From the NCBI GenBank assembly GCA_017551675.1, contig JAFZLC010000036.1, positions 1-60,658 on the forward strand: a DNA stretch of 60,658 bases, read 5' to 3'. A program made the translations under genes and the position numbers. Source of the stretch: Paludibacteraceae bacterium (GTDB lineage: Bacteria; Bacteroidota; Bacteroidia; Bacteroidales; Paludibacteraceae). Below the pieces are notes generated by a model that was given only the letters and a program-made list of their open reading frames with translations, had not been told where the DNA came from and did not search any database. Positions 1 to 60,658 of the stretch are shown one piece after another. The first letter of the stretch is position 1; every line of letters starts with the position of its first letter.

Positions 1-901
1 ATTTCTCATACGCCTCATTAATCTTCATCATCATCTTCTCGCACTCATCCATTCGATCGGCGTTCTTAGGTAGGTCGGGGTGGTGCTGCAAGGCTAGTTC
101 GTGATAAGCACGTCTGATTTCCTCGTAGGAGGCATTCTCCTCTAGACCTAAGGTGGTGTAATACTCTTTTAGAGAGTACTCATATTTGTTTTTTGAACTG
201 TTGCTTCTCTTCTCGTATTCATCAAATTCAGTGCGCAGGGGCTCATATCGCTTCTTAAAATAGTTGATGTAATGTTTATTGAACTGGATTTGCACCATTA
301 GTTGCATCAAAAGATTCCATTCATCTTTATGGATGCCATCATCCAAGATGACAAATTGAAATAAACTATTGATAATTTCTTTCTGAGAGGCTAATTCTTT
401 CTCTTTCAATTGATTTGCAGCGTCATTCCAATCCTCTTCACTACACTCTCTATTGAAAAAATATTCTGAAATCGAGTCATCATCAAGGCCGAACCATTCT
501 TTAAACAACTCAGTTTGCGAAGATTTCGCATCTGGATTCAACTTAGCAAAACGTTGTAACAAAGGAACATACTTTATATCATAAAGCATGAAATCATGAC
601 GGCTTTTAGCCTCTTGTTTGCTAATATGATATTTAGAACAATTTATTTTCTCGACAATATGATATCCAACTACTATAGTAAGAACAATCCATAAGAAATA
701 GAATAATAGAAGTAGTGTTAGAAACACATATATTTTATCGTGTGTTGTATCTAGAGATAATTCATTAATATCATATCTATTTCGCATCCAATCAATTGCG
801 AATATGTCAACAAGTAATAATATGACATCAAAAACGGTAATCAGGATTTTCATATACTTATATTTCTTTATAAAATCCTTATCTTTCTCCAATAATTCCA
901 T
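1..901 (-). CDS. Membrane-anchored DjlA-like J-domain protein, copy 1 (C-terminus cut by window edge)
   Basis: First of five tandem paralogues. The start is the ATG at 899-901 (reads MELLEKDKDF); the last few codons lie outside the window, so only the stop is missing. Visible order: short charged N-terminus, two hydrophobic segments (about residues 20-70), a conserved LLQRFxxLNPxAK block, a TerB-like helical stretch ending in the shared motif VILDDGIHKDEW, a charged linker and a C-terminal J domain with the HPD triad. DjlA-type co-chaperones have the same membrane / TerB-like / J-domain order and stimulate DnaK ATPase at the inner membrane. That role is inferred here; substrates are unknown. 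The J-domain DNA is nearly identical to the next copy. Confidence 0.85.
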   Translation of the reverse strand, partial: MELLEKDKDFIKKYKYMKILITVFDVILLLVDIFAIDWMRNRYDINELSLDTTHDKIYVFLTLLLLFYFLWIVLTIVVGYHIVEKINCSKYHISKQEAKSRHDFMLYDIKYVPLLQRFAKLNPDAKSSQTELFKEWFGLDDDSISEYFFNRECSEEDWNDAANQLKEKELASQKEIINSLFQFVILDDGIHKDEWNLLMQLMVQIQFNKHYINYFKKRYEPLRTEFDEYEKRSNSSKNKYEYSLKEYYTTLGLEENASYEEIRRAYHELALQHHPDLPKNADRMDECEKMMMKINEAYEK

Positions 902-929
902 ATTCCTTTTTTTAGATAGTTTATATCAT

Positions 930-1838
930 TCACCCCCTCACTTTCTCATACGCCTCATTAATCTTCATCATCATCTTCTCGCACTCATCCATTCGATCGG
1001 CGTTCTTAGGTAGGTCGGGGTGGTGTTGCAAGGCCAGTTCGTGATAGGCACGTCTGACCTCTTCGTCGGTGGCATTCTCATCCAAACCTAAAGTGGTGTA
1101 ATACTCTTTTAGAGAGTAGACATATCTGTTTTCCGAACTGTTGCTTCTCTTCTCGTACTCATCAAATTCGGTGCGTAGGGGCTCATATCGCTCCTTAAAA
1201 TAGTTGATGTAATGTTTATTGAACTGGATTTGCACCATTAGTTGCATCAAAAGATTCCATTCATCTTTATGGATGCCATCATCCAGGATGACGAGTTGGA
1301 ATAGTTTGTTGACGATTTTTTTCTTTTCAACAGGATCTGTTTCCTTTATTTGATTGACAATGTCATCCCAATCCTCCTCGCTATATTCTAGATTGAAAAC
1401 ATATTCTGTAATTGATTCAGCATCAATGGGAAGCCAATTATTTATTAATTCAATTTGTGTGGATTTTGCTTCTGGATTCAGACGACAAATGCGTTGTAAT
1501 ATTGGTAAATAACACGTAAATTTTACATTCGATAAAGTATAATATAGTCTTTCGGCTTCCTGTTTGCTTATACCGTAGTTAGTAGTCCAAAATTTTTTTC
1601 TTTTTATCGAAAATACCATTAGACAAATAAAAGCTGATAAAAGTGTCGTACCTACCATGACAATATCAACAATATCAACAATATCAACATCTACTGTTAT
1701 GTAGTCACCTACAAATACTGTTATCGTTATACTCAATAATATGCTAGTCAGGATGTACCAAAGTAAACATTTATCTCTTCTGGAACATAATTGTTTATAA
1801 TCCTTCAAAAATACTTTATCCTTCTCCAATAATTCCAT
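930..1838 (-). CDS. Membrane-anchored DjlA-like J-domain protein, copy 2
   Basis: 302 residues. Two hydrophobic segments lie at about 25-47 and 55-78, the TerB-like region (VILDDGIHKDEW) at about 180, and the C-terminal J domain from about 240 with HPD near 272. The zinc-finger and G/F regions of true DnaJ are absent, so this is a specialised co-chaperone rather than DnaJ. The loop between the membrane segments contains DIVDIVDIV, encoded by three exact copies of a 9-nt unit (1661-1687), so repeat number could change without breaking frame. The gene is 28 nt from copy 1 and probably co-transcribed. Residues 100-302 are far more conserved among the copies than the N-terminus. Confidence 0.88.
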   Translation of the reverse strand: MELLEKDKVFLKDYKQLCSRRDKCLLWYILTSILLSITITVFVGDYITVDVDIVDIVDIVMVGTTLLSAFICLMVFSIKRKKFWTTNYGISKQEAERLYYTLSNVKFTCYLPILQRICRLNPEAKSTQIELINNWLPIDAESITEYVFNLEYSEEDWDDIVNQIKETDPVEKKKIVNKLFQLVILDDGIHKDEWNLLMQLMVQIQFNKHYINYFKERYEPLRTEFDEYEKRSNSSENRYVYSLKEYYTTLGLDENATDEEVRRAYHELALQHHPDLPKNADRMDECEKMMMKINEAYEKVRG

Positions 1839-1866
1839 CTTCGTTCCTCTTAATAGATAATTTACG

Positions 1867-2772
1867 TTATTTATTTACTTTCTCGTACGCCTCATTAATC
1901 TTCATCATCATCTTCTCGCACTCCTCGATTCGACTAGCATTCTTAGGTAGGTCGGGGTGGTGCTGCAAGGCCAGTTCGTGATAGGCACGTCTGATCTCCT
2001 TGTCGGTAGCGTTCTCACTCAAGCCTAAGATAGCAAAATATTCTTTCAGAGAGTAGTTGGAACGATTATTTTTTGAAGAACTTTCTCTCTTTTCATACTC
2101 AAATTCAGTGCGTAAGGATTCATAGCGATCTTTGAAGTAATTGATGTAATGTTTATTAAACTGTAGTTCTGTTATCAACTGCATCAATAGATTCCATTCA
2201 TCATTATGGATGCCATCCTCCAAAATGACAAGCTTAAATATTTTGTAAATGAACGTTTTCTTTGTGACTAACTCTGCTTCCTTTAATTTTTCCACAGCGT
2301 TATTCCAATCCTTCTTGTCAAATTTTCTATTAAAGCAATATTCTGTGATAGATTCATCTTCGAGGCAGAACCATTTTTTTAATAAATTAGATTGTGAGGA
2401 TTTTGCGTATGGATTTAATTTACAAAAACGTTGTAATAATGGTATTGAATACGATGATTCTATATTCGATAAAACATTATAGCGGGTTTCTGCTTCCTGT
2501 TCACTTATACCGCAGTTTAAATAGAAACTCTTCTTTCTTTTCCTTCGTATTATTGGATTCGCAACTATATAGACAATAGGCGAGAAAATAATGGGTGTAC
2601 CAAACATAAGAAGGAACAAAGTGTCATTTCCTGTAAATACTGAAATGATCATGGTTATAAACTGAATTCCAATTGAAATGAACACCATATCATTAAATGA
2701 TAATGTGTATGTTGCATGTTTTTTATATTCTTTCAAAAACTCCTTATCCTTATCCAATAATTCCATATTCAA
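1867..2772 (-). CDS. Membrane-anchored DjlA-like J-domain protein, copy 3
   Basis: 301 residues with the same plan: two N-terminal hydrophobic segments (about 28-50 and 53-73), the block LLQRFCKLNPYAK, the TerB-like stretch VILEDGIHNDEW, and a C-terminal J domain with HPD. The start could equally be the second Met (2764-2766), which would align with the MELLxKDK opening of copies 1 and 2. This copy is the most divergent in the linker (no DEY before EKR) and in the TerB-like segment (ITELQFN in place of MVQIQFN). It ends 28 nt upstream of copy 2, but a 116-nt gap with a repeat-like insertion separates it from copy 4. Confidence 0.87.
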   Translation of the reverse strand: MNMELLDKDKEFLKEYKKHATYTLSFNDMVFISIGIQFITMIISVFTGNDTLFLLMFGTPIIFSPIVYIVANPIIRRKRKKSFYLNCGISEQEAETRYNVLSNIESSYSIPLLQRFCKLNPYAKSSQSNLLKKWFCLEDESITEYCFNRKFDKKDWNNAVEKLKEAELVTKKTFIYKIFKLVILEDGIHNDEWNLLMQLITELQFNKHYINYFKDRYESLRTEFEYEKRESSSKNNRSNYSLKEYFAILGLSENATDKEIRRAYHELALQHHPDLPKNASRIEECEKMMMKINEAYEKVNK

Positions 2773-2789
2773 AAATTTTATTAAACCTA

Positions 2790-2888
2790 CACGGGTTTAC
2801 ACACCTCCCCACGGCGTTGCCATGGGCTATATCTGTTTTGGTCTTTCAGGCCTATGTGCACATCCTCGACGAGCGCAATTCTTAATTC
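2790..2888. repeat. Short GC-rich dispersed-repeat-like insertion between copies 3 and 4
   Basis: The other intergenic gaps in this array are 26-28 nt; this one is 116 nt. The extra sequence (CACACCTCCCCACGGCG... to ...CTTAATTTCTC) is much richer in G+C than its surroundings and ends in a TTCTTAATTC-type direct repeat. From memory it resembles short intergenic repeats found in many Prevotella genomes, whose plus-strand reading gives peptides like GLSGLCAHPRRAQF. I see no transposase or clean terminal inverted repeats. Its dispersed nature is recalled, not tested. Confidence 0.45.
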
Positions 2889-3836
2889 TTAACTCTTACT
2901 TCTTAATTTCTCATACGCCTCATTAATCTTCATCATCATCTTCTCGCACTCCTCGATTCGACTAGCATTCTTTGGTAGGTCGGGGTGGTGCTGGAGCGCC
3001 AGTTCGTGATAGGCACGTCTGACCTCTTCGTCGGTGGCATTCTCTTCCAATCCTAAGGTGGCGTAATACTCTTTTAGGGAGTAGACATATTTATATTCCG
3101 AACTGTCGCTCCTCTTCTCGTACTCATCAAATTCGGTGCGCAGGGACTCATATCGCTTCTTAAAATAGTTGATGTAATGTTTATTGAACTGGATTTGCGC
3201 CATTAGTTGCATCAAAAGATTCCATTCATCATTATGAATGCCATCCTCTAAGATGACGAGTTGAAATAGTCTGTTGATGAATGTTCTTTTCTCGTCGATG
3301 TCTTTTGTTTTTAATTGATTTACAGCATTGTCATTCTCCTCCTCGCTATATTCTTTATCAATAACATAATTTGAAATTATGTTGTCATCAATGTTGTACC
3401 ATTTTTTTATTAACTCAATTTGTGTGGATTTTGCATCAGGATTCAATCGACAAAAACGTTGTAATAATGGTATGTAAAACATGGTATTTAAATTCTTTAA
3501 AGTATTATATCGACTTTTGAATTCCTGTTCGCTTATACTATGGGTTTTACAAAAATTTCTTGTTTTTATCGGGATGATAAACAATGCAAGTAATGGGAAA
3601 GAAAAAAATTGATTAAACACACATATAGCAAATATATCGGCGAGTATATTAATTATTTTCTGATCTATGCAGAACTCTGATTCTAATAGTGCCAATATAA
3701 TAAAAAATATTAATATTAATATTAATATAATAAATGAGAATTCCGTTATATATGAAAGAATTTTTTCAATTGGCGTCTCTGTTTCCTCATATTCCTTCAG
3801 GAACTCTTTGTCTTTCTCCAATAATTCCACCTTCAT
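2889..3836 (-). CDS. Membrane-anchored DjlA-like J-domain protein, copy 4
   Basis: 315 residues, the longest copy because of extended hydrophobic segments (about 30-50 and 70-95). Three TATTAA units at 3708-3725 encode an ILILIL run in the first membrane helix, another in-frame short tandem repeat in the variable part. Downstream are LLQRFCRLNPDAK, the TerB-like VILEDGIHNDEW, and a C-terminal J domain with HPD. The linker DEYEKRSDSSEYKYVYSLKE is close to that of copies 1, 2 and 5. Transcription would enter from copy 5, 26 nt upstream. Confidence 0.87.
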   Translation of the reverse strand: MKVELLEKDKEFLKEYEETETPIEKILSYITEFSFIILILILIFFIILALLESEFCIDQKIINILADIFAICVFNQFFSFPLLALFIIPIKTRNFCKTHSISEQEFKSRYNTLKNLNTMFYIPLLQRFCRLNPDAKSTQIELIKKWYNIDDNIISNYVIDKEYSEEENDNAVNQLKTKDIDEKRTFINRLFQLVILEDGIHNDEWNLLMQLMAQIQFNKHYINYFKKRYESLRTEFDEYEKRSDSSEYKYVYSLKEYYATLGLEENATDEEVRRAYHELALQHHPDLPKNASRIEECEKMMMKINEAYEKLRSKS

Positions 3837-3862
3837 TACTTTTTATAGATAATACATATCAT

Positions 3863-4768
3863 TCACCCCCTCACTTTTTCATACGCCTCATTAATCTTCA
3901 TCATCATCTTCTCGCACTCATCCATTCGATCGGCGTTCTTAGGTAGGTCGGGGTGGTGCTGCAAGGCTAGTTCGTGATAAGCACGTCTGATTTCCTCGTC
4001 GGTGGCATTCTCTTCCAACCCTAAGGTGGTGTAATACTCTTTTAGGGAGTAGACATATTTGTTCCCCGAATTGTTACTTCTCTTTTCGTACTCATCAAAC
4101 TCAGTGCGTAAGGGCTCATATCGTTCCTTAAAATAGTTGACGTAATTCTTATTAAACTGTAGTTGTGTTATTAACTGCATCATAAACTTCCATTCATCAT
4201 TATGAATGCCATCCTCTAAGATGACGAGTTGAAATAGTCTGTTGATGAATGTTCTTTTATATGTTAAATCTTCTTTCTTCAATTGTTCTATTGTATTATC
4301 CTCATCATCATTCCTCTTTTCGTTGTCGTTGTCTTTTTCATTAAAAATATATTCTGAGATTGAATCATCATCGAGAAAGAACCATTTTTTTAGCAACTCA
4401 ATTTGTGTTTCTTTTGCATTTGGATTCAGTAGGCATGCCCGTTGTAACAATGGGGCATATACCAGATCCTTTGTAAGAAATTGATAGTAGTTGTCTGCTT
4501 CTGTTTTGTTTTTGTTGTAATTACTTAGAAATTTTTTCTTTCTTCTCTGATCTATTATTATGATGATAGCGGCAGAAAAAAAGGCTACAAACGCCACATA
4601 TGCAGCAGCAAGATTTTCACTGTATTCCGCTATTCCTGCAGCAGGTATTGATGCTACAAATGTAGCCATTGCCCAGATAACACAGTATGCTCGAAAGGTA
4701 TCCTCTGTTTGTAAATAAACCTCCTTGTATTCCTTCAGAAACACCTGATCCTTGTATATATATTTCAT
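3863..4768 (-). CDS. Membrane-anchored DjlA-like J-domain protein, copy 5 (first of the array)
   Basis: 301 residues and promoter-proximal, so probably the first gene of the five-gene unit. The start gives MKYIYKDQVFLKEYKE, which diverges from the MELLEKDK of the other copies. Two alanine-rich hydrophobic segments (about 25-75) differ completely in sequence from those of copies 1-4. The acidic insert near 150 (repeated N/D/E residues) is unique to this copy. The TerB-like VILEDGIHNDEW and the C-terminal J domain with HPD are retained. Role inferred as a DnaK co-chaperone facing the cytoplasm; why five versions are kept is not explained by family knowledge. Confidence 0.87.
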   Translation of the reverse strand: MKYIYKDQVFLKEYKEVYLQTEDTFRAYCVIWAMATFVASIPAAGIAEYSENLAAAYVAFVAFFSAAIIIIIDQRRKKKFLSNYNKNKTEADNYYQFLTKDLVYAPLLQRACLLNPNAKETQIELLKKWFFLDDDSISEYIFNEKDNDNEKRNDDEDNTIEQLKKEDLTYKRTFINRLFQLVILEDGIHNDEWKFMMQLITQLQFNKNYVNYFKERYEPLRTEFDEYEKRSNNSGNKYVYSLKEYYTTLGLEENATDEEIRRAYHELALQHHPDLPKNADRMDECEKMMMKINEAYEKVRG

Positions 4769-4882
4769 ACTCTGTACTTATGATGATTTTACAGACCCCA
4801 CCTTCATGTTGGTTGTGTATGATCTTATTACAAAAGTCAGAAAATTTTTTATCATATGCAAATGACGTTATGGAAATATACA

Positions 4883-4914
4883 ACGAAGCCCCAACCATAG
4901 AGTCGGGGCTTCGT
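4883..4914 (-). terminator. Stem-loop terminator after glnN
   Basis: Perfect 10-bp stem (ACGAAGCCCC / GGGGCTTCGT) with a 12-nt loop, starting 27 nt beyond the glnN stop. On the minus strand it is followed by a moderately T-rich run (TGTATATTTCC). It separates the dapF-dapL-glnN unit from the downstream J-domain array, which must therefore have its own promoter in 4769-4880; I see no strong -7 box there (best is a 7/8 match at 4831-4838). Confidence 0.75.
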
Positions 4915-4940
4915 CTTCTTTTTCGAGTGATTTGAATTTC

Positions 4941-7163
4941 TTATCGGATGAACAGTAATTCTCTGTATTTAGGGAGTGGCCAGCATGAGTCGTCCACAAT
5001 CAACTCTAACTTATCAATTTCACTACGGATAGCATCTAATTTTGGTTCTACCTTGTCGTGATAAGAAATAGCTTTCTTGTGTTCGTCGTCGATCTTGTTG
5101 GCAACCTTGCGAGCGTTGATCAATTCCTCCACTTGTTTTTCAATTGAAGAAGTGCGCTCTGCAATCTCTTCGATGATCTTAATGTTACGAGCAGAGAGCT
5201 TTTCTGCTTTATCTGCAGGGAATATATCCTTCATATTCTCCACATTCTCCAACAACTGACTTTGGTATCTTGTGGCAACTGGGATGATATGATTCATGGA
5301 TAGATCACCTAAGACGCGTGCTTCAATTTGGATCTTCTTGGTGTAGGTTTCCCATTTCACCTCGTTACGTGCTTCCAACTCTTTACGAGTCATCACTTTC
5401 AGACCCTCAAACAACTGGATGCTCTTCTCATCGAGGTATCTCTCGAAGATCTTAGGACAAGACTTCTCAACGTCAAGACCACGTTTCTCAGCCTCTTTCA
5501 CCCATTCGTCGCTGTATCCATTGCCGTCGAAGCGAATTGCTTTACACTCTTTGATATCTTCACGAACGATGTCGAGGATAGCGTGGAACTTAGCTGTGTG
5601 ACCTGTACCTGCTGCATATTGTGGGTCATTCTTGATCTCACTGATGCGAGCGTCAACACGCTTTTTGAAGTTGATAAGTGCCTCTGCTACTGCACTGTTA
5701 AGTGCTGTCATGGCTGATGCACAGTTAGCTTCACTACCTACGGCACGGAACTCGAAACGGTTACCTGTGAAGGCGAATGGTGACGTACGGTTACGATCGG
5801 TGTTGTCGATGAGCAACTCTGGAATGACTGGAATATCCATCTTCAAACCATGTTTGCCTGCCAATGCCAACTGATCCTTATCTGCATTCTCAATATGGTC
5901 TAGCAATTCTGATACCTGCTTGCCAAGGAAGCTGGAGATGATTGCTGGAGGTGCCTCGTTAGCTCCTAGACGGTGTGCGTTGGATGCACTCATGATACTT
6001 GCCTTCAACAAACCATTGTGACGATAAACTCCCATCAATGTCTCTACAATGAAGACAACAAAACGAAGGTTGTCTGTCGAAGTCTTACCTGGTGCGTGTA
6101 GCAATACACCTGTATCGGTAGACAAACTCCAGTTGTTATGTTTTCCACTACCATTGATACCTGCAAATGGTTTCTCATGCAATAAGACACGGAATTTATG
6201 TTTGCGAGCTACTTTCTTCATCAAGCTCATCAACAACATGTTGTGGTCTACTGCAAGGTTGGTCTCTTCGAAGATTGGAGCCAACTCAAACTGGTTAGGT
6301 GCCACCTCATTATGACGAGTCTTACAAGGAATTCCTAATTCAAGTGCCTGAATCTCAAGATCCTTCATAAAGGCCTGTACACGATCAGGAATTGTTCCGA
6401 AGTAGTGGTCGTCCATCTGCTGGTTCTTTGCAGAATCGTGTCCCATCAATGTACGTCCGGTTAACAATAGGTCAGGACGGGCAGAGTAGAGTCCCTCGTC
6501 AACAAGGAAATACTCCTGTTCCCAACCAAGATTTGAATTTACCTTCTTAACAGCTGGGTCGAAGTAGTGACATACATCTGTGGCAGCTGCACTTACAGCA
6601 CGAAGGGCACGAAGCAATGGTGCTTTATAGTCGAGAGCCTCACCACTGTAGCTGATGAAGACAGTTGGGATACATAGTGTGTCGTCGATGATGAAGACAG
6701 GAGATGTTGGATCCCATGCAGAATAACCACGAGCCTCGAATGTACTTCTGATACCTCCACTTGGGAATGAACTAGCATCAGGTTCCTGTTGTACCAATAG
6801 CTTGCCACTGAACTCTTCTACCATACCACCTTTGTGGTCGTGTTCGATGAATGAGTCATGCTTCTCGGCTGTACCTTCTGTCAATGGCTGGAACCAGTGA
6901 GTGTAGTGAGTAACGCCATTCTCGGTAGCCCACTGCTTCATGCCTTTAGCCACTTCATCAGCTACAGCACGGTCCAAACGAGCCCCATTATCAATCACAT
7001 CAATCATCTTATCGTAGACATCCTTTGGCAAATACTTGTACATGCGTTCGCGGTTGAAAACTTTCTTGCCAAAATACTCGTAAGGTCTTTCAGCAGGAAC
7101 TTTTACGTCGAGCGGTTTCTTCTTGAATGCCTCCTCGACAACTTGAAATCTTAAGTTTTCCAT
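4941..7163 (-). CDS. glnN: Glutamine synthetase type III (GSIII)
   Basis: 740 residues, in line with the long GSIII subunit (about 700-730) and far from the 360-470 of GSI/GSII. It makes glutamine from glutamate, ammonia and ATP in the cytoplasm and is the main ammonia-assimilating synthetase of Bacteroides/Prevotella. Visible GSIII hallmarks: HYTHWFQPLT near 86, NLGWEQEYFLVDE at about 211, RHNEVAPNQFELAP near 310, GSGKHNNWS near 340, and NRTSPFAFTGNRFEFRAVGS near 470. It follows dapL by 36 nt on the same strand, so it is probably read from the dapF promoter. It faces P-II/amtB 2.4 kb away, which fits nitrogen-dependent control, though no NtrC-type site is visible. Confidence 0.97.
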   Translation of the reverse strand: MENLRFQVVEEAFKKKPLDVKVPAERPYEYFGKKVFNRERMYKYLPKDVYDKMIDVIDNGARLDRAVADEVAKGMKQWATENGVTHYTHWFQPLTEGTAEKHDSFIEHDHKGGMVEEFSGKLLVQQEPDASSFPSGGIRSTFEARGYSAWDPTSPVFIIDDTLCIPTVFISYSGEALDYKAPLLRALRAVSAAATDVCHYFDPAVKKVNSNLGWEQEYFLVDEGLYSARPDLLLTGRTLMGHDSAKNQQMDDHYFGTIPDRVQAFMKDLEIQALELGIPCKTRHNEVAPNQFELAPIFEETNLAVDHNMLLMSLMKKVARKHKFRVLLHEKPFAGINGSGKHNNWSLSTDTGVLLHAPGKTSTDNLRFVVFIVETLMGVYRHNGLLKASIMSASNAHRLGANEAPPAIISSFLGKQVSELLDHIENADKDQLALAGKHGLKMDIPVIPELLIDNTDRNRTSPFAFTGNRFEFRAVGSEANCASAMTALNSAVAEALINFKKRVDARISEIKNDPQYAAGTGHTAKFHAILDIVREDIKECKAIRFDGNGYSDEWVKEAEKRGLDVEKSCPKIFERYLDEKSIQLFEGLKVMTRKELEARNEVKWETYTKKIQIEARVLGDLSMNHIIPVATRYQSQLLENVENMKDIFPADKAEKLSARNIKIIEEIAERTSSIEKQVEELINARKVANKIDDEHKKAISYHDKVEPKLDAIRSEIDKLELIVDDSCWPLPKYRELLFIR

Positions 7164-7199
7164 ATTCTGTTATTTTTGTTGGACTTATAATTATCTTAT

Positions 7200-8432
7200 T
7201 TATTTGCTAAACCATTTTTCTATTCGTGCCAAAGCCTCCTCGGTACGTTCGCGACTTCCAAATGCGGTGAATCGTACATAACCTTCTCCACTTGGACCGA
7301 ATCCGACACCTGGTGTACAAACCACCTGGGCTCCATAGAGCAATTCCTCAAAGAATTGCCATGAACTGCTTCCCTTTGGTGTGCGCATCCATACGTATGG
7401 TGCGTTTTCGCCTCCATATACTTCGAAGTTCAATCGACGGAACGTCTCCACTAATCGTGAAGCATTCTGCATGTAGTAGTTGATCGTTGCACGAATCTGC
7501 TCTTTGCCTTCAGGTGTGTAGATGGCTTCAGCAGCACGTTGACTGAGGTAACTTGTACCATTGAACTTTGTGGACTGTCGACGTAACCATAAAGGATTCA
7601 GAGCAATACGTTCACCTTGTAGGGTGGCAGCTGTCAAATCTTTTGGTACGATTGTATATCCACATCGAACACCAGTGAAACCAGCCGTCTTTGAAAAACT
7701 GTGGAACTCGATAGCACATTTGCGAGCGCCGCGAATTTCATAGATAGAGTGGGGGATCTCTGGGTCTTGTATATATGCTTGATAAGCAGCATCATAGAAG
7801 ATAAGAGTGTCGTTACGAAGAGCGTAGTTCACCCATTTGCGCAACTCTTCTTTTGAAAGGACAGTACCCGTTGGATTGTTTGGATAACAGAGGTAGATGA
7901 CATCTACTCTGCGATCAGGCAATGAAGGTACAAATTTGTTCTCTGCGTTGCATGGCAGATAAACAACGTTCGACCAACGGTCGTCAATCTTTTGTCCCGC
8001 ACGACCGATCATTGCATTTGAATCCAAATAAACGGGATAGATAGGGTCGGTCACACCAATAGAGTTATCCCAACGAATCAACTCCTGAATGTTACCCGTA
8101 TCACTTTTTGCACCATCGTTAATGAATATTTCGTCAATGTCTAAATGAATACCCCGAGGTAAAAAATCGTTTTTCAAGATTGCTTCACGAAGGAAGTCAT
8201 ATCCTTGCTCAGGTCCGTATCCATGGAATCCGCTTGTGGTGGCCATCTCGTCGGTGGCGCGGTGTAACGCTTCAATAACGGCTGGACACAAAGGTTGTGT
8301 CACGTCACCTATACCAAGACTGATAATGTCTGCCTGGCGATGAGTTGCCTTGAATGCATTCACCTTCTTTGCTATATCGGTAAATAAGTAGTTACCAGAC
8401 AATTTCAAGAAATGTTCATTTACAAGAGCCAT
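7200..8432 (-). CDS. dapL: LL-diaminopimelate aminotransferase
   Basis: 410 residues, the usual family length. It converts tetrahydrodipicolinate directly to LL-diaminopimelate using glutamate as amino donor, with PLP, bypassing the acylated route to lysine and peptidoglycan. The PLP lysine is K248 in SFSKTAGFTGVRCGY; YPNNPTGT near 183 and YDAAYQAY near 213 are the class I/II aminotransferase signatures. The start MALVNEHFLKLSGNYLF is the typical opening for the family. It sits 38 nt after dapF, so substrate and next enzyme are co-transcribed. Because it draws on glutamate, pairing with GSIII is metabolically sensible. Confidence 0.97.
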   Translation of the reverse strand: MALVNEHFLKLSGNYLFTDIAKKVNAFKATHRQADIISLGIGDVTQPLCPAVIEALHRATDEMATTSGFHGYGPEQGYDFLREAILKNDFLPRGIHLDIDEIFINDGAKSDTGNIQELIRWDNSIGVTDPIYPVYLDSNAMIGRAGQKIDDRWSNVVYLPCNAENKFVPSLPDRRVDVIYLCYPNNPTGTVLSKEELRKWVNYALRNDTLIFYDAAYQAYIQDPEIPHSIYEIRGARKCAIEFHSFSKTAGFTGVRCGYTIVPKDLTAATLQGERIALNPLWLRRQSTKFNGTSYLSQRAAEAIYTPEGKEQIRATINYYMQNASRLVETFRRLNFEVYGGENAPYVWMRTPKGSSSWQFFEELLYGAQVVCTPGVGFGPSGEGYVRFTAFGSRERTEEALARIEKWFSK

Positions 8433-8470
8433 ATCTTTTTTTCTTTTATAATGTTATTTTGTTTTACTTT

Positions 8471-9283
8471 TTAAACAAGACTCTCAATCTCACCTTCAAA
8501 CACGAAAGCTGCAGGTCCGGTCATATAAATGTGTCCATCTTGTTTATTCCACTCTATAACTAGCTCTCCACCATCCATTACGATGGTTGCCTGACGATTG
8601 ATTCTTCCAGTCACGCTAGCAGCTACCGCTGTGGCACATGCGCCGGTACCACAAGCCATTGTTACGCCACTACCACGCTCCCAGACGCGCATTCGAATCT
8701 TTCCGTCCGCATCCAAACGAGCCAACTCAATGTTACAACGCTCAGGAAAAGCCTCGTGGAATTCTAATTTCTGACCGATTTCCACCACGTCATCAATCCG
8801 ATCTGTGAAAATGACATAGTGTGGATTGCCCATTGATACAAAGGTACCCTCTTGCAGACTCTCCACTTTACGAAACTGTTTCTCGTTGGAGAGACAAGGT
8901 TCACCCATGTCAACTGTCACGCTCTTCACCACATCCCCTTCCACATTCAGTTTCAATATCTTTATGCCAGACAAGGTGAGAAGTTTAATCACTTTTTTAG
9001 TAGTCAAGCCTTTCTCGTAGACATATTTTCCTATACATCTTGAAGCATTGCCGCACATACGCGCCTCACTTCCATCCGCATTGAAGATTCTCATGGTGAA
9101 ATCCGCTTCTGAATCATCCGCTTTACCGATGAGAACCAAGCCATCCGCACCAATACCTTTATGGCGATCGCTCCATGCGATGGATGCAGCAGCAGGATCT
9201 TCTATATTATATAAGGTAGCATCTACATATATATAATCGTTTCCAGCTCCATGCATCTTAGTAAAATGTATTGGTTGTGTCAT
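8471..9283 (-). CDS. dapF: Diaminopimelate epimerase
   Basis: 270 residues. A PLP-independent racemase that turns LL- into meso-diaminopimelate, the peptidoglycan cross-link residue and lysine precursor. The two catalytic cysteines are present: C77 in [11 protein letters not shown] and C211 in [11 protein letters not shown]. The usual MCGNGxR has alanine in place of the second glycine (NAS). The ATG at 9281-9283 gives [17 protein letters not shown], the standard N-terminus with the GNDY substrate loop. It is the first gene of the minus-strand dapF-dapL-glnN unit, with a leader of about 45 nt. Confidence 0.97.
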
Positions 9284-9330
9284 TTTGCTTGAAATTTACG
9301 TATTAAACTTTCTTTTTGTTTTATTCGATT

Positions 9331-9339
9331 GTAAAGATA
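9331..9339 (-). promoter_or_regulatory. Probable -7 box of the dapF-dapL-glnN operon
   Basis: The minus strand reads TATCTTTAC, one mismatch from the Bacteroidetes TAnnTTTGY box, 47 nt upstream of the dapF ATG. No convincing -33 TTTG is seen at the expected distance, so the operon may need an activator. Confidence 0.45.
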
Positions 9340-9400
9340 CGACAAAAAGTCAGAAATAAAATAAAAATCAGAACATAACTTATCTTCTTTTTATACGTAT

Positions 9401-9415
9401 CTTACAACTTGTAAG
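9401..9415. promoter_or_regulatory. 15-bp perfect palindrome between dapF and the P-II gene
   Basis: CTTACAACTTGTAAG has two 7-bp arms around one base. It lies 62 bp upstream of the dapF -7 box and 124 bp upstream of the P-II -7 box, in an AT-rich divergent region (9284-9600) that holds no gene. It is a candidate operator for a dimeric regulator shared by both units. It is not flanked by T-runs, so it is unlikely to be a terminator. Confidence 0.4.
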
Positions 9416-9538
9416 CGATTAAGCCCATTTACTTATAAATTGAAACTTAAATTGTATGAAACGCGAAAAAAGTGTAATCAAAAATACTTTTCTCTATCAA
9501 AAAGATAAGCAATTTCTTTTATTGCTATCAAAATGTTA

Positions 9539-9546
9539 TAACTTTG
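9539..9546 (+). promoter_or_regulatory. -7 box for P-II/amtB
   Basis: TAACTTTG followed by T matches the Bacteroidetes -7 consensus exactly, 54 nt upstream of the P-II start. A TTG lies at 9522-9524, slightly closer than the ideal spacing. Confidence 0.6.
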
Positions 9547-9600
9547 TATCAGTGAGTTTACAAAATGTCACACATTAGTATTAATTTAAAAATTTTTGTT

Positions 9601-9948
9601 ATGAAAAGGATTGAAGCGATTATCAGAAAGACTAAGTTCGAAGAGGTCAAGGAGGCGCTAGGTCGTTCAGACATTGACTGGTTTGAGTATCATGATGTGC
9701 ACGGTATCGGACAAAGTCGACAGGAGCGCATCTACCGTGGAGTACTTTACTCTACCGATGTTATTGAGCGTGTGGCTATTACAATTGTTTGCCGTGATCA
9801 GTTTTTGGAACCTACTGTAAAGGTAATAATGGAAGTGGCGCACACTGGAGAGGTTGGAGACGGTCGAATCTTCACCAGCGAAGTTCTCGACACCTATAGT
9901 ATTCGTACGGGAGAAAATGGCGATACGGTGTTAAGAGACAAAAAGTAA
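9601..9948 (+). CDS. P-II nitrogen regulatory protein (GlnB/GlnK family)
   Basis: 115 residues. The start at 9601 (MKRIEAIIRKTK) matches all P-II proteins; an upstream in-frame ATG at 9565 would add 12 residues of AT-rich leader. P-II trimers bind 2-oxoglutarate and ATP/ADP and control AmtB and glutamine metabolism. The C-terminal signature EVGDGRIFTSEVLDTYSIRTGE and the T-loop YRGxxY are present; Y50 aligns with the tyrosine modified in enteric P-II. The T-loop itself (GIGQSRQERIYRG) and the segment after it are unlike E. coli GlnB/GlnK. The gene is 35 nt upstream of amtB, the classical glnK-amtB pairing, so AmtB gating is the likely main job. Confidence 0.93.
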   Translation: MKRIEAIIRKTKFEEVKEALGRSDIDWFEYHDVHGIGQSRQERIYRGVLYSTDVIERVAITIVCRDQFLEPTVKVIMEVAHTGEVGDGRIFTSEVLDTYSIRTGENGDTVLRDKK

Positions 9949-9983
9949 CAATTTGACAAACAACTTTTAATTAGATTAGAATT

Positions 9984-11213
9984 ATGGAAACTTTATTATC
10001 AATACCGGTGTTGGACTCCATTAGTGGAGTCGATACGTTATGGGTTCTTATAGGTGCGATGCTTGTCTTTTGGATGCAGCCCGGTTTCGCCTTGGTCGAG
10101 GCGGGCATGACGCGGTCGAAGAATACGGCGAATATATTGATGAAGAACTTCTGCGACTTCATGTGTGGATCCGTACTTTTCTGGATTATCGGTTTCTCAC
10201 TGATGTTTGGAACAGATCATGGGTTCTTAGGTTGGGATGGATTCTTCTTCATGTCCAATGCCGGTAACGACAACCTACCATCAGCTGCTTTCTTCATCTT
10301 CCAAACGATGTTCTGTGCAACAGCTGCCACAATCGTCAGTGGTGCAATGGCTGAGAGAACAAAATTCTCTAACTATTTGCTCTATTCAATATTAATCTCT
10401 GCATTCGTCTATCCAATATCAGGACACTGGGGATGGGGCGGTGGATGGCTCTCTGAAATGGGCTTCCACGACTTCGCAGGATCTACATTAGTTCACGCTT
10501 GTGGTGGTATGTTGGCTTTGGCTGGTGCTATTGCACTCGGACCACGTATCGGCAAGTATGACAAAGATCGTAAGAGTCGCGCTATTCCAGGTCACAACCT
10601 TGCTCTCTGTGCACTCGGTGTATTCGCCCTTTGGGTAGGTTGGTTTGGTTTCAACCCATGCTCTGAGTTGAGTATCACAGGTGAGAGCGCTTTCCATACC
10701 TCTCATGTCTTCATTACGACAAACATGGCTGCTGCCACTGGAGGTATCGCTGCTTTGATTTACACTTGGTTGGTAGACGGAAAACCCTCATTGTCAATGG
10801 TTTGCAACGGTATCTTGGCTGGACTTGTTGGTATCACTGCAGGATGTGATTGCGTAGACATTTGGGCTGCTGCTTTGATTGGAGTCATCACAAGTGTTAT
10901 CATGTGTTTCTCTGTTTCATTCATTGACAAAAAGTTACATATTGACGATCCAGTTGGTGCTATCAGTGTTCACGGTGTGGGTGGTATTGTTGGTACAATT
11001 CTTACAGGAGTCTTTGCTAACTCTGCCATCAACGGTTCAGAGGTCTCTATCCTAACTCAAACAATAGGTGCACTTGCCGTATGTGCATGGGCATTTGGAA
11101 TGGGTCTTATCATCTTCTTCGGATTAAAACGTACAGTAGGATTGCGTTGCGATCGCAGAATTGAGGAAGAGGGTCTGGATGTTTACGAACACGGAGAGAC
11201 TTGCTACAACTAA
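9984..11213 (+). CDS. amtB: Ammonium transporter
   Basis: 409 residues with about eleven hydrophobic helices and no cleaved signal peptide. It conducts ammonium across the inner membrane. The twin-histidine pore residues are seen in STLVHACGG (about 170) and ISVHGVGG (about 325). The Amt signature region around FWMQPGFALVEAGMTRSKN (about 28-47) is intact. The C-terminal cytoplasmic tail (EEEGLDVYEHGETCYN) is the part P-II proteins contact. It is co-transcribed with the P-II gene just upstream. Confidence 0.97.
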   Translation: METLLSIPVLDSISGVDTLWVLIGAMLVFWMQPGFALVEAGMTRSKNTANILMKNFCDFMCGSVLFWIIGFSLMFGTDHGFLGWDGFFFMSNAGNDNLPSAAFFIFQTMFCATAATIVSGAMAERTKFSNYLLYSILISAFVYPISGHWGWGGGWLSEMGFHDFAGSTLVHACGGMLALAGAIALGPRIGKYDKDRKSRAIPGHNLALCALGVFALWVGWFGFNPCSELSITGESAFHTSHVFITTNMAAATGGIAALIYTWLVDGKPSLSMVCNGILAGLVGITAGCDCVDIWAAALIGVITSVIMCFSVSFIDKKLHIDDPVGAISVHGVGGIVGTILTGVFANSAINGSEVSILTQTIGALAVCAWAFGMGLIIFFGLKRTVGLRCDRRIEEEGLDVYEHGETCYN

Positions 11214-11265
11214 AATTACAACTTACAACTTTACAATTACATATTACAACTTAATGATTACAATT
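11213..11265 (+). repeat. Imperfect TTACAAC-type repeats between amtB and the porin gene
   Basis: About five TTACAA(C/T) units at irregular 7-14 nt steps fill the whole 52-nt leader of the next gene. The sequence is low-complexity and AT-rich. Each unit matches half of the palindrome at 9401-9415 (CTTACAAC), which may be chance. Confidence 0.4.
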
Positions 11266-11982
11266 ATGGAAAAATTAGATAGATTATTCGCAATTGGGAT
11301 GGTAGCACTTTTAGGTGCTCATCCCGCGATTGCACAAGATAAAGTAGAACCGTCTATTGGTACGGATTTGGTTAGTAACTATGTTTGGCGTGGTCAAGAC
11401 TTGGGAGATGTATCCCTTCAACCTACACTCGGTATTTCCTATAAGGGATTGAGCTTTAGCGCATGGGGAAGTGTTGGTTTGTCTGATTGGAGTGACACGA
11501 AGGAGTTTGACCTCACGCTTGGATATGAAAAGGGAGGATTCAATGTTGCGATAACCGACTACTGGTTCAATGCTGGACAAGATCCGGACAACCATTATTT
11601 CGAGTATCATGCACATAAGACAAACCATGTCTTTGAAGGAAACTTGGGGTATGATTTCGGTCCTGTCTCTTTCCAAGCTTTTGTCAACTTTGCGGGTAAT
11701 GATGGTGTGAACAAAGATGGCAAGCGAGCCTATTCCACCTATTTAGAGTTGGCTGCACCATTCAAATTTGCTACGTGTGAATGGGAGGCTGCTCTGGGAG
11801 TAGTGCCTATGGCTACTAGCTTTTACAACACCACGGGTATTGGACTTACCAATATCTCGTTGAAAGCTACAAAAGATATTCATATTACGGACACTTTCTC
11901 CATTCCGCTCTTCGCTCAAATAGCGACGAACCCTTACGAGAAAAAGGCGTATTTTGTCTTTGGACTCACGTTACAACCATAA
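11266..11982 (+). CDS. TorF-like small outer-membrane porin-type protein
   Basis: 238 residues from the ATG at 11266; an in-frame ATG at 11254 would add four residues. The N-terminus MEKLDRLFAIGMVALLG...AIAQ is a signal peptide with an AxA-like site. The mature part starts with a strand rich in aromatics (DLVSNYVWRGQDLG), alternates hydrophobic and polar residues throughout and ends in FGLTLQP, as expected for an 8-12 strand beta-barrel. YVWRGQ near the start is typical of TorF/Gcw_chp putative porins. It follows amtB by 52 nt and is likely co-transcribed, so passage of ammonium or small amines through the outer membrane is a reasonable but unproven guess. Confidence 0.75.
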   Translation: MEKLDRLFAIGMVALLGAHPAIAQDKVEPSIGTDLVSNYVWRGQDLGDVSLQPTLGISYKGLSFSAWGSVGLSDWSDTKEFDLTLGYEKGGFNVAITDYWFNAGQDPDNHYFEYHAHKTNHVFEGNLGYDFGPVSFQAFVNFAGNDGVNKDGKRAYSTYLELAAPFKFATCEWEAALGVVPMATSFYNTTGIGLTNISLKATKDIHITDTFSIPLFAQIATNPYEKKAYFVFGLTLQP

Positions 11983-12016
11983 TATATTTAACTTTCTGCT
12001 GAAGTTTTGTATATCA

Positions 12017-12059
12017 AGTCCAGCGTGCCTGTTGATAGGTATGCTGGACTGTTTTTTTA
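12017..12059 (+). terminator. Intrinsic terminator after the P-II/amtB/porin unit
   Basis: Stem AGTCCAGC / GCTGGACT (8 bp, 18-nt loop) followed by GTTTTTTT, 35 nt past the porin stop. A clean rho-independent terminator. Confidence 0.88.
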
Positions 12060-12117
12060 TGATACTTTCATTTCCCCCTTTCAAGTTTATTTAACGAATT
12101 ATTTTCGATAAAAGCTT

Positions 12118-12258
12118 TTAGAGCATCCATACCATAATCGTGATGACATACGTATATTTAGGATCATTCTCATCCATACAATTGTCACCTGGACAACCAC
12201 ATAAAAACAGAGGCATTGCAATAACAATCGCAAATACAAGTTGCTTTATGAAGTTCAT
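12118..12258 (-). CDS. Possible 46-residue lipoprotein-like small protein
   Basis: An open frame of 46 codons on the minus strand inside the 557-nt gap before gltB. It begins MNFIKQLVFAIVIAMPLFL and continues CGCPGDNCMDENDPKYTY, which reads like a lipoprotein signal peptide with its cysteine followed by a short Cys/Asp/Asn-rich peptide. There is no obvious promoter or terminator, and the C-terminus (VITIMVWML) turns hydrophobic, so it may be a truncated remnant. I do not recognise a family. Confidence 0.35.
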   Translation of the reverse strand: MNFIKQLVFAIVIAMPLFLCGCPGDNCMDENDPKYTYVITIMVWML

Positions 12259-12370
12259 TTCCATTCAAACATTTATAACGTTATTATTTTTTGTAAAAAA
12301 CAATCTTCTTTTTGCTTTTCAAAACACAATTTTACCACTTCTACACCTTGTTTTTGGCAATAAGTAGCGG

Positions 12371-12402
12371 ATTGAAAGAAAACCACTCGGTTTACTTTCA
12401 AT
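12371..12402. promoter_or_regulatory. Long inverted repeat upstream of the gltB promoter
   Basis: ATTGAAAG-A-AAACC, a 4-nt loop ACTC, then GGTTT-A-CTTTCAAT: 13 paired bases broken by one A/A mismatch. It ends 72 nt upstream of the likely -33 element of gltB and has no U-run on either side, so an operator or cruciform is more likely than a terminator. The rest of 12060-12540 is AT-rich with only the possible small gene at 12118-12258. Confidence 0.45.
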
Positions 12403-12474
12403 TTGTAATTAATAGGTTTTGTTTTCTTGTGAATGGTTACTATTGCCCATTTTTAAGAAAGTTACATCCATGTG

Positions 12475-12509
12475 TTTGTGTCATAATGTCAGAATATTAT
12501 TATTTTTGC
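12475..12509 (+). promoter_or_regulatory. Promoter of the gltB-purF operon
   Basis: -33 TTTG at 12475-12478 and -7 TATTTTTGC at 12501-12509, 22 nt apart. The -7 matches TAnnTTTGY exactly. The leader to the gltB ATG is about 25 nt. With no other good promoter until purF ends, this may drive all eight genes. Confidence 0.6.
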
Positions 12510-12539
12510 ATTCAAAATGAAAGAATAAAAAAGAATAAT

Positions 12540-15500
12540 ATGGCAAAGTGTAATTCTAAAGGGCTCTACCAGAGCGAGTATGAGCATGATGCCTGCGGTG
12601 TTGGCATGGTGGTTAACATCCATGGAGGTAAAAGTCACCAGTTGGTTGACGATGCACTGCAAGTATTGGAAAACATGAGACACCGTGGTGCCGAAATAGG
12701 AAAAGATGGCGATGGTGCGGGTATCATGTTACAAATTCCGCATGAGTTTATTCTATTGCAGGGTATCCCTGTCCCTGAGAAGGGTAAATATGGTACAGGT
12801 CTTGTCTTCTTGCCTAAAGATAAAAATCGTCAGCAAGAGATACTTAGTATTATCATCGAAGAGGTGGAGCGCGAGGGACTTCAACTGATGCACCTACGTG
12901 CCGTTCCAACGAATCCTGATTGCTTGGGTGAACGTGCTCTTAGTACAGAGCCTGACATCAAGCAACTTTTCATTACGGGTGTTCAGGATGATGAAGTGGA
13001 ACTCTTCCCACGTGTTTTATATAGAATACGCAAAAAGATTGAAAAGCGTGTATCTGACAAAGACTTCTACATTTGTTCTTTGAGCAATTCAAACATTGTA
13101 TACAAAGGAATGTTGTCAAGCATGCAGGTGAGAGAATACTTCCCTGATCTATCCAATCCTTACTTCACAAGTGGTTTGGCATTGGTTCATTCAAGATTTA
13201 GTACAAATACATTCCCTACTTGGTCGTTGGCTCAGCCTTTCCGTTTGTTGGCTCACAATGGTGAGATTAACACTATTCGTGGTAACCGCGGATGGATGAA
13301 GGCGAGAGAAAGCGTATTGAGTAGCGATGCTTTGGGTGATATTCGTGAAATCTCACCTATCGTACAACCTGATATGAGTGATTCTGCTTCGTTGGATAAC
13401 GTATTGGAACTCTTCCTTATGTCGGGCATGAGCTTGCCTCACGCTATGGCAATCCTTGTTCCAGAGTCGTTCAATGACAAGAATCCTATCAGCGAGGATC
13501 TGAAAGCGTTCTATGAGTATCACTCTATATTAATGGAACCATGGGACGGACCTGCTGCTCTATTGTTTAGCGATGGACGTTTCGCAGGTGGTATGCTCGA
13601 TCGTAATGGTTTGCGTCCTGCTCGTTACACTATCACTAAAAATGACACTATGGTAGTGGCAAGTGAAGTGGGCGTAATGGATTTCGATCCAACAGAGGTG
13701 GTTGAAAAGGGTCGCCTACAACCTGGTAAGATATTACTTATTGATACAAAAGAAGGTAAAATATATTATGATGGTGAGATCAAACAGCAACTAGCGTCAG
13801 AACATCCATATCGACAGTGGCTTTCAACCAACCGTATTCAGTTGGAGAAATTGAAAAGCGGTCGTAAGGTGGAGAATGGCGTTAGCAACTTGCTGGAGAA
13901 AGAATTGATGTTTGGTTATGGACAAGAGGATGTTACCTCAACCATTGTTCCAATGGCTACAACTGGTCAGGAACCAACAGCTGCCATGGGTAACGATACA
14001 CCACTGGCTGTCCTCTCTACTCAACCTCAGGTTTTCTTCAACTATTTCCGTCAACAGTTTGCTCAGGTAACCAACCCTGCTATCGACTCTATCCGTGAAA
14101 GTCTTGTGATGAGTCTTACCGAGTATATCGGTCGCGTCGGAACTGGTATCCTAAATCCTGATGAGACCAACTGTAAAATGGTTCGTCTACCTCACCCAAT
14201 CTTGAACAACACACAATTGGATATTCTTTGTAATATTAGATACAAAGGATTCAACACGGTGAAATTACCAATGACATTCACCTCTGATTTAAGAACATCC
14301 CTCGATCAACTCTGCAAAGATGCAGAACATAGCGTTGATCAAGGATTCAACTATATCATCTTGACAGATAAAGATGTTGAAGGTCCATTCATTCCTTCTT
14401 TGTTGGCTGTTTCTGCAGTACATCACTATTTGATCTCTGTCGGCAAACGTGTACAAACTGCCTTGATTGTTGAGAGTGGTGAGATTCGCGAGACAATGCA
14501 TGCAGCCTTATTGTTAGGTTATGGCGCTTCTGCCTTGTGTCCTTACATGGTATTTGCAATTTTGGACGATCTTGTAAAGAAGGGTAAGATTCAAGAGGAT
14601 TATGCTACGGCAGAGGCCAACTATATCAATGCTGTGAAGAAGGGTCTCTTTAAGATTATGGCGAAGATGGGTATCTCTACCATTCGTTCTTATAGAGGTG
14701 CTAAGATATTCGAAAGCATTGGATTGAGTGAGAGTTTGCTTCGCAACTACTTCGGAACTGAGGTGAGCACAATAGGTGGTATCGGTTTGGAGAAGATAGC
14801 TGCTGATGCACAATCATTCTATGCGAAGGCTAATAGTCTGAAAGAATCTGTAACAGACTCATTCCTTCCTAACCTTGGACAGTTCCACTGGAGAAAAGAT
14901 GGTATTCGCCATGCTTGGAATCCTGAAACCATCGCCACCTTGCAATTGGCTTGCCGAAAAGGTGATTATGCGAAGTTTAAGGAGTTCTCTAAATTGGTGG
15001 ATGACAAGGCTGATCCAATTTTCATACGTGATTTCTTGGGTATCAAACAACAACCTATTTCCATCGACGAGGTGGAACCTGTAAGTGAGATTGTAAAACA
15101 CTTTGTTACGGGTGCCATGTCATTCGGTGCATTGAGTAAAGAGGCACACGAAGCTATTTGTTTGGCAATGAATCGCTTGGGTGCAAGAAGCAACACAGGT
15201 GAGGGTGGTGAAGATTCTGTTCGTTTCCATTCAGATGTGGATGGCGTAAGTCTTTCTAGTAAGACAAAGCAGATCGCATCAGGTCGTTTTGGTGTGACCA
15301 CAGAATATCTTGTTAATGCTGAGGAATTACAAATTAAGGTGGCACAGGGTGCTAAACCAGGAGAGGGTGGTCAGTTGCCTGGATTTAAGGTAAATGGGAT
15401 CATTGCTCGTACTCGTCACTCCATCCCTGGTATCTCTCTTATCTCACCTCCTCCTCATCATGATATTTATAGTATCGAGGACTTGGCACAGTTGATCTTC

Positions 15501-16976
15501 GACTTGAAGAATGTGAACCCTACTGCTGCTATCAGTGTTAAGTTAGTCTCTGAAAGTGGAGTGGGAACCATTGCAGCTGGTGTGGCTAAGGCAAAAGCAG
15601 ACCTTATCGTCATCAGTGGTGCCGAGGGTGGTACGGGTGCATCTCCTGCAAGTTCTATGCGTTTTGCAGGTATCTCTCCTGAAATTGGTCTTTCTGAGAC
15701 ACAACAGACACTTGTAAGAAACGGACTTCGTTCTCAAGTACGTCTTCAGGTGGATGGACAGATTAAGACGGGACGTGATGTAGTGTTGATGGCATTGTTA
15801 GGAGCTGATGAGTTCGGTTTCGGTACAACAGCACTTATCGTGTTGGGTTGTGTAATGATGCGTAAATGTAATATGAACACATGTCCTATGGGAGTGGCAA
15901 CACAAGATCCTCGTTTGAGAGAGCACTTCCTTGGCAAGGCAGATCATTTGGTAAATTACTTTACATTCCTTGCACAAGAAGTTCGTGAATATCTTGCACA
16001 AATGGGTTATCGTTCATTGAATGATATCATCGGTCATACTGAGCTTATTGAGACAAAGAAATCAGTACTTGATTTGAACCGATTGTTATACAAGGAAGAG
16101 GGCGTTTTACATCATACGATGGATTTGCCTCGTAATTTTGACGGACTACTTGATCAACGAATCATCAAAGCTGCTCAGTCGGCTATTGAGGGTCATGAGG
16201 AAGTAAACCTTGATTATGCTATTAAGAATACAGATCGTGCAGTAGGTGCCATGGTTTCAGGTGTTATTGCAAAGAAATATGGAGAAACTGCACTTCCAGA
16301 GAATTCAATCAATGTGAAGTTCAAAGGTTCAGCTGGACAATCATTCGGAGCATTCCTTGTACATGGCGTCTCATTTAAGTTGGAAGGAGAGACAAACGAC
16401 TATTTTGCAAAAGGATTGTCGGGTGGACGTATCGCAATTCTACCTCCATCACGAAGCGAGTTCTTAGCTGAGGATAACATCATAGCAGGTAATACAGGAC
16501 TTTATGGTGCAACCAGTGGAGAGTTGTATGTGAATGGTAGAGTGGGAGAGCGTTTCGGAGTTAGAAACTCAGGAGCTATAGCAGTCATTGAAGGTGCAGG
16601 CGACCACTGTTGCGAATATATGACCAACGGACGTGTTGTCGTGTTGGGTGATACAGGACGTAACTTCGCCGCAGGTATGAGTGGTGGTGTTGCTTACGTA
16701 TGGGATCGCCGCGGATCATTCGATTACTACTGTAACATGGATATGGTGGAGATTAATCTTGTTGAAGAGTCTCAATACCGTAGAGAGTTGCATGAGTTGA
16801 TTCGTCAACACTATCTGTACACTGGTTCTAAGTTGGCTCGTACGATGTTGGACGACTGGTCACATTATGTAGAGCAGTTCATCCAAGTAGTGCCAATCGA
16901 ATACAAACGAGTGTTGCAGGAGGAGCAAATGAGAAAATTACAACAGAAAATTGCAGACGTACAAAGAGATTATTAA
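12540..16976 (+). CDS. gltB: Glutamate synthase (GOGAT) large subunit
   Basis: 1478 residues from the ATG at 12540 (MAKCNSKGLYQSEYEHDACG); the longer open frame upstream has no homology-like content. It moves the glutamine amide to 2-oxoglutarate, giving two glutamates. Order: class II glutaminase domain whose nucleophile is C19 (in HDACGVGM) after an 18-residue propeptide; central domain; FMN domain with GAMSFGALSKEAHEA and GEGGEDSVRF; 3Fe-4S cysteines in CVMMRKCNMNTC (spacing x5, x4, as in the family); C-terminal beta-helix (GSAGQSFGAF, GATSGELYVNGRVGERF). Full length with no broken motif. gltD follows 3 nt later. Confidence 0.98.
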   Translation: MAKCNSKGLYQSEYEHDACGVGMVVNIHGGKSHQLVDDALQVLENMRHRGAEIGKDGDGAGIMLQIPHEFILLQGIPVPEKGKYGTGLVFLPKDKNRQQEILSIIIEEVEREGLQLMHLRAVPTNPDCLGERALSTEPDIKQLFITGVQDDEVELFPRVLYRIRKKIEKRVSDKDFYICSLSNSNIVYKGMLSSMQVREYFPDLSNPYFTSGLALVHSRFSTNTFPTWSLAQPFRLLAHNGEINTIRGNRGWMKARESVLSSDALGDIREISPIVQPDMSDSASLDNVLELFLMSGMSLPHAMAILVPESFNDKNPISEDLKAFYEYHSILMEPWDGPAALLFSDGRFAGGMLDRNGLRPARYTITKNDTMVVASEVGVMDFDPTEVVEKGRLQPGKILLIDTKEGKIYYDGEIKQQLASEHPYRQWLSTNRIQLEKLKSGRKVENGVSNLLEKELMFGYGQEDVTSTIVPMATTGQEPTAAMGNDTPLAVLSTQPQVFFNYFRQQFAQVTNPAIDSIRESLVMSLTEYIGRVGTGILNPDETNCKMVRLPHPILNNTQLDILCNIRYKGFNTVKLPMTFTSDLRTSLDQLCKDAEHSVDQGFNYIILTDKDVEGPFIPSLLAVSAVHHYLISVGKRVQTALIVESGEIRETMHAALLLGYGASALCPYMVFAILDDLVKKGKIQEDYATAEANYINAVKKGLFKIMAKMGISTIRSYRGAKIFESIGLSESLLRNYFGTEVSTIGGIGLEKIAADAQSFYAKANSLKESVTDSFLPNLGQFHWRKDGIRHAWNPETIATLQLACRKGDYAKFKEFSKLVDDKADPIFIRDFLGIKQQPISIDEVEPVSEIVKHFVTGAMSFGALSKEAHEAICLAMNRLGARSNTGEGGEDSVRFHSDVDGVSLSSKTKQIASGRFGVTTEYLVNAEELQIKVAQGAKPGEGGQLPGFKVNGIIARTRHSIPGISLISPPPHHDIYSIEDLAQLIFDLKNVNPTAAISVKLVSESGVGTIAAGVAKAKADLIVISGAEGGTGASPASSMRFAGISPEIGLSETQQTLVRNGLRSQVRLQVDGQIKTGRDVVLMALLGADEFGFGTTALIVLGCVMMRKCNMNTCPMGVATQDPRLREHFLGKADHLVNYFTFLAQEVREYLAQMGYRSLNDIIGHTELIETKKSVLDLNRLLYKEEGVLHHTMDLPRNFDGLLDQRIIKAAQSAIEGHEEVNLDYAIKNTDRAVGAMVSGVIAKKYGETALPENSINVKFKGSAGQSFGAFLVHGVSFKLEGETNDYFAKGLSGGRIAILPPSRSEFLAEDNIIAGNTGLYGATSGELYVNGRVGERFGVRNSGAIAVIEGAGDHCCEYMTNGRVVVLGDTGRNFAAGMSGGVAYVWDRRGSFDYYCNMDMVEINLVEESQYRRELHELIRQHYLYTGSKLARTMLDDWSHYVEQFIQVVPIEYKRVLQEEQMRKLQQKIADVQRDY

Positions 16977-16979
16977 GAT

Positions 16980-18317
16980 ATGAAAAATCCGAAAGCATTC
17001 ATGGAGGTGGCTCGGCAGGAAGCTGGCTACCGCCCGATACACGACCGAATTCACGATTTCGGTGAGGTGGAGCAGACATTGAATACGAAAGACCGCCGTC
17101 AGCAGGCTTCTCGCTGTATGGACTGTGGTGTGCCTTTCTGTCACTGGGCTTGCCCATTGGGTAACAAGGCTCCAGAATGGAATGAGGCATTGTATAATGG
17201 TGATTGGGAATTAGCTTACCATTTGTTAAATTCCACAAACCCGTTCCCTGAGTTCACAGGACGTATCTGTCCGGCATTGTGTGAGAAGGCTTGCGTCATT
17301 AACCTGTTTAATCATGAGCCTACCACCAACCGTGGAAACGAATGTGCGATCACGGAAGGTGCCTTCCGCGAGGGCTATGTCACCATCCATCACCCAGTTC
17401 GTAATGGTAAAAAAGTAGCTGTTATCGGTGCTGGTCCTGCTGGATTGGCTGCTGCAAACGACCTTAACCTAATGGGATATGAGGTGACAGTATATGAAAA
17501 GAATGAGGCAGCCGGCGGATTGTTACGTTATGGTATTCCAAATTTCAAACTGAATAAAACCATCATCGATAGAAGAATCAATGTGTTGGAACAGGAAGGC
17601 ATCACCTTCAAATATGGAACTGCCATCGACTCTATCGACTCAATCAAAGCTGATGCAATTGTTATTGCAACGGGTACGCCTACTGCAAGAGATTTGAAAG
17701 CTCCAGGAAGAGAACTCAAGGGCGTTCATTTCGCACTTGAATTGCTTGCTCAGCAAAACCGTGTGTTGGCTGGTATGGAATTCTCACCAGAAGAGCGCAT
17801 CACAGCTAAAGGAAAGGATGTCTTGGTAATCGGTGGTGGTGATACAGGTAGCGACTGTATCGGTACAGCTCATCGCCAGGGTGCACTTAGTGTTACTCAG
17901 ATTGAGATTATGCCTCGTCCGGTAGATGGACCAGATGATCCTAAGAATCCATGGCCTAATTTCCCAAGAACATTCAAAACTACCTCAAGTCATGAGGAGG
18001 GATGTACAAGACGTTGGAACATCAACACGTTGGAATTTATCGGTAAGGATGGTAAACTAACAGGCGTACGTGTACAAGAAATCGACTGGAAACCAAATCC
18101 AGATGGTGGTCGTCCAATCATGGTGGAGAAGGGTGAACCAGAGATTATCAAGGCAGAACTCGTGCTATTGGCTATGGGATTCTTGAAGCCCGAGCATCCT
18201 GCTTATCCTGAGAATGTCTTCGTATGTGGAGATTCATTAAACGGAGCTTCTCTTGTTGTTCGTGCTATGGCGAGTGGTAAACAAGCCGCACAAAAGGTAA
18301 ACGCTTATTTAAAGTAA
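16980..18317 (+). CDS. gltD: Glutamate synthase small subunit
   Basis: 445 residues. It supplies electrons from NAD(P)H through FAD and 4Fe-4S clusters to GltB. N-terminal cysteine sets CMDCGVPFCHWACP (about 40-53) and CPALCEKAC (about 97-105) ligate the clusters; GAGPAGLAAANDL (about 147) is the FAD Rossmann loop and GGGDTGSDC (about 286) the NADPH one. It is three nucleotides behind gltB, so the two subunits are translationally coupled. Confidence 0.97.
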   Translation: MKNPKAFMEVARQEAGYRPIHDRIHDFGEVEQTLNTKDRRQQASRCMDCGVPFCHWACPLGNKAPEWNEALYNGDWELAYHLLNSTNPFPEFTGRICPALCEKACVINLFNHEPTTNRGNECAITEGAFREGYVTIHHPVRNGKKVAVIGAGPAGLAAANDLNLMGYEVTVYEKNEAAGGLLRYGIPNFKLNKTIIDRRINVLEQEGITFKYGTAIDSIDSIKADAIVIATGTPTARDLKAPGRELKGVHFALELLAQQNRVLAGMEFSPEERITAKGKDVLVIGGGDTGSDCIGTAHRQGALSVTQIEIMPRPVDGPDDPKNPWPNFPRTFKTTSSHEEGCTRRWNINTLEFIGKDGKLTGVRVQEIDWKPNPDGGRPIMVEKGEPEIIKAELVLLAMGFLKPEHPAYPENVFVCGDSLNGASLVVRAMASGKQAAQKVNAYLK

Positions 18318-18323
18318 AAAATC

Positions 18324-19925
18324 ATGAGTAAGTATATTTTCGTGACGGGTGGCGTGGTTTCATCATTAGGTAAAGGCATCATATCTGCCTCTATCGGGAA
18401 ACTATTGCAGGCACGTGGCTACAGGATTACTATTCAGAAGTTTGACCCTTATATCAATATAGATCCGGGTACCCTGAATCCATACGAGCACGGCGAGTGC
18501 TACGTTACGGCTGATGGTATGGAAACCGATCTTGATTTGGGTCATTATGAAAGATTTACGGGCATCCAAAGTACACGACACAACTCACAAACAACTGGAC
18601 GTATCTATCAAGCGGTGATTGAGAATGAACGTAGGGGTGACTACCTTGGTCACACTATCCAAGTCGTACCTCACATCACTGACGAGATAAAACGTAGAAT
18701 CCAACAGTTGTCTATCGTACCCGAAGGTGAACCAGCCAACTCTGCATACGACTTCATCATCACAGAGATTGGTGGTACGATTGGTGACATTGAGAGTGCA
18801 CCATTCCTTGAAGCCATTCGTCAACTGAAATGGGAATTGGGAAAGGATGCCGTTTGTGTCCACCTAACCTATGTACCATACCTTAAGGCTGCTGGTGAGT
18901 TGAAGACAAAACCAACTCAGCACAGTGTCAAAGACCTACAGTCTGCGGGTATTCAACCAGATATTCTTATTCTACGTTCTGAGAAACATTTAGACGACCA
19001 TCTACGCACGAAGGTGGCTGGATTCTGTAATGTGGACCTTGAATGTGTTATTCAAAGTGAGGATTTGCCTGATATTTACGAGGTACCAGTAAATATGCAG
19101 AAGCAAGGACTCGATGCTGCCATTCTTCGTAAAATGGAGATACCAGTAGGTGAGACTCCTAAGTTGGGACCATGGAACCATTTCTTGGAGTTGCGTCGTA
19201 CCGCATCAGAGGTGGTTCGCATTGGATTGGTTGGCAAATATGATTTGCAGGATGCTTACAAGAGCATTAGCGAGAGTCTGTCACATGCCGCCACTTATCA
19301 TCACAGAAAGGTGCAAATCACCTTTATCAACTCCGAAAATTTGGATATGAAGTTGGTAGAAAAACAAGATGGTTTGGTAATCTGTCCTGGATTCGGTAAG
19401 CGTGGAACAGAGGGCAAGATCCAAGCCGCACAGTATGCCAGAGAACATGATGTGCCATGTTTTGGTATCTGTCTTGGTATGCAGATGATGGTCATCGAGT
19501 TTGCTAGAAATGTACTGGGACTAAAGGATGCAGATAGCACGGAGATGAATGAGAAGACAAAAAATAATGTGATTGACCTAATGGAAAATCAGAAGAATGT
19601 CTCTCAGATTGGAGGTACGATGCGTCTTGGCGCTTATAATTGCGAATTATTGGAAGGTTCGCGTGCGGCAGTCATTTATGATGAGCAACTCATTCGTGAA
19701 CGTCATCGTCATCGTTATGAGTTTAATAATGCATATTTAGATCAATTTGAATCAAAAGGGATGAAGGCCAGTGGTAAGAATCCAGATGCCGACTTGGTGG
19801 AGATTGTGGAGATTCCAAATCTTCGTTGGTACATTGGTACACAATTTCATCCTGAATATCAGAGTACGGTATTACAACCGCACCCATTGTTTATGGATTT
19901 TATCAAAGCAGCAATAAATAAGTGA
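18324..19925 (+). CDS. pyrG: CTP synthase
   Basis: 533 residues. It aminates UTP to CTP with glutamine-derived ammonia. The N-terminal synthase domain opens with FVTGGVVSSLGKGIISASIG (P-loop) and holds GTIGDIES near 148. The C-terminal class I amidotransferase has the catalytic cysteine in CFGICLGMQ (about 380) and the His/Glu pair in FHPEYQS near 515. It is 6 nt after gltD and 1 nt before carA, so it is embedded in the glutamine-using operon rather than standing alone. Confidence 0.97.
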   Translation: MSKYIFVTGGVVSSLGKGIISASIGKLLQARGYRITIQKFDPYINIDPGTLNPYEHGECYVTADGMETDLDLGHYERFTGIQSTRHNSQTTGRIYQAVIENERRGDYLGHTIQVVPHITDEIKRRIQQLSIVPEGEPANSAYDFIITEIGGTIGDIESAPFLEAIRQLKWELGKDAVCVHLTYVPYLKAAGELKTKPTQHSVKDLQSAGIQPDILILRSEKHLDDHLRTKVAGFCNVDLECVIQSEDLPDIYEVPVNMQKQGLDAAILRKMEIPVGETPKLGPWNHFLELRRTASEVVRIGLVGKYDLQDAYKSISESLSHAATYHHRKVQITFINSENLDMKLVEKQDGLVICPGFGKRGTEGKIQAAQYAREHDVPCFGICLGMQMMVIEFARNVLGLKDADSTEMNEKTKNNVIDLMENQKNVSQIGGTMRLGAYNCELLEGSRAAVIYDEQLIRERHRHRYEFNNAYLDQFESKGMKASGKNPDADLVEIVEIPNLRWYIGTQFHPEYQSTVLQPHPLFMDFIKAAINK

Positions 19926-19926
19926 G

Positions 19927-21021
19927 ATGAAAAAAGCGAAACTAATATTAGAAGACGGAACGATATTCGAGGGATGGTCGTTCGGTTATGAGCAAGAAGG
20001 TGATCATTGCGCAACCTCAGCAGACACCTCAGGTGAGGTGGTCTTCTGCACAGCTATGACAGGCTATCCGGAAAGCCTAACAGATCCTAGCTATGCAGGA
20101 CAGCTGTTGGTGATGACCTATCCGTTGGTTGGTAACTATGGAGTACCACCGCAAGAAAAATGGGAAAGCGACCGTATTTATGCTCGGTCGCTTATTGTGT
20201 CTGATTATAGTGCGGCCTACTCGCATTGGGATGGACGAGAGAGCCTCTCTGAATGGCTCATTCGTGAGAAGATACCGGCGATCACTGGTGTCGACACCCG
20301 ACGGCTGACAAAAGTATTACGAGAACGAGGGGTGATGATGGGCAAAATCGAAATAGGTGATGCCTCTACAACCACCAATCTTTACAAACCTGCGACAGAA
20401 TATAGCTCCATCAATTGGGTGGAACGCGTATCCTGTCGCAGTGTTGTTCGATACAATGAGGGTGCTGATATAAAAGTTGTCCTCGTTGATTGTGGTGTAA
20501 AAGCTAATATTATCCGCTGTCTTGTGAACCGTGGTTGTGAAGTGATTCGTGTGCCTTGGAACTATGATTATACAGAGATGGACTTTGATGCCTTGTTCCT
20601 TGGAAATGGTCCTGGTGACCCTAACTTGTGTGGAGAGGCAATTGATATCCTAAAGAAACAGATGCAACGCTCTGACAAACCTATCTTTGGTATCTGTTTG
20701 GGTAATCAACTCTTAGCAAAGGCAGCAGGTGCTACTGTTTACAAGCTGAAATATGGACATCGTTCTCACAACCAGCCTGTACGCCTCGTAGGAGAAAATA
20801 AATGTTTCATTACTGCGCAAAACCATGGATATGCAGTGGATGCACAGACTCTTCCAGCGGATTGGAAAGAGCTTTTCGTCAATATGAACGATGGCTCTAA
20901 TGAGGGTATCCAACATAGCTCCAAACCTTGGTTCTCGGCTCAGTTCCACCCAGAGGCTTGTTCGGGTCCTGTTGATACGGAGTTTCTTTTCGATCGCTTC
21001 GTAGCATCTATTAAAAAATAA
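19927..21021 (+). CDS. carA: Carbamoyl-phosphate synthase small (glutaminase) subunit
   Basis: 364 residues. It releases ammonia from glutamine for CarB. N-terminal CPSase small domain (GEVVFCTAMTGYPESLTDPSY near 38-58), then the class I amidotransferase with Cys in IFGICLGNQLLA (about 257) and FHPEACSGP near 340. TGVDTRRLT near 117 is the family signature. carB follows after 36 nt. Confidence 0.97.
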   Translation: MKKAKLILEDGTIFEGWSFGYEQEGDHCATSADTSGEVVFCTAMTGYPESLTDPSYAGQLLVMTYPLVGNYGVPPQEKWESDRIYARSLIVSDYSAAYSHWDGRESLSEWLIREKIPAITGVDTRRLTKVLRERGVMMGKIEIGDASTTTNLYKPATEYSSINWVERVSCRSVVRYNEGADIKVVLVDCGVKANIIRCLVNRGCEVIRVPWNYDYTEMDFDALFLGNGPGDPNLCGEAIDILKKQMQRSDKPIFGICLGNQLLAKAAGATVYKLKYGHRSHNQPVRLVGENKCFITAQNHGYAVDAQTLPADWKELFVNMNDGSNEGIQHSSKPWFSAQFHPEACSGPVDTEFLFDRFVASIKK

Positions 21022-21057
21022 TCACCTTGATACAAAATTTAGCAAAGAAAATTAAAT

Positions 21058-24000
21058 ATGAGAGACGAAACAATACATAAAGTGCTCCTGTTGGGTTCGG
21101 GAGCGTTGAAGATTGGTGAGGCTGGAGAGTTTGATTACTCTGGTTCGCAAGCTCTGAAGGCTCTGCGTGAAGAGGGTATCAAGACAGTGCTTATCAATCC
21201 AAACATTGCTACGGTGCAGACTTCAGAAGGCGTTGCCGATGAAATTTATTACTTGCCCGTACAACCTTACTTCGTAGAACGCGTCATTGAAAAGGAACGT
21301 CCTGAGGGTATCTTATTGGCATTCGGAGGTCAGACTGCATTGAACTGTGGTGTGGAACTCTATCGCAGCGGCGTCCTTGAGCGTTATGGTGTACGTGTAT
21401 TGGGAACACCAGTACAGTCTATCATTGATACGGAAGACCGCGAATTATTCGTGGAGAAACTGAATGAGATAGATGTCAAGACGATTCGCTCCGAAGCCTG
21501 TTCTTCTGTCGAGGAGGCTCGTCAGGCTGCTCAGAAAGTAGGTTACCCTGTTATCCTTCGTGCTGCTTATGCACTTGGTGGATTGGGTAGTGGTTTCTGC
21601 GACAACGAGCAGGAGTTGAACGAACTGGCAGAAAAGGCATTTGCCTTCTCTCCTCAGGTTTTGGTAGAGAAATCCCTTAAAGGTTGGAAAGAAATAGAAT
21701 ATGAGGTGGTACGTGATAAATATGACAACTGTATCACTGTTTGTAATATGGAAAACCTCGACCCACTTGGTATTCACACAGGTGAGAGTATCGTGGTGGC
21801 TCCTAGTCAGACACTTAGTAATGCTGAGTTTCATAAACTACGTGCCTTAGCCATCAAGATTATTCGCCATATTGGTATCGTGGGTGAATGTAACGTGCAA
21901 TATGCCTTAGACCCTCAATCTGAAGATTATCGCGTCATCGAGGTGAATGCACGTCTTTCTCGTTCTTCTGCTTTGGCTAGTAAGGCAACGGGTTACCCTC
22001 TTGCTTTCGTAGCTGCTAAGTTGGGATTGGGTTACGGACTCTTCGAGTTGAAGAATGCGGTAACTAAAGAGACCTCAGCTTTCTTTGAACCTGCGCTCGA
22101 TTATGTGGTGTGCAAGATTCCTCGTTGGGATCTATCTAAATTCCATGGTGTCGACCGTGAATTGGGTTCCAGCATGAAGAGTGTGGGCGAAGTAATGGCT
22201 ATCGGACGAACTTTTGAGGAGGCTTTGCAGAAAGGTCTTCGTATGATTGGTCAGGGTATGCATGGTTTCGTGGAGAACAAAGAGTTGACCATCCCGGATA
22301 TTGCTGCTGCTTTACATGAACCTACGGATAAACGTATCTTTGTGGTTTCCAAAGCCATGCACCTGCCAGAATATGATATCGATCGTATTTATGAATTAAC
22401 CAAGATCGACCGCTGGTTCCTCGAAAAACTAAAACATATCATTGACATTGATGACAGACTGAAGAGTGTGACATCAATCAAATCTTCTGATGGAACCACT
22501 GCTTCATTGATGGAGGCTGCCCTTCGTGCTATCCCAGCTGATCTTATTCGTGAGGCTAAGATGTACGGATTCTCAGACTTCCAAATTGCTCGTGCAATCG
22601 GTCTTGAGAATGAGGTAAATCGTTTGGAGGATGGACATTCACGTGGTGAAAAGATGCATCGCGCTATGCTTGTGGTGCGTGAACTTCGTAAACGTCTCGG
22701 CATACTTCCAGTTGTAAAGCAAATCGATACAATGGCTGCTGAATATCCAACACAAACCAATTATCTATATCTGACTTACAGTTCGTTGGATGGCGCTAAA
22801 AACAATGTTGGTCATGATGTTGCCTATGAGAATGATTCACGTTCTGTTATCGTCCTTGGCTCAGGTGCTTACCGTATTGGTAGTAGTGTTGAGTTCGATT
22901 GGTGTGGTGTACAAGCCTTGAACACTATTCGTCGTGAGGGATATCGCTCTGTTATGATCAATTATAATCCAGAGACTGTTTCTACAGACTATGATTTGTG
23001 CGACAGACTATACTTCGATGAGTTAACCTTCGAGAGAGTGATGGATATCATCGATCTTGAAATCCCTTATGGTGTCATTGTCTCTACAGGAGGTCAGATA
23101 CCTAATAACTTGGCTGTCTATCTCGATGAGGAGCATGTTCCTATCTTAGGTACGCAAGCAAGTGATATTGATTGCGCTGAAGACCGTGCTAAGTTCTCAG
23201 CCATGCTGAATGAGATTGGAGTCAATCAGCCAGAATGGAGTGCATTGACAAGCATGGAGGATATCGATAGCTTCGTAGAGCGTGTAGGCTTCCCAGTTCT
23301 TGTTCGTCCAAGTTACGTGTTGAGTGGAGCCGCTATGAACGTCTGCTCAAATAAAGAGGAGCTGGAAAGATTCTTAAAACTTGCTGCTAACGTTAGCAAA
23401 AACCACCCAGTAGTGGTCTCTAAGTTCATCGAACATGCAAAAGAGATTGAGATGGATGCCGTGGCACGCAATGGTGAGATACTTGCATACGCTATTTCTG
23501 AGCATATTGAGTATGCTGGCGTCCATTCAGGAGATGCTACGATTCAGTTCCCTCCACAGAAATTGTATGTGGAGACCGTACGTCGTATCAAACGTATCTC
23601 TAAGCAAATTGCGAAAGCTTTGCATATCAATGGCCCGTTCAACATTCAATACATGGCACGACAGAATGATATCCTCGTTATTGAGTGTAACTTACGTGCC
23701 TCACGTTCCTTCCCATTTGTATCGAAGGTGCTTAAATTGAATCTCATCGATCTTGCCACTCATGTGATGTTAGACTTACCAGTGGAGAGACCATCCAAGA
23801 ATCTGTTCGATCTTGATTATGTAGGTATCAAGGCATCACAGTTCTCATTCAACCGTTTACAGAATGCCGATCCCGTTTTGGGTGTTGATATGGCAAGTAC
23901 AGGTGAGGTTGGTTGTATAGGTGACTCAACCGATATCGCACTGCTTACGGCTATGCTTTCAGTAGGTCATCGTATTCCGAAGAAGGGTGGATCCATTCTG

Positions 24001-24414
24001 CTCTCTACAGGTGGAGCTAAACAGAAGGCGGCTATGCTTGATGCAGCACGTCAGCTTGCAACACATGGTTATCATCTGTATGCTACTCATGGTACGAGTG
24101 ATTATCTTACCGCTAATGGCATTGAGAACACTACCGTTCTATGGCCAAGCGAGGAGAACTCATCCAAAGAGTATGTGACGGAGGCTCCTTCTGCACTTGA
24201 ACTCCTTCATGATCATAAAATCGATATGGTGGTGAATATCCCTAAAGATTTGACCAGTCATGAGTTGACCAACGGATATAAAATCCGTCGTGTCTCCATC
24301 GATTTGAATATACCACTTATCACCAATGCTCGTTTGGCATCAGCATTCATCAATGCCTTTATAGAGGTACCATTGGATACAATTCCAATCAAGAGCTGGC
24401 GTGAATATCAATAA
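21058..24414 (+). CDS. carB: Carbamoyl-phosphate synthase large subunit
   Basis: 1118 residues, about 45 more than the E. coli enzyme. It makes carbamoyl phosphate from bicarbonate, ammonia and two ATP for pyrimidines and arginine. Two homologous ATP-grasp halves are visible: GSGALKIGEAGEFDYSG at the start and its counterpart GSGAYRIGSSVEFDWCG near 600, each followed by NPNIATVQTS or NYNPETVSTDYD. The C-terminal MGS-like regulatory domain (GGSILLSTGGAKQ, about 980 on) is retained. The extra length is spread over the linker near 430-560 and the C-terminus. Confidence 0.96.
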   Translation: MRDETIHKVLLLGSGALKIGEAGEFDYSGSQALKALREEGIKTVLINPNIATVQTSEGVADEIYYLPVQPYFVERVIEKERPEGILLAFGGQTALNCGVELYRSGVLERYGVRVLGTPVQSIIDTEDRELFVEKLNEIDVKTIRSEACSSVEEARQAAQKVGYPVILRAAYALGGLGSGFCDNEQELNELAEKAFAFSPQVLVEKSLKGWKEIEYEVVRDKYDNCITVCNMENLDPLGIHTGESIVVAPSQTLSNAEFHKLRALAIKIIRHIGIVGECNVQYALDPQSEDYRVIEVNARLSRSSALASKATGYPLAFVAAKLGLGYGLFELKNAVTKETSAFFEPALDYVVCKIPRWDLSKFHGVDRELGSSMKSVGEVMAIGRTFEEALQKGLRMIGQGMHGFVENKELTIPDIAAALHEPTDKRIFVVSKAMHLPEYDIDRIYELTKIDRWFLEKLKHIIDIDDRLKSVTSIKSSDGTTASLMEAALRAIPADLIREAKMYGFSDFQIARAIGLENEVNRLEDGHSRGEKMHRAMLVVRELRKRLGILPVVKQIDTMAAEYPTQTNYLYLTYSSLDGAKNNVGHDVAYENDSRSVIVLGSGAYRIGSSVEFDWCGVQALNTIRREGYRSVMINYNPETVSTDYDLCDRLYFDELTFERVMDIIDLEIPYGVIVSTGGQIPNNLAVYLDEEHVPILGTQASDIDCAEDRAKFSAMLNEIGVNQPEWSALTSMEDIDSFVERVGFPVLVRPSYVLSGAAMNVCSNKEELERFLKLAANVSKNHPVVVSKFIEHAKEIEMDAVARNGEILAYAISEHIEYAGVHSGDATIQFPPQKLYVETVRRIKRISKQIAKALHINGPFNIQYMARQNDILVIECNLRASRSFPFVSKVLKLNLIDLATHVMLDLPVERPSKNLFDLDYVGIKASQFSFNRLQNADPVLGVDMASTGEVGCIGDSTDIALLTAMLSVGHRIPKKGGSILLSTGGAKQKAAMLDAARQLATHGYHLYATHGTSDYLTANGIENTTVLWPSEENSSKEYVTEAPSALELLHDHKIDMVVNIPKDLTSHELTNGYKIRRVSIDLNIPLITNARLASAFINAFIEVPLDTIPIKSWREYQ

Positions 24415-24443
24415 TTAGTTAATAATCAATAAATCAGAATATT

Positions 24444-26141
24444 ATGTGTGGAATAGTAGGAATATTTCGTTTGAGTAAACAAAGCGCGGAGCTACGAGAT
24501 AAGGCACTGCGCATGAGTCAGAAGATACGTCACCGTGGACCCGATTGGAGTGGTATATGGTGTGGAGAGTCCGCCATTTTAGCGCATGAGCGTCTGAGTA
24601 TTGTTGACCCGGAATCGGGTAAGCAGCCTCTGTTCTCGCCCGATGGTCGACAAGTATTGGCTGTGAATGGCGAGATCTATAATCATCAAGATATTCGTCG
24701 TGAGTTTGGTTCAGCATATGAGTTCCAAACAGGTAGTGACTGTGAAGTAATCCTAGCCCTATATAGAGAGTGGAGATCCTCTGTTAAGGATATTGCTACT
24801 GCAGATCCTTCTGCCATGTTGGAACGTCTTAGTGGAATCTTTGCTTTCGCCCTTTATGATGAGGAGAGAGATGAGTTTTTGATTGCTCGTGACCCAATAG
24901 GTGTCATTCCTTTATACATTGGATATGATAACGATGGAAAGGTTTATGTGGCTTCTGAAATGAAGGCATTGGAGGGTCAATGCGATCGATATGAACCATT
25001 CCTTCCAGGACATTATTACTGGAGTCAAAGTGCAAGCATGAAGCGTTGGTACACTCGTGATTGGTTCTCATACGATGCAGTTAAGTCTGCTCCTTCAAGC
25101 AGTGAGGAGATTCGTCAGGCACTCCGTGCAGCTGTGAAACGTCAGTTGATGTCTGATGTTCCATACGGTGTTCTACTTTCTGGTGGATTGGATTCCAGTA
25201 TCATTTCAGCCATTGCTGAACGATACAGCGAGAACCGTATAGAGAACGATGGTAAGACACGTGCTTACTGGCCACGTCTTCACTCATTCGCTGTAGGTTT
25301 GAAGGGTGCACCTGATTTGGCTAAGGCTCGTCTTGTAGCAGAACATATCGGAACTGTTCATCATGAGATTAACTATACGATTCAAGAGGGATTGGATGCC
25401 ATTCGTGATGTTATCTATTTCATTGAGACATACGATGTTACTACCGTACGTGCATCTACCCCAATGTATTTGTTGGCTCGTGTCATCAAATCAATGGGTA
25501 TCAAGATGGTACTTTCAGGTGAGGGAGCCGATGAGATCTTTGGAGGATACCTCTATTTCCACAAAGCACCATCAGCACGCGATTTTCATGAGGAGACTGT
25601 TCGAAAGCTTTCTAAACTCTATATGTATGACTGTCTACGTGCGAACAAGAGTCTTTCTGCATGGGGTGTGGAGGGTCGTGTTCCATTCTTGGATAAAGAA
25701 TTCCTTGATGTGGCAATGACCACCAATCCAGAGGCAAAGATGTGTCCTGGTCAAACCATTGAGAAACTTATTCTAAGAGAGGCCTTCTCAGATATGTTGC
25801 CAGAAGAGATTGCATGGAGACAAAAAGAGCAGTTCAGCGATGGAGTGGGTTACTCGTGGATTGATACTCTTAAACGTATCACTTCTGAAGCTGTTACAGA
25901 TGAGCAGATGGCTCACGCAGCAGAACGATTCCCTATTAATCCACCATTGAACAAAGAGGAATATTACTATCGTAGTATTTTTGAAGAGCACTTCCCAAGC
26001 GAATCTGCTGCACGTAGTGTACCACAAGAGGCTAGTGTCGCTTGTTCTACTGCAATTGCACGTGAGTGGGACGAAGCCTTCAAGAAACTGAATGATCCTA
26101 GTGGACGTGCTGTTAGCGGTGTTCACGAACAAGCTTATTAA
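24444..26141 (+). CDS. asnB: Glutamine-hydrolysing asparagine synthetase
   Basis: 565 residues. It converts aspartate, glutamine and ATP to asparagine. The N-terminus MCGIVGIF exposes Cys2 as the class II glutaminase nucleophile once Met is removed; RLSIVDP near 52 and NGEIYNH near 74 are the glutamine-site motifs. The synthetase domain has the PP-loop SGGLDSS (about 250) and SGEGADEIFGGY (about 356). The C-terminal 40 residues after the synthetase core are Ala/Glu-rich, as in AsnB-type enzymes. Confidence 0.96.
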   Translation: MCGIVGIFRLSKQSAELRDKALRMSQKIRHRGPDWSGIWCGESAILAHERLSIVDPESGKQPLFSPDGRQVLAVNGEIYNHQDIRREFGSAYEFQTGSDCEVILALYREWRSSVKDIATADPSAMLERLSGIFAFALYDEERDEFLIARDPIGVIPLYIGYDNDGKVYVASEMKALEGQCDRYEPFLPGHYYWSQSASMKRWYTRDWFSYDAVKSAPSSSEEIRQALRAAVKRQLMSDVPYGVLLSGGLDSSIISAIAERYSENRIENDGKTRAYWPRLHSFAVGLKGAPDLAKARLVAEHIGTVHHEINYTIQEGLDAIRDVIYFIETYDVTTVRASTPMYLLARVIKSMGIKMVLSGEGADEIFGGYLYFHKAPSARDFHEETVRKLSKLYMYDCLRANKSLSAWGVEGRVPFLDKEFLDVAMTTNPEAKMCPGQTIEKLILREAFSDMLPEEIAWRQKEQFSDGVGYSWIDTLKRITSEAVTDEQMAHAAERFPINPPLNKEEYYYRSIFEEHFPSESAARSVPQEASVACSTAIAREWDEAFKKLNDPSGRAVSGVHEQAY

Positions 26142-26153
26142 AATTAATTTGAC

Positions 26154-27998
26154 ATGTGTGGAATAGTAGGATATATTGGTAAGCAACAAGCCTATCCCAT
26201 TTTGATTAAGGGCTTGAAACGATTGGAATATCGTGGATATGACAGTGCTGGCGTGGCACTTATCAACGATTCTTCCTCCTTGAACGTTTATAAAACCAAG
26301 GGTAGAGTGAAAAATCTTGAGGAGGCTTGTGCAGAGAAGGATACGAGTGGTAGCGTGGGTATTGCTCACACGCGTTGGGCCACTCATGGCGAACCTTCTG
26401 CTGTAAATGCTCATCCGCATTATTCCCAATCGAAGAATTTGGCAATCATCCACAATGGTATCATTGAAAACTACAGTGATCTGAAATCAAGACTGCAGGA
26501 GAAGGGCATTGAATTCCGCTCTGACACAGATACCGAGGTCATCGTACAATTCATAGAGTATGTACAAACACGCAAGAACCTTGATTTGTTGACCGCTGTC
26601 AGCATTGTTCTGCATGAACTCATTGGTGCATACGCTATCGCCATTCTTGATCGTCGTCATCCAGACACAATCATTGCTGCCCGTAAGCAGAGTCCGCTTG
26701 TTATAGGTATTGGCGATGATGAATTCTTTTTAGGTTCGGATGCTAGTCCGATTGTCGAATACACTAATCGGGTGGTCTATCTGGAAGATGGTAATATAGC
26801 TGTTATCAAACGTGGTGAGGATTTGAAGATTGTAGATATTCACAACATAGAAATGTCGCCCGAAGTGAAAACAGTCGATTTCAACCTTGGACAGATTGAA
26901 AAAGGTGGATATGCTCACTTCATGTTGAAGGAGATCTTTGAACAACCTGATTGCCTTTCCAATTGTATGCGTGGACGTATCAATACGGAGTGTGATCGGG
27001 TGACCCTCAATGCAGTTATCGATTTCAAAGACCGCCTTGTCAATGCAAAACGATTCATCATTGTGGGATGCGGTACTTCTTGGCATGCCGGACTGATTGG
27101 CAAGCAGGTGATAGAGACTCTTTGCCGTATACCTGTGGAGGTGGAATATGCGTCAGAATTCCGTTACAGAAACCCAGTAGTGGGAGAGGGTGACGTGGTG
27201 ATAGCTTTGTCGCAAAGTGGTGAGACTGCCGATACATTAGCTGCCGTAGAACTGGCTAAAAGCAAAGGCGCCTTCATATATGGTATCTGTAATGCCATCG
27301 GTGCAAGTATTCCGCGTGTTACCCATACAGGTTCCTACATTCATGTGGGACCAGAGATTGGTGTGGCTTCCACAAAGGCCTTTACAGGACAAGTCACAGT
27401 GCTGACAATGTTGGCACTTGCTGTGGCTAAAGAACGTAAAACCATTACGGATGAAGAATATATATCGATTGTAAAGGAACTGAACGCCATCCCTGATAAA
27501 ATGAGAGAGGTGTTGAAACTAAACGATACAATAGCCAATCTCAGTCGCCTCTTCACCTATGCGCACAACTTCCTCTATCTAGGAAGAGGCTTCGGTTATC
27601 CTGTCGCTTTGGAAGGAGCTCTGAAATTGAAGGAGATCAGTTACATTCATGCAGAGGGTTACCCTGCTGCAGAGATGAAACACGGTCCTATTGCTTTGAT
27701 TGATAGTGATATGCCAGTAGTTGTCATTGCACCACGCAATGCGATGTATGAAAAAGTGCTGAGTAACATTCAGGAGGTAAAGGCTCGACATGGAAGAGTG
27801 ATAGCTCTCGTGTCGAAAGGTGACGAGAGTATCCGTAAGTGTGCGGATGTTGTCATCGAACTTCCTGATACATTGGAATGTTTAGAGCCATTGATCTATA
27901 CGATTCCTCTTCAAATGCTTGCATACCATGTTGCCGTTTGCAAGGGAAAAGATGTGGATCAACCTCGTAACCTTGCCAAATCAGTAACAGTAGAATAA
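26154..27998 (+). CDS. glmS: Glutamine-fructose-6-phosphate aminotransferase (isomerising)
   Basis: 614 residues. First step of the hexosamine pathway to UDP-GlcNAc, feeding peptidoglycan and LPS. MCGIVGYIG places nucleophile Cys2; AHTRWATHG near 71 and HNGIIENY near 97 are class II amidotransferase motifs. Two SIS sugar-isomerase domains follow (GCGTSWHAG about 308, SQSGETADT about 353, YLGRGFGYPVALEGALKLKE about 477), ending in the standard DVDQPRNLAKSVTVE. It is 12 nt after asnB. No glmS ribozyme is seen, as expected outside Firmicutes. Confidence 0.98.
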   Translation: MCGIVGYIGKQQAYPILIKGLKRLEYRGYDSAGVALINDSSSLNVYKTKGRVKNLEEACAEKDTSGSVGIAHTRWATHGEPSAVNAHPHYSQSKNLAIIHNGIIENYSDLKSRLQEKGIEFRSDTDTEVIVQFIEYVQTRKNLDLLTAVSIVLHELIGAYAIAILDRRHPDTIIAARKQSPLVIGIGDDEFFLGSDASPIVEYTNRVVYLEDGNIAVIKRGEDLKIVDIHNIEMSPEVKTVDFNLGQIEKGGYAHFMLKEIFEQPDCLSNCMRGRINTECDRVTLNAVIDFKDRLVNAKRFIIVGCGTSWHAGLIGKQVIETLCRIPVEVEYASEFRYRNPVVGEGDVVIALSQSGETADTLAAVELAKSKGAFIYGICNAIGASIPRVTHTGSYIHVGPEIGVASTKAFTGQVTVLTMLALAVAKERKTITDEEYISIVKELNAIPDKMREVLKLNDTIANLSRLFTYAHNFLYLGRGFGYPVALEGALKLKEISYIHAEGYPAAEMKHGPIALIDSDMPVVVIAPRNAMYEKVLSNIQEVKARHGRVIALVSKGDESIRKCADVVIELPDTLECLEPLIYTIPLQMLAYHVAVCKGKDVDQPRNLAKSVTVE

Positions 27999-28020
27999 AG
28001 GTTAATACCCGATAAATAAA

Positions 28021-29769
28021 ATGGAACAGTTAAAACATGAGTGCGGTGTTGCGATGATTCGTCTTCTAAAACCGCTTGAATATTACGAGAAAAAATATGG
28101 CACACGATGCTATGGATTGAATAAGCTCTATCTGATGATGGAGAAACAACATAATCGTGGTCAGGAGGGCGCTGGTATCGCTTCCGTTCACCTTAATGTT
28201 GAACCTGGATGCGAATACATGTTTCGTGAGAAAGCAGAGGGTAAGGATGCCATTACTGAAATCTTCTCTCGGGTGGATGCCTCTTTTTCAGGTGAACTCT
28301 TGATGGGTCATCTACGCTACTCAACAACAGGTAAGAGCGGACTGACTTTCGTTCACCCCTTCTTGCGTCGTAACAACTGGCGTGCAAAGAACCTTTGTCT
28401 CTGTGGAAACTTCAATATGACAAATATAGAGGAGATTTTCAATCAGCTAACAAAACAGGGTCAATATCCTCGTATCTACAGTGATTCGTATATCATGCTG
28501 GAACTGATGGGACATCGTCTCGACCGAGAGGTGGAACGTAATTATAAAGCAGCCAAGGAGAAAAACCTTGAAGGAACGGCCATTACAGATTATATCGACT
28601 CCAATGTGGATGTATCAAACGTCTTGAAAACATCTATGCCACAGTTTGATGGTGGCTATGTTGTATGTGGTTTGACAGGTTCTGGTGAATTTTTCACCAT
28701 GCGTGACCCTTGGGGAATCCGTCCCGCTTTTTATTATCAAGATGACGAGATTGTGGCTCTTGCTTCGGAACGTCCTGTTCTTCAGACTACATTCGACTTA
28801 CAGATAAATGATATTCATGAGTTACCTGCTGGTTCTGCACTTATCATCAGACGAAATGGCGATATTAACTTACAGTCTATCATCCCTCAGAAAGAGAATC
28901 ATGCTTGTTCGTTTGAACGTATCTATTTCTCGCGTGGTAACGATTGTGATATATATCATGAACGTCAGCAGTTAGGCAAACAACTTGTCCCAGCGGTTAC
29001 ACAAGCAATCGATGGAGATGTTAAAAATACCGTATTCTCATTTATTCCTCATACAGCGGAAGTAGCCTATTATGGTCTTCTACAGGGTTTTATGCAGAAA
29101 GGACATGATGTCCGATTTGAAAAGATTGCATGGAAGGATATCAAGCTTCGTACCTTCATCACGGAGGATAACCAACGAAATGACCTTGCCGCTCACGTCT
29201 ATGATGTGACATACGGTGTGGTTCGTCAACAAGAGGATAATCTTGTTGTCATAGACGATAGCATCGTTCGTGGTACCACACTGAAAGAGAGTATCATTAA
29301 GATTTTGGATCGCTTACGTCCTAAGAAGATTGTGCTTGTCAGCAGTGCTCCTCAAATTCGCTATCCTGATTTCTATGGTATCGATATGGCACGTCTTGAA
29401 GAGTTCATTGCCTTTCGTGCATGTATTGCTTTGTTGGAAGATCGTCACATGGATGATTTGATTGAAAAGGTATATCAACGTTGTAAGGAGGAACTTAAGA
29501 AACCGGCTGCTGAGCAGATTTTGGCAGTTAAGGATCTCTATAGACCTTTTGGCACACAAGAGATTAATGAAAAGATTGTTGAGATGTTACGTCCCGACAA
29601 TGTAACCACACCAATTGAGATTGTATTTCAGAGTATCGAGGGACTTCATGCTGCTTGTCCTAATCATCATGGTGATTGGTATTTCACAGGTGATTATCCG
29701 ACACCAGGTGGTGTTCGTCTTTGCAACCAGTCTTTTGTCCGTTATATTGACCGAGTGTCTATGGAATAG
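28021..29769 (+). CDS. purF: Amidophosphoribosyltransferase-like glutamine amidotransferase
   Basis: 582 residues, about 80-110 longer than typical PurF. The reaction would be PRPP plus glutamine to phosphoribosylamine, step one of purine synthesis. Residue C8 (KHECGVAM) would be the nucleophile after propeptide removal; RGQEGAGIAS near 48, HLRYSTTG near 97 and GNFNMTN near 128 fit the glutaminase domain, and VVIDDSIVRGTT near 410 is the PRPP loop. Extra sequence is at the C-terminus (an LHAACPNHHGDWYF stretch) and in 160-200. Some Bacteroidales carry two PurF-like proteins, so this may be the second, specialised copy; the symbol is tentative. Confidence 0.82.
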   Translation: MEQLKHECGVAMIRLLKPLEYYEKKYGTRCYGLNKLYLMMEKQHNRGQEGAGIASVHLNVEPGCEYMFREKAEGKDAITEIFSRVDASFSGELLMGHLRYSTTGKSGLTFVHPFLRRNNWRAKNLCLCGNFNMTNIEEIFNQLTKQGQYPRIYSDSYIMLELMGHRLDREVERNYKAAKEKNLEGTAITDYIDSNVDVSNVLKTSMPQFDGGYVVCGLTGSGEFFTMRDPWGIRPAFYYQDDEIVALASERPVLQTTFDLQINDIHELPAGSALIIRRNGDINLQSIIPQKENHACSFERIYFSRGNDCDIYHERQQLGKQLVPAVTQAIDGDVKNTVFSFIPHTAEVAYYGLLQGFMQKGHDVRFEKIAWKDIKLRTFITEDNQRNDLAAHVYDVTYGVVRQQEDNLVVIDDSIVRGTTLKESIIKILDRLRPKKIVLVSSAPQIRYPDFYGIDMARLEEFIAFRACIALLEDRHMDDLIEKVYQRCKEELKKPAAEQILAVKDLYRPFGTQEINEKIVEMLRPDNVTTPIEIVFQSIEGLHAACPNHHGDWYFTGDYPTPGGVRLCNQSFVRYIDRVSME

Positions 29770-29792
29770 GAGATCATTTCCATGCATCTCCT
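29767..29792. terminator. Bidirectional stem-loop at the convergent ends of purF and the thi operon
   Basis: TAGGAGAT / ATCTCCTA, 8-bp perfect arms with a 10-nt loop. It contains the purF stop (TAG) in one arm and the thiE-like stop in the other. There is no strong U-run in either direction, so termination could be weak. The two genes are only 4 nt apart. Confidence 0.5.
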
Positions 29793-30307
29793 AAAATCAT
29801 TCCACCACCGAAACCCATAGATTTCACTTTGCCAATAGTGTTGAACGTGACTCCACCTAATGCGAGCACGCGGTGGTCGATGATGCCATCTGCCTTTGCA
29901 CGAGCTATCTGTTCGGGGGAAAAAGCAGCATGATAACCTTGTTTGGAGATACTATCAAAGATAGGGGAGAGAGATACGTAATTGCATCTCTCTTTCCATA
30001 TTTTCACCTCATCAAACGTATGACAACTCTTGCTAACGCTTCCTTTCCACTGCATAGGTGGATTTGGATTTCTACCATTGAGATGAACGCCATAGGGCTG
30101 ATAAGTTTGTGCTAAAGAATGATGATCATGTAAAACCAATCTGTTGTAATATTCTGAAGGAATGGAACGAATCAGTTGTTCTATTTCCTCTAATTTCGCC
30201 TCTGGTTTACGAATATGAATCAAGTCAACATCTTCCCTCTGAAGAAGCTGAACAATCCGTTCTGCCTCCTCAGGGAAGAATGTAGGTAATGTGATGACGA
30301 TTGTCAT
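29774..30307 (-). CDS. Second thiamine-phosphate-synthase-like protein (ThiE/TenI fold)
   Basis: 177 residues, shorter than ThiE (about 205). It has the TIM-barrel features of the ThiE/TenI family: DLIHIRKPEA (about 29), LHDHHSLAQTYQPYGVHLNGRN (about 58-79), YVSLSPIFDSISKQGY (about 111) and ALGGVTFNTIGKVKSMGFGG near the end. A full ThiE is present at the other end of the operon, so this last gene may be TenI-like (thiazole tautomerisation) or a salvage variant. Its start overlaps thiH by 4 nt, which suggests translational coupling. Confidence 0.75.
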   Translation of the reverse strand: MTIVITLPTFFPEEAERIVQLLQREDVDLIHIRKPEAKLEEIEQLIRSIPSEYYNRLVLHDHHSLAQTYQPYGVHLNGRNPNPPMQWKGSVSKSCHTFDEVKIWKERCNYVSLSPIFDSISKQGYHAAFSPEQIARAKADGIIDHRVLALGGVTFNTIGKVKSMGFGGGMILGDAWK

Positions 30308-31440
30308 TGATGATGCATGTTAATATGATCGAAAGAACCATCCCAATCTTTCCATACTGGTTCTATTCCTCGGTCACGAAGTGATTGAGCAATCTCCTCC
30401 ACTGTACGGTCATCGTTGACGGAGAACTGCTCCAATGCTTGTGGATAAGTGTAATATCCACCTGGGTTGACGCGACTTGCGGCAGACATGGTGGTAACAC
30501 CTAATGTACACATATTGTTGCGGATAAACTCCGGTTCGCGTGTTGAATATGAGATGTCCACATCATGGTCGAAGATACGCATGGCGAAGGTCACCTGTGC
30601 CAATTGTCTGTCATTCACAAGACAGTTTGGTTGAAATCCTTCGTTTTGTGCGGGACGCATACGTGGGAAGTTAACAGAATATTTGGTTCTCCAATATTTC
30701 TTCTGAAGATAACGTAGATGGTAAGCCATCATGGTCACATCCGTCTTCCACTCCTTCTCCAATCCGAGCAACACACCCATACCGATACTATGAACGCCTG
30801 CCATACCCATACGGTCGAATCCGTTGACACGCCATTCGAACTTCGATTTCATGCCACGAGGGTGGTATATATTATAGTTGGCAGCATTGTAGGTCTCCTG
30901 AAAGCAGATGACACCATTCAATCCATGGTGTGTAAGTAATGCATAGTCTTCTGTTGAGAGAGGCATCACCTCTATCTTCAGGTTGGAGAAGTAAGGTTTA
31001 GCTCTGTCGAGTGCCTCGGCGATGTAGTCGGTACCAGCCTTGGCAGGGTTCTCTCCCGTCACAATAAGAAGGTTCTCGAAAGGACCGAGTTTCTTGATAG
31101 CTTTGTATTCATCCTCGCACTGATCGATAGAGAGGATGGTGCGCTCCATAGGGTTTTCACGATGGAAAGCACAATAGATGCATGAGTTGCAACAAGAGTT
31201 GGTGATGTATAGAGGGATGAACATCGACATGGTTTTTCCGAATCGCTCACGCGTATATTTTTGTGAGAGTTGGGCCATCTGTTCCAAAAACGGTTCTGCC
31301 GCTGGCGAGATGAGTGCCATGAAGTCCTCCACATCACAATGATCTTTGGCAAGTGCTCGACGCACGTCAAAGCTGGTTTTTGAGGCAATCTTCTGGGTTG
31401 TCTCATCCCATGAAATGTTTTTTATTTCGTCACTAAACAT
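30304..31440 (-). CDS. thiH: 2-iminoacetate synthase
   Basis: 378 residues. A radical-SAM enzyme that cleaves tyrosine to dehydroglycine for thiazole ring formation, the anaerobic alternative to ThiO. The cluster cysteines C83, C87 and C90 form CxxxCxxC in TNSCCNSCIYCAFHREN. The length and the downstream MRPAQNEGFQPN region fit ThiH. It is 33 nt after thiF and overlaps the second thiE-like gene. Confidence 0.96.
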   Translation of the reverse strand: MFSDEIKNISWDETTQKIASKTSFDVRRALAKDHCDVEDFMALISPAAEPFLEQMAQLSQKYTRERFGKTMSMFIPLYITNSCCNSCIYCAFHRENPMERTILSIDQCEDEYKAIKKLGPFENLLIVTGENPAKAGTDYIAEALDRAKPYFSNLKIEVMPLSTEDYALLTHHGLNGVICFQETYNAANYNIYHPRGMKSKFEWRVNGFDRMGMAGVHSIGMGVLLGLEKEWKTDVTMMAYHLRYLQKKYWRTKYSVNFPRMRPAQNEGFQPNCLVNDRQLAQVTFAMRIFDHDVDISYSTREPEFIRNNMCTLGVTTMSAASRVNPGGYYTYPQALEQFSVNDDRTVEEIAQSLRDRGIEPVWKDWDGSFDHINMHHQ

Positions 31441-31473
31441 TTTCTTAATTCATTATTTCTGTAAGATTCGAAT

Positions 31474-34684
<3,211 letters not shown>

Positions 34685-34697
<13 letters not shown>

Positions 34698-35308
34698 TTG
34701 TTTATTATTTGTATTATTTGTTTCGTTTTTTCAATCGGATTCTCAGCATTGAGGACTGCACCGCTCAGGGCGATACCTGTCACGCCAGTCTGCAAGATAG
34801 AAGGGATATCATCTATAGTGATACCGCCAATAGCAAAGATGGGGAGGTTTATTCCCTCCTGTTTCATCTTTTGAACAATCTCTCTGTAACCCTCAAGTCC
34901 GAGGATAGGAGAGAGTCCTTTTTTCGTGGTGGTGAAGCGGAAAGGTCCACAACCGATATAGCTGGCACCAGCCTCATAATGAGCTTTCACATCGTCGAAA
35001 GTATTAGCCGTACCACCAATGATGTAGTCAGTTCCGAGAATAGCTCTTGCTTCGCTGATCGACATATCCTTTTTGCCTAAATGAACACCATCAGCATGAA
35101 TCTCAGCCACCAATTCAACGTGGTCGTCGATAATAAACTTAGCTCCTGCAGCCTTGCACATCTGCTGTGCTTTGAGAGCCACTGGACGCATTTCGTCTGT
35201 AGAAGCCTCTTTCATCCTAAGCTGAATCCATTGGCAACCACCCTCCAATGCCATTTGTATGCCATCGAGGTATGAATATTTATCGTTGTAATGTGAGATA
35301 TAGTACAT
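34685..35308 (-). CDS. thiE: Thiamine-phosphate synthase
   Basis: 207 residues, normal length. It joins HMP-PP and thiazole phosphate to thiamine phosphate. Motifs: [14 protein letters not shown] near 24-37, [21 protein letters not shown] near 58-78, GGTANTFDD and [13 protein letters not shown] near 117-130, and [20 protein letters not shown] near 160-179. Four nucleotides separate it from thiS. Confidence 0.96.
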
Positions 35309-35312
35309 CCTT

Positions 35313-35510
35313 TTATCCTCCGCATGCAGCTTTTACGACAACAACATTGTCATTCTCTTTTAGAGGAGTAGATGGCCACTCAGCACGTGTAATCAACTGA
35401 TTGTTGATAGCTACCGCCACTCCCTTGGCCGGCAGATTCAATTCTGTAGCCAATTCTGATAGGTTTTGAGACGCTGTTTCAGTCTCTTTGCTGTTGATGA
35501 TAATCTTCAT
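35313..35510 (-). CDS. thiS: Sulfur carrier protein ThiS
   Basis: 65 residues with a ubiquitin-like fold, ending in AACGG; the terminal Gly-Gly is adenylated by ThiF and then carries the thiocarboxylate sulfur. LPAKGVAVAINNQLITRAEW is the typical central block. First gene of the operon, about 40 nt after the riboswitch terminator. Confidence 0.95.
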   Translation of the reverse strand: MKIIINSKETETASQNLSELATELNLPAKGVAVAINNQLITRAEWPSTPLKENDNVVVVKAACGG

Positions 35511-35547
35511 AGTAAAATGAAATAAAAGATTATAATTTGGTAGGCAT

Positions 35548-35588
35548 AAAAAAACCTACTGATAAATCTGAAATCGACTATCAATAGG
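35548..35588 (-). terminator. Intrinsic terminator of the TPP riboswitch expression platform
   Basis: On the minus strand CCTATTGATA pairs with TATCAGTAGG (one G-U), followed by seven T's (35548-35554). It lies between the aptamer and thiS, so TPP binding would stop transcription of the whole operon. Confidence 0.85.
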
Positions 35589-35652
35589 GGGGACAAAAAC
35601 GTCTTAAGAAGATAAACATTGAATCTGACACTCGTTTCTCACTATCAAGTGA

Positions 35653-35740
35653 TTCACTACGTCTTTCCCTACGGCAGCATTACCTGCATCAGGTCAATGG
35701 GTATAATCTCAGTCGGTCGAAACCAACACCCCGATCGATG
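35653..35740 (-). promoter_or_regulatory. TPP riboswitch (THI-box)
   Basis: The minus strand carries the conserved aptamer pieces in order: GGGGTG, CTGAGATTATACCC, GACCTGATGCAGGTAATGC and CGTAGGGAA. All are at normal spacing. It controls the seven downstream thi genes through the terminator at 35548-35588. Confidence 0.97.
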
Positions 35741-35754
35741 TTTTTATTTCTGTG

Positions 35755-35786
35755 CAATATTACGCACAATTATTTGTTTTGCCAAA
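35755..35786 (-). promoter_or_regulatory. Promoter of the thiamine operon
   Basis: Minus strand: -33 TTTG (35783-35786), 20-nt spacer, -7 TAATATTG (35755-35762; one mismatch to TAnnTTTG). Transcription would start just before the aptamer. Confidence 0.5.
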
Positions 35787-35803
35787 TAAATTTGGTCATT
35801 TGA

Positions 35804-35825
35804 ATCGGAAGCATCAACTTCCGAT
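35804..35825 (-). terminator. Stem-loop downstream of yidC
   Basis: Perfect 8-bp stem ATCGGAAG / CTTCCGAT with a 6-nt loop, 40 nt past the yidC stop. The run after it is AT-rich but not a U-tract. It is a likely 3' end for yidC just ahead of the thi promoter. Confidence 0.5.
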
Positions 35826-35853
35826 ATATGCCTCGTTTTAAATGTCAGCCACG

Positions 35854-35877
35854 GAACAGAATTTTTATTTTCTGTTC
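35854..35877 (-). terminator. Stem-loop straddling the yidC stop codon
   Basis: GAACAGAA / TTCTGTTC arms (8 bp) formed by the last yidC codons and the first bases after the stop; the TAA lies in the AT-rich loop. No U-run follows. It could protect the 3' end or pause ribosomes. Confidence 0.45.
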
Positions 35878-37742
35878 TGTTGCTTTTGCTGTTCCATCAT
35901 AGCTTGTTGTTGCTTTTGCATCTCTTCGATTCTTGAGAGCCATGTACCCTTTTTCATTGGTTTCTTTTGGTTCTCTTGAATTTGCTTCAACAACTTCTCT
36001 TCATCCACGAAGTACTTGCGTATGATTATTGTCTGAACGATAGTAATCAACAATGATACGAAGTAGTAATAGCTCAATCCAGATGAGTAGTCGTTAAAGA
36101 TGAACAAGAACATAAGTGGCATGAAATACATCATATATTTCATGAATGGGAACTGACCCATTTGACCTGTATCTGTTGAAGCCATGTTAATCTTTGTATA
36201 GATGATATTGGTGATGGTCATCAAGAGGCAGAACAAACTGAGGTGATCACCAATCAACCAGATATCCTTGTTCCATGAGATAAATGCATCATAGGTGGAT
36301 AGGTCTTCAGCCCATAAGAAACTCTCACCTCTTAGTTCTATCGCATTAGGGAAGAAATAGAAGAGGGCAACGAGGATAGGCATTTGAAGTAACATAGGCA
36401 GACATCCGCCCATTGGATTAACGCCCGCTTTTGAATAGAGCTCCATTGTAGCCTGAGAACGTTCTGTTTGTTTGTCAGCAGGGTATTTAGCGTTAATTTC
36501 ATCTATCTGAGGTTTCAACACTCTCATCTTAGCAGATGAAAGGTATGATTTGTAAGTCAATGGGAAGATAATAATCTTCATCACAATGGTCATGATCAAA
36601 ATGATAATACCATAATTACCAATGAAACCGCCAAGGAAATTGAACAATGGAATAGAGAATATTTGGTTCACCCAACGGAAGATAGCAGCTCCTAATGGGA
36701 TGATACGTTTCAAATTCAATTTTTGGTCTCCCGACAATTCCTTGTCGTATGATTTTAACAGTTTGTATAGGTTAGGACCAAAGAAGTAACGCATACCAAC
36801 GGTGGAGTTTCCTCCCTCATACGGAATATCGATGGATGCACTATAATGTTTGATATACTTAGATGAATCGTTAGGAATTTTTGAGTCTAAGACAGAAGAA
36901 GAGAAACTCTTATCTGCAATGAGGATACTTGAGAAATATTGATCCTTGAAGGCAATCCAACGCAAAGGCTTTTCAATATTTTCGTTGTCATTGGATGTCT
37001 CACTTAAATAGTCGATGCCATCATCTAGAGTGTTGTAATACATTTGAGCGTAACGAGACTCAAACTTGCGACCTTTCTCATGCTGTGGAATGCTCATGCT
37101 CCATTGAGCGTTGAGAGGAGAATTAACCAAGATGCCATCCATATTGTTCATACGTACGTCGAAATCCACCATGTAGGAGTTTGTTGGCAATGTATAAACA
37201 AAGTCGATGCTGGAACCTTCTTTTGCTTGTAATTTGAAGATAACAGATGTATCAGTACGGGATGAGACGTTAAATCTCATTTCAGACGAATTCAATGTTC
37301 GATTGTCTGTCGTCGGTAATTTGAGAGAGAATGAGTTTTCATTACCAGAGAACAAAACCAATGGTTCTTTCTTGTAATCCACATATTCTTTCAGGGTCAC
37401 ATTCTTAACAGTAGCACCCAAATTAGAAAACTCAACTTTAACGAGGTCATTTTCCAAAGTGACGTTCTCATCTTTTAGCAAAGCATTTTGTGAGAAGACA
37501 CCAAAACGTTCTGCTGATTTGATCAATTTAATGGAATCAGAATCATCCTCATTGAAAATAGGTTTAGCAGTCTCTGCTCTTAATTGTTCCTCATTCTCTG
37601 CAAGCGTCTTTTGTGCAATACGAATAGAGTCGTAATATCTTTGTCTTGCTTCTTTTTGTTCTGGAGTGGGGGCGGTTAGGTAAGTATAACCAACAAGCGT
37701 AGCTATTGTACACGCGAAGAACAGAATTGTATTTTTATCCAT
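35865..37742 (-). CDS. yidC: Membrane protein insertase YidC
   Basis: 625 residues. It inserts and folds inner-membrane proteins, alone or with Sec. N-terminal membrane anchor (about 6-24), a large periplasmic beta-sandwich domain (about 60-350), then the conserved five-helix core (about 355-570) with GNYGIIILIMTIVMKIIIFP, the region PQIDEINAKYPADKQ and GGCLPMLLQMPILVALFYFF. The C-terminal tail is Lys/Gln-rich (QKQQQAMMEQQKQQ), which suits ribosome binding. The leader is about 90 nt from the -7 box at 37836. Confidence 0.97.
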   Translation of the reverse strand: MDKNTILFFACTIATLVGYTYLTAPTPEQKEARQRYYDSIRIAQKTLAENEEQLRAETAKPIFNEDDSDSIKLIKSAERFGVFSQNALLKDENVTLENDLVKVEFSNLGATVKNVTLKEYVDYKKEPLVLFSGNENSFSLKLPTTDNRTLNSSEMRFNVSSRTDTSVIFKLQAKEGSSIDFVYTLPTNSYMVDFDVRMNNMDGILVNSPLNAQWSMSIPQHEKGRKFESRYAQMYYNTLDDGIDYLSETSNDNENIEKPLRWIAFKDQYFSSILIADKSFSSSVLDSKIPNDSSKYIKHYSASIDIPYEGGNSTVGMRYFFGPNLYKLLKSYDKELSGDQKLNLKRIIPLGAAIFRWVNQIFSIPLFNFLGGFIGNYGIIILIMTIVMKIIIFPLTYKSYLSSAKMRVLKPQIDEINAKYPADKQTERSQATMELYSKAGVNPMGGCLPMLLQMPILVALFYFFPNAIELRGESFLWAEDLSTYDAFISWNKDIWLIGDHLSLFCLLMTITNIIYTKINMASTDTGQMGQFPFMKYMMYFMPLMFLFIFNDYSSGLSYYYFVSLLITIVQTIIIRKYFVDEEKLLKQIQENQKKPMKKGTWLSRIEEMQKQQQAMMEQQKQQNRK

Positions 37743-37835
37743 TATTATAAATTATTTATCAGATATTTGCATTCGTAGAACATCTTCTACTTATTATCCC
37801 ATTTTCAAATCAAAAATAGACTTTAAAAATAGAGT

Positions 37836-37844
37836 GCAAATTTA
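37836..37844 (-). promoter_or_regulatory. -7 box for yidC
   Basis: The minus strand reads TAAATTTGC, an exact TAnnTTTGY match, 94 nt upstream of the yidC ATG. Confidence 0.55.
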
Positions 37845-38184
37845 CGGAATTTTTTGCTATAATCTTACTAAGATTGTAATAAAAAATAAATTTGCTACAG
37901 ACACCACATTTAAACAACTGTTAATGTAGCATCTCATCATATAAATTCCACTTAATGGTTTATATTATATAACTATTTGATTTTCAATATATAATATATC
38001 AATTATGGCTTTCAGCAAAATGTTGTACTTTCTTTGAAGATAGAGCAAAATGCGCATCAAAAGTCGGGGTGAAAATGTGTGGAATAGAATGATAGCCATC
38101 ACAAGCCGCTTGTGGTAAAGGGTGTCCGTCAGTATGTCGAGAATATTTTTCAAGTTAACAAACCATTGATATAAATTTTCTGTG
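37845..38184. other. Divergent intergenic region with an unexplained less AT-rich island
   Basis: Mostly AT-rich spacer between yidC and the ComEA-like gene. The stretch 38040-38150 is noticeably richer in G+C and is open in two minus-strand frames (one starts at 38153 and gives 62 residues; the other has no start and reads ...PQAACDGYHSIPHIF...). I see no ribosome-binding site, promoter or family. It may be a dispersed repeat or remnant. Confidence 0.3.
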
Positions 38185-38193
38185 TAACTTTGC
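38185..38193 (+). promoter_or_regulatory. -7 box for the ComEA-like gene
   Basis: TAACTTTGC, exact consensus, 38 nt before the ATG; a TTG at 38166-38168 gives a 16-nt spacer. Confidence 0.6.
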
Positions 38194-38231
38194 GTGTCTA
38201 TCTATTGTCTATCTAATAGTAAGTTTTTTAT

Positions 38232-38756
38232 ATGTGGAAAGATTTTTTCTTCTTTACGAAGGGCGAAAGAAGTGGTATCGTTGTTTTGTGTTGTCTGATC
38301 GGACTAATGTTCTCCGTCAATTTCTGTCTGCCAACTCAAACGCAGGAGGAACAACGTATGGTGCAAAAAATGAACGAACTGATGAAGGATTCTGTTTCTT
38401 CTCCTCCTACCCAAAATCATTACAATGCATATAGTGCGTCTGATACACAACATGACACTATTGACATAAAAAAAGAGACGAACAATCACCGCTCAACTTA
38501 TCATTCCGAAGGGCGAGGGGAGAAGAGACGTAACAGAACCCCTGCTTTTAATTATGATACCGTTCGTGTGGAAATCAATTCGGCAGATACGACAGAATTA
38601 AAGCGATTACGGGGCATAGGTAGTGTCCTGTCGGCTCGTATCGTTAAATATAGAAAGAAAATCGGTGGATTCACCTCTGTCGACCAGCTACGCAATATTT
38701 ATGGATTGTCACAAGAAACTTATGAGGAGATACTGCCTCATATATGGATAAAATAG
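38232..38756 (+). CDS. ComEA-like helix-hairpin-helix DNA-binding membrane protein
   Basis: 174 residues. One N-terminal hydrophobic helix (about 15-35), a Ser/Asn/basic-rich linker (about 45-110), then a C-terminal double HhH region: INSADTTELKRLRGIGSVLSARIVKYRKKIGGF followed by a second half ending ILPHIWIK (cited by its boundaries). This is the ComEA arrangement, a periplasmic DNA receptor for uptake or repair. The linker is longer than in ComEA of Gram-positives. Bacteroidetes carry many such proteins without proven competence, so a DNA-uptake role is only suggested. Confidence 0.8.
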   Translation: MWKDFFFFTKGERSGIVVLCCLIGLMFSVNFCLPTQTQEEQRMVQKMNELMKDSVSSPPTQNHYNAYSASDTQHDTIDIKKETNNHRSTYHSEGRGEKRRNRTPAFNYDTVRVEINSADTTELKRLRGIGSVLSARIVKYRKKIGGFTSVDQLRNIYGLSQETYEEILPHIWIK

Positions 38757-38782
38757 CCTATTTTTGCAAAAAATTATTTTAT

Positions 38783-40171
38783 ATGTCAACAGCTCAATCC
38801 AAACCTACAATTTTAGGTACTGGTAACATTCGAGATTTACTCATCGAGTATTCTGTTCCCGCCATTGCCGCCATGATGGCATCAGCTTTGTATAATGTGA
38901 TAGACCGTGTCTTTATCGGACAGGGAGTGTCGGCTCTTGCTATCTCTGGACTTGCAATCACAATGCCCATAATGAACCTCTCTGCGGCATTTGGCGCAAT
39001 GATTGGTGCGGGTGGCGCGACGCTTACCTCCATCAAAATGGGTCAACAGGACTATGTCAGTACGGAGAAGGTCTTGGGTAATGTGGTGTTGCTGAATGTC
39101 GTTTTGGGTATTCTCTTTATGGTACTCGGACTTATCTTCATCGACCCTATTCTATATGCGTTTGGTGCTAGCGACCAGACGATTCCGTATGCACGTGATT
39201 TCATGCAGATCATATTGATTGGTAATGTCATCACACACTTATACCTTGGATTGAACAATGTCATGCGTGCCTCTGGTAATCCGAAGAAGGCGATGCGTGT
39301 CACTATCATGACAGTGATCATCAATCTGGCATTGGCTCCTCTCTTTATCTTTGTGTTCAAGTGGGGGATTCGAGGTGCTGCCTCTGCTACAATCTTATCG
39401 CAACTTGTTGCTTTGATTGTCGTTATCAAGCACTTCACCAATCCGGATACCTTCCTTCGCTTTAAAAGACACATTTTCAAGTTTAACGGACGTATCATCA
39501 AATCCATCCTCTCTATCGGTATGGCTCCCTTCATGCTGAATGCTTGTGCATGTCTTGTTACAATCCTCATCAACAACGCGTTAAAGACACATGGTGGCGA
39601 CTTAGCCATTGGTGCTTATGGTATCGTCAATAGTTTGCTGATGATATTTGCCATGCTGGTGATGGGCTTAAATCAGGGTATGCAGCCGATCGCAGGTTAT
39701 AATTTTGGTGCCCAACTCTATTCTCGTGTACGCCAGGTGTTGAAGGAGACCATCCTATGTGCCACGATTGTCACAACGTTTGCTTTCCTTGTGGCGGAGA
39801 CGCTTCCATACTATATGGCACGACTCTTTACGACCGACGAGGAATTGATCGCACTGACCATCAAGGGACTACGTATATGTGTCTTTGCCTTCCCGATTGT
39901 AGGTTTCCAGATGGTCACATCCAACTTCTTCCAATCTATTGGTAAAGCTCCTATGGCAGTAATATTATCATCAACCAGACAATTGTTAATGTTGATTCCG
40001 TTGCTCCTGATATTGCCTAATTTTTATGGGACGGAAGGTGTCTTCGCTTCGATGCCCCTCTCTGATATCTTATCCTCAATATTGGCATTTCTTCTCTTAA
40101 GACATGAGATGAAACGGTTCTCCAAACTGAAGGATAAGCCAATTGAAAGTGACTCTAATACTCAAATTTAA
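38783..40171 (+). CDS. MATE family efflux transporter
   Basis: 462 residues from the ATG at 38783 (MSTAQSKPTILGTGNIRDLL). An earlier in-frame ATG at 38744 lies inside the preceding gene and would add 13 residues not typical of the family. Twelve hydrophobic helices; MATE repeat signatures IRDLLIEYSVPAIAAMM near 20-36 and GLNQGMQPIAGYNFGA near 293-308. It uses a sodium or proton gradient to export cationic drugs or metabolites; the substrate cannot be told from sequence. Confidence 0.92.
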   Translation: MSTAQSKPTILGTGNIRDLLIEYSVPAIAAMMASALYNVIDRVFIGQGVSALAISGLAITMPIMNLSAAFGAMIGAGGATLTSIKMGQQDYVSTEKVLGNVVLLNVVLGILFMVLGLIFIDPILYAFGASDQTIPYARDFMQIILIGNVITHLYLGLNNVMRASGNPKKAMRVTIMTVIINLALAPLFIFVFKWGIRGAASATILSQLVALIVVIKHFTNPDTFLRFKRHIFKFNGRIIKSILSIGMAPFMLNACACLVTILINNALKTHGGDLAIGAYGIVNSLLMIFAMLVMGLNQGMQPIAGYNFGAQLYSRVRQVLKETILCATIVTTFAFLVAETLPYYMARLFTTDEELIALTIKGLRICVFAFPIVGFQMVTSNFFQSIGKAPMAVILSSTRQLLMLIPLLLILPNFYGTEGVFASMPLSDILSSILAFLLLRHEMKRFSKLKDKPIESDSNTQI

Positions 40172-40182
40172 ATCGTACGAAC

Positions 40183-40815
40183 ATGGAAAACAAAAATAAC
40201 TTAATCATTAGTATAGGACGTCAATTCGGTGCTGGTGGTAGAGCGGTGGGTAAAAAACTTGCCGAGCGTTTGGGTATTGACTATTATGACAAGGAACTGA
40301 TCTTTGAAGCGGCGAAAGACTACGGATTCGCACCTGAATTCTTTGAGAATGTGGATGAAAAGTCAGCTTCATTTTCGGGAAATGTGCTTCAGTGGGTGGA
40401 GAGTCTGATTACGGGCGGTTTTCAATCGAAAAATTTCTTATCGCAAGATGCTCTTTTCGAAATGCAGTCAAATGCTATTCGAAGGTTGACAGAGGAGAAA
40501 TCATGCATCATCGTGGGTCGTTGTTCTGATTATGTCTTGCGCGACAATCCTAACTGCGTTAGTGTTTTCTTGCACTCTACAGATGATGATAGAGCAAATC
40601 GTATTTCTCAAAGAAATGGCATAACAAAAGAGGAGGCTTTGGCTAAAATGGAGGTAGAAGACAAGAGGAGAGCAGCCTATTACAACTTCTATTCCAGCAA
40701 GACGTGGGGAATGGCATCCACCTATACACTTTCCATCAACGTATCCACATTAGGAGTAGACGGCACAGTTGAATTTATTGTTTCGTATTTAAAACAGGTC
40801 GGTTTGATCGGATAA
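40183..40815 (+). CDS. Cytidylate kinase-like protein
   Basis: 210 residues. P-loop-like start IISIGRQFGAGGRAVGKKLAERLG (residues 8-31), IIVGRCSDYVLR near 108 and a LID-type stretch with DKRRAAYYNFYSSKTWG near 166. It belongs to the cytidylate-kinase-like family common in Bacteroidetes and Firmicutes, which lacks the long CMP-binding insert of Cmk; the true substrate is unknown. It starts 11 nt after the MATE gene, so they are probably co-transcribed. Confidence 0.85.
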   Translation: MENKNNLIISIGRQFGAGGRAVGKKLAERLGIDYYDKELIFEAAKDYGFAPEFFENVDEKSASFSGNVLQWVESLITGGFQSKNFLSQDALFEMQSNAIRRLTEEKSCIIVGRCSDYVLRDNPNCVSVFLHSTDDDRANRISQRNGITKEEALAKMEVEDKRRAAYYNFYSSKTWGMASTYTLSINVSTLGVDGTVEFIVSYLKQVGLIG

Positions 40816-40829
40816 TTTTCTATATTGAA

Positions 40830-40867
40830 ACAAACACAAATGGTCATAATCAACCATTTGTGTTTGT
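40830..40867. terminator. Bidirectional terminator between the kinase gene and galE
   Basis: Perfect 14-bp stem ACAAACACAAATGG / CCATTTGTGTTTGT with a 10-nt loop. On the plus strand it is followed by CAAATTTTTCT. On the minus strand the last four galE codons make one arm and the galE stop (TGA, 40850-40852) sits in the loop. Confidence 0.85.
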
Positions 40868-41899
40868 CAAATTTTTCTCTTTCAATTTCTGTTGCCAATT
40901 CCATGCAGAACGGAGGGTGTCTTCCAAACTTTCCGTTGCTTTCCATCCCAGTTCCTTATTAGCAAAAGAGGTGTCTGCCCACACTTTCTCAATATCACCT
41001 GGACGACGACCAACAATCTTATAAGGTAATTTCACTCCCGTTGCTTTTTCGAAGGAGTTGATGATTTCTAAGACGGAGACCCCAGAACCTGTACCAAGGT
41101 TGAACACCTCGATGTTCTTTTTGTTCTTTCCTTCAATAACTCTGTTTAGGGCAATAACATGAGCTTTCGCTAAGTCCACCACATTGATATAGTCACGTAT
41201 GCAACTACCATCAGGAGTATTGTAATCATCGCCAAAAACACTCAGTTCCTTGCGGATACCTGCAGCTGTTTGTGTGATGTAGGGCAATAGATTATTAGGA
41301 ACGCCATTAGGCAATTCTCCGATTTCGCCACTTGGATGAGCACCTATAGGGTTGAAGTAGCGAAGAAGAATGATATTGATATCTTTGTTAGCAAAACCAT
41401 AGTCCTGTAGGATGGTCTCACACATCTGTTTAGTGCTACCGTATGGTGAAGTAGCAGGTTTGATGGGCGACTCTTCCGTAACGGGCAGTTTGTCTGGTTG
41501 CCCGTATACTGTACATGATGAGGAGAAAACGATATTTTTTATATCGAATTTTGGCATCAACTGTAGGAGGTTGAGGAGCGAAACAATGTTATTTCTGTAG
41601 TATAACAAAGGATTCTCTACCGATTCGTTAACCGATTTAGAAGCTGCGAAATGAGCGATTGCCACAATCTCCGGATGTTTCTCCAAGAAACGTTCTAAGG
41701 AGTTATAATCTTTACAATCAATGTTTTCGTAAATGACGGTGTGACCTGTAATTGCTTTTATACCATCAAGTACACCGATATTGGAGTTAGATAAATTATC
41801 AATGATGATGGGTTCGTAGCCTGCGTTGAACAATTCGACAACGGTATGCGATCCAATATAACCCGTTCCACCTGTGATTAAAATCTTATCTTTTGCCAT
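40850..41899 (-). CDS. galE: UDP-glucose 4-epimerase
   Basis: 349 residues. It interconverts UDP-glucose and UDP-galactose (or the N-acetyl forms), for galactose use and surface glycans. NAD loop TGGTGYIGSHT at residues 9-19; catalytic SSSCTVYG near 124 and YGSTK near 152 (Tyr-x3-Lys); RYFNPIGAHPSG near 182 is the usual extended-SDR motif. Three nucleotides behind a sugar nucleotidyltransferase gene, so they form a nucleotide-sugar operon. Confidence 0.96.
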   Translation of the reverse strand: MAKDKILITGGTGYIGSHTVVELFNAGYEPIIIDNLSNSNIGVLDGIKAITGHTVIYENIDCKDYNSLERFLEKHPEIVAIAHFAASKSVNESVENPLLYYRNNIVSLLNLLQLMPKFDIKNIVFSSSCTVYGQPDKLPVTEESPIKPATSPYGSTKQMCETILQDYGFANKDINIILLRYFNPIGAHPSGEIGELPNGVPNNLLPYITQTAAGIRKELSVFGDDYNTPDGSCIRDYINVVDLAKAHVIALNRVIEGKNKKNIEVFNLGTGSGVSVLEIINSFEKATGVKLPYKIVGRRPGDIEKVWADTSFANKELGWKATESLEDTLRSAWNWQQKLKEKNLTNTNG

Positions 41900-41902
41900 C
41901 GT

Positions 41903-42808
41903 TTAAAATAATTTTGATGGGTAAACGCCCGATTGAATTAATTGATTGATCTTCGATACCACTGAAGGTCTATCCTCTTTATACGTTACGCCAAACCACT
42001 TACAAGGAGTGTCCAACACCTTAATCGTTGCTGTCTTTGTTTGGATTAGCTTGTTTACCATGGTAGGAATACCATATTCTGCTTTGATATTTGAGACATT
42101 CACTTTTAAGAATTCTTTGAAATCCTTGTCGGAGTGCTCGAAATAATCTGGAGTGAATCCCCACATATTCATGGAGACAGGGAGGTTCTCGTCGATCTCC
42201 TTAAACTCGTTGGTCTCTTGATCTTTGAAAATCACCACATTACCTTTACGTTGTACTTCGTAGTGTTCTACCACAGTCGTTAAGTATTTTTGCTCGTCTG
42301 TTTGGCAAACACCTCTTGACACGTGTCCACTCTCTGAAAGTGTGTTGCCTAAACGGTAACCCACCATGCAGTATTTGTTTCTACTTCCTTCCATAGCATT
42401 CAATGCATCAGCAAGGATTTGGAAACTCTCTTTTCCGTAGAAATCATCTGCATTGATAACGGCAAAAGGTTCATGAATAGCCTTTTCACCCATCATGATG
42501 GCATGATTTGTACCCCATGGCTTCACTCTATCAGCAGGAAGCGTGTATCCTTCAGGAAGAGCATCCAACTCCTGGAATACAAGTTCAACATCGATTATCT
42601 TGTTATATTTTGTAATGATTTTCTCTCTGAAATCACTCTCAAACGCATGTCTGATAACAAATACAACCTTGCCAAATCCAGCACGGGCTGCGTCATATAT
42701 GGAATAATCCATGATGGTTTCACCGTTGGGACCCAATCCATCTAACTGTTTCAGTCCCCCATAACGACTTCCCATTCCAGCCGCTAAAACTAATAATGTA
42801 GGTTTCAT
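41903..42808 (-). CDS. Sugar-phosphate nucleotidyltransferase
   Basis: 301 residues. N-terminal nucleotidyltransferase signature LVLAAGMGSRYGGLKQLDGLGPNG (with the G-x-G-x-R core and the Lys at about 20), VINADDFYG near 119, and a C-terminal region with a TPCKWFGVTYKEDRP block. This is the NDP-sugar pyrophosphorylase fold, but the exact sugar and nucleotide cannot be assigned; it is unlike canonical GalU or RmlA in length and C-terminus. Pairing with galE suggests it supplies UDP-glucose or a related sugar. Confidence 0.85.
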   Translation of the reverse strand: MKPTLLVLAAGMGSRYGGLKQLDGLGPNGETIMDYSIYDAARAGFGKVVFVIRHAFESDFREKIITKYNKIIDVELVFQELDALPEGYTLPADRVKPWGTNHAIMMGEKAIHEPFAVINADDFYGKESFQILADALNAMEGSRNKYCMVGYRLGNTLSESGHVSRGVCQTDEQKYLTTVVEHYEVQRKGNVVIFKDQETNEFKEIDENLPVSMNMWGFTPDYFEHSDKDFKEFLKVNVSNIKAEYGIPTMVNKLIQTKTATIKVLDTPCKWFGVTYKEDRPSVVSKINQLIQSGVYPSKLF

Positions 42809-42833
42809 ATTTTAATTCTAAATCTAAAGACGT

Positions 42834-42842
42834 GCAAAGATA
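42834..42842 (-). promoter_or_regulatory. -7 box of the nucleotidyltransferase-galE operon
   Basis: The minus strand reads TATCTTTGC, an exact consensus match, 26 nt upstream of the ATG. Confidence 0.65.
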
Positions 42843-42939
42843 AAAAAAACTTTAACTCGATATTTAGGTGAGTTCTATAAATTCACCATTTAATCATAAA
42901 TAAATATAATTATTGGTTAAGTAGGAGAGTGTTTGTCAC

Positions 42940-42975
42940 AAAAATGTGATAAAACATTTTGATTAAATCACATTT
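42940..42975 (-). terminator. Terminator straddling the DUF58 stop codon
   Basis: AAATGTGAT (last DUF58 codons) pairs with ATCACATTT, the stop TAA being in the 16-nt loop; five T's continue on the minus strand. 9-bp perfect arms. Confidence 0.6.
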
Positions 42976-44276
42976 CTCGCCTTCAGATCAATGTATTTAT
43001 TGATGACATTGACGGTAAGGTTTTCTGGTTCCGTCAGAATGGATTGAATACCATAACGTTGAAGGTTTTTGACAATCATTTTTTTCTCGAACTCAAAGTT
43101 CTGCATGATTGTTTGATTGAAGTAATCCTCCTTGGTGATAGGTTCTTTCTCCGCCATTTGTCTTAACTCTTTGTCTTTGAAGAAGACCACGAGGACAACG
43201 TGGCTGGAAGCAAGTTTTCGAAGGAATGGCAATTCTCTCTCCATAGAGATATTGGTGTCGAATGTGGTGTAGATGATGATGAGACTACGTTTGTTCACCT
43301 TCTTACGGATAAGTTCGTAAAGAGAAGCATAATCACTTTGGATATAGGATGTTTTCTCTTTGTAGAGCGTCTCCAAGATATGTTCCATCTGATGAATGTT
43401 CTTACCTGCAGGGATGAAACTATCAATGTATTTCTCGAAGGTGATCAATCCTGCGTTATCCTGATGCTGGATAACCATGTAGGAGAGGGCGAGTGTTGCA
43501 TTGATGGAATAATCCAGCAGACTCATCTTGTTGAATGTGTGCTGCATTCCACGGCCCTTATCGATCACACTATAAATATGCTGAGATTGTTCATCTTGGA
43601 ACAAGTTGCTCATCAACTGGTTTCTGCGGGCACTTGCCTTCCAGTTGATTTTACGGAAATCATCCCCAGGAACATACTCCTTTATCTGGTCGAACTCCAT
43701 ACTAGAACCCAATCGACGAACAAGTTTTATACCACATTCACGGTGTTTATTCTCGATAGACAAGAGTTGCATGTTTCGAATATAGAAGAAAGAAGGGTAT
43801 ACCTTCACCTCAGTTGGATAATCGAATGAGAACCTTCGTTCACAAAGGTGCATGGATGAATGAACATAAACGTGAACCTTCTCGAACTTATATACACCAC
43901 GTTCTTTCGGTACCAGCTGATATTGGATGGTTTTGCTCTCCCCAGAATCTAGAGAATCCTTGATTAGGAAATGACGATCTTGATATTCAACAGGAATCTC
44001 ATCAATGATGGAGATATCTACATCTCTGTCATATAAGTTGGTTAAGTGAAGTTTCACCACGTTCACATCACCATTTGAAAAGCGTTCGGATAATTCTCTT
44101 TTACATTCAATTCCCGCCACGTTGGAATAGACGGAGAATAAATCAATCGCCAAACCTACCATGAGCGCACAAAGGCCTAAACCTCCTACAACGTAAAAGA
44201 TGGACCATAGCACTCCCATGGAAGTCAAAATACATGCTATGCAGAGAAGAATTATGAATCTTTTAGATATGAACAT
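42963..44276 (-). CDS. DUF58 domain protein
   Basis: 437 residues. Two adjacent N-terminal hydrophobic helices (about 6-48), then a soluble part with the DUF58 core RRLGSSMEFDQIKEYVPGDD...INWKASARR (about 186-220) and a von Willebrand-A-like region with SVIDKGRGM near 240. DUF58 proteins are almost always encoded beside MoxR ATPases and are thought to be their clients or adaptors. Last gene of the operon, 36 nt after moxR. Confidence 0.9.
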   Translation of the reverse strand: MFISKRFIILLCIACILTSMGVLWSIFYVVGGLGLCALMVGLAIDLFSVYSNVAGIECKRELSERFSNGDVNVVKLHLTNLYDRDVDISIIDEIPVEYQDRHFLIKDSLDSGESKTIQYQLVPKERGVYKFEKVHVYVHSSMHLCERRFSFDYPTEVKVYPSFFYIRNMQLLSIENKHRECGIKLVRRLGSSMEFDQIKEYVPGDDFRKINWKASARRNQLMSNLFQDEQSQHIYSVIDKGRGMQHTFNKMSLLDYSINATLALSYMVIQHQDNAGLITFEKYIDSFIPAGKNIHQMEHILETLYKEKTSYIQSDYASLYELIRKKVNKRSLIIIYTTFDTNISMERELPFLRKLASSHVVLVVFFKDKELRQMAEKEPITKEDYFNQTIMQNFEFEKKMIVKNLQRYGIQSILTEPENLTVNVINKYIDLKARNVI

Positions 44277-44312
44277 TCTCTTGTTTTTTAAGAGGGTGCT
44301 TTATGAATATTA

Positions 44313-45281
44313 TCATTTAGGAGCTTCTACTCTTTCTATCATTCCATTGATTACTCGTTCAACAGTAAGTCCCTCCATTTCAGCCTCCGCTGTCAGAATG
44401 ATTCTATGTGAAAGAATAGGCATTGCCAATACCTTTATATCATCAGGAATAACGAAAGATCGACCATTGATTAATGCGTATGCTTTAGCCGCTTGCAAGA
44501 AAGCGATGGAAGCACGAGGAGACGCACCCACATAAATGGATTTGTTCGTACGAGTCTCTTTGATGAGCAATGCGATGTATTTGATCAGCTTCTCATCGAT
44601 GAAAATCTGACTGGCAGTCTGACGAAGACTTAACAAATCCTCTTTTGAAAGGATAGGTGTTATATTCTCCAACTTGGTGAATCTGCTATTTGCATTGTGT
44701 GCTTTGATAATCTCAACCTCGTCTTCAATAGAAGGATATCCGATATTGATTTTGAACAAAAAACGGTCTAACTGTGCCTCTGGCAGACGATAAGTACCCT
44801 CTTGTTCGATAGGGTTTTGCGTTGCTACGATGGTGTAGATATCACCCATCTTATAACACACACCATCAATTGTGGTCTGACGCTCCTCCATCAACTCAAA
44901 CAAAGCGGATTGTGTTTTAGCTGGAGCACGGTTGATCTCATCAACCAAGATGATATCACCAAAGGCAGGTCCCTTGTGGAATTCAAATTTTCCTGCGCCA
45001 ACGTTGAAGACGTTTGTTCCCAATACATCCGAAGGCATAAGGTCTGATGTGAACTGTAAACGAGAAAAATCCGCACTGATAAGCTTAGCCAATAAACGTG
45101 CGGTGAGTGTTTTTGCCACACCCGGAACACCCTCTATGAGAGTATGCCCATCTGCTAACACTGCGGTTAAGAGAAGTTCCAACATCTTCTCCTGACCCAA
45201 TATGATAGAGGAGACTTTGTTTTTCAGCTCTTCTATCTTGTCATGAAATTGAATTTCTGTAATGATCGTCTCGTTTTCCAT
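44313..45281 (-). CDS. MoxR family AAA+ ATPase
   Basis: 322 residues. Walker A GVPGVAKT at 51-58, Walker B ILVDE at 111-115, sensor-1 region VATQNPIEQEGTYRLPEAQLDRF (cited by its ends) near 152-174, and a C-terminal lid with GASPRA near 255. MoxR ATPases act as chaperones that assemble or activate VWA-domain complexes. The operon partners DUF58, DUF4350, DUF4129 and SpoIIM fit this. One nucleotide separates it from the DUF4350 gene. Confidence 0.95.
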   Translation of the reverse strand: MENETIITEIQFHDKIEELKNKVSSIILGQEKMLELLLTAVLADGHTLIEGVPGVAKTLTARLLAKLISADFSRLQFTSDLMPSDVLGTNVFNVGAGKFEFHKGPAFGDIILVDEINRAPAKTQSALFELMEERQTTIDGVCYKMGDIYTIVATQNPIEQEGTYRLPEAQLDRFLFKINIGYPSIEDEVEIIKAHNANSRFTKLENITPILSKEDLLSLRQTASQIFIDEKLIKYIALLIKETRTNKSIYVGASPRASIAFLQAAKAYALINGRSFVIPDDIKVLAMPILSHRIILTAEAEMEGLTVERVINGMIERVEAPK

Positions 45282-45282
45282 A

Positions 45283-46617
45283 TTATTTTAATTTACTTGT
45301 TATCTTATTTAATCTATCAATATAGTATTTCATCTCTTGGAAGGAGATATCCATTGTTTCATTGAAGAAATCTATATGTTCTTTATTTAGTATATAAAAT
45401 AAGTTGTTTATTAATCGGTTTAAGTTCTTCTCTCCTGTCAGTTTTTCAAGTGTCTCAATGTTGGCATCCAACAACTCCATGTCATTCAGATTGATATTCT
45501 TCTCATCTTGCAATTGGGAAATGAAGGCCACAAACTTCTTTTTTATCATTGTTTGATACTCCTCTTTCCACATATAGTTCCTACCCATCTGCTGTGCAAA
45601 ACTAATAGTACGGTTCTCTGGTTTTTTGATAACAGGAATGATACGTTCCCGACGACGTGCTAAGAACAGCAAGAAACCGATGAATAGACCAATAACAGAC
45701 CATCTTATGAGTCTGTCGCGCCAGCTTTTTACTTCACGGCTATAGTCTTTGTTTGCCGTATTCTGTCCCCCTTTCTTTAGCACAGGGGGATTAGCCTCAT
45801 AAATTTCGTTATTCTCAGAAGACCTAGTAAGCAGACCCCAATCAACGCCCTTAGCCAGTTGAAGAAAATTAAGGATTAATTTTGCATTCTTCTCATAGAA
45901 TAGACCGTAGTTGGTAAACAACAAAGGTGTTGATACGAAGATAAGACTGGAGCCATTCTCGTGTATATATTGAATGGCAATGGGTTCTGAATCGATCGTC
46001 GCCAAAACCCTATGTTCTGCATATCTGTTTAAGAACTCACTATTAGGGTCATGGAAGATTCGCGACTGACACAATTGGGTTGGGAAATTGTAGGTTGTGT
46101 CAGAGATACATTCTTCTTCATCATCACAAATTGTGTATGCAAAATGATTTTTTATGACAGATATGTTACATCGCTTATTAGCGTTGATTTCATTAGCGAA
46201 GCTATCAATAATGAAAGGATGAGGACGGGACGTTATCAGTTCACCGAAATTATCACAAGCGATAATGGTGGACTTTCCATTTTCGTTGCGTGCCCATAGT
46301 GAATCTGCATTGTGAGGACTCATATCGAGAGGATCCACTGAATATTCCACCCATAATAGATTGTTAGCTTGAGAGAACCATGTGGTGTCCTCCCAATTTG
46401 ATATACGTCCAGTGTAAGACCCAGTAAAATTTACATAAACAAAACTCCATCCATACGGTCTATTTAAAATATAACGTACACGTCCCGTTGCGAAAGGGTC
46501 ATAACCACCATCAAGATTAGGCGACCAGTCCCATCTAGGACATCTAGGATTCGTGCCGCATGAAATCAACACAAAGACACTTAGCAAGCATAATATGTAT
46601 TTTATCAAATTCCTCAT
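45283..46617 (-). CDS. DUF4350 domain lipoprotein
   Basis: 444 residues. The N-terminus MRNLIKYILCLLSVFVLISC is a lipoprotein signal (lipobox LISC, Cys20). A soluble domain (about 40-290) includes LLWVEYSVDPLDM and the YIHENGSSLIFVSTPLLFTNYG region, then one transmembrane helix (about 308-327, WSVIGLFIGFLLFLARRR) and a cytoplasmic helical tail. It overlaps the upstream DUF4129 gene by 4 nt. Having both a lipid anchor and a late membrane helix is odd; the protein may instead keep an uncleaved N-terminal helix. Function unknown; associated with MoxR clusters. Confidence 0.8.
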   Translation of the reverse strand: MRNLIKYILCLLSVFVLISCGTNPRCPRWDWSPNLDGGYDPFATGRVRYILNRPYGWSFVYVNFTGSYTGRISNWEDTTWFSQANNLLWVEYSVDPLDMSPHNADSLWARNENGKSTIIACDNFGELITSRPHPFIIDSFANEINANKRCNISVIKNHFAYTICDDEEECISDTTYNFPTQLCQSRIFHDPNSEFLNRYAEHRVLATIDSEPIAIQYIHENGSSLIFVSTPLLFTNYGLFYEKNAKLILNFLQLAKGVDWGLLTRSSENNEIYEANPPVLKKGGQNTANKDYSREVKSWRDRLIRWSVIGLFIGFLLFLARRRERIIPVIKKPENRTISFAQQMGRNYMWKEEYQTMIKKKFVAFISQLQDEKNINLNDMELLDANIETLEKLTGEKNLNRLINNLFYILNKEHIDFFNETMDISFQEMKYYIDRLNKITSKLK

Positions 46618-47417
46618 TTTACCGCCGCTATTACTTCTTTTTCGAATACTAAAGCCTCTTCAACCATTTCACGACTCACCTCAATATTATCATATCTCGC
46701 CAATAGAAAAGCGTGGGTGAGATTTTTGAAAGGTGCCTTCACAGACTTTGACTTCACCTCATAATAATATTCAGAAGGCGTCTTCGACCTTTCCCAATGA
46801 ATAATCTCTTTATTGTTCAACAATGCAAGAGTACGCACATAGATGATTCGGATTGCCTCTTTGTAGTCCCCTTTCTTCATCATCAGTTCGAAATCTTCAT
46901 CCCCATTCAACAAATTTGACTGCCCTAAATTATTCTCCATTGCCTCTTGTTTCTTTCTGTAAGACCTGTTTCTGAAAATTACAGTACCACATATCGTAGC
47001 AATGATAGCAAGAATGACAACAATTATTATAATAATGGCCCCAGAATCAATCGATGAGATAAACTCAGCAATCCAATCAGCAATTTTTCTAAACGGGGAT
47101 TCTCCCCTTTCCTTCAGTTCTATTTTTTTTAACTTGGTACCAGGCCCATAGCTCGCAAGTTCATTATCTATGCTCTCTTTAACCTTTTCGTATGTCATAA
47201 CGGAATCCTTTCCATACAAGCTATCGAGATACGATGACTCACTATATATATCGGTGTCATCTTCTTCATCCAAGCTATCATCCATCACTTTCAGACTATC
47301 CGACAGCATGTCAGTCTCATCTATGGGAACATCTTCAACCAATTCGTCATACTCTTCCGCCCAACTCGGAAAAGAAGATATGGAAAGGAGTATTATTATC
47401 CACAACAGTTTTCTCAT
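46614..47417 (-). CDS. DUF4129 domain membrane protein
   Basis: 267 residues. Signal peptide (MRKLLWIIILLSISSFPSWA), an acidic low-complexity stretch (about 22-60, rich in D/E/S), one transmembrane helix (about 126-148, GAIIIIIVVILAIIATICGTVIF), and a C-terminal cytoplasmic DUF4129 domain with GDYKEAIRIIYVRTLALL and WERSKTPSEYYYEV. Overlaps its neighbours by 4 nt on both sides, a tightly coupled set. Role unknown; the domain may scaffold the DUF58/MoxR pair at the membrane. Confidence 0.82.
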   Translation of the reverse strand: MRKLLWIIILLSISSFPSWAEEYDELVEDVPIDETDMLSDSLKVMDDSLDEEDDTDIYSESSYLDSLYGKDSVMTYEKVKESIDNELASYGPGTKLKKIELKERGESPFRKIADWIAEFISSIDSGAIIIIIVVILAIIATICGTVIFRNRSYRKKQEAMENNLGQSNLLNGDEDFELMMKKGDYKEAIRIIYVRTLALLNNKEIIHWERSKTPSEYYYEVKSKSVKAPFKNLTHAFLLARYDNIEVSREMVEEALVFEKEVIAAVK

Positions 47418-48382
47418 GACTCAAACTCCTTTCTTTTCCTAATCTGATGAGGAAGATATATATAATAGAAAATGACAAATGCGAAGGAACCTCCGATGAT
47501 AAACAATTTGACAAAGAGAGGCCATTCTGTGTGTCGGGTTGCAAAACTCTCCAAAAAGGCTGCAATAATGGTGATAGGAAGAATGGAAAGAATAATCTTC
47601 ACGCTTCGCAAACCACTTCGTTTCAGCGCTTCCTTTCGAGACATGTTACCTGGGAAAACCCAACCCATTCCTAATGCCAGAGATGCAGCACCACCTATAA
47701 TGATGGAAGGAATTTCAAGTGCACCATGTATCCAAATGGCAGACATCGATTCTAAACCCACATCCTTTAGGAAAAAGAGAGTTTGAAACTCGCCCAACAT
47801 GACACCATTCACCTTTAGAATGTATCCTGGTCCAAGAATAGGAATGATACCGTACATATACGTTATTAAATCTACCCTTAGGTTATTTAAGACAATATAA
47901 AAGAACATGTGTTTCGGGGACGATTGACCATATACATTGGTGGGAACGCCATTTTTTATGTTTTCAAGCGTCATCTCTACATATCCAGGTCCTAATGTGT
48001 CAATTACATTTTGGATGTCTTGAACAGCAAGTATAACTCCTGCAATGGTAAAAGCAGTGAAGAGGGCAAAGGAAAGTTTCATCTCCACATGAGCCTCTGC
48101 CACCATTGAAGGGACATATTCGGTAAAGAACTTGATGACGGAATGGATGATGTCGTGTTTCTTAGGCCTACACACATACTCATGAAGCATCAAAGCCATA
48201 TTGTTTAAGTAAGCTGTGACGCGAGCATTAGGATAGTGTCCTTGTGCATATGCACAATCGGCCGTTATGTCCTGATAAATGTCGGAAATCTGTTGTGTGG
48301 AAAGTGTGCTCAAATGAGAAATTTTTTCCTCATATTTATTCCATTTTTCCTTGTTCTGTTTTACAAAAATATATTCCTTCAT
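47414..48382 (-). CDS. SpoIIM-family (stage II sporulation protein M-like) membrane protein
   Basis: 322 residues from the ATG at 48380-48382 (MKEYIFVKQNKEKW); an ATG three codons earlier (48391) is possible. A soluble helical N-terminal region (about 1-95, with DITADCAYAQGHYPNARVTAYLN) precedes about six transmembrane helices. The core segment MFFYIVLNNLRVDLITYMYGIIPILGPGYIL and the HGALEIPSIIIGGAASLALG motif near 220 are typical. Outside spore formers this family travels with RDD, MoxR and DUF58 genes. First gene of the five-gene operon, divergent from the RDD gene. Confidence 0.88.
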   Translation of the reverse strand: MKEYIFVKQNKEKWNKYEEKISHLSTLSTQQISDIYQDITADCAYAQGHYPNARVTAYLNNMALMLHEYVCRPKKHDIIHSVIKFFTEYVPSMVAEAHVEMKLSFALFTAFTIAGVILAVQDIQNVIDTLGPGYVEMTLENIKNGVPTNVYGQSSPKHMFFYIVLNNLRVDLITYMYGIIPILGPGYILKVNGVMLGEFQTLFFLKDVGLESMSAIWIHGALEIPSIIIGGAASLALGMGWVFPGNMSRKEALKRSGLRSVKIILSILPITIIAAFLESFATRHTEWPLFVKLFIIGGSFAFVIFYYIYLPHQIRKRKEFES

Positions 48383-48403
48383 AAAAATCATTCCATTCCA
48401 ATG

Positions 48404-48412
48404 ACAAAGATA
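48404..48412 (-). promoter_or_regulatory. -7 box of the SpoIIM-DUF4129-DUF4350-MoxR-DUF58 operon
   Basis: The minus strand reads TATCTTTGT, an exact match, 22 nt upstream of the start. The divergent RDD side shows no equally good box; the nearest is around 48480-48495. Confidence 0.6.
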
Positions 48413-48498
48413 GAGTAAAAATACTTAGATTTGCAAAAAATAATAATATTAAAAAACAAAAAGGAGTGTAAATTCCATCAACTAATTTGTAATTAGCA

Positions 48499-49227
48499 GT
48501 GATAGATAGTTTAAACATTACCAACGGACAATACGTACAATTGAATTATCAGATTGCGGGGACGGAAAAACGAGTTTTTGCTGTTATCGTCGATCGTTGC
48601 ATTCAATTTATATTATATTGGATGTTATTTAAATTCCTTGATTCTGTTTCGTTTCGTTATTTCTTCTCGGGTTTTTTTAGGGAATTCATAATAATTGTAA
48701 GTATTTTCATCGTTTATCTGATAAATCTGATGCAAGAGATTTTTTTGCATGGAAAAACGATAGGGAAATACCTATTTAAGATAAAGGTAATAACGGAGCA
48801 ATCGGAGCCCCCCTCATTTCAGCAATGTTTCATTCGTTGGATACTCTATCCGATAGATGCATTAATCATAGGTATGGTTATGATATCCAAGCATGGTCAG
48901 CGCATTGGAGACATGGCATCAGGCTGTTATGTTGTCTTTGATGAGAGGTCGAAAGTAGTGAAGGCATCTATCGAAACAGACTACCAATATATAAAAGAAA
49001 ACTACAAACCCGAATATGAAGAAGAAGAACTAAGAGGAATGAAAGAGAAGGATATTCAGCTGATTCTAAAGGGATTGTATAATGTGAAATATGTATCACA
49101 AATAAATGATGTAGCATCTATTATCTGTAAAAAATATAATCTTACAAAAAGAAATATGAGTGCAAGAGAATTCCTCGTACGACTATATAATGATTATAAG
49201 TATTATGAGTTGAATAGGGAACAGTAG
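48499..49227 (+). CDS. RDD family membrane protein
   Basis: 242 residues. Three or four hydrophobic helices within residues 25-155, including the RDD-type first helix (AVIVDRCIQFILYWMLFKFL, with the Arg-Asp pair reversed as DR) and GKTIGKYLFKIKVI near 86. The C-terminal part is soluble and charged (about 160-242). The family is predicted to be a small transporter or ion-coupled protein. Divergent from, and conserved with, the SpoIIM-MoxR operon. Confidence 0.85.
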   Translation: MIDSLNITNGQYVQLNYQIAGTEKRVFAVIVDRCIQFILYWMLFKFLDSVSFRYFFSGFFREFIIIVSIFIVYLINLMQEIFLHGKTIGKYLFKIKVITEQSEPPSFQQCFIRWILYPIDALIIGMVMISKHGQRIGDMASGCYVVFDERSKVVKASIETDYQYIKENYKPEYEEEELRGMKEKDIQLILKGLYNVKYVSQINDVASIICKKYNLTKRNMSAREFLVRLYNDYKYYELNREQ

Positions 49228-49314
49228 GGGCGAATAGCATTCGCCCATGTTGAATGTGCGCACTAACGAGGATATGTTAATGAAGAGGGGCAAATGCATT
49301 TTGTGGCACTAACG
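49227..49314. repeat. Two-unit imperfect repeat with a GGGCGAAT/ATTCGCCC palindrome
   Basis: Unit A (49227-49268) and unit B (49287-49314) both run from GGGGCRAAT through GCATT to GCACTAACG. Unit A contains the perfect inverted repeat GGGCGAAT-AGC-ATTCGCCC. It fills the whole gap between the RDD and esterase genes and may serve as their shared terminator. Similar GGGGCGAAT palindromes are, from memory, widespread intergenic elements. Confidence 0.55.
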
Positions 49315-49316
49315 CT

Positions 49317-50078
49317 TCACCTCCCCGCGTACGATTGCAAAAATTCCCCTATGTAAACACGCCAACTTTGCCAATTATGTCTGCCTTTTGTTTTCTTAAA
49401 ATCATGCGGGATTTGATAGCGATTGAACCTACGATTGATACGTCTCGACCTTGCATAAAACAGATCCCGACTACCACAACGTATCCAATATTCTGCTCCC
49501 GTGCTCTTCTTAGGTATCTGGCACTGTAATATCACAGGAGAGAACAATCCTACCACATCAAAATGATATTGCTTACTTAAATTTAATGCTTGTCGCGCTC
49601 CACTACTTAGTCCGGCTATCTTTTTTGCTCCACCTATCGAGTAGTGAGCTTTTACATACGCTTCTATCTCTGGGAATAAAACTTCAAATTCCCCCTTTTT
49701 TATATGATGGTTGAAGTCATGCATAGACTTGAAATAGCTGGGCAACTGATATGCTGTCATTGTATCGTTTACCACACAAAGTGGCATTACTATCACCAAA
49801 GGTTCTATTATCCTTCCCTGAATTAAACTATCTGCCAACTCTGCAATATGCGCCTCATCTTCCCATGAATACTGATTACCATGCATTCCGTGCAATAAAT
49901 AGAGGACAGGGTAGACCGAATCTGCATGATAAGAGGGTGGGGTATAAACTGTTAGATATCGTGGTTCTCCATTCTTTTCGCTTACAAATCGAACCGTATC
50001 TATCCTCCCACCTGCCATCATGTGCATGACATGGAATAACAATGCTACTATTAATGCTATTAGGCTTTTGACTGACAT
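49317..50078 (-). CDS. Secreted esterase of the putative esterase (esterase D/feruloyl esterase-like) family
   Basis: 253 residues. Signal peptide about 1-22 (ending HMMAGG). The alpha/beta-hydrolase nucleophile is S158 in AGLSSGA (GxSxG); oxyanion region YLLHGMHGNQYSWED near 60-74; catalytic His likely in GRHNWQSW near 235. Substrates for this family include S-formylglutathione and feruloyl or acetyl xylan esters; a periplasmic glycan esterase is plausible here. It overlaps the end of the glycosyltransferase gene by 19 nt. Confidence 0.82.
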   Translation of the reverse strand: MSVKSLIALIVALLFHVMHMMAGGRIDTVRFVSEKNGEPRYLTVYTPPSYHADSVYPVLYLLHGMHGNQYSWEDEAHIAELADSLIQGRIIEPLVIVMPLCVVNDTMTAYQLPSYFKSMHDFNHHIKKGEFEVLFPEIEAYVKAHYSIGGAKKIAGLSSGARQALNLSKQYHFDVVGLFSPVILQCQIPKKSTGAEYWIRCGSRDLFYARSRRINRRFNRYQIPHDFKKTKGRHNWQSWRVYIGEFLQSYAGR

Positions 50079-51193
50079 ACCATTGCGTCTTTCAGCATTG
50101 ACTCAAAATCTCGTACAACCTCTGTTAATCGATACTTCTTGGCCTCCTGAGCATACTTTATTTCCATCTCTTTGCGCTCCTCTGGATGTTCTATCCAATA
50201 TTCAATACGATTCTTCAGATCCTCAGCATTGCCCACTTCAAAGAGAGAACGATCGTCCAAAGCAAACTGTTTAGTGGCAGAAAGCGGACTATTCGAGATG
50301 ATAGGCACCAATCCTGTAGCAAAGGCTTCGATACAACTGATGGCTTCACTCTCCATATCACTGGCATGTACGTATAGATGTGTCTTGTGTAACAGCTCGA
50401 TCAACTCCTCGCGTGAGTAATATCCGAAAATGGGAGGGTTAGTCAAATCCTTTCCTAACCGGCGATAACATTTCTCCATCGGTCCGGTGCCAGCAAATAG
50501 CAATTGGATGTTCTTTTCATATTTGCTCATTTTCACGGCTTTAATCACCAAATCTTGTCTTTTTTCAGGGGATAATCTTCCCACCATTGTGATGACAAAT
50601 TTATCTGGATATTGGTCTTCATCGGCGGGACGATAATAGACAAAGTCGTTGGAGATTCCGTTGCTGATAACGTGTAATTGGTTGTCAAATCCATAATGTT
50701 TCAACTCGTCGGCCATCATCTGACTAGGGCAATGTATATGTTGCACCCCTTTGTACATGGTCTTGTAATGAATTCGATAAAGCATACGGTTGATCCATTC
50801 CACCTTACCTAGGTGAAAAGCTGAGCTGATGTTTTCTGCTTGTATATGAAAGGCGGCAGTAAGAGCTTTCCCTCTGGACTTTGCCATTTTCTTTATTTTA
50901 CAACCTAGAAAGAAAGGGGTATATACATGAACAACATCACACCAATCCAATGCCTGGTTGATAATTGCTTTATTCGGCACAGAGTACTGAAATCCATTAG
51001 CATCCAGAATAGGTTTGAATGGAGTTTTCAACTCTTTTAATGCATATATATAATCTGGATAAGGAGGTTCAGCATTGGTGATAACACGCACTTCATGTCC
51101 CATTTTTCGTAAGGTTTCCGCATAGCGTTGAGCAGAAATGCTGGTACCGTTTTTATGCGACTGAAACGCGTCAATTGCAAATAATATCTTCAT
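50060..51193 (-). CDS. Glycosyltransferase family 4 protein
   Basis: 377 residues. GT-B fold: N-terminal acceptor domain with the loop GTSISAQRYAETLRKMGHEV and CDVVHVYTPFFLG near 90, C-terminal donor domain with VGRLSPEKRQDLVIKAV near 207 and the E-x7-E motif ESEAISCIEAFATGLVPI near 296. It transfers a sugar to a lipid or glycan at the inner face of the membrane. DUF-type resemblance to mannosyl or glucosyl diacylglycerol transferases is possible but not decisive. It precedes the esterase in the same operon. Confidence 0.9.
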   Translation of the reverse strand: MKILFAIDAFQSHKNGTSISAQRYAETLRKMGHEVRVITNAEPPYPDYIYALKELKTPFKPILDANGFQYSVPNKAIINQALDWCDVVHVYTPFFLGCKIKKMAKSRGKALTAAFHIQAENISSAFHLGKVEWINRMLYRIHYKTMYKGVQHIHCPSQMMADELKHYGFDNQLHVISNGISNDFVYYRPADEDQYPDKFVITMVGRLSPEKRQDLVIKAVKMSKYEKNIQLLFAGTGPMEKCYRRLGKDLTNPPIFGYYSREELIELLHKTHLYVHASDMESEAISCIEAFATGLVPIISNSPLSATKQFALDDRSLFEVGNAEDLKNRIEYWIEHPEERKEMEIKYAQEAKKYRLTEVVRDFESMLKDAMVCQSKA

Positions 51194-51301
51194 TGTTATG
51201 CCTATAGCTTATTTTCTGTTATTTTAGATATACGAATTAAAAAATGACGCAACACAGCGTATCCCTTATTTTGACTTATTCATATAAATATCATTGCCGC
51301 G

Positions 51302-51310
51302 ACAAAGATA
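51302..51310 (-). promoter_or_regulatory. -7 box for the glycosyltransferase-esterase operon
   Basis: The minus strand reads TATCTTTGT, an exact match; this would leave a leader of about 100 nt. The rest of 51194-51399 is AT-rich without features. Confidence 0.5.
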
Positions 51311-51399
51311 TATCATATTTTATAAAATTCGATGTTTAAAATAGATTTTATGCATGTGCTTGTTATCTATGTGCATTTTAGCGGACAGAAATAATTTAA

Positions 51400-52116
51400 T
51401 TATTCCTTTTTCCTTCCTTTAATTAGTTTTATCAAAAACCGTACAATTTTTTCAAACTTATCAATGGTTGTTTTCAATATAACAGATAAAATGAATGTTG
51501 TTACAAGAGCTAATAAAAGAGGGATCCTTATCATTTTCCACGTAGAACGAGTGATTTCCCACGTAGAACATGAACTTTGTTCATTATAATTAAGATTACG
51601 ATTATTATAGTAATAACTTTCAGGATCCATCAGATTCTCTTGTGTACAGTGCGCCGGTAAATCCAAATTCGAAAAGACAGAATCATATTGGAGAGAATCG
51701 TTTTCTAGTGAGAGACAAAAATAGCGTCCCTTGGAGAGTCCATATAAAAGACTATCCATTTTAGCAATGCTATCTATCTCATCTATGTTATGGTTTCCTT
51801 CAATATAAAATGGCATATTATCGGTAGAGATGATTTTATATTGTGGATTTATTTGTACGTATCGGTAGTCGCTATCGCCAGAATAGGTGTTCTCTTTCTT
51901 CCCAAGCAAAAGGCTAAAGGAGAAGAAAAAAGAAAAGAAGAACAACAAAATGACAGCTGAAACATTGTATGTTATGAGATTGCGAAGAAGATGACTCTTT
52001 TCGGAGAATATAAATGTTAATATTGTAATAATTACACATATATATGGTAGATAGGATGTGACTAATACAATAAAAATAGTAGCCAGACTTATAAAGAAAA
52101 ATGAGATAACTTGCAT
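51400..52116 (-). CDS. Unknown membrane protein
   Basis: 238 residues. N-terminal hydrophobic helices (about 3-30, 32-50 and 50-75), a polar extracytoplasmic domain (about 76-185, rich in Y, D, S and N), then one C-terminal helix (about 190-215, RIPLLLALVTTFILSVILKT) with a basic cytoplasmic tail ending KGRKKE. I do not recognise the family. Codon use and AT content resemble the core genes. Read alone from tandem -7 boxes at 52189-52231. Confidence 0.7.
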   Translation of the reverse strand: MQVISFFFISLATIFIVLVTSYLPYICVIITILTFIFSEKSHLLRNLITYNVSAVILLFFFSFFFSFSLLLGKKENTYSGDSDYRYVQINPQYKIISTDNMPFYIEGNHNIDEIDSIAKMDSLLYGLSKGRYFCLSLENDSLQYDSVFSNLDLPAHCTQENLMDPESYYYNNRNLNYNEQSSCSTWEITRSTWKMIRIPLLLALVTTFILSVILKTTIDKFEKIVRFLIKLIKGRKKE

Positions 52117-52182
52117 ATTAAATTATATTGATTGAAAATGAACTCGACTATACCTCCGAGTATATTCCTCTTATCTTGTTAC

Positions 52183-52231
52183 TTGTATGCAAATTTAGAT
52201 AAAAAATATAATTTTTTTGTATGCAAATATA
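52183..52231 (-). promoter_or_regulatory. Tandem -7 boxes and a 12-nt direct repeat upstream of the unknown membrane protein
   Basis: TTGTATGCAAAT occurs at 52183-52194 and 52217-52228, 34 nt apart. Each overlaps a minus-strand -7 match: TAAATTTGC (52189-52197) and TATATTTGC (52223-52231). The gap 52117-52487 holds this and the possible remnant at 52283-52486. Confidence 0.45.
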
Positions 52232-52282
52232 CTATTCCCACGATGCGAGCACTATAGTATAATTTGTAATATAATTAATCTT

Positions 52283-52486
52283 ATGTTAAATAATAGCAAG
52301 GAGCTTATTCCATTATCATATGCAATGGATACCCATTGACGTTATTTTTCATAATCTGAATTCAAATAATCATTTACAGAATTGTTGATGGCAAAATATT
52401 AATATACACATGCAAGTGTGACGAAAATAGTTGCTCTTATTATTGTACAACCAATGATCCTGGAGATTATCACTACTTAAAATCAC
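52283..52486 (+). pseudogene. Possible degraded small coding sequence
   Basis: An ATG at 52283 gives MLNNSKELIPLSYAMDTH and stops; in another frame from about 52370 comes a start-less peptide reading IVDGKILIYTCKCDENSC, then SYYCTTNDPGDYHYLK, with four closely spaced cysteines. The two parts look protein-like but are out of frame, as if a gene of about 70 codons has decayed. Its end runs into the crcB 3' end. No family is recognised; this could be chance. Confidence 0.22.
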
Positions 52487-52487
52487 T

Positions 52488-52874
52488 TCACATAACACCC
52501 CAAACACGATACCCCAGCGCCACTAAAACTACGCCGGCAATGACACTCAAAGCGATATAGCCAACAAAACCTAGGATGTTTCCGGTTTGTAGCAACATCA
52601 ACGCCTCTTTAGAGAAGGTTGAGAACGTGGTAAAACCACCACAGAGTCCAACGGTCAGGAATAAAGCCCATTTGCTACTCTCGCTAGCGCTTCGGCTGAA
52701 ATATCCCCACAAAAGCCCGATCAGAAAGCAACCCAACAGATTCACGGCAAGAGTCGCCCAAGGAAACCCTTTGCCGACACTTTTCATTGCCAAAGAGACA
52801 AGATACCTTGCTGCTCCACCGATGAAACTACCAGCCCCAACGACCACAATATTTTTGATGATGTCTGATACCAT
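52488..52874 (-). CDS. crcB: Fluoride ion channel CrcB/Fluc
   Basis: 128 residues, four helices. A dual-topology dimeric channel that exports fluoride. Signatures GAGSFIGGAARYLVS (about 13-27) and GLCGGFTTFSTFSKEA (about 76-91, the phenylalanine-box region) are intact. A single gene, so a homodimer is expected. I searched its leader by eye for a fluoride riboswitch and found none. Confidence 0.95.
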   Translation of the reverse strand: MVSDIIKNIVVVGAGSFIGGAARYLVSLAMKSVGKGFPWATLAVNLLGCFLIGLLWGYFSRSASESSKWALFLTVGLCGGFTTFSTFSKEALMLLQTGNILGFVGYIALSVIAGVVLVALGYRVWGVM

Positions 52875-52893
52875 TGAAATCTATTTTATTGGC

Positions 52894-52902
52894 ACAAAGA
52901 TA
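52894..52902 (-). promoter_or_regulatory. -7 box for crcB
   Basis: The minus strand reads TATCTTTGT, exact consensus, 20 nt from the ATG. Confidence 0.55.
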
Positions 52903-52975
52903 CTAACTTTCTGGGGCATATCCCATAGGTAAGTCAATAGCAAATCGTCTCTTCCGTTAATTTTGGTAATTCTTC

Positions 52976-53021
52976 CCGAAATTCAGATACCTTCACTCCC
53001 CCGAATGTGGCATATCTTTGT
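52976..53021 (+). promoter_or_regulatory. Promoter with putative AraC-type site for the hydrolase operon
   Basis: CCGAAATTCAGATACC (52976-52991) ends exactly 21 nt before the -7 box TATCTTTGT (53013-53021). The same element at the same distance precedes the flavodoxin gene (56220) and the alcohol dehydrogenase gene (60374). A second CCGAA starts at 53001, 25 nt after the first. Position fits an activator replacing the -33 contact. Confidence 0.6.
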
Positions 53022-53049
53022 ATCAGTAAAAATTCAAAACCAATTTGAA

Positions 53050-54138
53050 ATGAAGAAATTAATAATAAGTGTTGCTTGCATTGCCGCACTAATGGGTTGC
53101 TCGCAACAAAAAACTGAAAAGACAATGAACACAGAAGAATTACAACTCACGCAGGAATGGGACAAGGTTTTCCCTCAGAGCGACAAAGTGAACCACAGCA
53201 AGATAACGTTCCACAATCGTTATGGCATAACTTTAGCCGCCGACCTTTACGTGCCGAAAAACGCTACGAAACCAATGCCCGCCCTTGCTGTGAGTGGCCC
53301 GTTTGGGGCTGTGAAAGAGCAGACTTCAGGCCTATATGCCCAAACAATGGCTGAACACGGATTTCTGACCATCGCCTTCGACCCGTCGTTCACAGGCGAG
53401 AGTGGCGGTGAACCACGCCGTATGGCCTCGCCCGACATTAACACCGAAGATTTTCTGGCAGCTGTTGATTATCTATCAAATCGTGAAGATGTTGATGCAG
53501 AAAAGATTGGTATCATCGGCATTTGCGGTTGGGGTGGAATGGCAATCAATGCCGCCGCTATCGACCCCCGTATCAAAGCGACCGTGGCAAGTACTATGTA
53601 CGATATGAGCAAAGTGACTGTTGAGGGATATTTCGGCAGTGAAAACACACCCGCACAACGCATGGAGAAACGTCGTGCAATCAGTGCCCAACGCACCGAA
53701 GACTACCGAACGGGCAGTTACAAGCGTGCAGGAGGCGTGGTTGATCCCCTACCCGACGACGCACCGTGGTTTGTGAAAGATTATTATGACTATTACAAAA
53801 CACCACGTGGTTACCATAAACGTAGCGGCAATTCAAACGATGGTTGGAATGTTATCGGCTGTCAGTCGTTCCTCAACCAAAATCTGCTATGTTTCGCCAA
53901 CGAGATTGAAACGCCCGTTCTGCTCGTCCACGGCGAGAAGGCTCACAGCCGTTATTTCAGCGATTATGCCTTTGAAAAGATGACAGGCGTGAAACCGGAA
54001 GAGGGCAAAAGCGCGAAGGTGGGCAACAAGGAGCTGCTGATTATCCCTGGTGCCGTCCACACTGACCTTTACGACAACAAGGCTGGAGTGATTCCTTACG
54101 ACAGAATCGCAGCGTTTTTCCGTGAGAATCTAAAATAA
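53050..54138 (+). CDS. Alpha/beta-hydrolase family lipoprotein
   Basis: 362 residues from the ATG at 53050, chosen because it gives a lipoprotein signal MKKLIISVACIAALMGC (lipobox LMGC). The upstream in-frame extension has no signal. Body: alpha/beta-hydrolase of the YcjY/dienelactone-hydrolase type (RYGITLAADLYVPKN about 58-72, FDPSFTGESGGEPR about 109-122, LLVHGEKAHSRYF near 300, PGAVHTDLYD near 335 with the catalytic-type His). The elbow reads GICGWGGMA, with Trp where a Ser nucleophile is expected; the preceding Cys may serve instead. First gene of a three-gene unit. Confidence 0.8.
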   Translation: MKKLIISVACIAALMGCSQQKTEKTMNTEELQLTQEWDKVFPQSDKVNHSKITFHNRYGITLAADLYVPKNATKPMPALAVSGPFGAVKEQTSGLYAQTMAEHGFLTIAFDPSFTGESGGEPRRMASPDINTEDFLAAVDYLSNREDVDAEKIGIIGICGWGGMAINAAAIDPRIKATVASTMYDMSKVTVEGYFGSENTPAQRMEKRRAISAQRTEDYRTGSYKRAGGVVDPLPDDAPWFVKDYYDYYKTPRGYHKRSGNSNDGWNVIGCQSFLNQNLLCFANEIETPVLLVHGEKAHSRYFSDYAFEKMTGVKPEEGKSAKVGNKELLIIPGAVHTDLYDNKAGVIPYDRIAAFFRENLK

Positions 54139-54148
54139 TGCAAGGACA

Positions 54149-54730
54149 ATGAAGCAAATCACCTTTATCGTAACAATTGTTTTATTTGTCTGTTGTTCAG
54201 CGAATAACAAACTAAAAGCCGAACCTATGAGCGAGAAATTGTTTATCACCGTCAACGGCACAACTTTCACCGCCACTTTGGTCGACAACAGTTCGACGCA
54301 GGCGCTGGTCGATGCTCTGAAAAAGGCGCCAATCACCTACGAGGCTCACGATTACGGCAATTTTGAGAAAGTTGGCGATTTGGGACAGTCGTTCCCCACA
54401 AACGACGAATCAATCACTACCGAGCCTGGCGATTTAATTCTGTATCAAGGTCATAACCTTTGCATTTACTACGATGTGAACACGTGGACTTTCACTCGTC
54501 TGGGCAGAATCGACAACGCCACACAACAGGAACTGAAAGCCGCGCTGGGCAATGGGAATGTTAGCATAACGCTCTCATTGTCAGAAATAAAAACTGGTAT
54601 AAATGATGTAAAATCTTCGCCCGCCACTGACAATCGGAAATTCGACCTTCAAGGCCGCCAAATAAGCACCGTCACTGTCGGGCAGATTTATATCGAAAAC
54701 GGGCAGAAAAAGATAAAAATCAGCAAGTAA
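54149..54730 (+). CDS. Secreted cyclophilin-like protein with a Prevotella-type C-terminal tail
   Basis: 193 residues. N-terminal signal with a lipobox-like LFVCCS (about 12-17). The central part (about 28-140) matches the cyclophilin-like barrel domain found beside flavodoxins and reductases (FITVNGTTFTATLVDNSSTQALVDAL, EPGDLILYQGHNLCIYYD, WTFTRLGRI; each cited by its ends). After a linker comes RKFDLQGRQISTVTVGQIYI then ENGQKKIKISK, resembling the terminal secretion/sorting tails of Prevotella proteins. The enzyme role is unknown. 10 nt after the hydrolase. Confidence 0.75.
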   Translation: MKQITFIVTIVLFVCCSANNKLKAEPMSEKLFITVNGTTFTATLVDNSSTQALVDALKKAPITYEAHDYGNFEKVGDLGQSFPTNDESITTEPGDLILYQGHNLCIYYDVNTWTFTRLGRIDNATQQELKAALGNGNVSITLSLSEIKTGINDVKSSPATDNRKFDLQGRQISTVTVGQIYIENGQKKIKISK

Positions 54731-54745
54731 CTTAAAATCAACAAT

Positions 54746-55285
54746 ATGAACGTTTTAGTAATATCAACAAGTCTGCGCCCCACAAGCAATTCCGACGCTT
54801 TGGCGCGTGAGTTTGCGCGTGGTGCCGCCGATGCAGGGCACAAGGCCGAGGTAGTCTCGCTTCGCGGAAAGAAAATTGAATTTTGCAAAGGTTGTTTCGC
54901 CTGTCAGCAAACGCAAAAATGCGTGATAAAAGACGATGCACCCGCCATTGTGGCTAAAATGCACGATGCCGATGTAATTGCCTTTGCCACACCCATTTAC
55001 TACTACGAGATGAGCGGTCAACTGAAAACCCTTCTCGACCGCGCCAACCCGCTCTATACGTCTGATTACAAGTTTAGTAGCATTTATATGCTAACCACCG
55101 CCGCCGAAGACGAGGCGTTTGTGCCCGGGCGCGCCGTTGCGGGCCTAACGGGCTGGGTTGACTGCTTTGAGAGGGCGAAGCTGGCAGGAACTGTCTTTGC
55201 AGGCGGTGTGAACGAAATGGGCGAAATCGAAGGCCACAAGGCACTTGGCGAGGCGCATGAAATGGGCAAGTCAGTTGGGGAATAA
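54746..55285 (+). CDS. NAD(P)H-dependent FMN reductase / iron-sulfur flavoprotein-like oxidoreductase
   Basis: 179 residues. Flavodoxin-like fold: VLVISTSLRPTSNSDALA (FMN phosphate loop, about 3-20) and FATPIYYYEMSGQLKTLLDR (about 75-94). The cysteine set CKGCFACQQTQKC (about 48-60, spacing x2, x2, x5) matches the compact cluster motif of iron-sulfur flavoproteins and related family members. Likely a cytoplasmic electron-transfer or quinone/disulfide reductase. Third gene of the hydrolase operon, 15 nt after the previous one. Confidence 0.82.
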   Translation: MNVLVISTSLRPTSNSDALAREFARGAADAGHKAEVVSLRGKKIEFCKGCFACQQTQKCVIKDDAPAIVAKMHDADVIAFATPIYYYEMSGQLKTLLDRANPLYTSDYKFSSIYMLTTAAEDEAFVPGRAVAGLTGWVDCFERAKLAGTVFAGGVNEMGEIEGHKALGEAHEMGKSVGE

Positions 55286-55289
55286 TTGT

Positions 55290-55309
55290 CCGAAATTCTG
55301 TAAATTTGC
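55290..55309 (+). promoter_or_regulatory. araC promoter with overlapping CCGAAAT element
   Basis: CCGAAATTCTGTAAAT (55290-55305) overlaps the -7 box TAAATTTGC (55301-55309) of the araC gene, 16 nt before its ATG. Elsewhere the element sits 21 nt upstream of the -7. Overlap with the -7 suggests autorepression. Confidence 0.5.
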
Positions 55310-55324
55310 AAAAAGCAAAAAAAA

Positions 55325-56212
55325 ATGAAAGAGATACATTTCGATACAGTTCAGCAATTCAACGATTTTTACGGCTTTGAGACTCTGCACCCGTTGGTGA
55401 GCGTGGTGCGCTATGAAAAGCAACAGCCTATCGACGAATGTTTGGTTCACTATGGCGTGTACGCATTGTTCCTGAAAGAGAACAAAGGCTGCAAACTCTC
55501 GTACGGCCGCACAAAATACGACTTCGACGAGATGACCGTCACTTCGTTTGCGCCTGGCCAACAGATTCTCGTTGAGCCGAACCCCGACGTGGTTTTCCCA
55601 AAGTGGACGGCACTGGTCTTTCACCCTGATTTTTTGGCACGCACGCAGTTGGGGCGGCAGATGTCGCGCTACGAGTTTTTCTCTTATTCGAGCAACGAGG
55701 CGCTGCACCTTTCCGTAGGTGAGATTGAGATTTTCCGCAGCGTTTTGGCGATGATTCAGCAAGAGTTGCAACACGCTATCGACAAACACTCACGCGAGTT
55801 GATTGTGTCGAACATTGAATTGCTATTGAACTATTGCTTAAGGTTTTACGACCGTCAGTTTATTACCCGTGAGGAGATAAACCACGTAACGGTGCAGCGT
55901 TTCGAGTCGCTTTTAGACGATTATTTGACCGAAAAGGCCGAAACCAACGGCATTCCGACAGTGGCTTACTTTGCCGAGCAATGCAACCTTTCGGCTGGCT
56001 ATTTCGGCGAGTTGGTGAAGGTGGAAACGGGCCGCACGGCGCAGGATTTCATTGCCGACCGAATTGTTCGTCGCGCCAAGGAACTGCTTAACAGTCAGAC
56101 GTTAAGCATTGCTCAAGTGGCCGACCGTCTGGGCTTCGGTTATCCGCAACATTTTGTCCGCTTCTTCAAACGCAAAACGGGCAAGACACCAACAGAATAC
56201 AGGGCGGCGTAG
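55325..56212 (+). CDS. AraC family transcription regulator, likely controller of the adjacent redox genes
   Basis: 295 residues. N-terminal sensor domain (about 1-170, cupin-like), C-terminal double helix-turn-helix: AEQCNLSAGYFGELVKVETG (about 218-237) and LSIAQVADRLGFGYPQHFVR then FFKRKTGKTPTEYR (about 260-293). It lies between the hydrolase operon and the exported flavodoxin. The CCGAAAT elements in front of those genes, the alcohol dehydrogenase gene and itself are its most likely sites. Members such as YqhC of E. coli control aldehyde reductases, which suits the set. Confidence 0.88.
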   Translation: MKEIHFDTVQQFNDFYGFETLHPLVSVVRYEKQQPIDECLVHYGVYALFLKENKGCKLSYGRTKYDFDEMTVTSFAPGQQILVEPNPDVVFPKWTALVFHPDFLARTQLGRQMSRYEFFSYSSNEALHLSVGEIEIFRSVLAMIQQELQHAIDKHSRELIVSNIELLLNYCLRFYDRQFITREEINHVTVQRFESLLDDYLTEKAETNGIPTVAYFAEQCNLSAGYFGELVKVETGRTAQDFIADRIVRRAKELLNSQTLSIAQVADRLGFGYPQHFVRFFKRKTGKTPTEYRAA

Positions 56213-56219
56213 ATACTTT

Positions 56220-56265
56220 CCGAAATTTGTTTATCTAAAAGATATCGAAAGAATTGTATATTTAC
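56220..56265 (+). promoter_or_regulatory. Flavodoxin promoter with putative AraC-type site
   Basis: CCGAAATTTGTTTATC (56220-56235), 21 nt, then -7 TATATTTAC (56257-56265; last G replaced by A). A second TCGAA lies at 56245, 25 nt after the first, as in the hydrolase promoter. The imperfect -7 agrees with need for an activator. Confidence 0.6.
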
Positions 56266-56286
56266 TTTATCAAATCACAAAACAAA

Positions 56287-56811
56287 ATGAAACAGATAGT
56301 ATTAACATTCCTTAGTTTTTTTATTATGAGTACAGTATCAGCACAAAACAAAACTCTTGTGGCTTATTTTTCAGCTTCGGGTGTAACCAAGAAAGTGGCT
56401 ACAGAATTGGCGACGGTTGCCAATGCTGATCTTCATGAGATTAAGCCTGCTCAAGCCTACACCAACGCAGATCTTGACTGGCACGACAAGCAATCACGCT
56501 CGTCGGTGGAGATGGCCGATAAAAAGTCACGTCCTGCCATTACAGCTAAACTCGCAAACATGTCTGACTATCAAACAATTTACGTTGGATTCCCTATTTG
56601 GTGGTACACTGCTCCGACCATTATCAATACTTTCCTCGAGAGTTATGACTTCAGTGGCAAAACCGTTTACTTGTTTGCAACAAGTGGTGGTAGCACCATC
56701 GACAAGGCTGTCAAGGATTTGAAGGCGGCTTATCCTAAAATCAATATCAAAAGCGGTCGCCTGCTCAACTATGCAGGTAAAAATGAGTTGCAGGAATTTG
56801 TTGGGAAGTGA
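56287..56811 (+). CDS. Flavodoxin with a signal peptide
   Basis: 174 residues from the ATG at 56287, chosen because it gives a clean signal peptide ([20 protein letters not shown]) with an A-x-A-like end. The mature part begins [20 protein letters not shown], the FMN phosphate loop, and has [20 protein letters not shown] near 98-117 and [15 protein letters not shown] near 127. Flavodoxins normally stay in the cytoplasm, so export implies a periplasmic electron carrier or reductase. Expressed from its own promoter behind araC. Confidence 0.88.
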
Positions 56812-56848
56812 TGATTAGATAGTATCGAACTATAATACAGAATGGTAC

Positions 56849-56892
56849 AATCGGCAAAAAGCTTTCGTGGAAGGTGTTTTGCCGATTTTGTT
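56849..56892 (+). terminator. Terminator after the flavodoxin gene
   Basis: AATCGGCAAAA / TTTTGCCGATT, 11-bp perfect stem with a 17-nt loop, followed by TTGTTTG. It also lies downstream of the convergent AraC gene and may serve both strands. Confidence 0.8.
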
Positions 56893-56934
56893 TGAATTGA
56901 TGAGCAAACACTTCCTCTCCTTTTTGTTCTCCTC

Positions 56935-57813
56935 TCACCCCTTCCGATACTCCTTTGGACTCATACCCTTCAGACGCAAGAAGAACTTGCTAAATGAAGG
57001 GGTGTCGGCAAAGTGGAGATAGTCAGCTATCTGAGAGATGCTCAGTTGGGAGGTTTTCAACAGGAATGTTGCCTCAATCATTAGCATCTGATTGATATAG
57101 TCGATAACAGTGCGACCTGTCACCTGACGAACTACGCGGGAGAGATAGACTGTAGAGATATGGAGCTGGTCGGCATAGAACGGGATGTCGTGGTGCTGAG
57201 CAAAGTAACGAGGCAGCAGACGAATGAATTCGATGAAAATTTCCTCCACACGCTGGGGTGTCTGACGGTGTACGATGGCACGCTGCTGGGCATTCTGCAG
57301 GTCAAGCAGGAATATGGAATAGAGCATGCGCAATACCTCACCTTTGTATATATGATCGGAATGAATATAGCTGATGATTTCGCACATTTTCATGAGCAGA
57401 TGCTTTACGGAATCTGAGGCCAATGTCTGTTTCGGCTCATGCAACTGTACGATGGGCATGTAGGCCAGATATACGAGGTCGTGGACAGATGGTGCCTCGA
57501 TGGTGACATGCTCATCGGCCATCAGACAGAAGCCGTGGAAATCGTCAGAGGTAGCCATGACGGAGACGGGGAGGCACGGTGAATAGACGTACAAATCGTT
57601 GGGGTGAATCGTCAGTTCACGACCATTGTAGTGAATTGTCATCCATCCTTTGTCAACTAGCATAAAGGCGAAGCAGGAAACGAATCCCTTCGTCAGGTTG
57701 GTACGAAGGATTATCTCTGCATTTGTTTCTATGCAATACATTCCTTCATTCCAGCCTTTTTCTGGCAAATCGTCGCCAACAAATATTGGCAAATATTCAT
57801 TCAGCGTATACAC
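56935..57813 (-). CDS. Second AraC family transcription regulator
   Basis: 292 residues. N-terminal ligand-binding part (about 1-160) with FVGDDLPEKGWNEGMYCIE and HPNDLYVYSPCLPV, then a helical linker and the C-terminal double helix-turn-helix: ADQLHISTVYLSRVVRQVTG (about 218-237) and LSISQIADYLHFADTPSFSK then FFLRLKGMSPKEYRKG. It resembles regulators that open many Prevotella redox or efflux loci. No CCGAAAT element lies in its short upstream gap (57814-57837), so it may be read from the HNH gene upstream. Confidence 0.88.
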   Translation of the reverse strand: MYTLNEYLPIFVGDDLPEKGWNEGMYCIETNAEIILRTNLTKGFVSCFAFMLVDKGWMTIHYNGRELTIHPNDLYVYSPCLPVSVMATSDDFHGFCLMADEHVTIEAPSVHDLVYLAYMPIVQLHEPKQTLASDSVKHLLMKMCEIISYIHSDHIYKGEVLRMLYSIFLLDLQNAQQRAIVHRQTPQRVEEIFIEFIRLLPRYFAQHHDIPFYADQLHISTVYLSRVVRQVTGRTVIDYINQMLMIEATFLLKTSQLSISQIADYLHFADTPSFSKFFLRLKGMSPKEYRKG

Positions 57814-57837
57814 CTCGGTAATTTACAATTTAACGAT

Positions 57838-58782
57838 TTACGATTTCATTTGGGGCGCAAAATTATCTTCAATCATCAGGTCGCTCTTGCCCAAGTTACA
57901 TTCTGAACAGAGTGTTTGTAGGTTCTCCATCACCGTCTCGCCACCCTTAGAATACGGATAGATGTGGTCTATGTGCAGGACTACCGATGGGTCGGTTGCC
58001 GGTGACTTTCCACACTTGCAACACTTAAAATGGTCACGCGCCATGATGCGGAAACGCAAACGGAGATTGATGTCGCGGCGGGTTTTATGCCTGATGACTT
58101 TACCTTCGTCAATAGTCGTTATCGACTCGTTCTCTTCTATGGTTTCTGTTGGGGTATACTCACTTTCATCGTCGGAGTTGATGTAAGCAACAAATGCTTC
58201 CAATGCCTTGCGCCAACCGCCAAAACGATATAAATAAGGTTTTGCATTTATTTTTGACAATCCTTTAGAGCGAAAATCAGCAACAGTAGGCTGATGTCCT
58301 AACTTTATCCAAACACGCTCCATCTCCTCAAGGAGCTCTCTGTCTGAATATGCTCGTTTCGGACCAGTTCTAAATGGAGTCTGTTCTAAGCCAGCAGCAA
58401 TCAAGAGACCATTCCAACCGCCATATTTCTTTGCTCTTTGACCACGGTTGTATTTGCCATGCTTGTCATATTCTGGTCCACTTATATAATTTCTTCCCAT
58501 CAATGCAGCTACACTGCGTATATCTTCAATCAGAACATCGTCGCTCTCGCAATAATCATGATTCTTCAATCGACCGTGCTCTACTGACAAACCTGCTCGC
58601 TTCAGAACTTCATTCCAAGAACCGAATCTGTTTTTTACCGTGTTATAACTATATTTACCATGAGCAGTATAGTCTTTGCAAGAAAGTGATTCCTTCTGCA
58701 AAGCCTCTGCCACTCGTTTCACGTCGGCAATCAGTTCTTCGTCGGGCGTATTCCGATGATAATCATTGAGTACGAATTCCAT
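57838..58782 (-). CDS. HNH endonuclease with homing-endonuclease-associated repeats
   Basis: 314 residues. Three tandem repeats of about 50-55 residues (about 14-70, 76-130, 146-196), each with an (I/M)xxVxxxL opening and a (F/Y)GxWxxxLxxxAG end, of the type linked to homing endonucleases; they probably bind DNA. The C-terminal HNH domain has zinc-type CxxC pairs (CCKCGKSP, LCSECNLG) and the catalytic HIDHIYPYSKGG (about 277-288). It could be part of a mobile or defence-type system; no intron or intein is visible nearby. It lies between AraC 2 and the DUF2442 gene. Confidence 0.88.
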   Translation of the reverse strand: MEFVLNDYHRNTPDEELIADVKRVAEALQKESLSCKDYTAHGKYSYNTVKNRFGSWNEVLKRAGLSVEHGRLKNHDYCESDDVLIEDIRSVAALMGRNYISGPEYDKHGKYNRGQRAKKYGGWNGLLIAAGLEQTPFRTGPKRAYSDRELLEEMERVWIKLGHQPTVADFRSKGLSKINAKPYLYRFGGWRKALEAFVAYINSDDESEYTPTETIEENESITTIDEGKVIRHKTRRDINLRLRFRIMARDHFKCCKCGKSPATDPSVVLHIDHIYPYSKGGETVMENLQTLCSECNLGKSDLMIEDNFAPQMKS

Positions 58783-58822
58783 AAGCAGAGTTTAGAATGA
58801 TCGTTTCGTTCTGTATTATTTA

Positions 58823-59074
58823 CTACGCCGCCACGCCCAGCTCATAGAGCCTTTCGGGCGCGAAGCCTATTACGTCGTTCCAGTCGATGGTGAAGGGGTC
58901 GAGGCGGAAGGAACAGAAATAGTCTATGTCATGCAGCTTGCGGCAGATGCCTTTCTGCACCAGCGGCGAGAAGTCCACTAGCAGCACCTCGCCTGTGCTG
59001 AACGTCAGGCGCAGCGTGTAATCGCCAGCGTACTCGGCGGCGGTCACTGTGAGTAATGGGTTCTTTGTTGTCAT
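58823..59074 (-). CDS. DUF2442 domain protein
   Basis: 83 residues: short beta-rich fold with VTAAEYAGDYTLRLTFSTGEVLLVDFSPLV (cited by its ends) and FRLDPFTIDWNDVIGFAPERLYELG, the typical ending of the family. DUF2442 genes often sit directly beside DUF4160 genes and are suspected antitoxin-like partners. Here the DUF4160 gene upstream is broken. This locus is far richer in G+C (about 60%) than the flanks, pointing to horizontal gain. Confidence 0.85.
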   Translation of the reverse strand: MTTKNPLLTVTAAEYAGDYTLRLTFSTGEVLLVDFSPLVQKGICRKLHDIDYFCSFRLDPFTIDWNDVIGFAPERLYELGVAA

Positions 59075-59088
59075 ATCTGTGCTCCTTT

Positions 59089-59345
59089 TTATTTTAACGG
59101 GTCAATCTTCTTGGCGGCCTCGCAGTTCGACAGGCGCTCCCAGTTCTCCATCAGCTCTTCGCGGTGCAGATCGAGCCACTCATAGACGAGGCGCAAGGCG
59201 CGGCGCGGCATTTCACCACGGACGATGCCGTCCTTGATGGTCACCTCGGCCTGGTAGTTGTCGTATCAGACGTGGAAGTGCGGCGGGTTGTGGTCATCGA
59301 TGTACATGTAGATGAGATTCCGTAGAATTTGTTGATTTCTGGCAT
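59089..59345 (-). pseudogene. DUF4160 pseudogene (frameshift plus in-frame stop)
   Basis: From the ATG at 59343-59345 the frame reads MPEINKFYGI and then shifts. In a second frame the family sequence resumes (IYMYIDDHNPPHFHV), hits a TGA at 59266-59268, and runs on as YDNYQAEVTIKDGIVRGEMP and RRALRLVYEWLDLHREELM to a TAA at 59089. The length of 257 nt is not a multiple of three. Without the frameshift near 59316-59325 and the stop it would be a normal DUF4160 protein of about 85 residues. A good -7 box remains upstream, so the decay may be recent. Confidence 0.85.
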
Positions 59346-59374
59346 AATCGTATTGCTTTTATTGTTCTTTGGCT

Positions 59375-59383
59375 GCAAAGTTA
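59375..59383 (-). promoter_or_regulatory. -7 box upstream of the DUF4160 pseudogene
   Basis: The minus strand reads TAACTTTGC, exact consensus, 30 nt from the ATG. It probably still drives DUF2442. Confidence 0.5.
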
Positions 59384-59403
59384 ATCATTTTTTGCATTTA
59401 CGC

Positions 59404-59479
59404 ATCGTTTCGGACGTTAAATGTGCGAAATAATCTCATGACCGTATCGTTTCAGACAATGTTTGTATTGTTTCAGATA
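59404..59479. repeat. Three copies of an AT(C/T)GTTTC(A/G)GA(C/T) element upstream of the ferritin-like gene
   Basis: Copies at 59404-59415, 59446-59457 and 59468-59479, with start-to-start steps of 42 and 22 nt (near four and two helical turns). They fill the divergent gap 59346-59558 together with two -7 boxes and look like operators. Confidence 0.5.
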
Positions 59480-59502
59480 TGTATTCGTGTGAAATACAAC
59501 GT

Positions 59503-59510
59503 AACTTTGA
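59503..59510 (+). promoter_or_regulatory. -7 box for the ferritin-like gene
   Basis: TAACTTTG, exact core, 48 nt before the ATG. The third repeat above lies 23 nt upstream, near the -33/-45 position. Confidence 0.5.
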
Positions 59511-59558
59511 AATCGAAAAAGAAAAATATATCGTTTAACTTTTAATTTGAGAAGTATT

Positions 59559-60014
59559 ATGGACAAGCAGAAATCTATTGAAGCTTTACAGTTTTTCGTA
59601 ACTCATTTGGCAGAAGGTGCCATCGTTCACAAGCAACAGGGTATGATTTTCAAATCACAGGGCATCACCAAGCTCGGACAGAAGTACGTCGACCATTTCA
59701 ATGAGGAGATGGCCTGGGTAGAAAAGTTCACAGAGCGCATTCTCGACCTCGGTGGAGAGGTTAAATTCGAAGGCATGAAGAGTCGCGACCTTATTTGCGA
59801 CCCTGTTGAGTATGTCAAGGCTGACCTTGCTATTCAGGAGCCAGGTGTTGAGCTACTGTTGAAATGCATGGATGGTGTGAAGGGCGATCCTACCACCTAC
59901 GATCTGTTGAAGGATTACCTAAAGGACGAGGAGGAAGACTTGTACTGGAGCCAAGGCGCAGTAGAGCTTATCGAGAAAATTGGAACACAGAACTGGCTGT
60001 TATTACAACTATAA
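59559..60014 (+). CDS. Ferritin-like (Bfr/Dps-like) iron-storage protein
   Basis: 151 residues from the ATG at 59559 (MDKQKSIEALQFFVTHLAEG); an in-frame ATG four codons upstream is weaker. All-helical, with E and H residues spaced as in a four-helix ferroxidase bundle (HFNEEMAWVEKFTERILDLGGEV about 46-68; EEEDLYWSQGAVELIEKIG about 125-143). Cysteines lie in LICDP (about 79) and LLKCMDG (about 102). Dps-like Bfr relatives in Bacteroides store iron and guard against peroxide; that role is inferred. Confidence 0.72.
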   Translation: MDKQKSIEALQFFVTHLAEGAIVHKQQGMIFKSQGITKLGQKYVDHFNEEMAWVEKFTERILDLGGEVKFEGMKSRDLICDPVEYVKADLAIQEPGVELLLKCMDGVKGDPTTYDLLKDYLKDEEEDLYWSQGAVELIEKIGTQNWLLLQL

Positions 60015-60037
60015 GAAACAAACTTAATACAAAGATT

Positions 60038-60211
60038 ATGAAAGAACGTGTATTACAAGCCATGCGTGAGTTCGGTGCACCCGTCAACGCTGGCAAGATT
60101 GCAGAAATTACAGGTATCGACCGCAAGGAAGTGGACAAGGCTTTTGCTGAGCTCAAGAAAGAGGGTGCCATTGTATCGCCCGTACGCTGCAAGTGGGAAC
60201 CTGCGAAGTAA
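60038..60211 (+). CDS. Small winged-helix-like transcription factor
   Basis: 57 residues. A compact helix-turn-helix: VLQAMREFGAPVNAGKIAEI, then TGIDRKEVDKAFAELKKEGA and a beta-wing IVSPVRCKWEPAK. It is 23 nt after the ferritin-like gene and followed by a strong terminator, so the two form an operon. Such tiny wHTH proteins may regulate their partner gene. No further family assignment. Confidence 0.75.
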   Translation: MKERVLQAMREFGAPVNAGKIAEITGIDRKEVDKAFAELKKEGAIVSPVRCKWEPAK

Positions 60212-60297
60212 TATCTCAGCATCAACGATTTTGCCGTTGGCCTTATTATGATAATGATGCTCTACGAAGTGATGAATTAAGTTCTCATATAATCAAA

Positions 60298-60333
60298 AAA
60301 TCCTCCATATCGCTGGTGATATGGAGGATTTTT
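60298..60333 (+). terminator. Terminator of the ferritin-like operon
   Basis: AAATCCTCCATATC / GATATGGAGGATTT, 14-bp stem with a 6-nt loop, followed by a TTT run. Strong intrinsic terminator. Confidence 0.88.
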
Positions 60334-60373
60334 CGTCTCTTTGAAGCAGAAACCGCAATAATGGTAATCCTTA

Positions 60374-60419
60374 CCGAAATCTGTTTACCGCATTTATGCC
60401 CCACGTTGCTTACATTTGC
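60374..60419 (+). promoter_or_regulatory. Alcohol dehydrogenase promoter with putative AraC-type site
   Basis: CCGAAATCTGTTTACC (60374-60389), exactly 21 nt, then -7 TACATTTGC (60411-60419). Same element and spacing as at 52976 and 56220. Confidence 0.6.
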
Positions 60420-60444
60420 ATTATCAATTTAAAACAAAAACAAT

Positions 60445-60658
60445 ATGCAAAATTTTGATTATCAAACCCCGACCCGTCTTATCTTCGGCAAAGGCGTAAT
60501 CGCAAAACTGCCCGAAGTTATGGCGCAGTTCGGCAAAAAAATCCTTCTCACCTACGGCGGTGGAAGCATCAAGAAAATCGGTATCTATCAGAAAATCAAG
60601 GAACTTTTGAAAGATGCCGAAATCATCGAACTCTCAGGCATTCAGCCCAATCCAAAAT
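60445..60658 (+). CDS. Iron-containing alcohol dehydrogenase (5' part; runs off window)
   Basis: First 71 codons: MQNFDYQTPTRLIFGKGVIA, then KLPEVMAQFGKKILLTYGGG and SIKKIGIYQKIKELLK. This is the N-terminal NAD(P)-binding part of the iron-containing ADH family, closest in style to YqhD/BDH (PTRLIFGKG, LLTYGGGSIKK). YqhD reduces toxic aldehydes with NADPH. The metal ligands lie beyond the window. Its promoter carries the CCGAAAT element. Confidence 0.85.
   Translation, partial: MQNFDYQTPTRLIFGKGVIAKLPEVMAQFGKKILLTYGGGSIKKIGIYQKIKELLKDAEIIELSGIQPNPK

Follow-up and report, generated by a model that had tools for sequence, protein, structure and literature searches.

A conserved direct-repeat operator that appears to serve an AraC-family activator of aldehyde- and redox-detoxifying enzymes in Bacteroidota

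A conserved DNA site in the Bacteroidota, a large bacterial group that includes gut bacteria, appears to be the landing site of a regulator that turns on aldehyde- and redox-detoxifying enzymes. We describe it from a 60,658-nucleotide stretch of a Paludibacteraceae genome (contig JAFZLC010000036.1; hereafter the window). In the reading we favor, to which we assign a probability of about 80%, a class II AraC-type activator would bind as a dimer to two repeats, replace the -33 contact and switch on detoxification enzymes. Bacteroidota promoters differ from E. coli promoters, and as far as we are aware few operators of transcription factors have been described in this phylum. No publication on this operator was found in the open-licence literature, as judged from titles, abstract openings and a few passages. 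The relevant features of the window are as follows.

52955..52991, + strand: predicted AraC operator ahead of the hydrolase operon (CGTTAAT..GGTA at 52955-52968 as the upstream half, CCGAAAT..GATACC at 52976-52991 as the proximal half)
53013..53020, + strand: -7 box TATCTTTG, 21 nt past the hydrolase operator
53050..54138, + strand: alpha/beta hydrolase of the Peptidase_S15/DLH type (Pfam)
54149..54730, + strand: cyclophilin-like protein (PF18050)
54746..55285, + strand: NADPH-dependent FMN reductase family protein
55290..55305, + strand: fourth 16-mer copy, within the leader of araC; not considered an operator
55325..56212, + strand: AraC-family regulator (HTH_18/HTH_AraC), the proposed operator binder, whose N-terminal domain is AraC/RhaR-like in the structure prediction
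56220..56235, + strand: proximal half-operator CCGAAATTTGTTTATC before the flavodoxin gene, upstream half absent
56257..56264, + strand: -7-like box TATATTTA, 21 nt past the flavodoxin half-operator
56287..56811, + strand: flavodoxin (Flavodoxin_4) with an apparent signal sequence, judged by eye
56935-57813: second AraC-type gene, beside the cluster
60353..60389, + strand: predicted AraC operator of the alcohol dehydrogenase (CCGCAAT..GGTA, 60353-60366; CCGAAAT..TTTACC, 60374-60389)
60411..60418, + strand: -7 box TACATTTG, 21 nt past the alcohol dehydrogenase operator
60445..60658, + strand: iron-containing alcohol dehydrogenase (Fe-ADH), YqhD type, truncated by the window end

The full predicted operator consists of two 21-bp direct repeats, [CMGWAAT-N3-GGTA/KNTAC], and ends 21 nt upstream of TAnnTTTG. 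A sequence-only reading of this DNA had pointed out a 16-mer and had placed it correctly: at 52976, 56220 and 60374 it ends exactly 21 nt before TATCTTTG, TATATTTA and TACATTTG, respectively. The element is real but is just part of the site: the 16-mer is a single half of the 21-bp direct repeat. It occurs at chance level when three mismatches are allowed (four matches in the window vs 2.44 expected; 164 forward and 172 reverse matches in the genome, where the reversed pattern gave 170 and 181). The copy at 52976 has four mismatches to the 16-mer consensus. The upstream repeat emerged unasked, as no search had specified it, and agreement between the two half-sites was counted over 68 of the 90 sites described below. 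An inverted repeat, GGTA...TACC, was the initial idea and was dropped when distant sites revealed the direct repeat. A second YCGAA, said to lie 25 nt downstream of the first, is absent from most other promoters.

The proposal of a fixed distance to the -7 box was borne out by a gap test, in which 90 sites were found at 21 nt vs 0-7 at each of 12 alternative gaps. These 90 are the remainder of 127 sites after removal of repeats, ORF-internal sites and sites with no ORF beginning within 300 bases; a few (L125:7188, L203:10965) resemble chance. TAnnTTTG stands at -7 in a scan that demanded this box, with enrichment at the single gap only; the -7 boxes are predictions from sequence. With 21 nt between the end of the proximal half and TAnnTTTG, the second box of that half sits where sigma-A of Bacteroidota would seek a -33 element. 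Among 45 aligned sites (alignment A3, hand-picked from two site lists) no TTTG signal was seen at about -33, and the operator box KNTAC occupies that position, which favors the earlier suggestion that the site stands in place of the -33 contact. One study gives TAnnTTTG as the consensus of sigma-A (sigma-ABfr) promoters of Bacteroidota and reports that the -33 motif itself is not found in all members (PMC7366714). At L072:14315, a perfect 27-bp element is not followed by a -7 box. In positions 48000-60658 of the window, all RNA families stayed below their gathering scores.

A second copy of the cluster is present in the same genome on contig C28, with an AraC paralogue 95% identical to that at 55325-56212; a glutathione peroxidase gene adjoins this copy. 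The 3.31-Mb genome contains exactly four occurrences of CCGAAATNTGTTTANC, at 56220, at 60374 and at two positions on C28, with about 0.02 expected for uniform bases. Whether the motif is commoner than at random positions depends on its length: the 16-mer is no commoner than its reversed control, while the long pattern GGTA-N7-CCGAAA-N6-TACC-N21-TAnnTTTG, with up to three mismatches, gave five matches in its own genome, all within the two clusters, vs none for the control. In other genomes the reversed control of the long pattern matches too (65 times in G060), so isolated pattern matches count for little. A model trained on other genomes only (R1) placed six cluster promoters at the top of the 3.3-Mb genome, namely those of the window hydrolase and alcohol dehydrogenase, three of the C28 copy and, weakly, that of the flavodoxin. 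The hydrolase operator ranked first in R1 (E 1.1e-4) and second in R2 (5.6e-8); the alcohol dehydrogenase operator, which recurs at C28:7191, ranked fifth in R1 and first in R2 (5.2e-8); the flavodoxin half-operator ranked sixth (E 0.099) and eighth (0.245), respectively.

Orthologous promoters gave a divided answer, as the hydrolase operator is kept before the hydrolase genes of relatives and the copy at 55290 is not. The latter had been read as an operator through which AraC represses its own gene. It misfits the repeat and is absent from the R1 and R2 lists. Its CCGAA is likewise not conserved: the orthologous leaders in G010 and G018 read TTGAA, and on C28 the CCGAA is missing. Several relatives instead carry a full operator before araC, placed as at the targets, and autorepression through 55290 was discarded. 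The flavodoxin half-operator is retained on C28 with no gene behind it, and was not found after araC in G010, G018 or L136.

Among 148 Bacteroidota genomes, 11 encode close relatives of the AraC (E<=1e-120, a cut set after a gap was seen); the operator is present in 10 of these 11 and mostly adjoins the AraC relatives, as would be expected of the AraC regulon that had been proposed. The exception, G067, has a close AraC and no operator match. At a looser cut (E<=1e-60) the operator was present in only 10 of 35 AraC genomes, so it belongs to one AraC subfamily. Operators with no close AraC found occur in G179, G041, G003, G007 and G011, the last three of which are less than 90% complete. Most loci were sampled because they carry an AraC of this kind, and many of the relatives' sites in one list are near-identical orthologues.

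The protein encoded at 55325-56212, which we propose binds the operator, has a C-terminal domain with two HTH motifs and a cupin-like N-terminal ligand/dimerisation domain that is AraC/RhaR-like when its predicted structure is aligned. One residue of its first recognition helix (HTH1) covaries with the operator box, a covariation that mostly reflects one tree split. In class II activation by AraC/XylS proteins (araI1-araI2 of AraC, XylS at Pm), direct repeats lie about two helical turns apart, and the half-site nearer the promoter occupies the upstream promoter element. The predicted operator, with its repeats of about 21 bp and a proximal half in that position, would follow this arrangement, and the modelled regulatory domain is of the same kind. 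It differs in its boxes, in the TAnnTTTG promoter in place of a sigma-70 promoter, and in a gap that does not vary among distant members of the phylum. The SoxS/MarA/Rob regulon uses a single 20-bp site, unlike the direct repeat, and the window AraC, unlike those proteins, is full-length with a ligand domain.

The predicted targets include YqhD- and DkgA-type reductases, a hydrolase, flavodoxins and a CMD-cupin protein. An aldo/keto reductase is the most frequent first gene (17 of the 63 scanned sites, a subset of the 90 restricted to L136-L215 and to first genes of at least 100 aa). A comparison with E. coli YqhC-YqhD had been made from the window sequence, and the C28 proteins support it: the dehydrogenase is 39% identical to YqhD and the aldo/keto reductase 39% identical to DkgA. 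The YqhD-type gene carries the operator; the DkgA-type gene lies within the C28 cluster, and in L179 (Rufibacter hautae) a gene of this type immediately follows the operator. The best NCBIfam match of the window alcohol dehydrogenase, of which a full-length paralogue was also examined, is PRK15138, under its cut-off. A study of the iron stimulon of Bacteroidetes reportedly mentions flavodoxin many times.

Like YqhC in the yqhD-dkgA system, the window regulator is an AraC-family protein, often divergent from its targets, and it would likewise control YqhD- and DkgA-type reductases. The similarity is confined to the HTH (25% over 80 aa) and PF06719 (AraC_N) is absent, so orthology was rejected; a regulator that works like YqhC, not its orthologue, is the best reading of the sequences. 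The range of target kinds is wider in the Bacteroidota regulon. PMC6115493 describes a SoxS-like sequence in the E. coli yqhD promoter, along with a 24-bp palindrome, unlike the 21-bp direct repeat seen here.

It is extremely improbable that the motif is due to chance, or to shared ancestry of two duplicated clusters mimicking a regulon. Two of the four exact 16-mers do lie in the paralogous copy and many relatives' sites are near-identical, but the same operator stands before unlinked genes throughout the phylum, accompanied by AraC relatives that are about 50% identical, and the leave-own-out ranking puts the cluster promoters first. That another protein binds the operator (the second AraC-type gene, which adjoins the cluster, or an unlinked regulator), the first AraC being merely a target, is improbable. 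G041 and G179 would fit such a binder; however, the operator follows the close relatives of the first AraC phylum-wide, box and HTH1 residue change together, and the second AraC has a partial match on C28 and, at the other loci compared, a match limited to the shared HTH.

We also consider it unlikely that the AraC is a repressor relieved by an inducer, as had been suggested for araC. Many divergently oriented araC genes do have an operator alongside, from which the bound protein could also influence the araC promoter. Against this, the constant 21 nt upstream of the -7 box, at the -33 position, is the place of a class II activator, a fixed gap is hardly needed by a repressor, and araC itself has an activator-like operator in several relatives. 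As to the signal, oxidative or quinone/redox stress, and not aldehydes, is a serious possibility, though at below even odds. Flavodoxins, FMN reductase and the CMD-cupin protein among targets or neighbours, and the glutathione peroxidase gene beside C28, point that way, but the rank of aldo/keto reductase as the commonest first gene behind the operator and the co-occurrence of YqhD and DkgA relatives point to aldehydes.

In the class II activator reading, AraC 55325-56212 and its C28 paralogue would bind, as a dimer, the pair of direct repeats with their 21-bp spacing. HTH1 would contact CMGWAAT (CCGAAAT in the window) in either half, and HTH2 would contact GGTA or KNTAC about 10 bp further. 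An inducer, presumably an aldehyde or another electrophile, would enter the cupin-like domain, and RNA polymerase would be recruited to promoters with no -33 box, activating the YqhD- and DkgA-type reductases, hydrolase, FMN reductase, flavodoxins and CMD-cupin protein. A bolder proposition, on which we are evenly divided, is a single ancient Bacteroidota electrophile-stress regulon, the counterpart of YqhC plus SoxS, run by one AraC subfamily through a rigid repeat/21 bp/repeat/21 nt/-7 array that replaces -33, so that its promoters would be strictly activator-dependent; in some lineages it would include 1-deoxyxylulose-5-phosphate synthase.

The analysis yields a regulator together with its likely operator, its target genes and a fixed promoter geometry. 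It suggests how these bacteria, gut members included, probably detect reactive aldehydes or similar stress, and the operator is a candidate part for an inducible promoter.

Three copies of a 16-mer (positions 52976, 56220 and 60374), each followed after exactly 21 nt by a -7-like box, were confirmed in the window. The sequence-only reading had taken them for the binding element of an AraC-family regulator, and this core claim is upheld, though corrected and considerably broadened; the 16-mer itself, with three mismatches allowed, was no commoner in the genome than its reversed control. Exact CCGAAATNTGTTTANC has four occurrences in the 3.31-Mb assembly: two lie in the window and two on contig C28, which carries another, rearranged copy of the gene cluster. 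The clusters include the following genes:

Window, 53050-54138: hydrolase
Window, 55325-56212: AraC regulator
Window, 56287-56811: flavodoxin
Window, from 60445: YqhD-type iron-containing alcohol dehydrogenase
G000:C28:4000-17400 (L061): glutathione peroxidase, hydrolase, flavodoxin, YqhD-type dehydrogenase, second flavodoxin, Ogt, YjbR, hexapeptide transferase, aldo/keto reductase, PNPOx, CMD-cupin, GNAT and AraC

The AraC proteins of the two clusters are 95% identical, the hydrolases 93% and the dehydrogenase starts 93%, and cross-regulation between the two AraC proteins should occur.

Comparison of the upstream regions of orthologous genes revealed a longer element, GGTA-N7-CCGAAA-N6-TACC, located 21 nt from TAnnTTTG. 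With up to three mismatches it has five matches in this genome, all inside the two clusters (the hydrolase and dehydrogenase promoters of the window and the hydrolase, dehydrogenase and CMD-cupin promoters of C28), and the control has none. In the search of 61 genomes the reversed control also matched elsewhere (65 times in G060), and matches far from the cluster were therefore not trusted alone. With no distance to the -7 box imposed, 34 of 40 boxes were found at 21 nt, two at 20, and single ones at 2, 10, 19 and 22. No -7 box was found in 41 of 81 distinct stretches, mostly three-mismatch matches; L072:14315 carries a perfect element, yet lacks the box. Across 121 loci, a gap of 21 gave 90 distinct sites before open reading frames, and 12 other gaps gave 0 to 7 each.

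Distant relatives, whose AraC is about 50% identical (named loci include Bacteroides, Paraprevotella, Mucilaginibacter, Niastella, Larkinella and Rufibacter), carry the element GGTA-N7-CNGTAAT-N5-TA, again at 21 nt. There, a distance of 21 was seen for 35 of 50 boxes and one of 42 for 9, where the scan had picked up the upstream repeat as an element in its own right. The scan set no condition upstream of GGTA, and CMGTAAT was found there in register at a mean of 5.16 of 6 positions (0.4-2.6 at other offsets), one column being A in 45 of 45. The operator therefore consists of two direct repeats, 21 bp apart. At the window hydrolase operator the upstream box reads CGTTAAT and at the dehydrogenase operator CCGCAAT; the window flavodoxin site lacks it. 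The C28 CMD-cupin operator contains CCGAAATATTGG twice, exactly 21 bp apart. Comparison was possible for 68 of the 90 sites: the variable fourth base was T in both halves at 35, T in neither at 19 and mixed at 14, an agreement above expectation that related sequences inflate.

Two operator models were used to rank sites in the genome. R1 was trained on 12 sites of other genomes, leaving out the own genome and its close relative G010. It placed the window hydrolase (E 1.1e-4) and C28 hydrolase in positions 1-2, the C28 dehydrogenase and CMD-cupin in 3-4, and the window dehydrogenase (5e-3) and flavodoxin (0.099) in 5-6, the next site scoring 0.43. R2, trained on 45 mostly distant sites, returned the same top five, with the flavodoxin eighth at 0.245. 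The copy at 55290, which had been proposed to mediate autorepression at araC, appeared in neither list, and this proposal was not upheld; nor could a second YCGAA be retained as a promoter feature.

Eighteen of 61 relatives encode AraC at E<=1e-60, and 17 of these, at least three of which (G031, G033 and G042) supplied R2 training sites, carry the operator at E<=1e-4. The exception is G018, whose araC lies near a contig end. The operator was also found in 4 of the 43 relatives without AraC at this cut (G003, G007, G011 and G041). Among 148 genomes of the phylum, AraC (E<=1e-120) was present in 11, the operator (E<=1e-4) in 11 and both in 10, with AraC only in G067 and the operator only in G179; at the looser cut of 1e-60, the operator was present in 10 of 35 AraC genomes vs 1 of 113 others. 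A divergent araC lies 63-89 bp from an operator in every shared genome except the own one (9 of 10). Stretches were retrieved from these genomes, and 12 of the 13, all but that of G067, again showed the operator; none is identical to a training sequence, and L273 is only a few bases from training site L202. At L090:7424-7612 (G004:C50) an araC-type operator precedes a short remnant of araC, with 38 matched residues, which suggests that a local araC copy was lost. L124 has the same operator, and no araC open reading frame was found just behind it.

AraC residue 225, predicted to lie in the recognition helix of the first helix-turn-helix (HTH1), goes with CNGTAA boxes when it is N (26 of 30 sites) and with other boxes when it is G or K (CNGTAA in 1 of 11). 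The second recognition helix opens with YPQHF, which is nearly invariant, as is the GGTA box. From these sequences we infer that HTH1 would read CMGWAAT and HTH2 GGTA/KNTAC. A cysteine at residue 171 is invariant in 40 of 40 aligned regulators; it is predicted to lie in a long helix after the cupin-like domain and is a possible redox or electrophile sensor.

Several other features lie in or beside the window cluster. A second AraC-family gene (56935-57813) is only partly matched on C28 (L061:6555-7094), and an HNH endonuclease with three homing-endonuclease-associated repeats (57838-58782) lies between the flavodoxin and dehydrogenase genes. A ferritin-like-domain gene (59559-60014) precedes the dehydrogenase operator; between the two, at about 60300-60335, an inverted repeat and a T run were noted by eye. 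A fluoride channel gene, crcB, is located at 52488-52874; no RNA family, the fluoride riboswitch included, reached gathering score in 48000-60658.

The first genes behind 63 operators were compared to Pfam (E<=1e-6; one protein may count under more than one family). The 25 of 45 families listed include 17 aldo/keto reductases, 10 Peptidase_S15-type hydrolases (the type present in the window), 9 AraC, 5 cyclophilin-like proteins, 3 Dxs, 3 hexapeptide transferases, 2 DUF3737, 2 Flavodoxin_4, 1 iron-containing alcohol dehydrogenase and 1 CMD. Unlinked operator copies precede a second flavodoxin/CMD-cupin locus and FMN reductase, flavodoxin and hydrolase genes, as labelled by similarity. The best match of the dehydrogenase is YqhD and that of the C28 and Rufibacter aldo/keto reductases is DkgA, both below NCBIfam cut-offs; the C28 proteins are 39% identical to E. 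coli YqhD and DkgA, respectively. E. coli YqhC and the AraC described here have only the helix-turn-helix in common. The operator also precedes 1-deoxy-D-xylulose-5-phosphate synthase at L121:9634 (gene 9746-11503) and in 3 of the 63 scanned loci, L145:7153 (gene 7241-9001) among them; L123 carries a gene of equal length (584 aa) behind its site. This enzyme is a target not expected of a detoxification regulon. The regulon and its operator are new, and the regulator is of a known kind.
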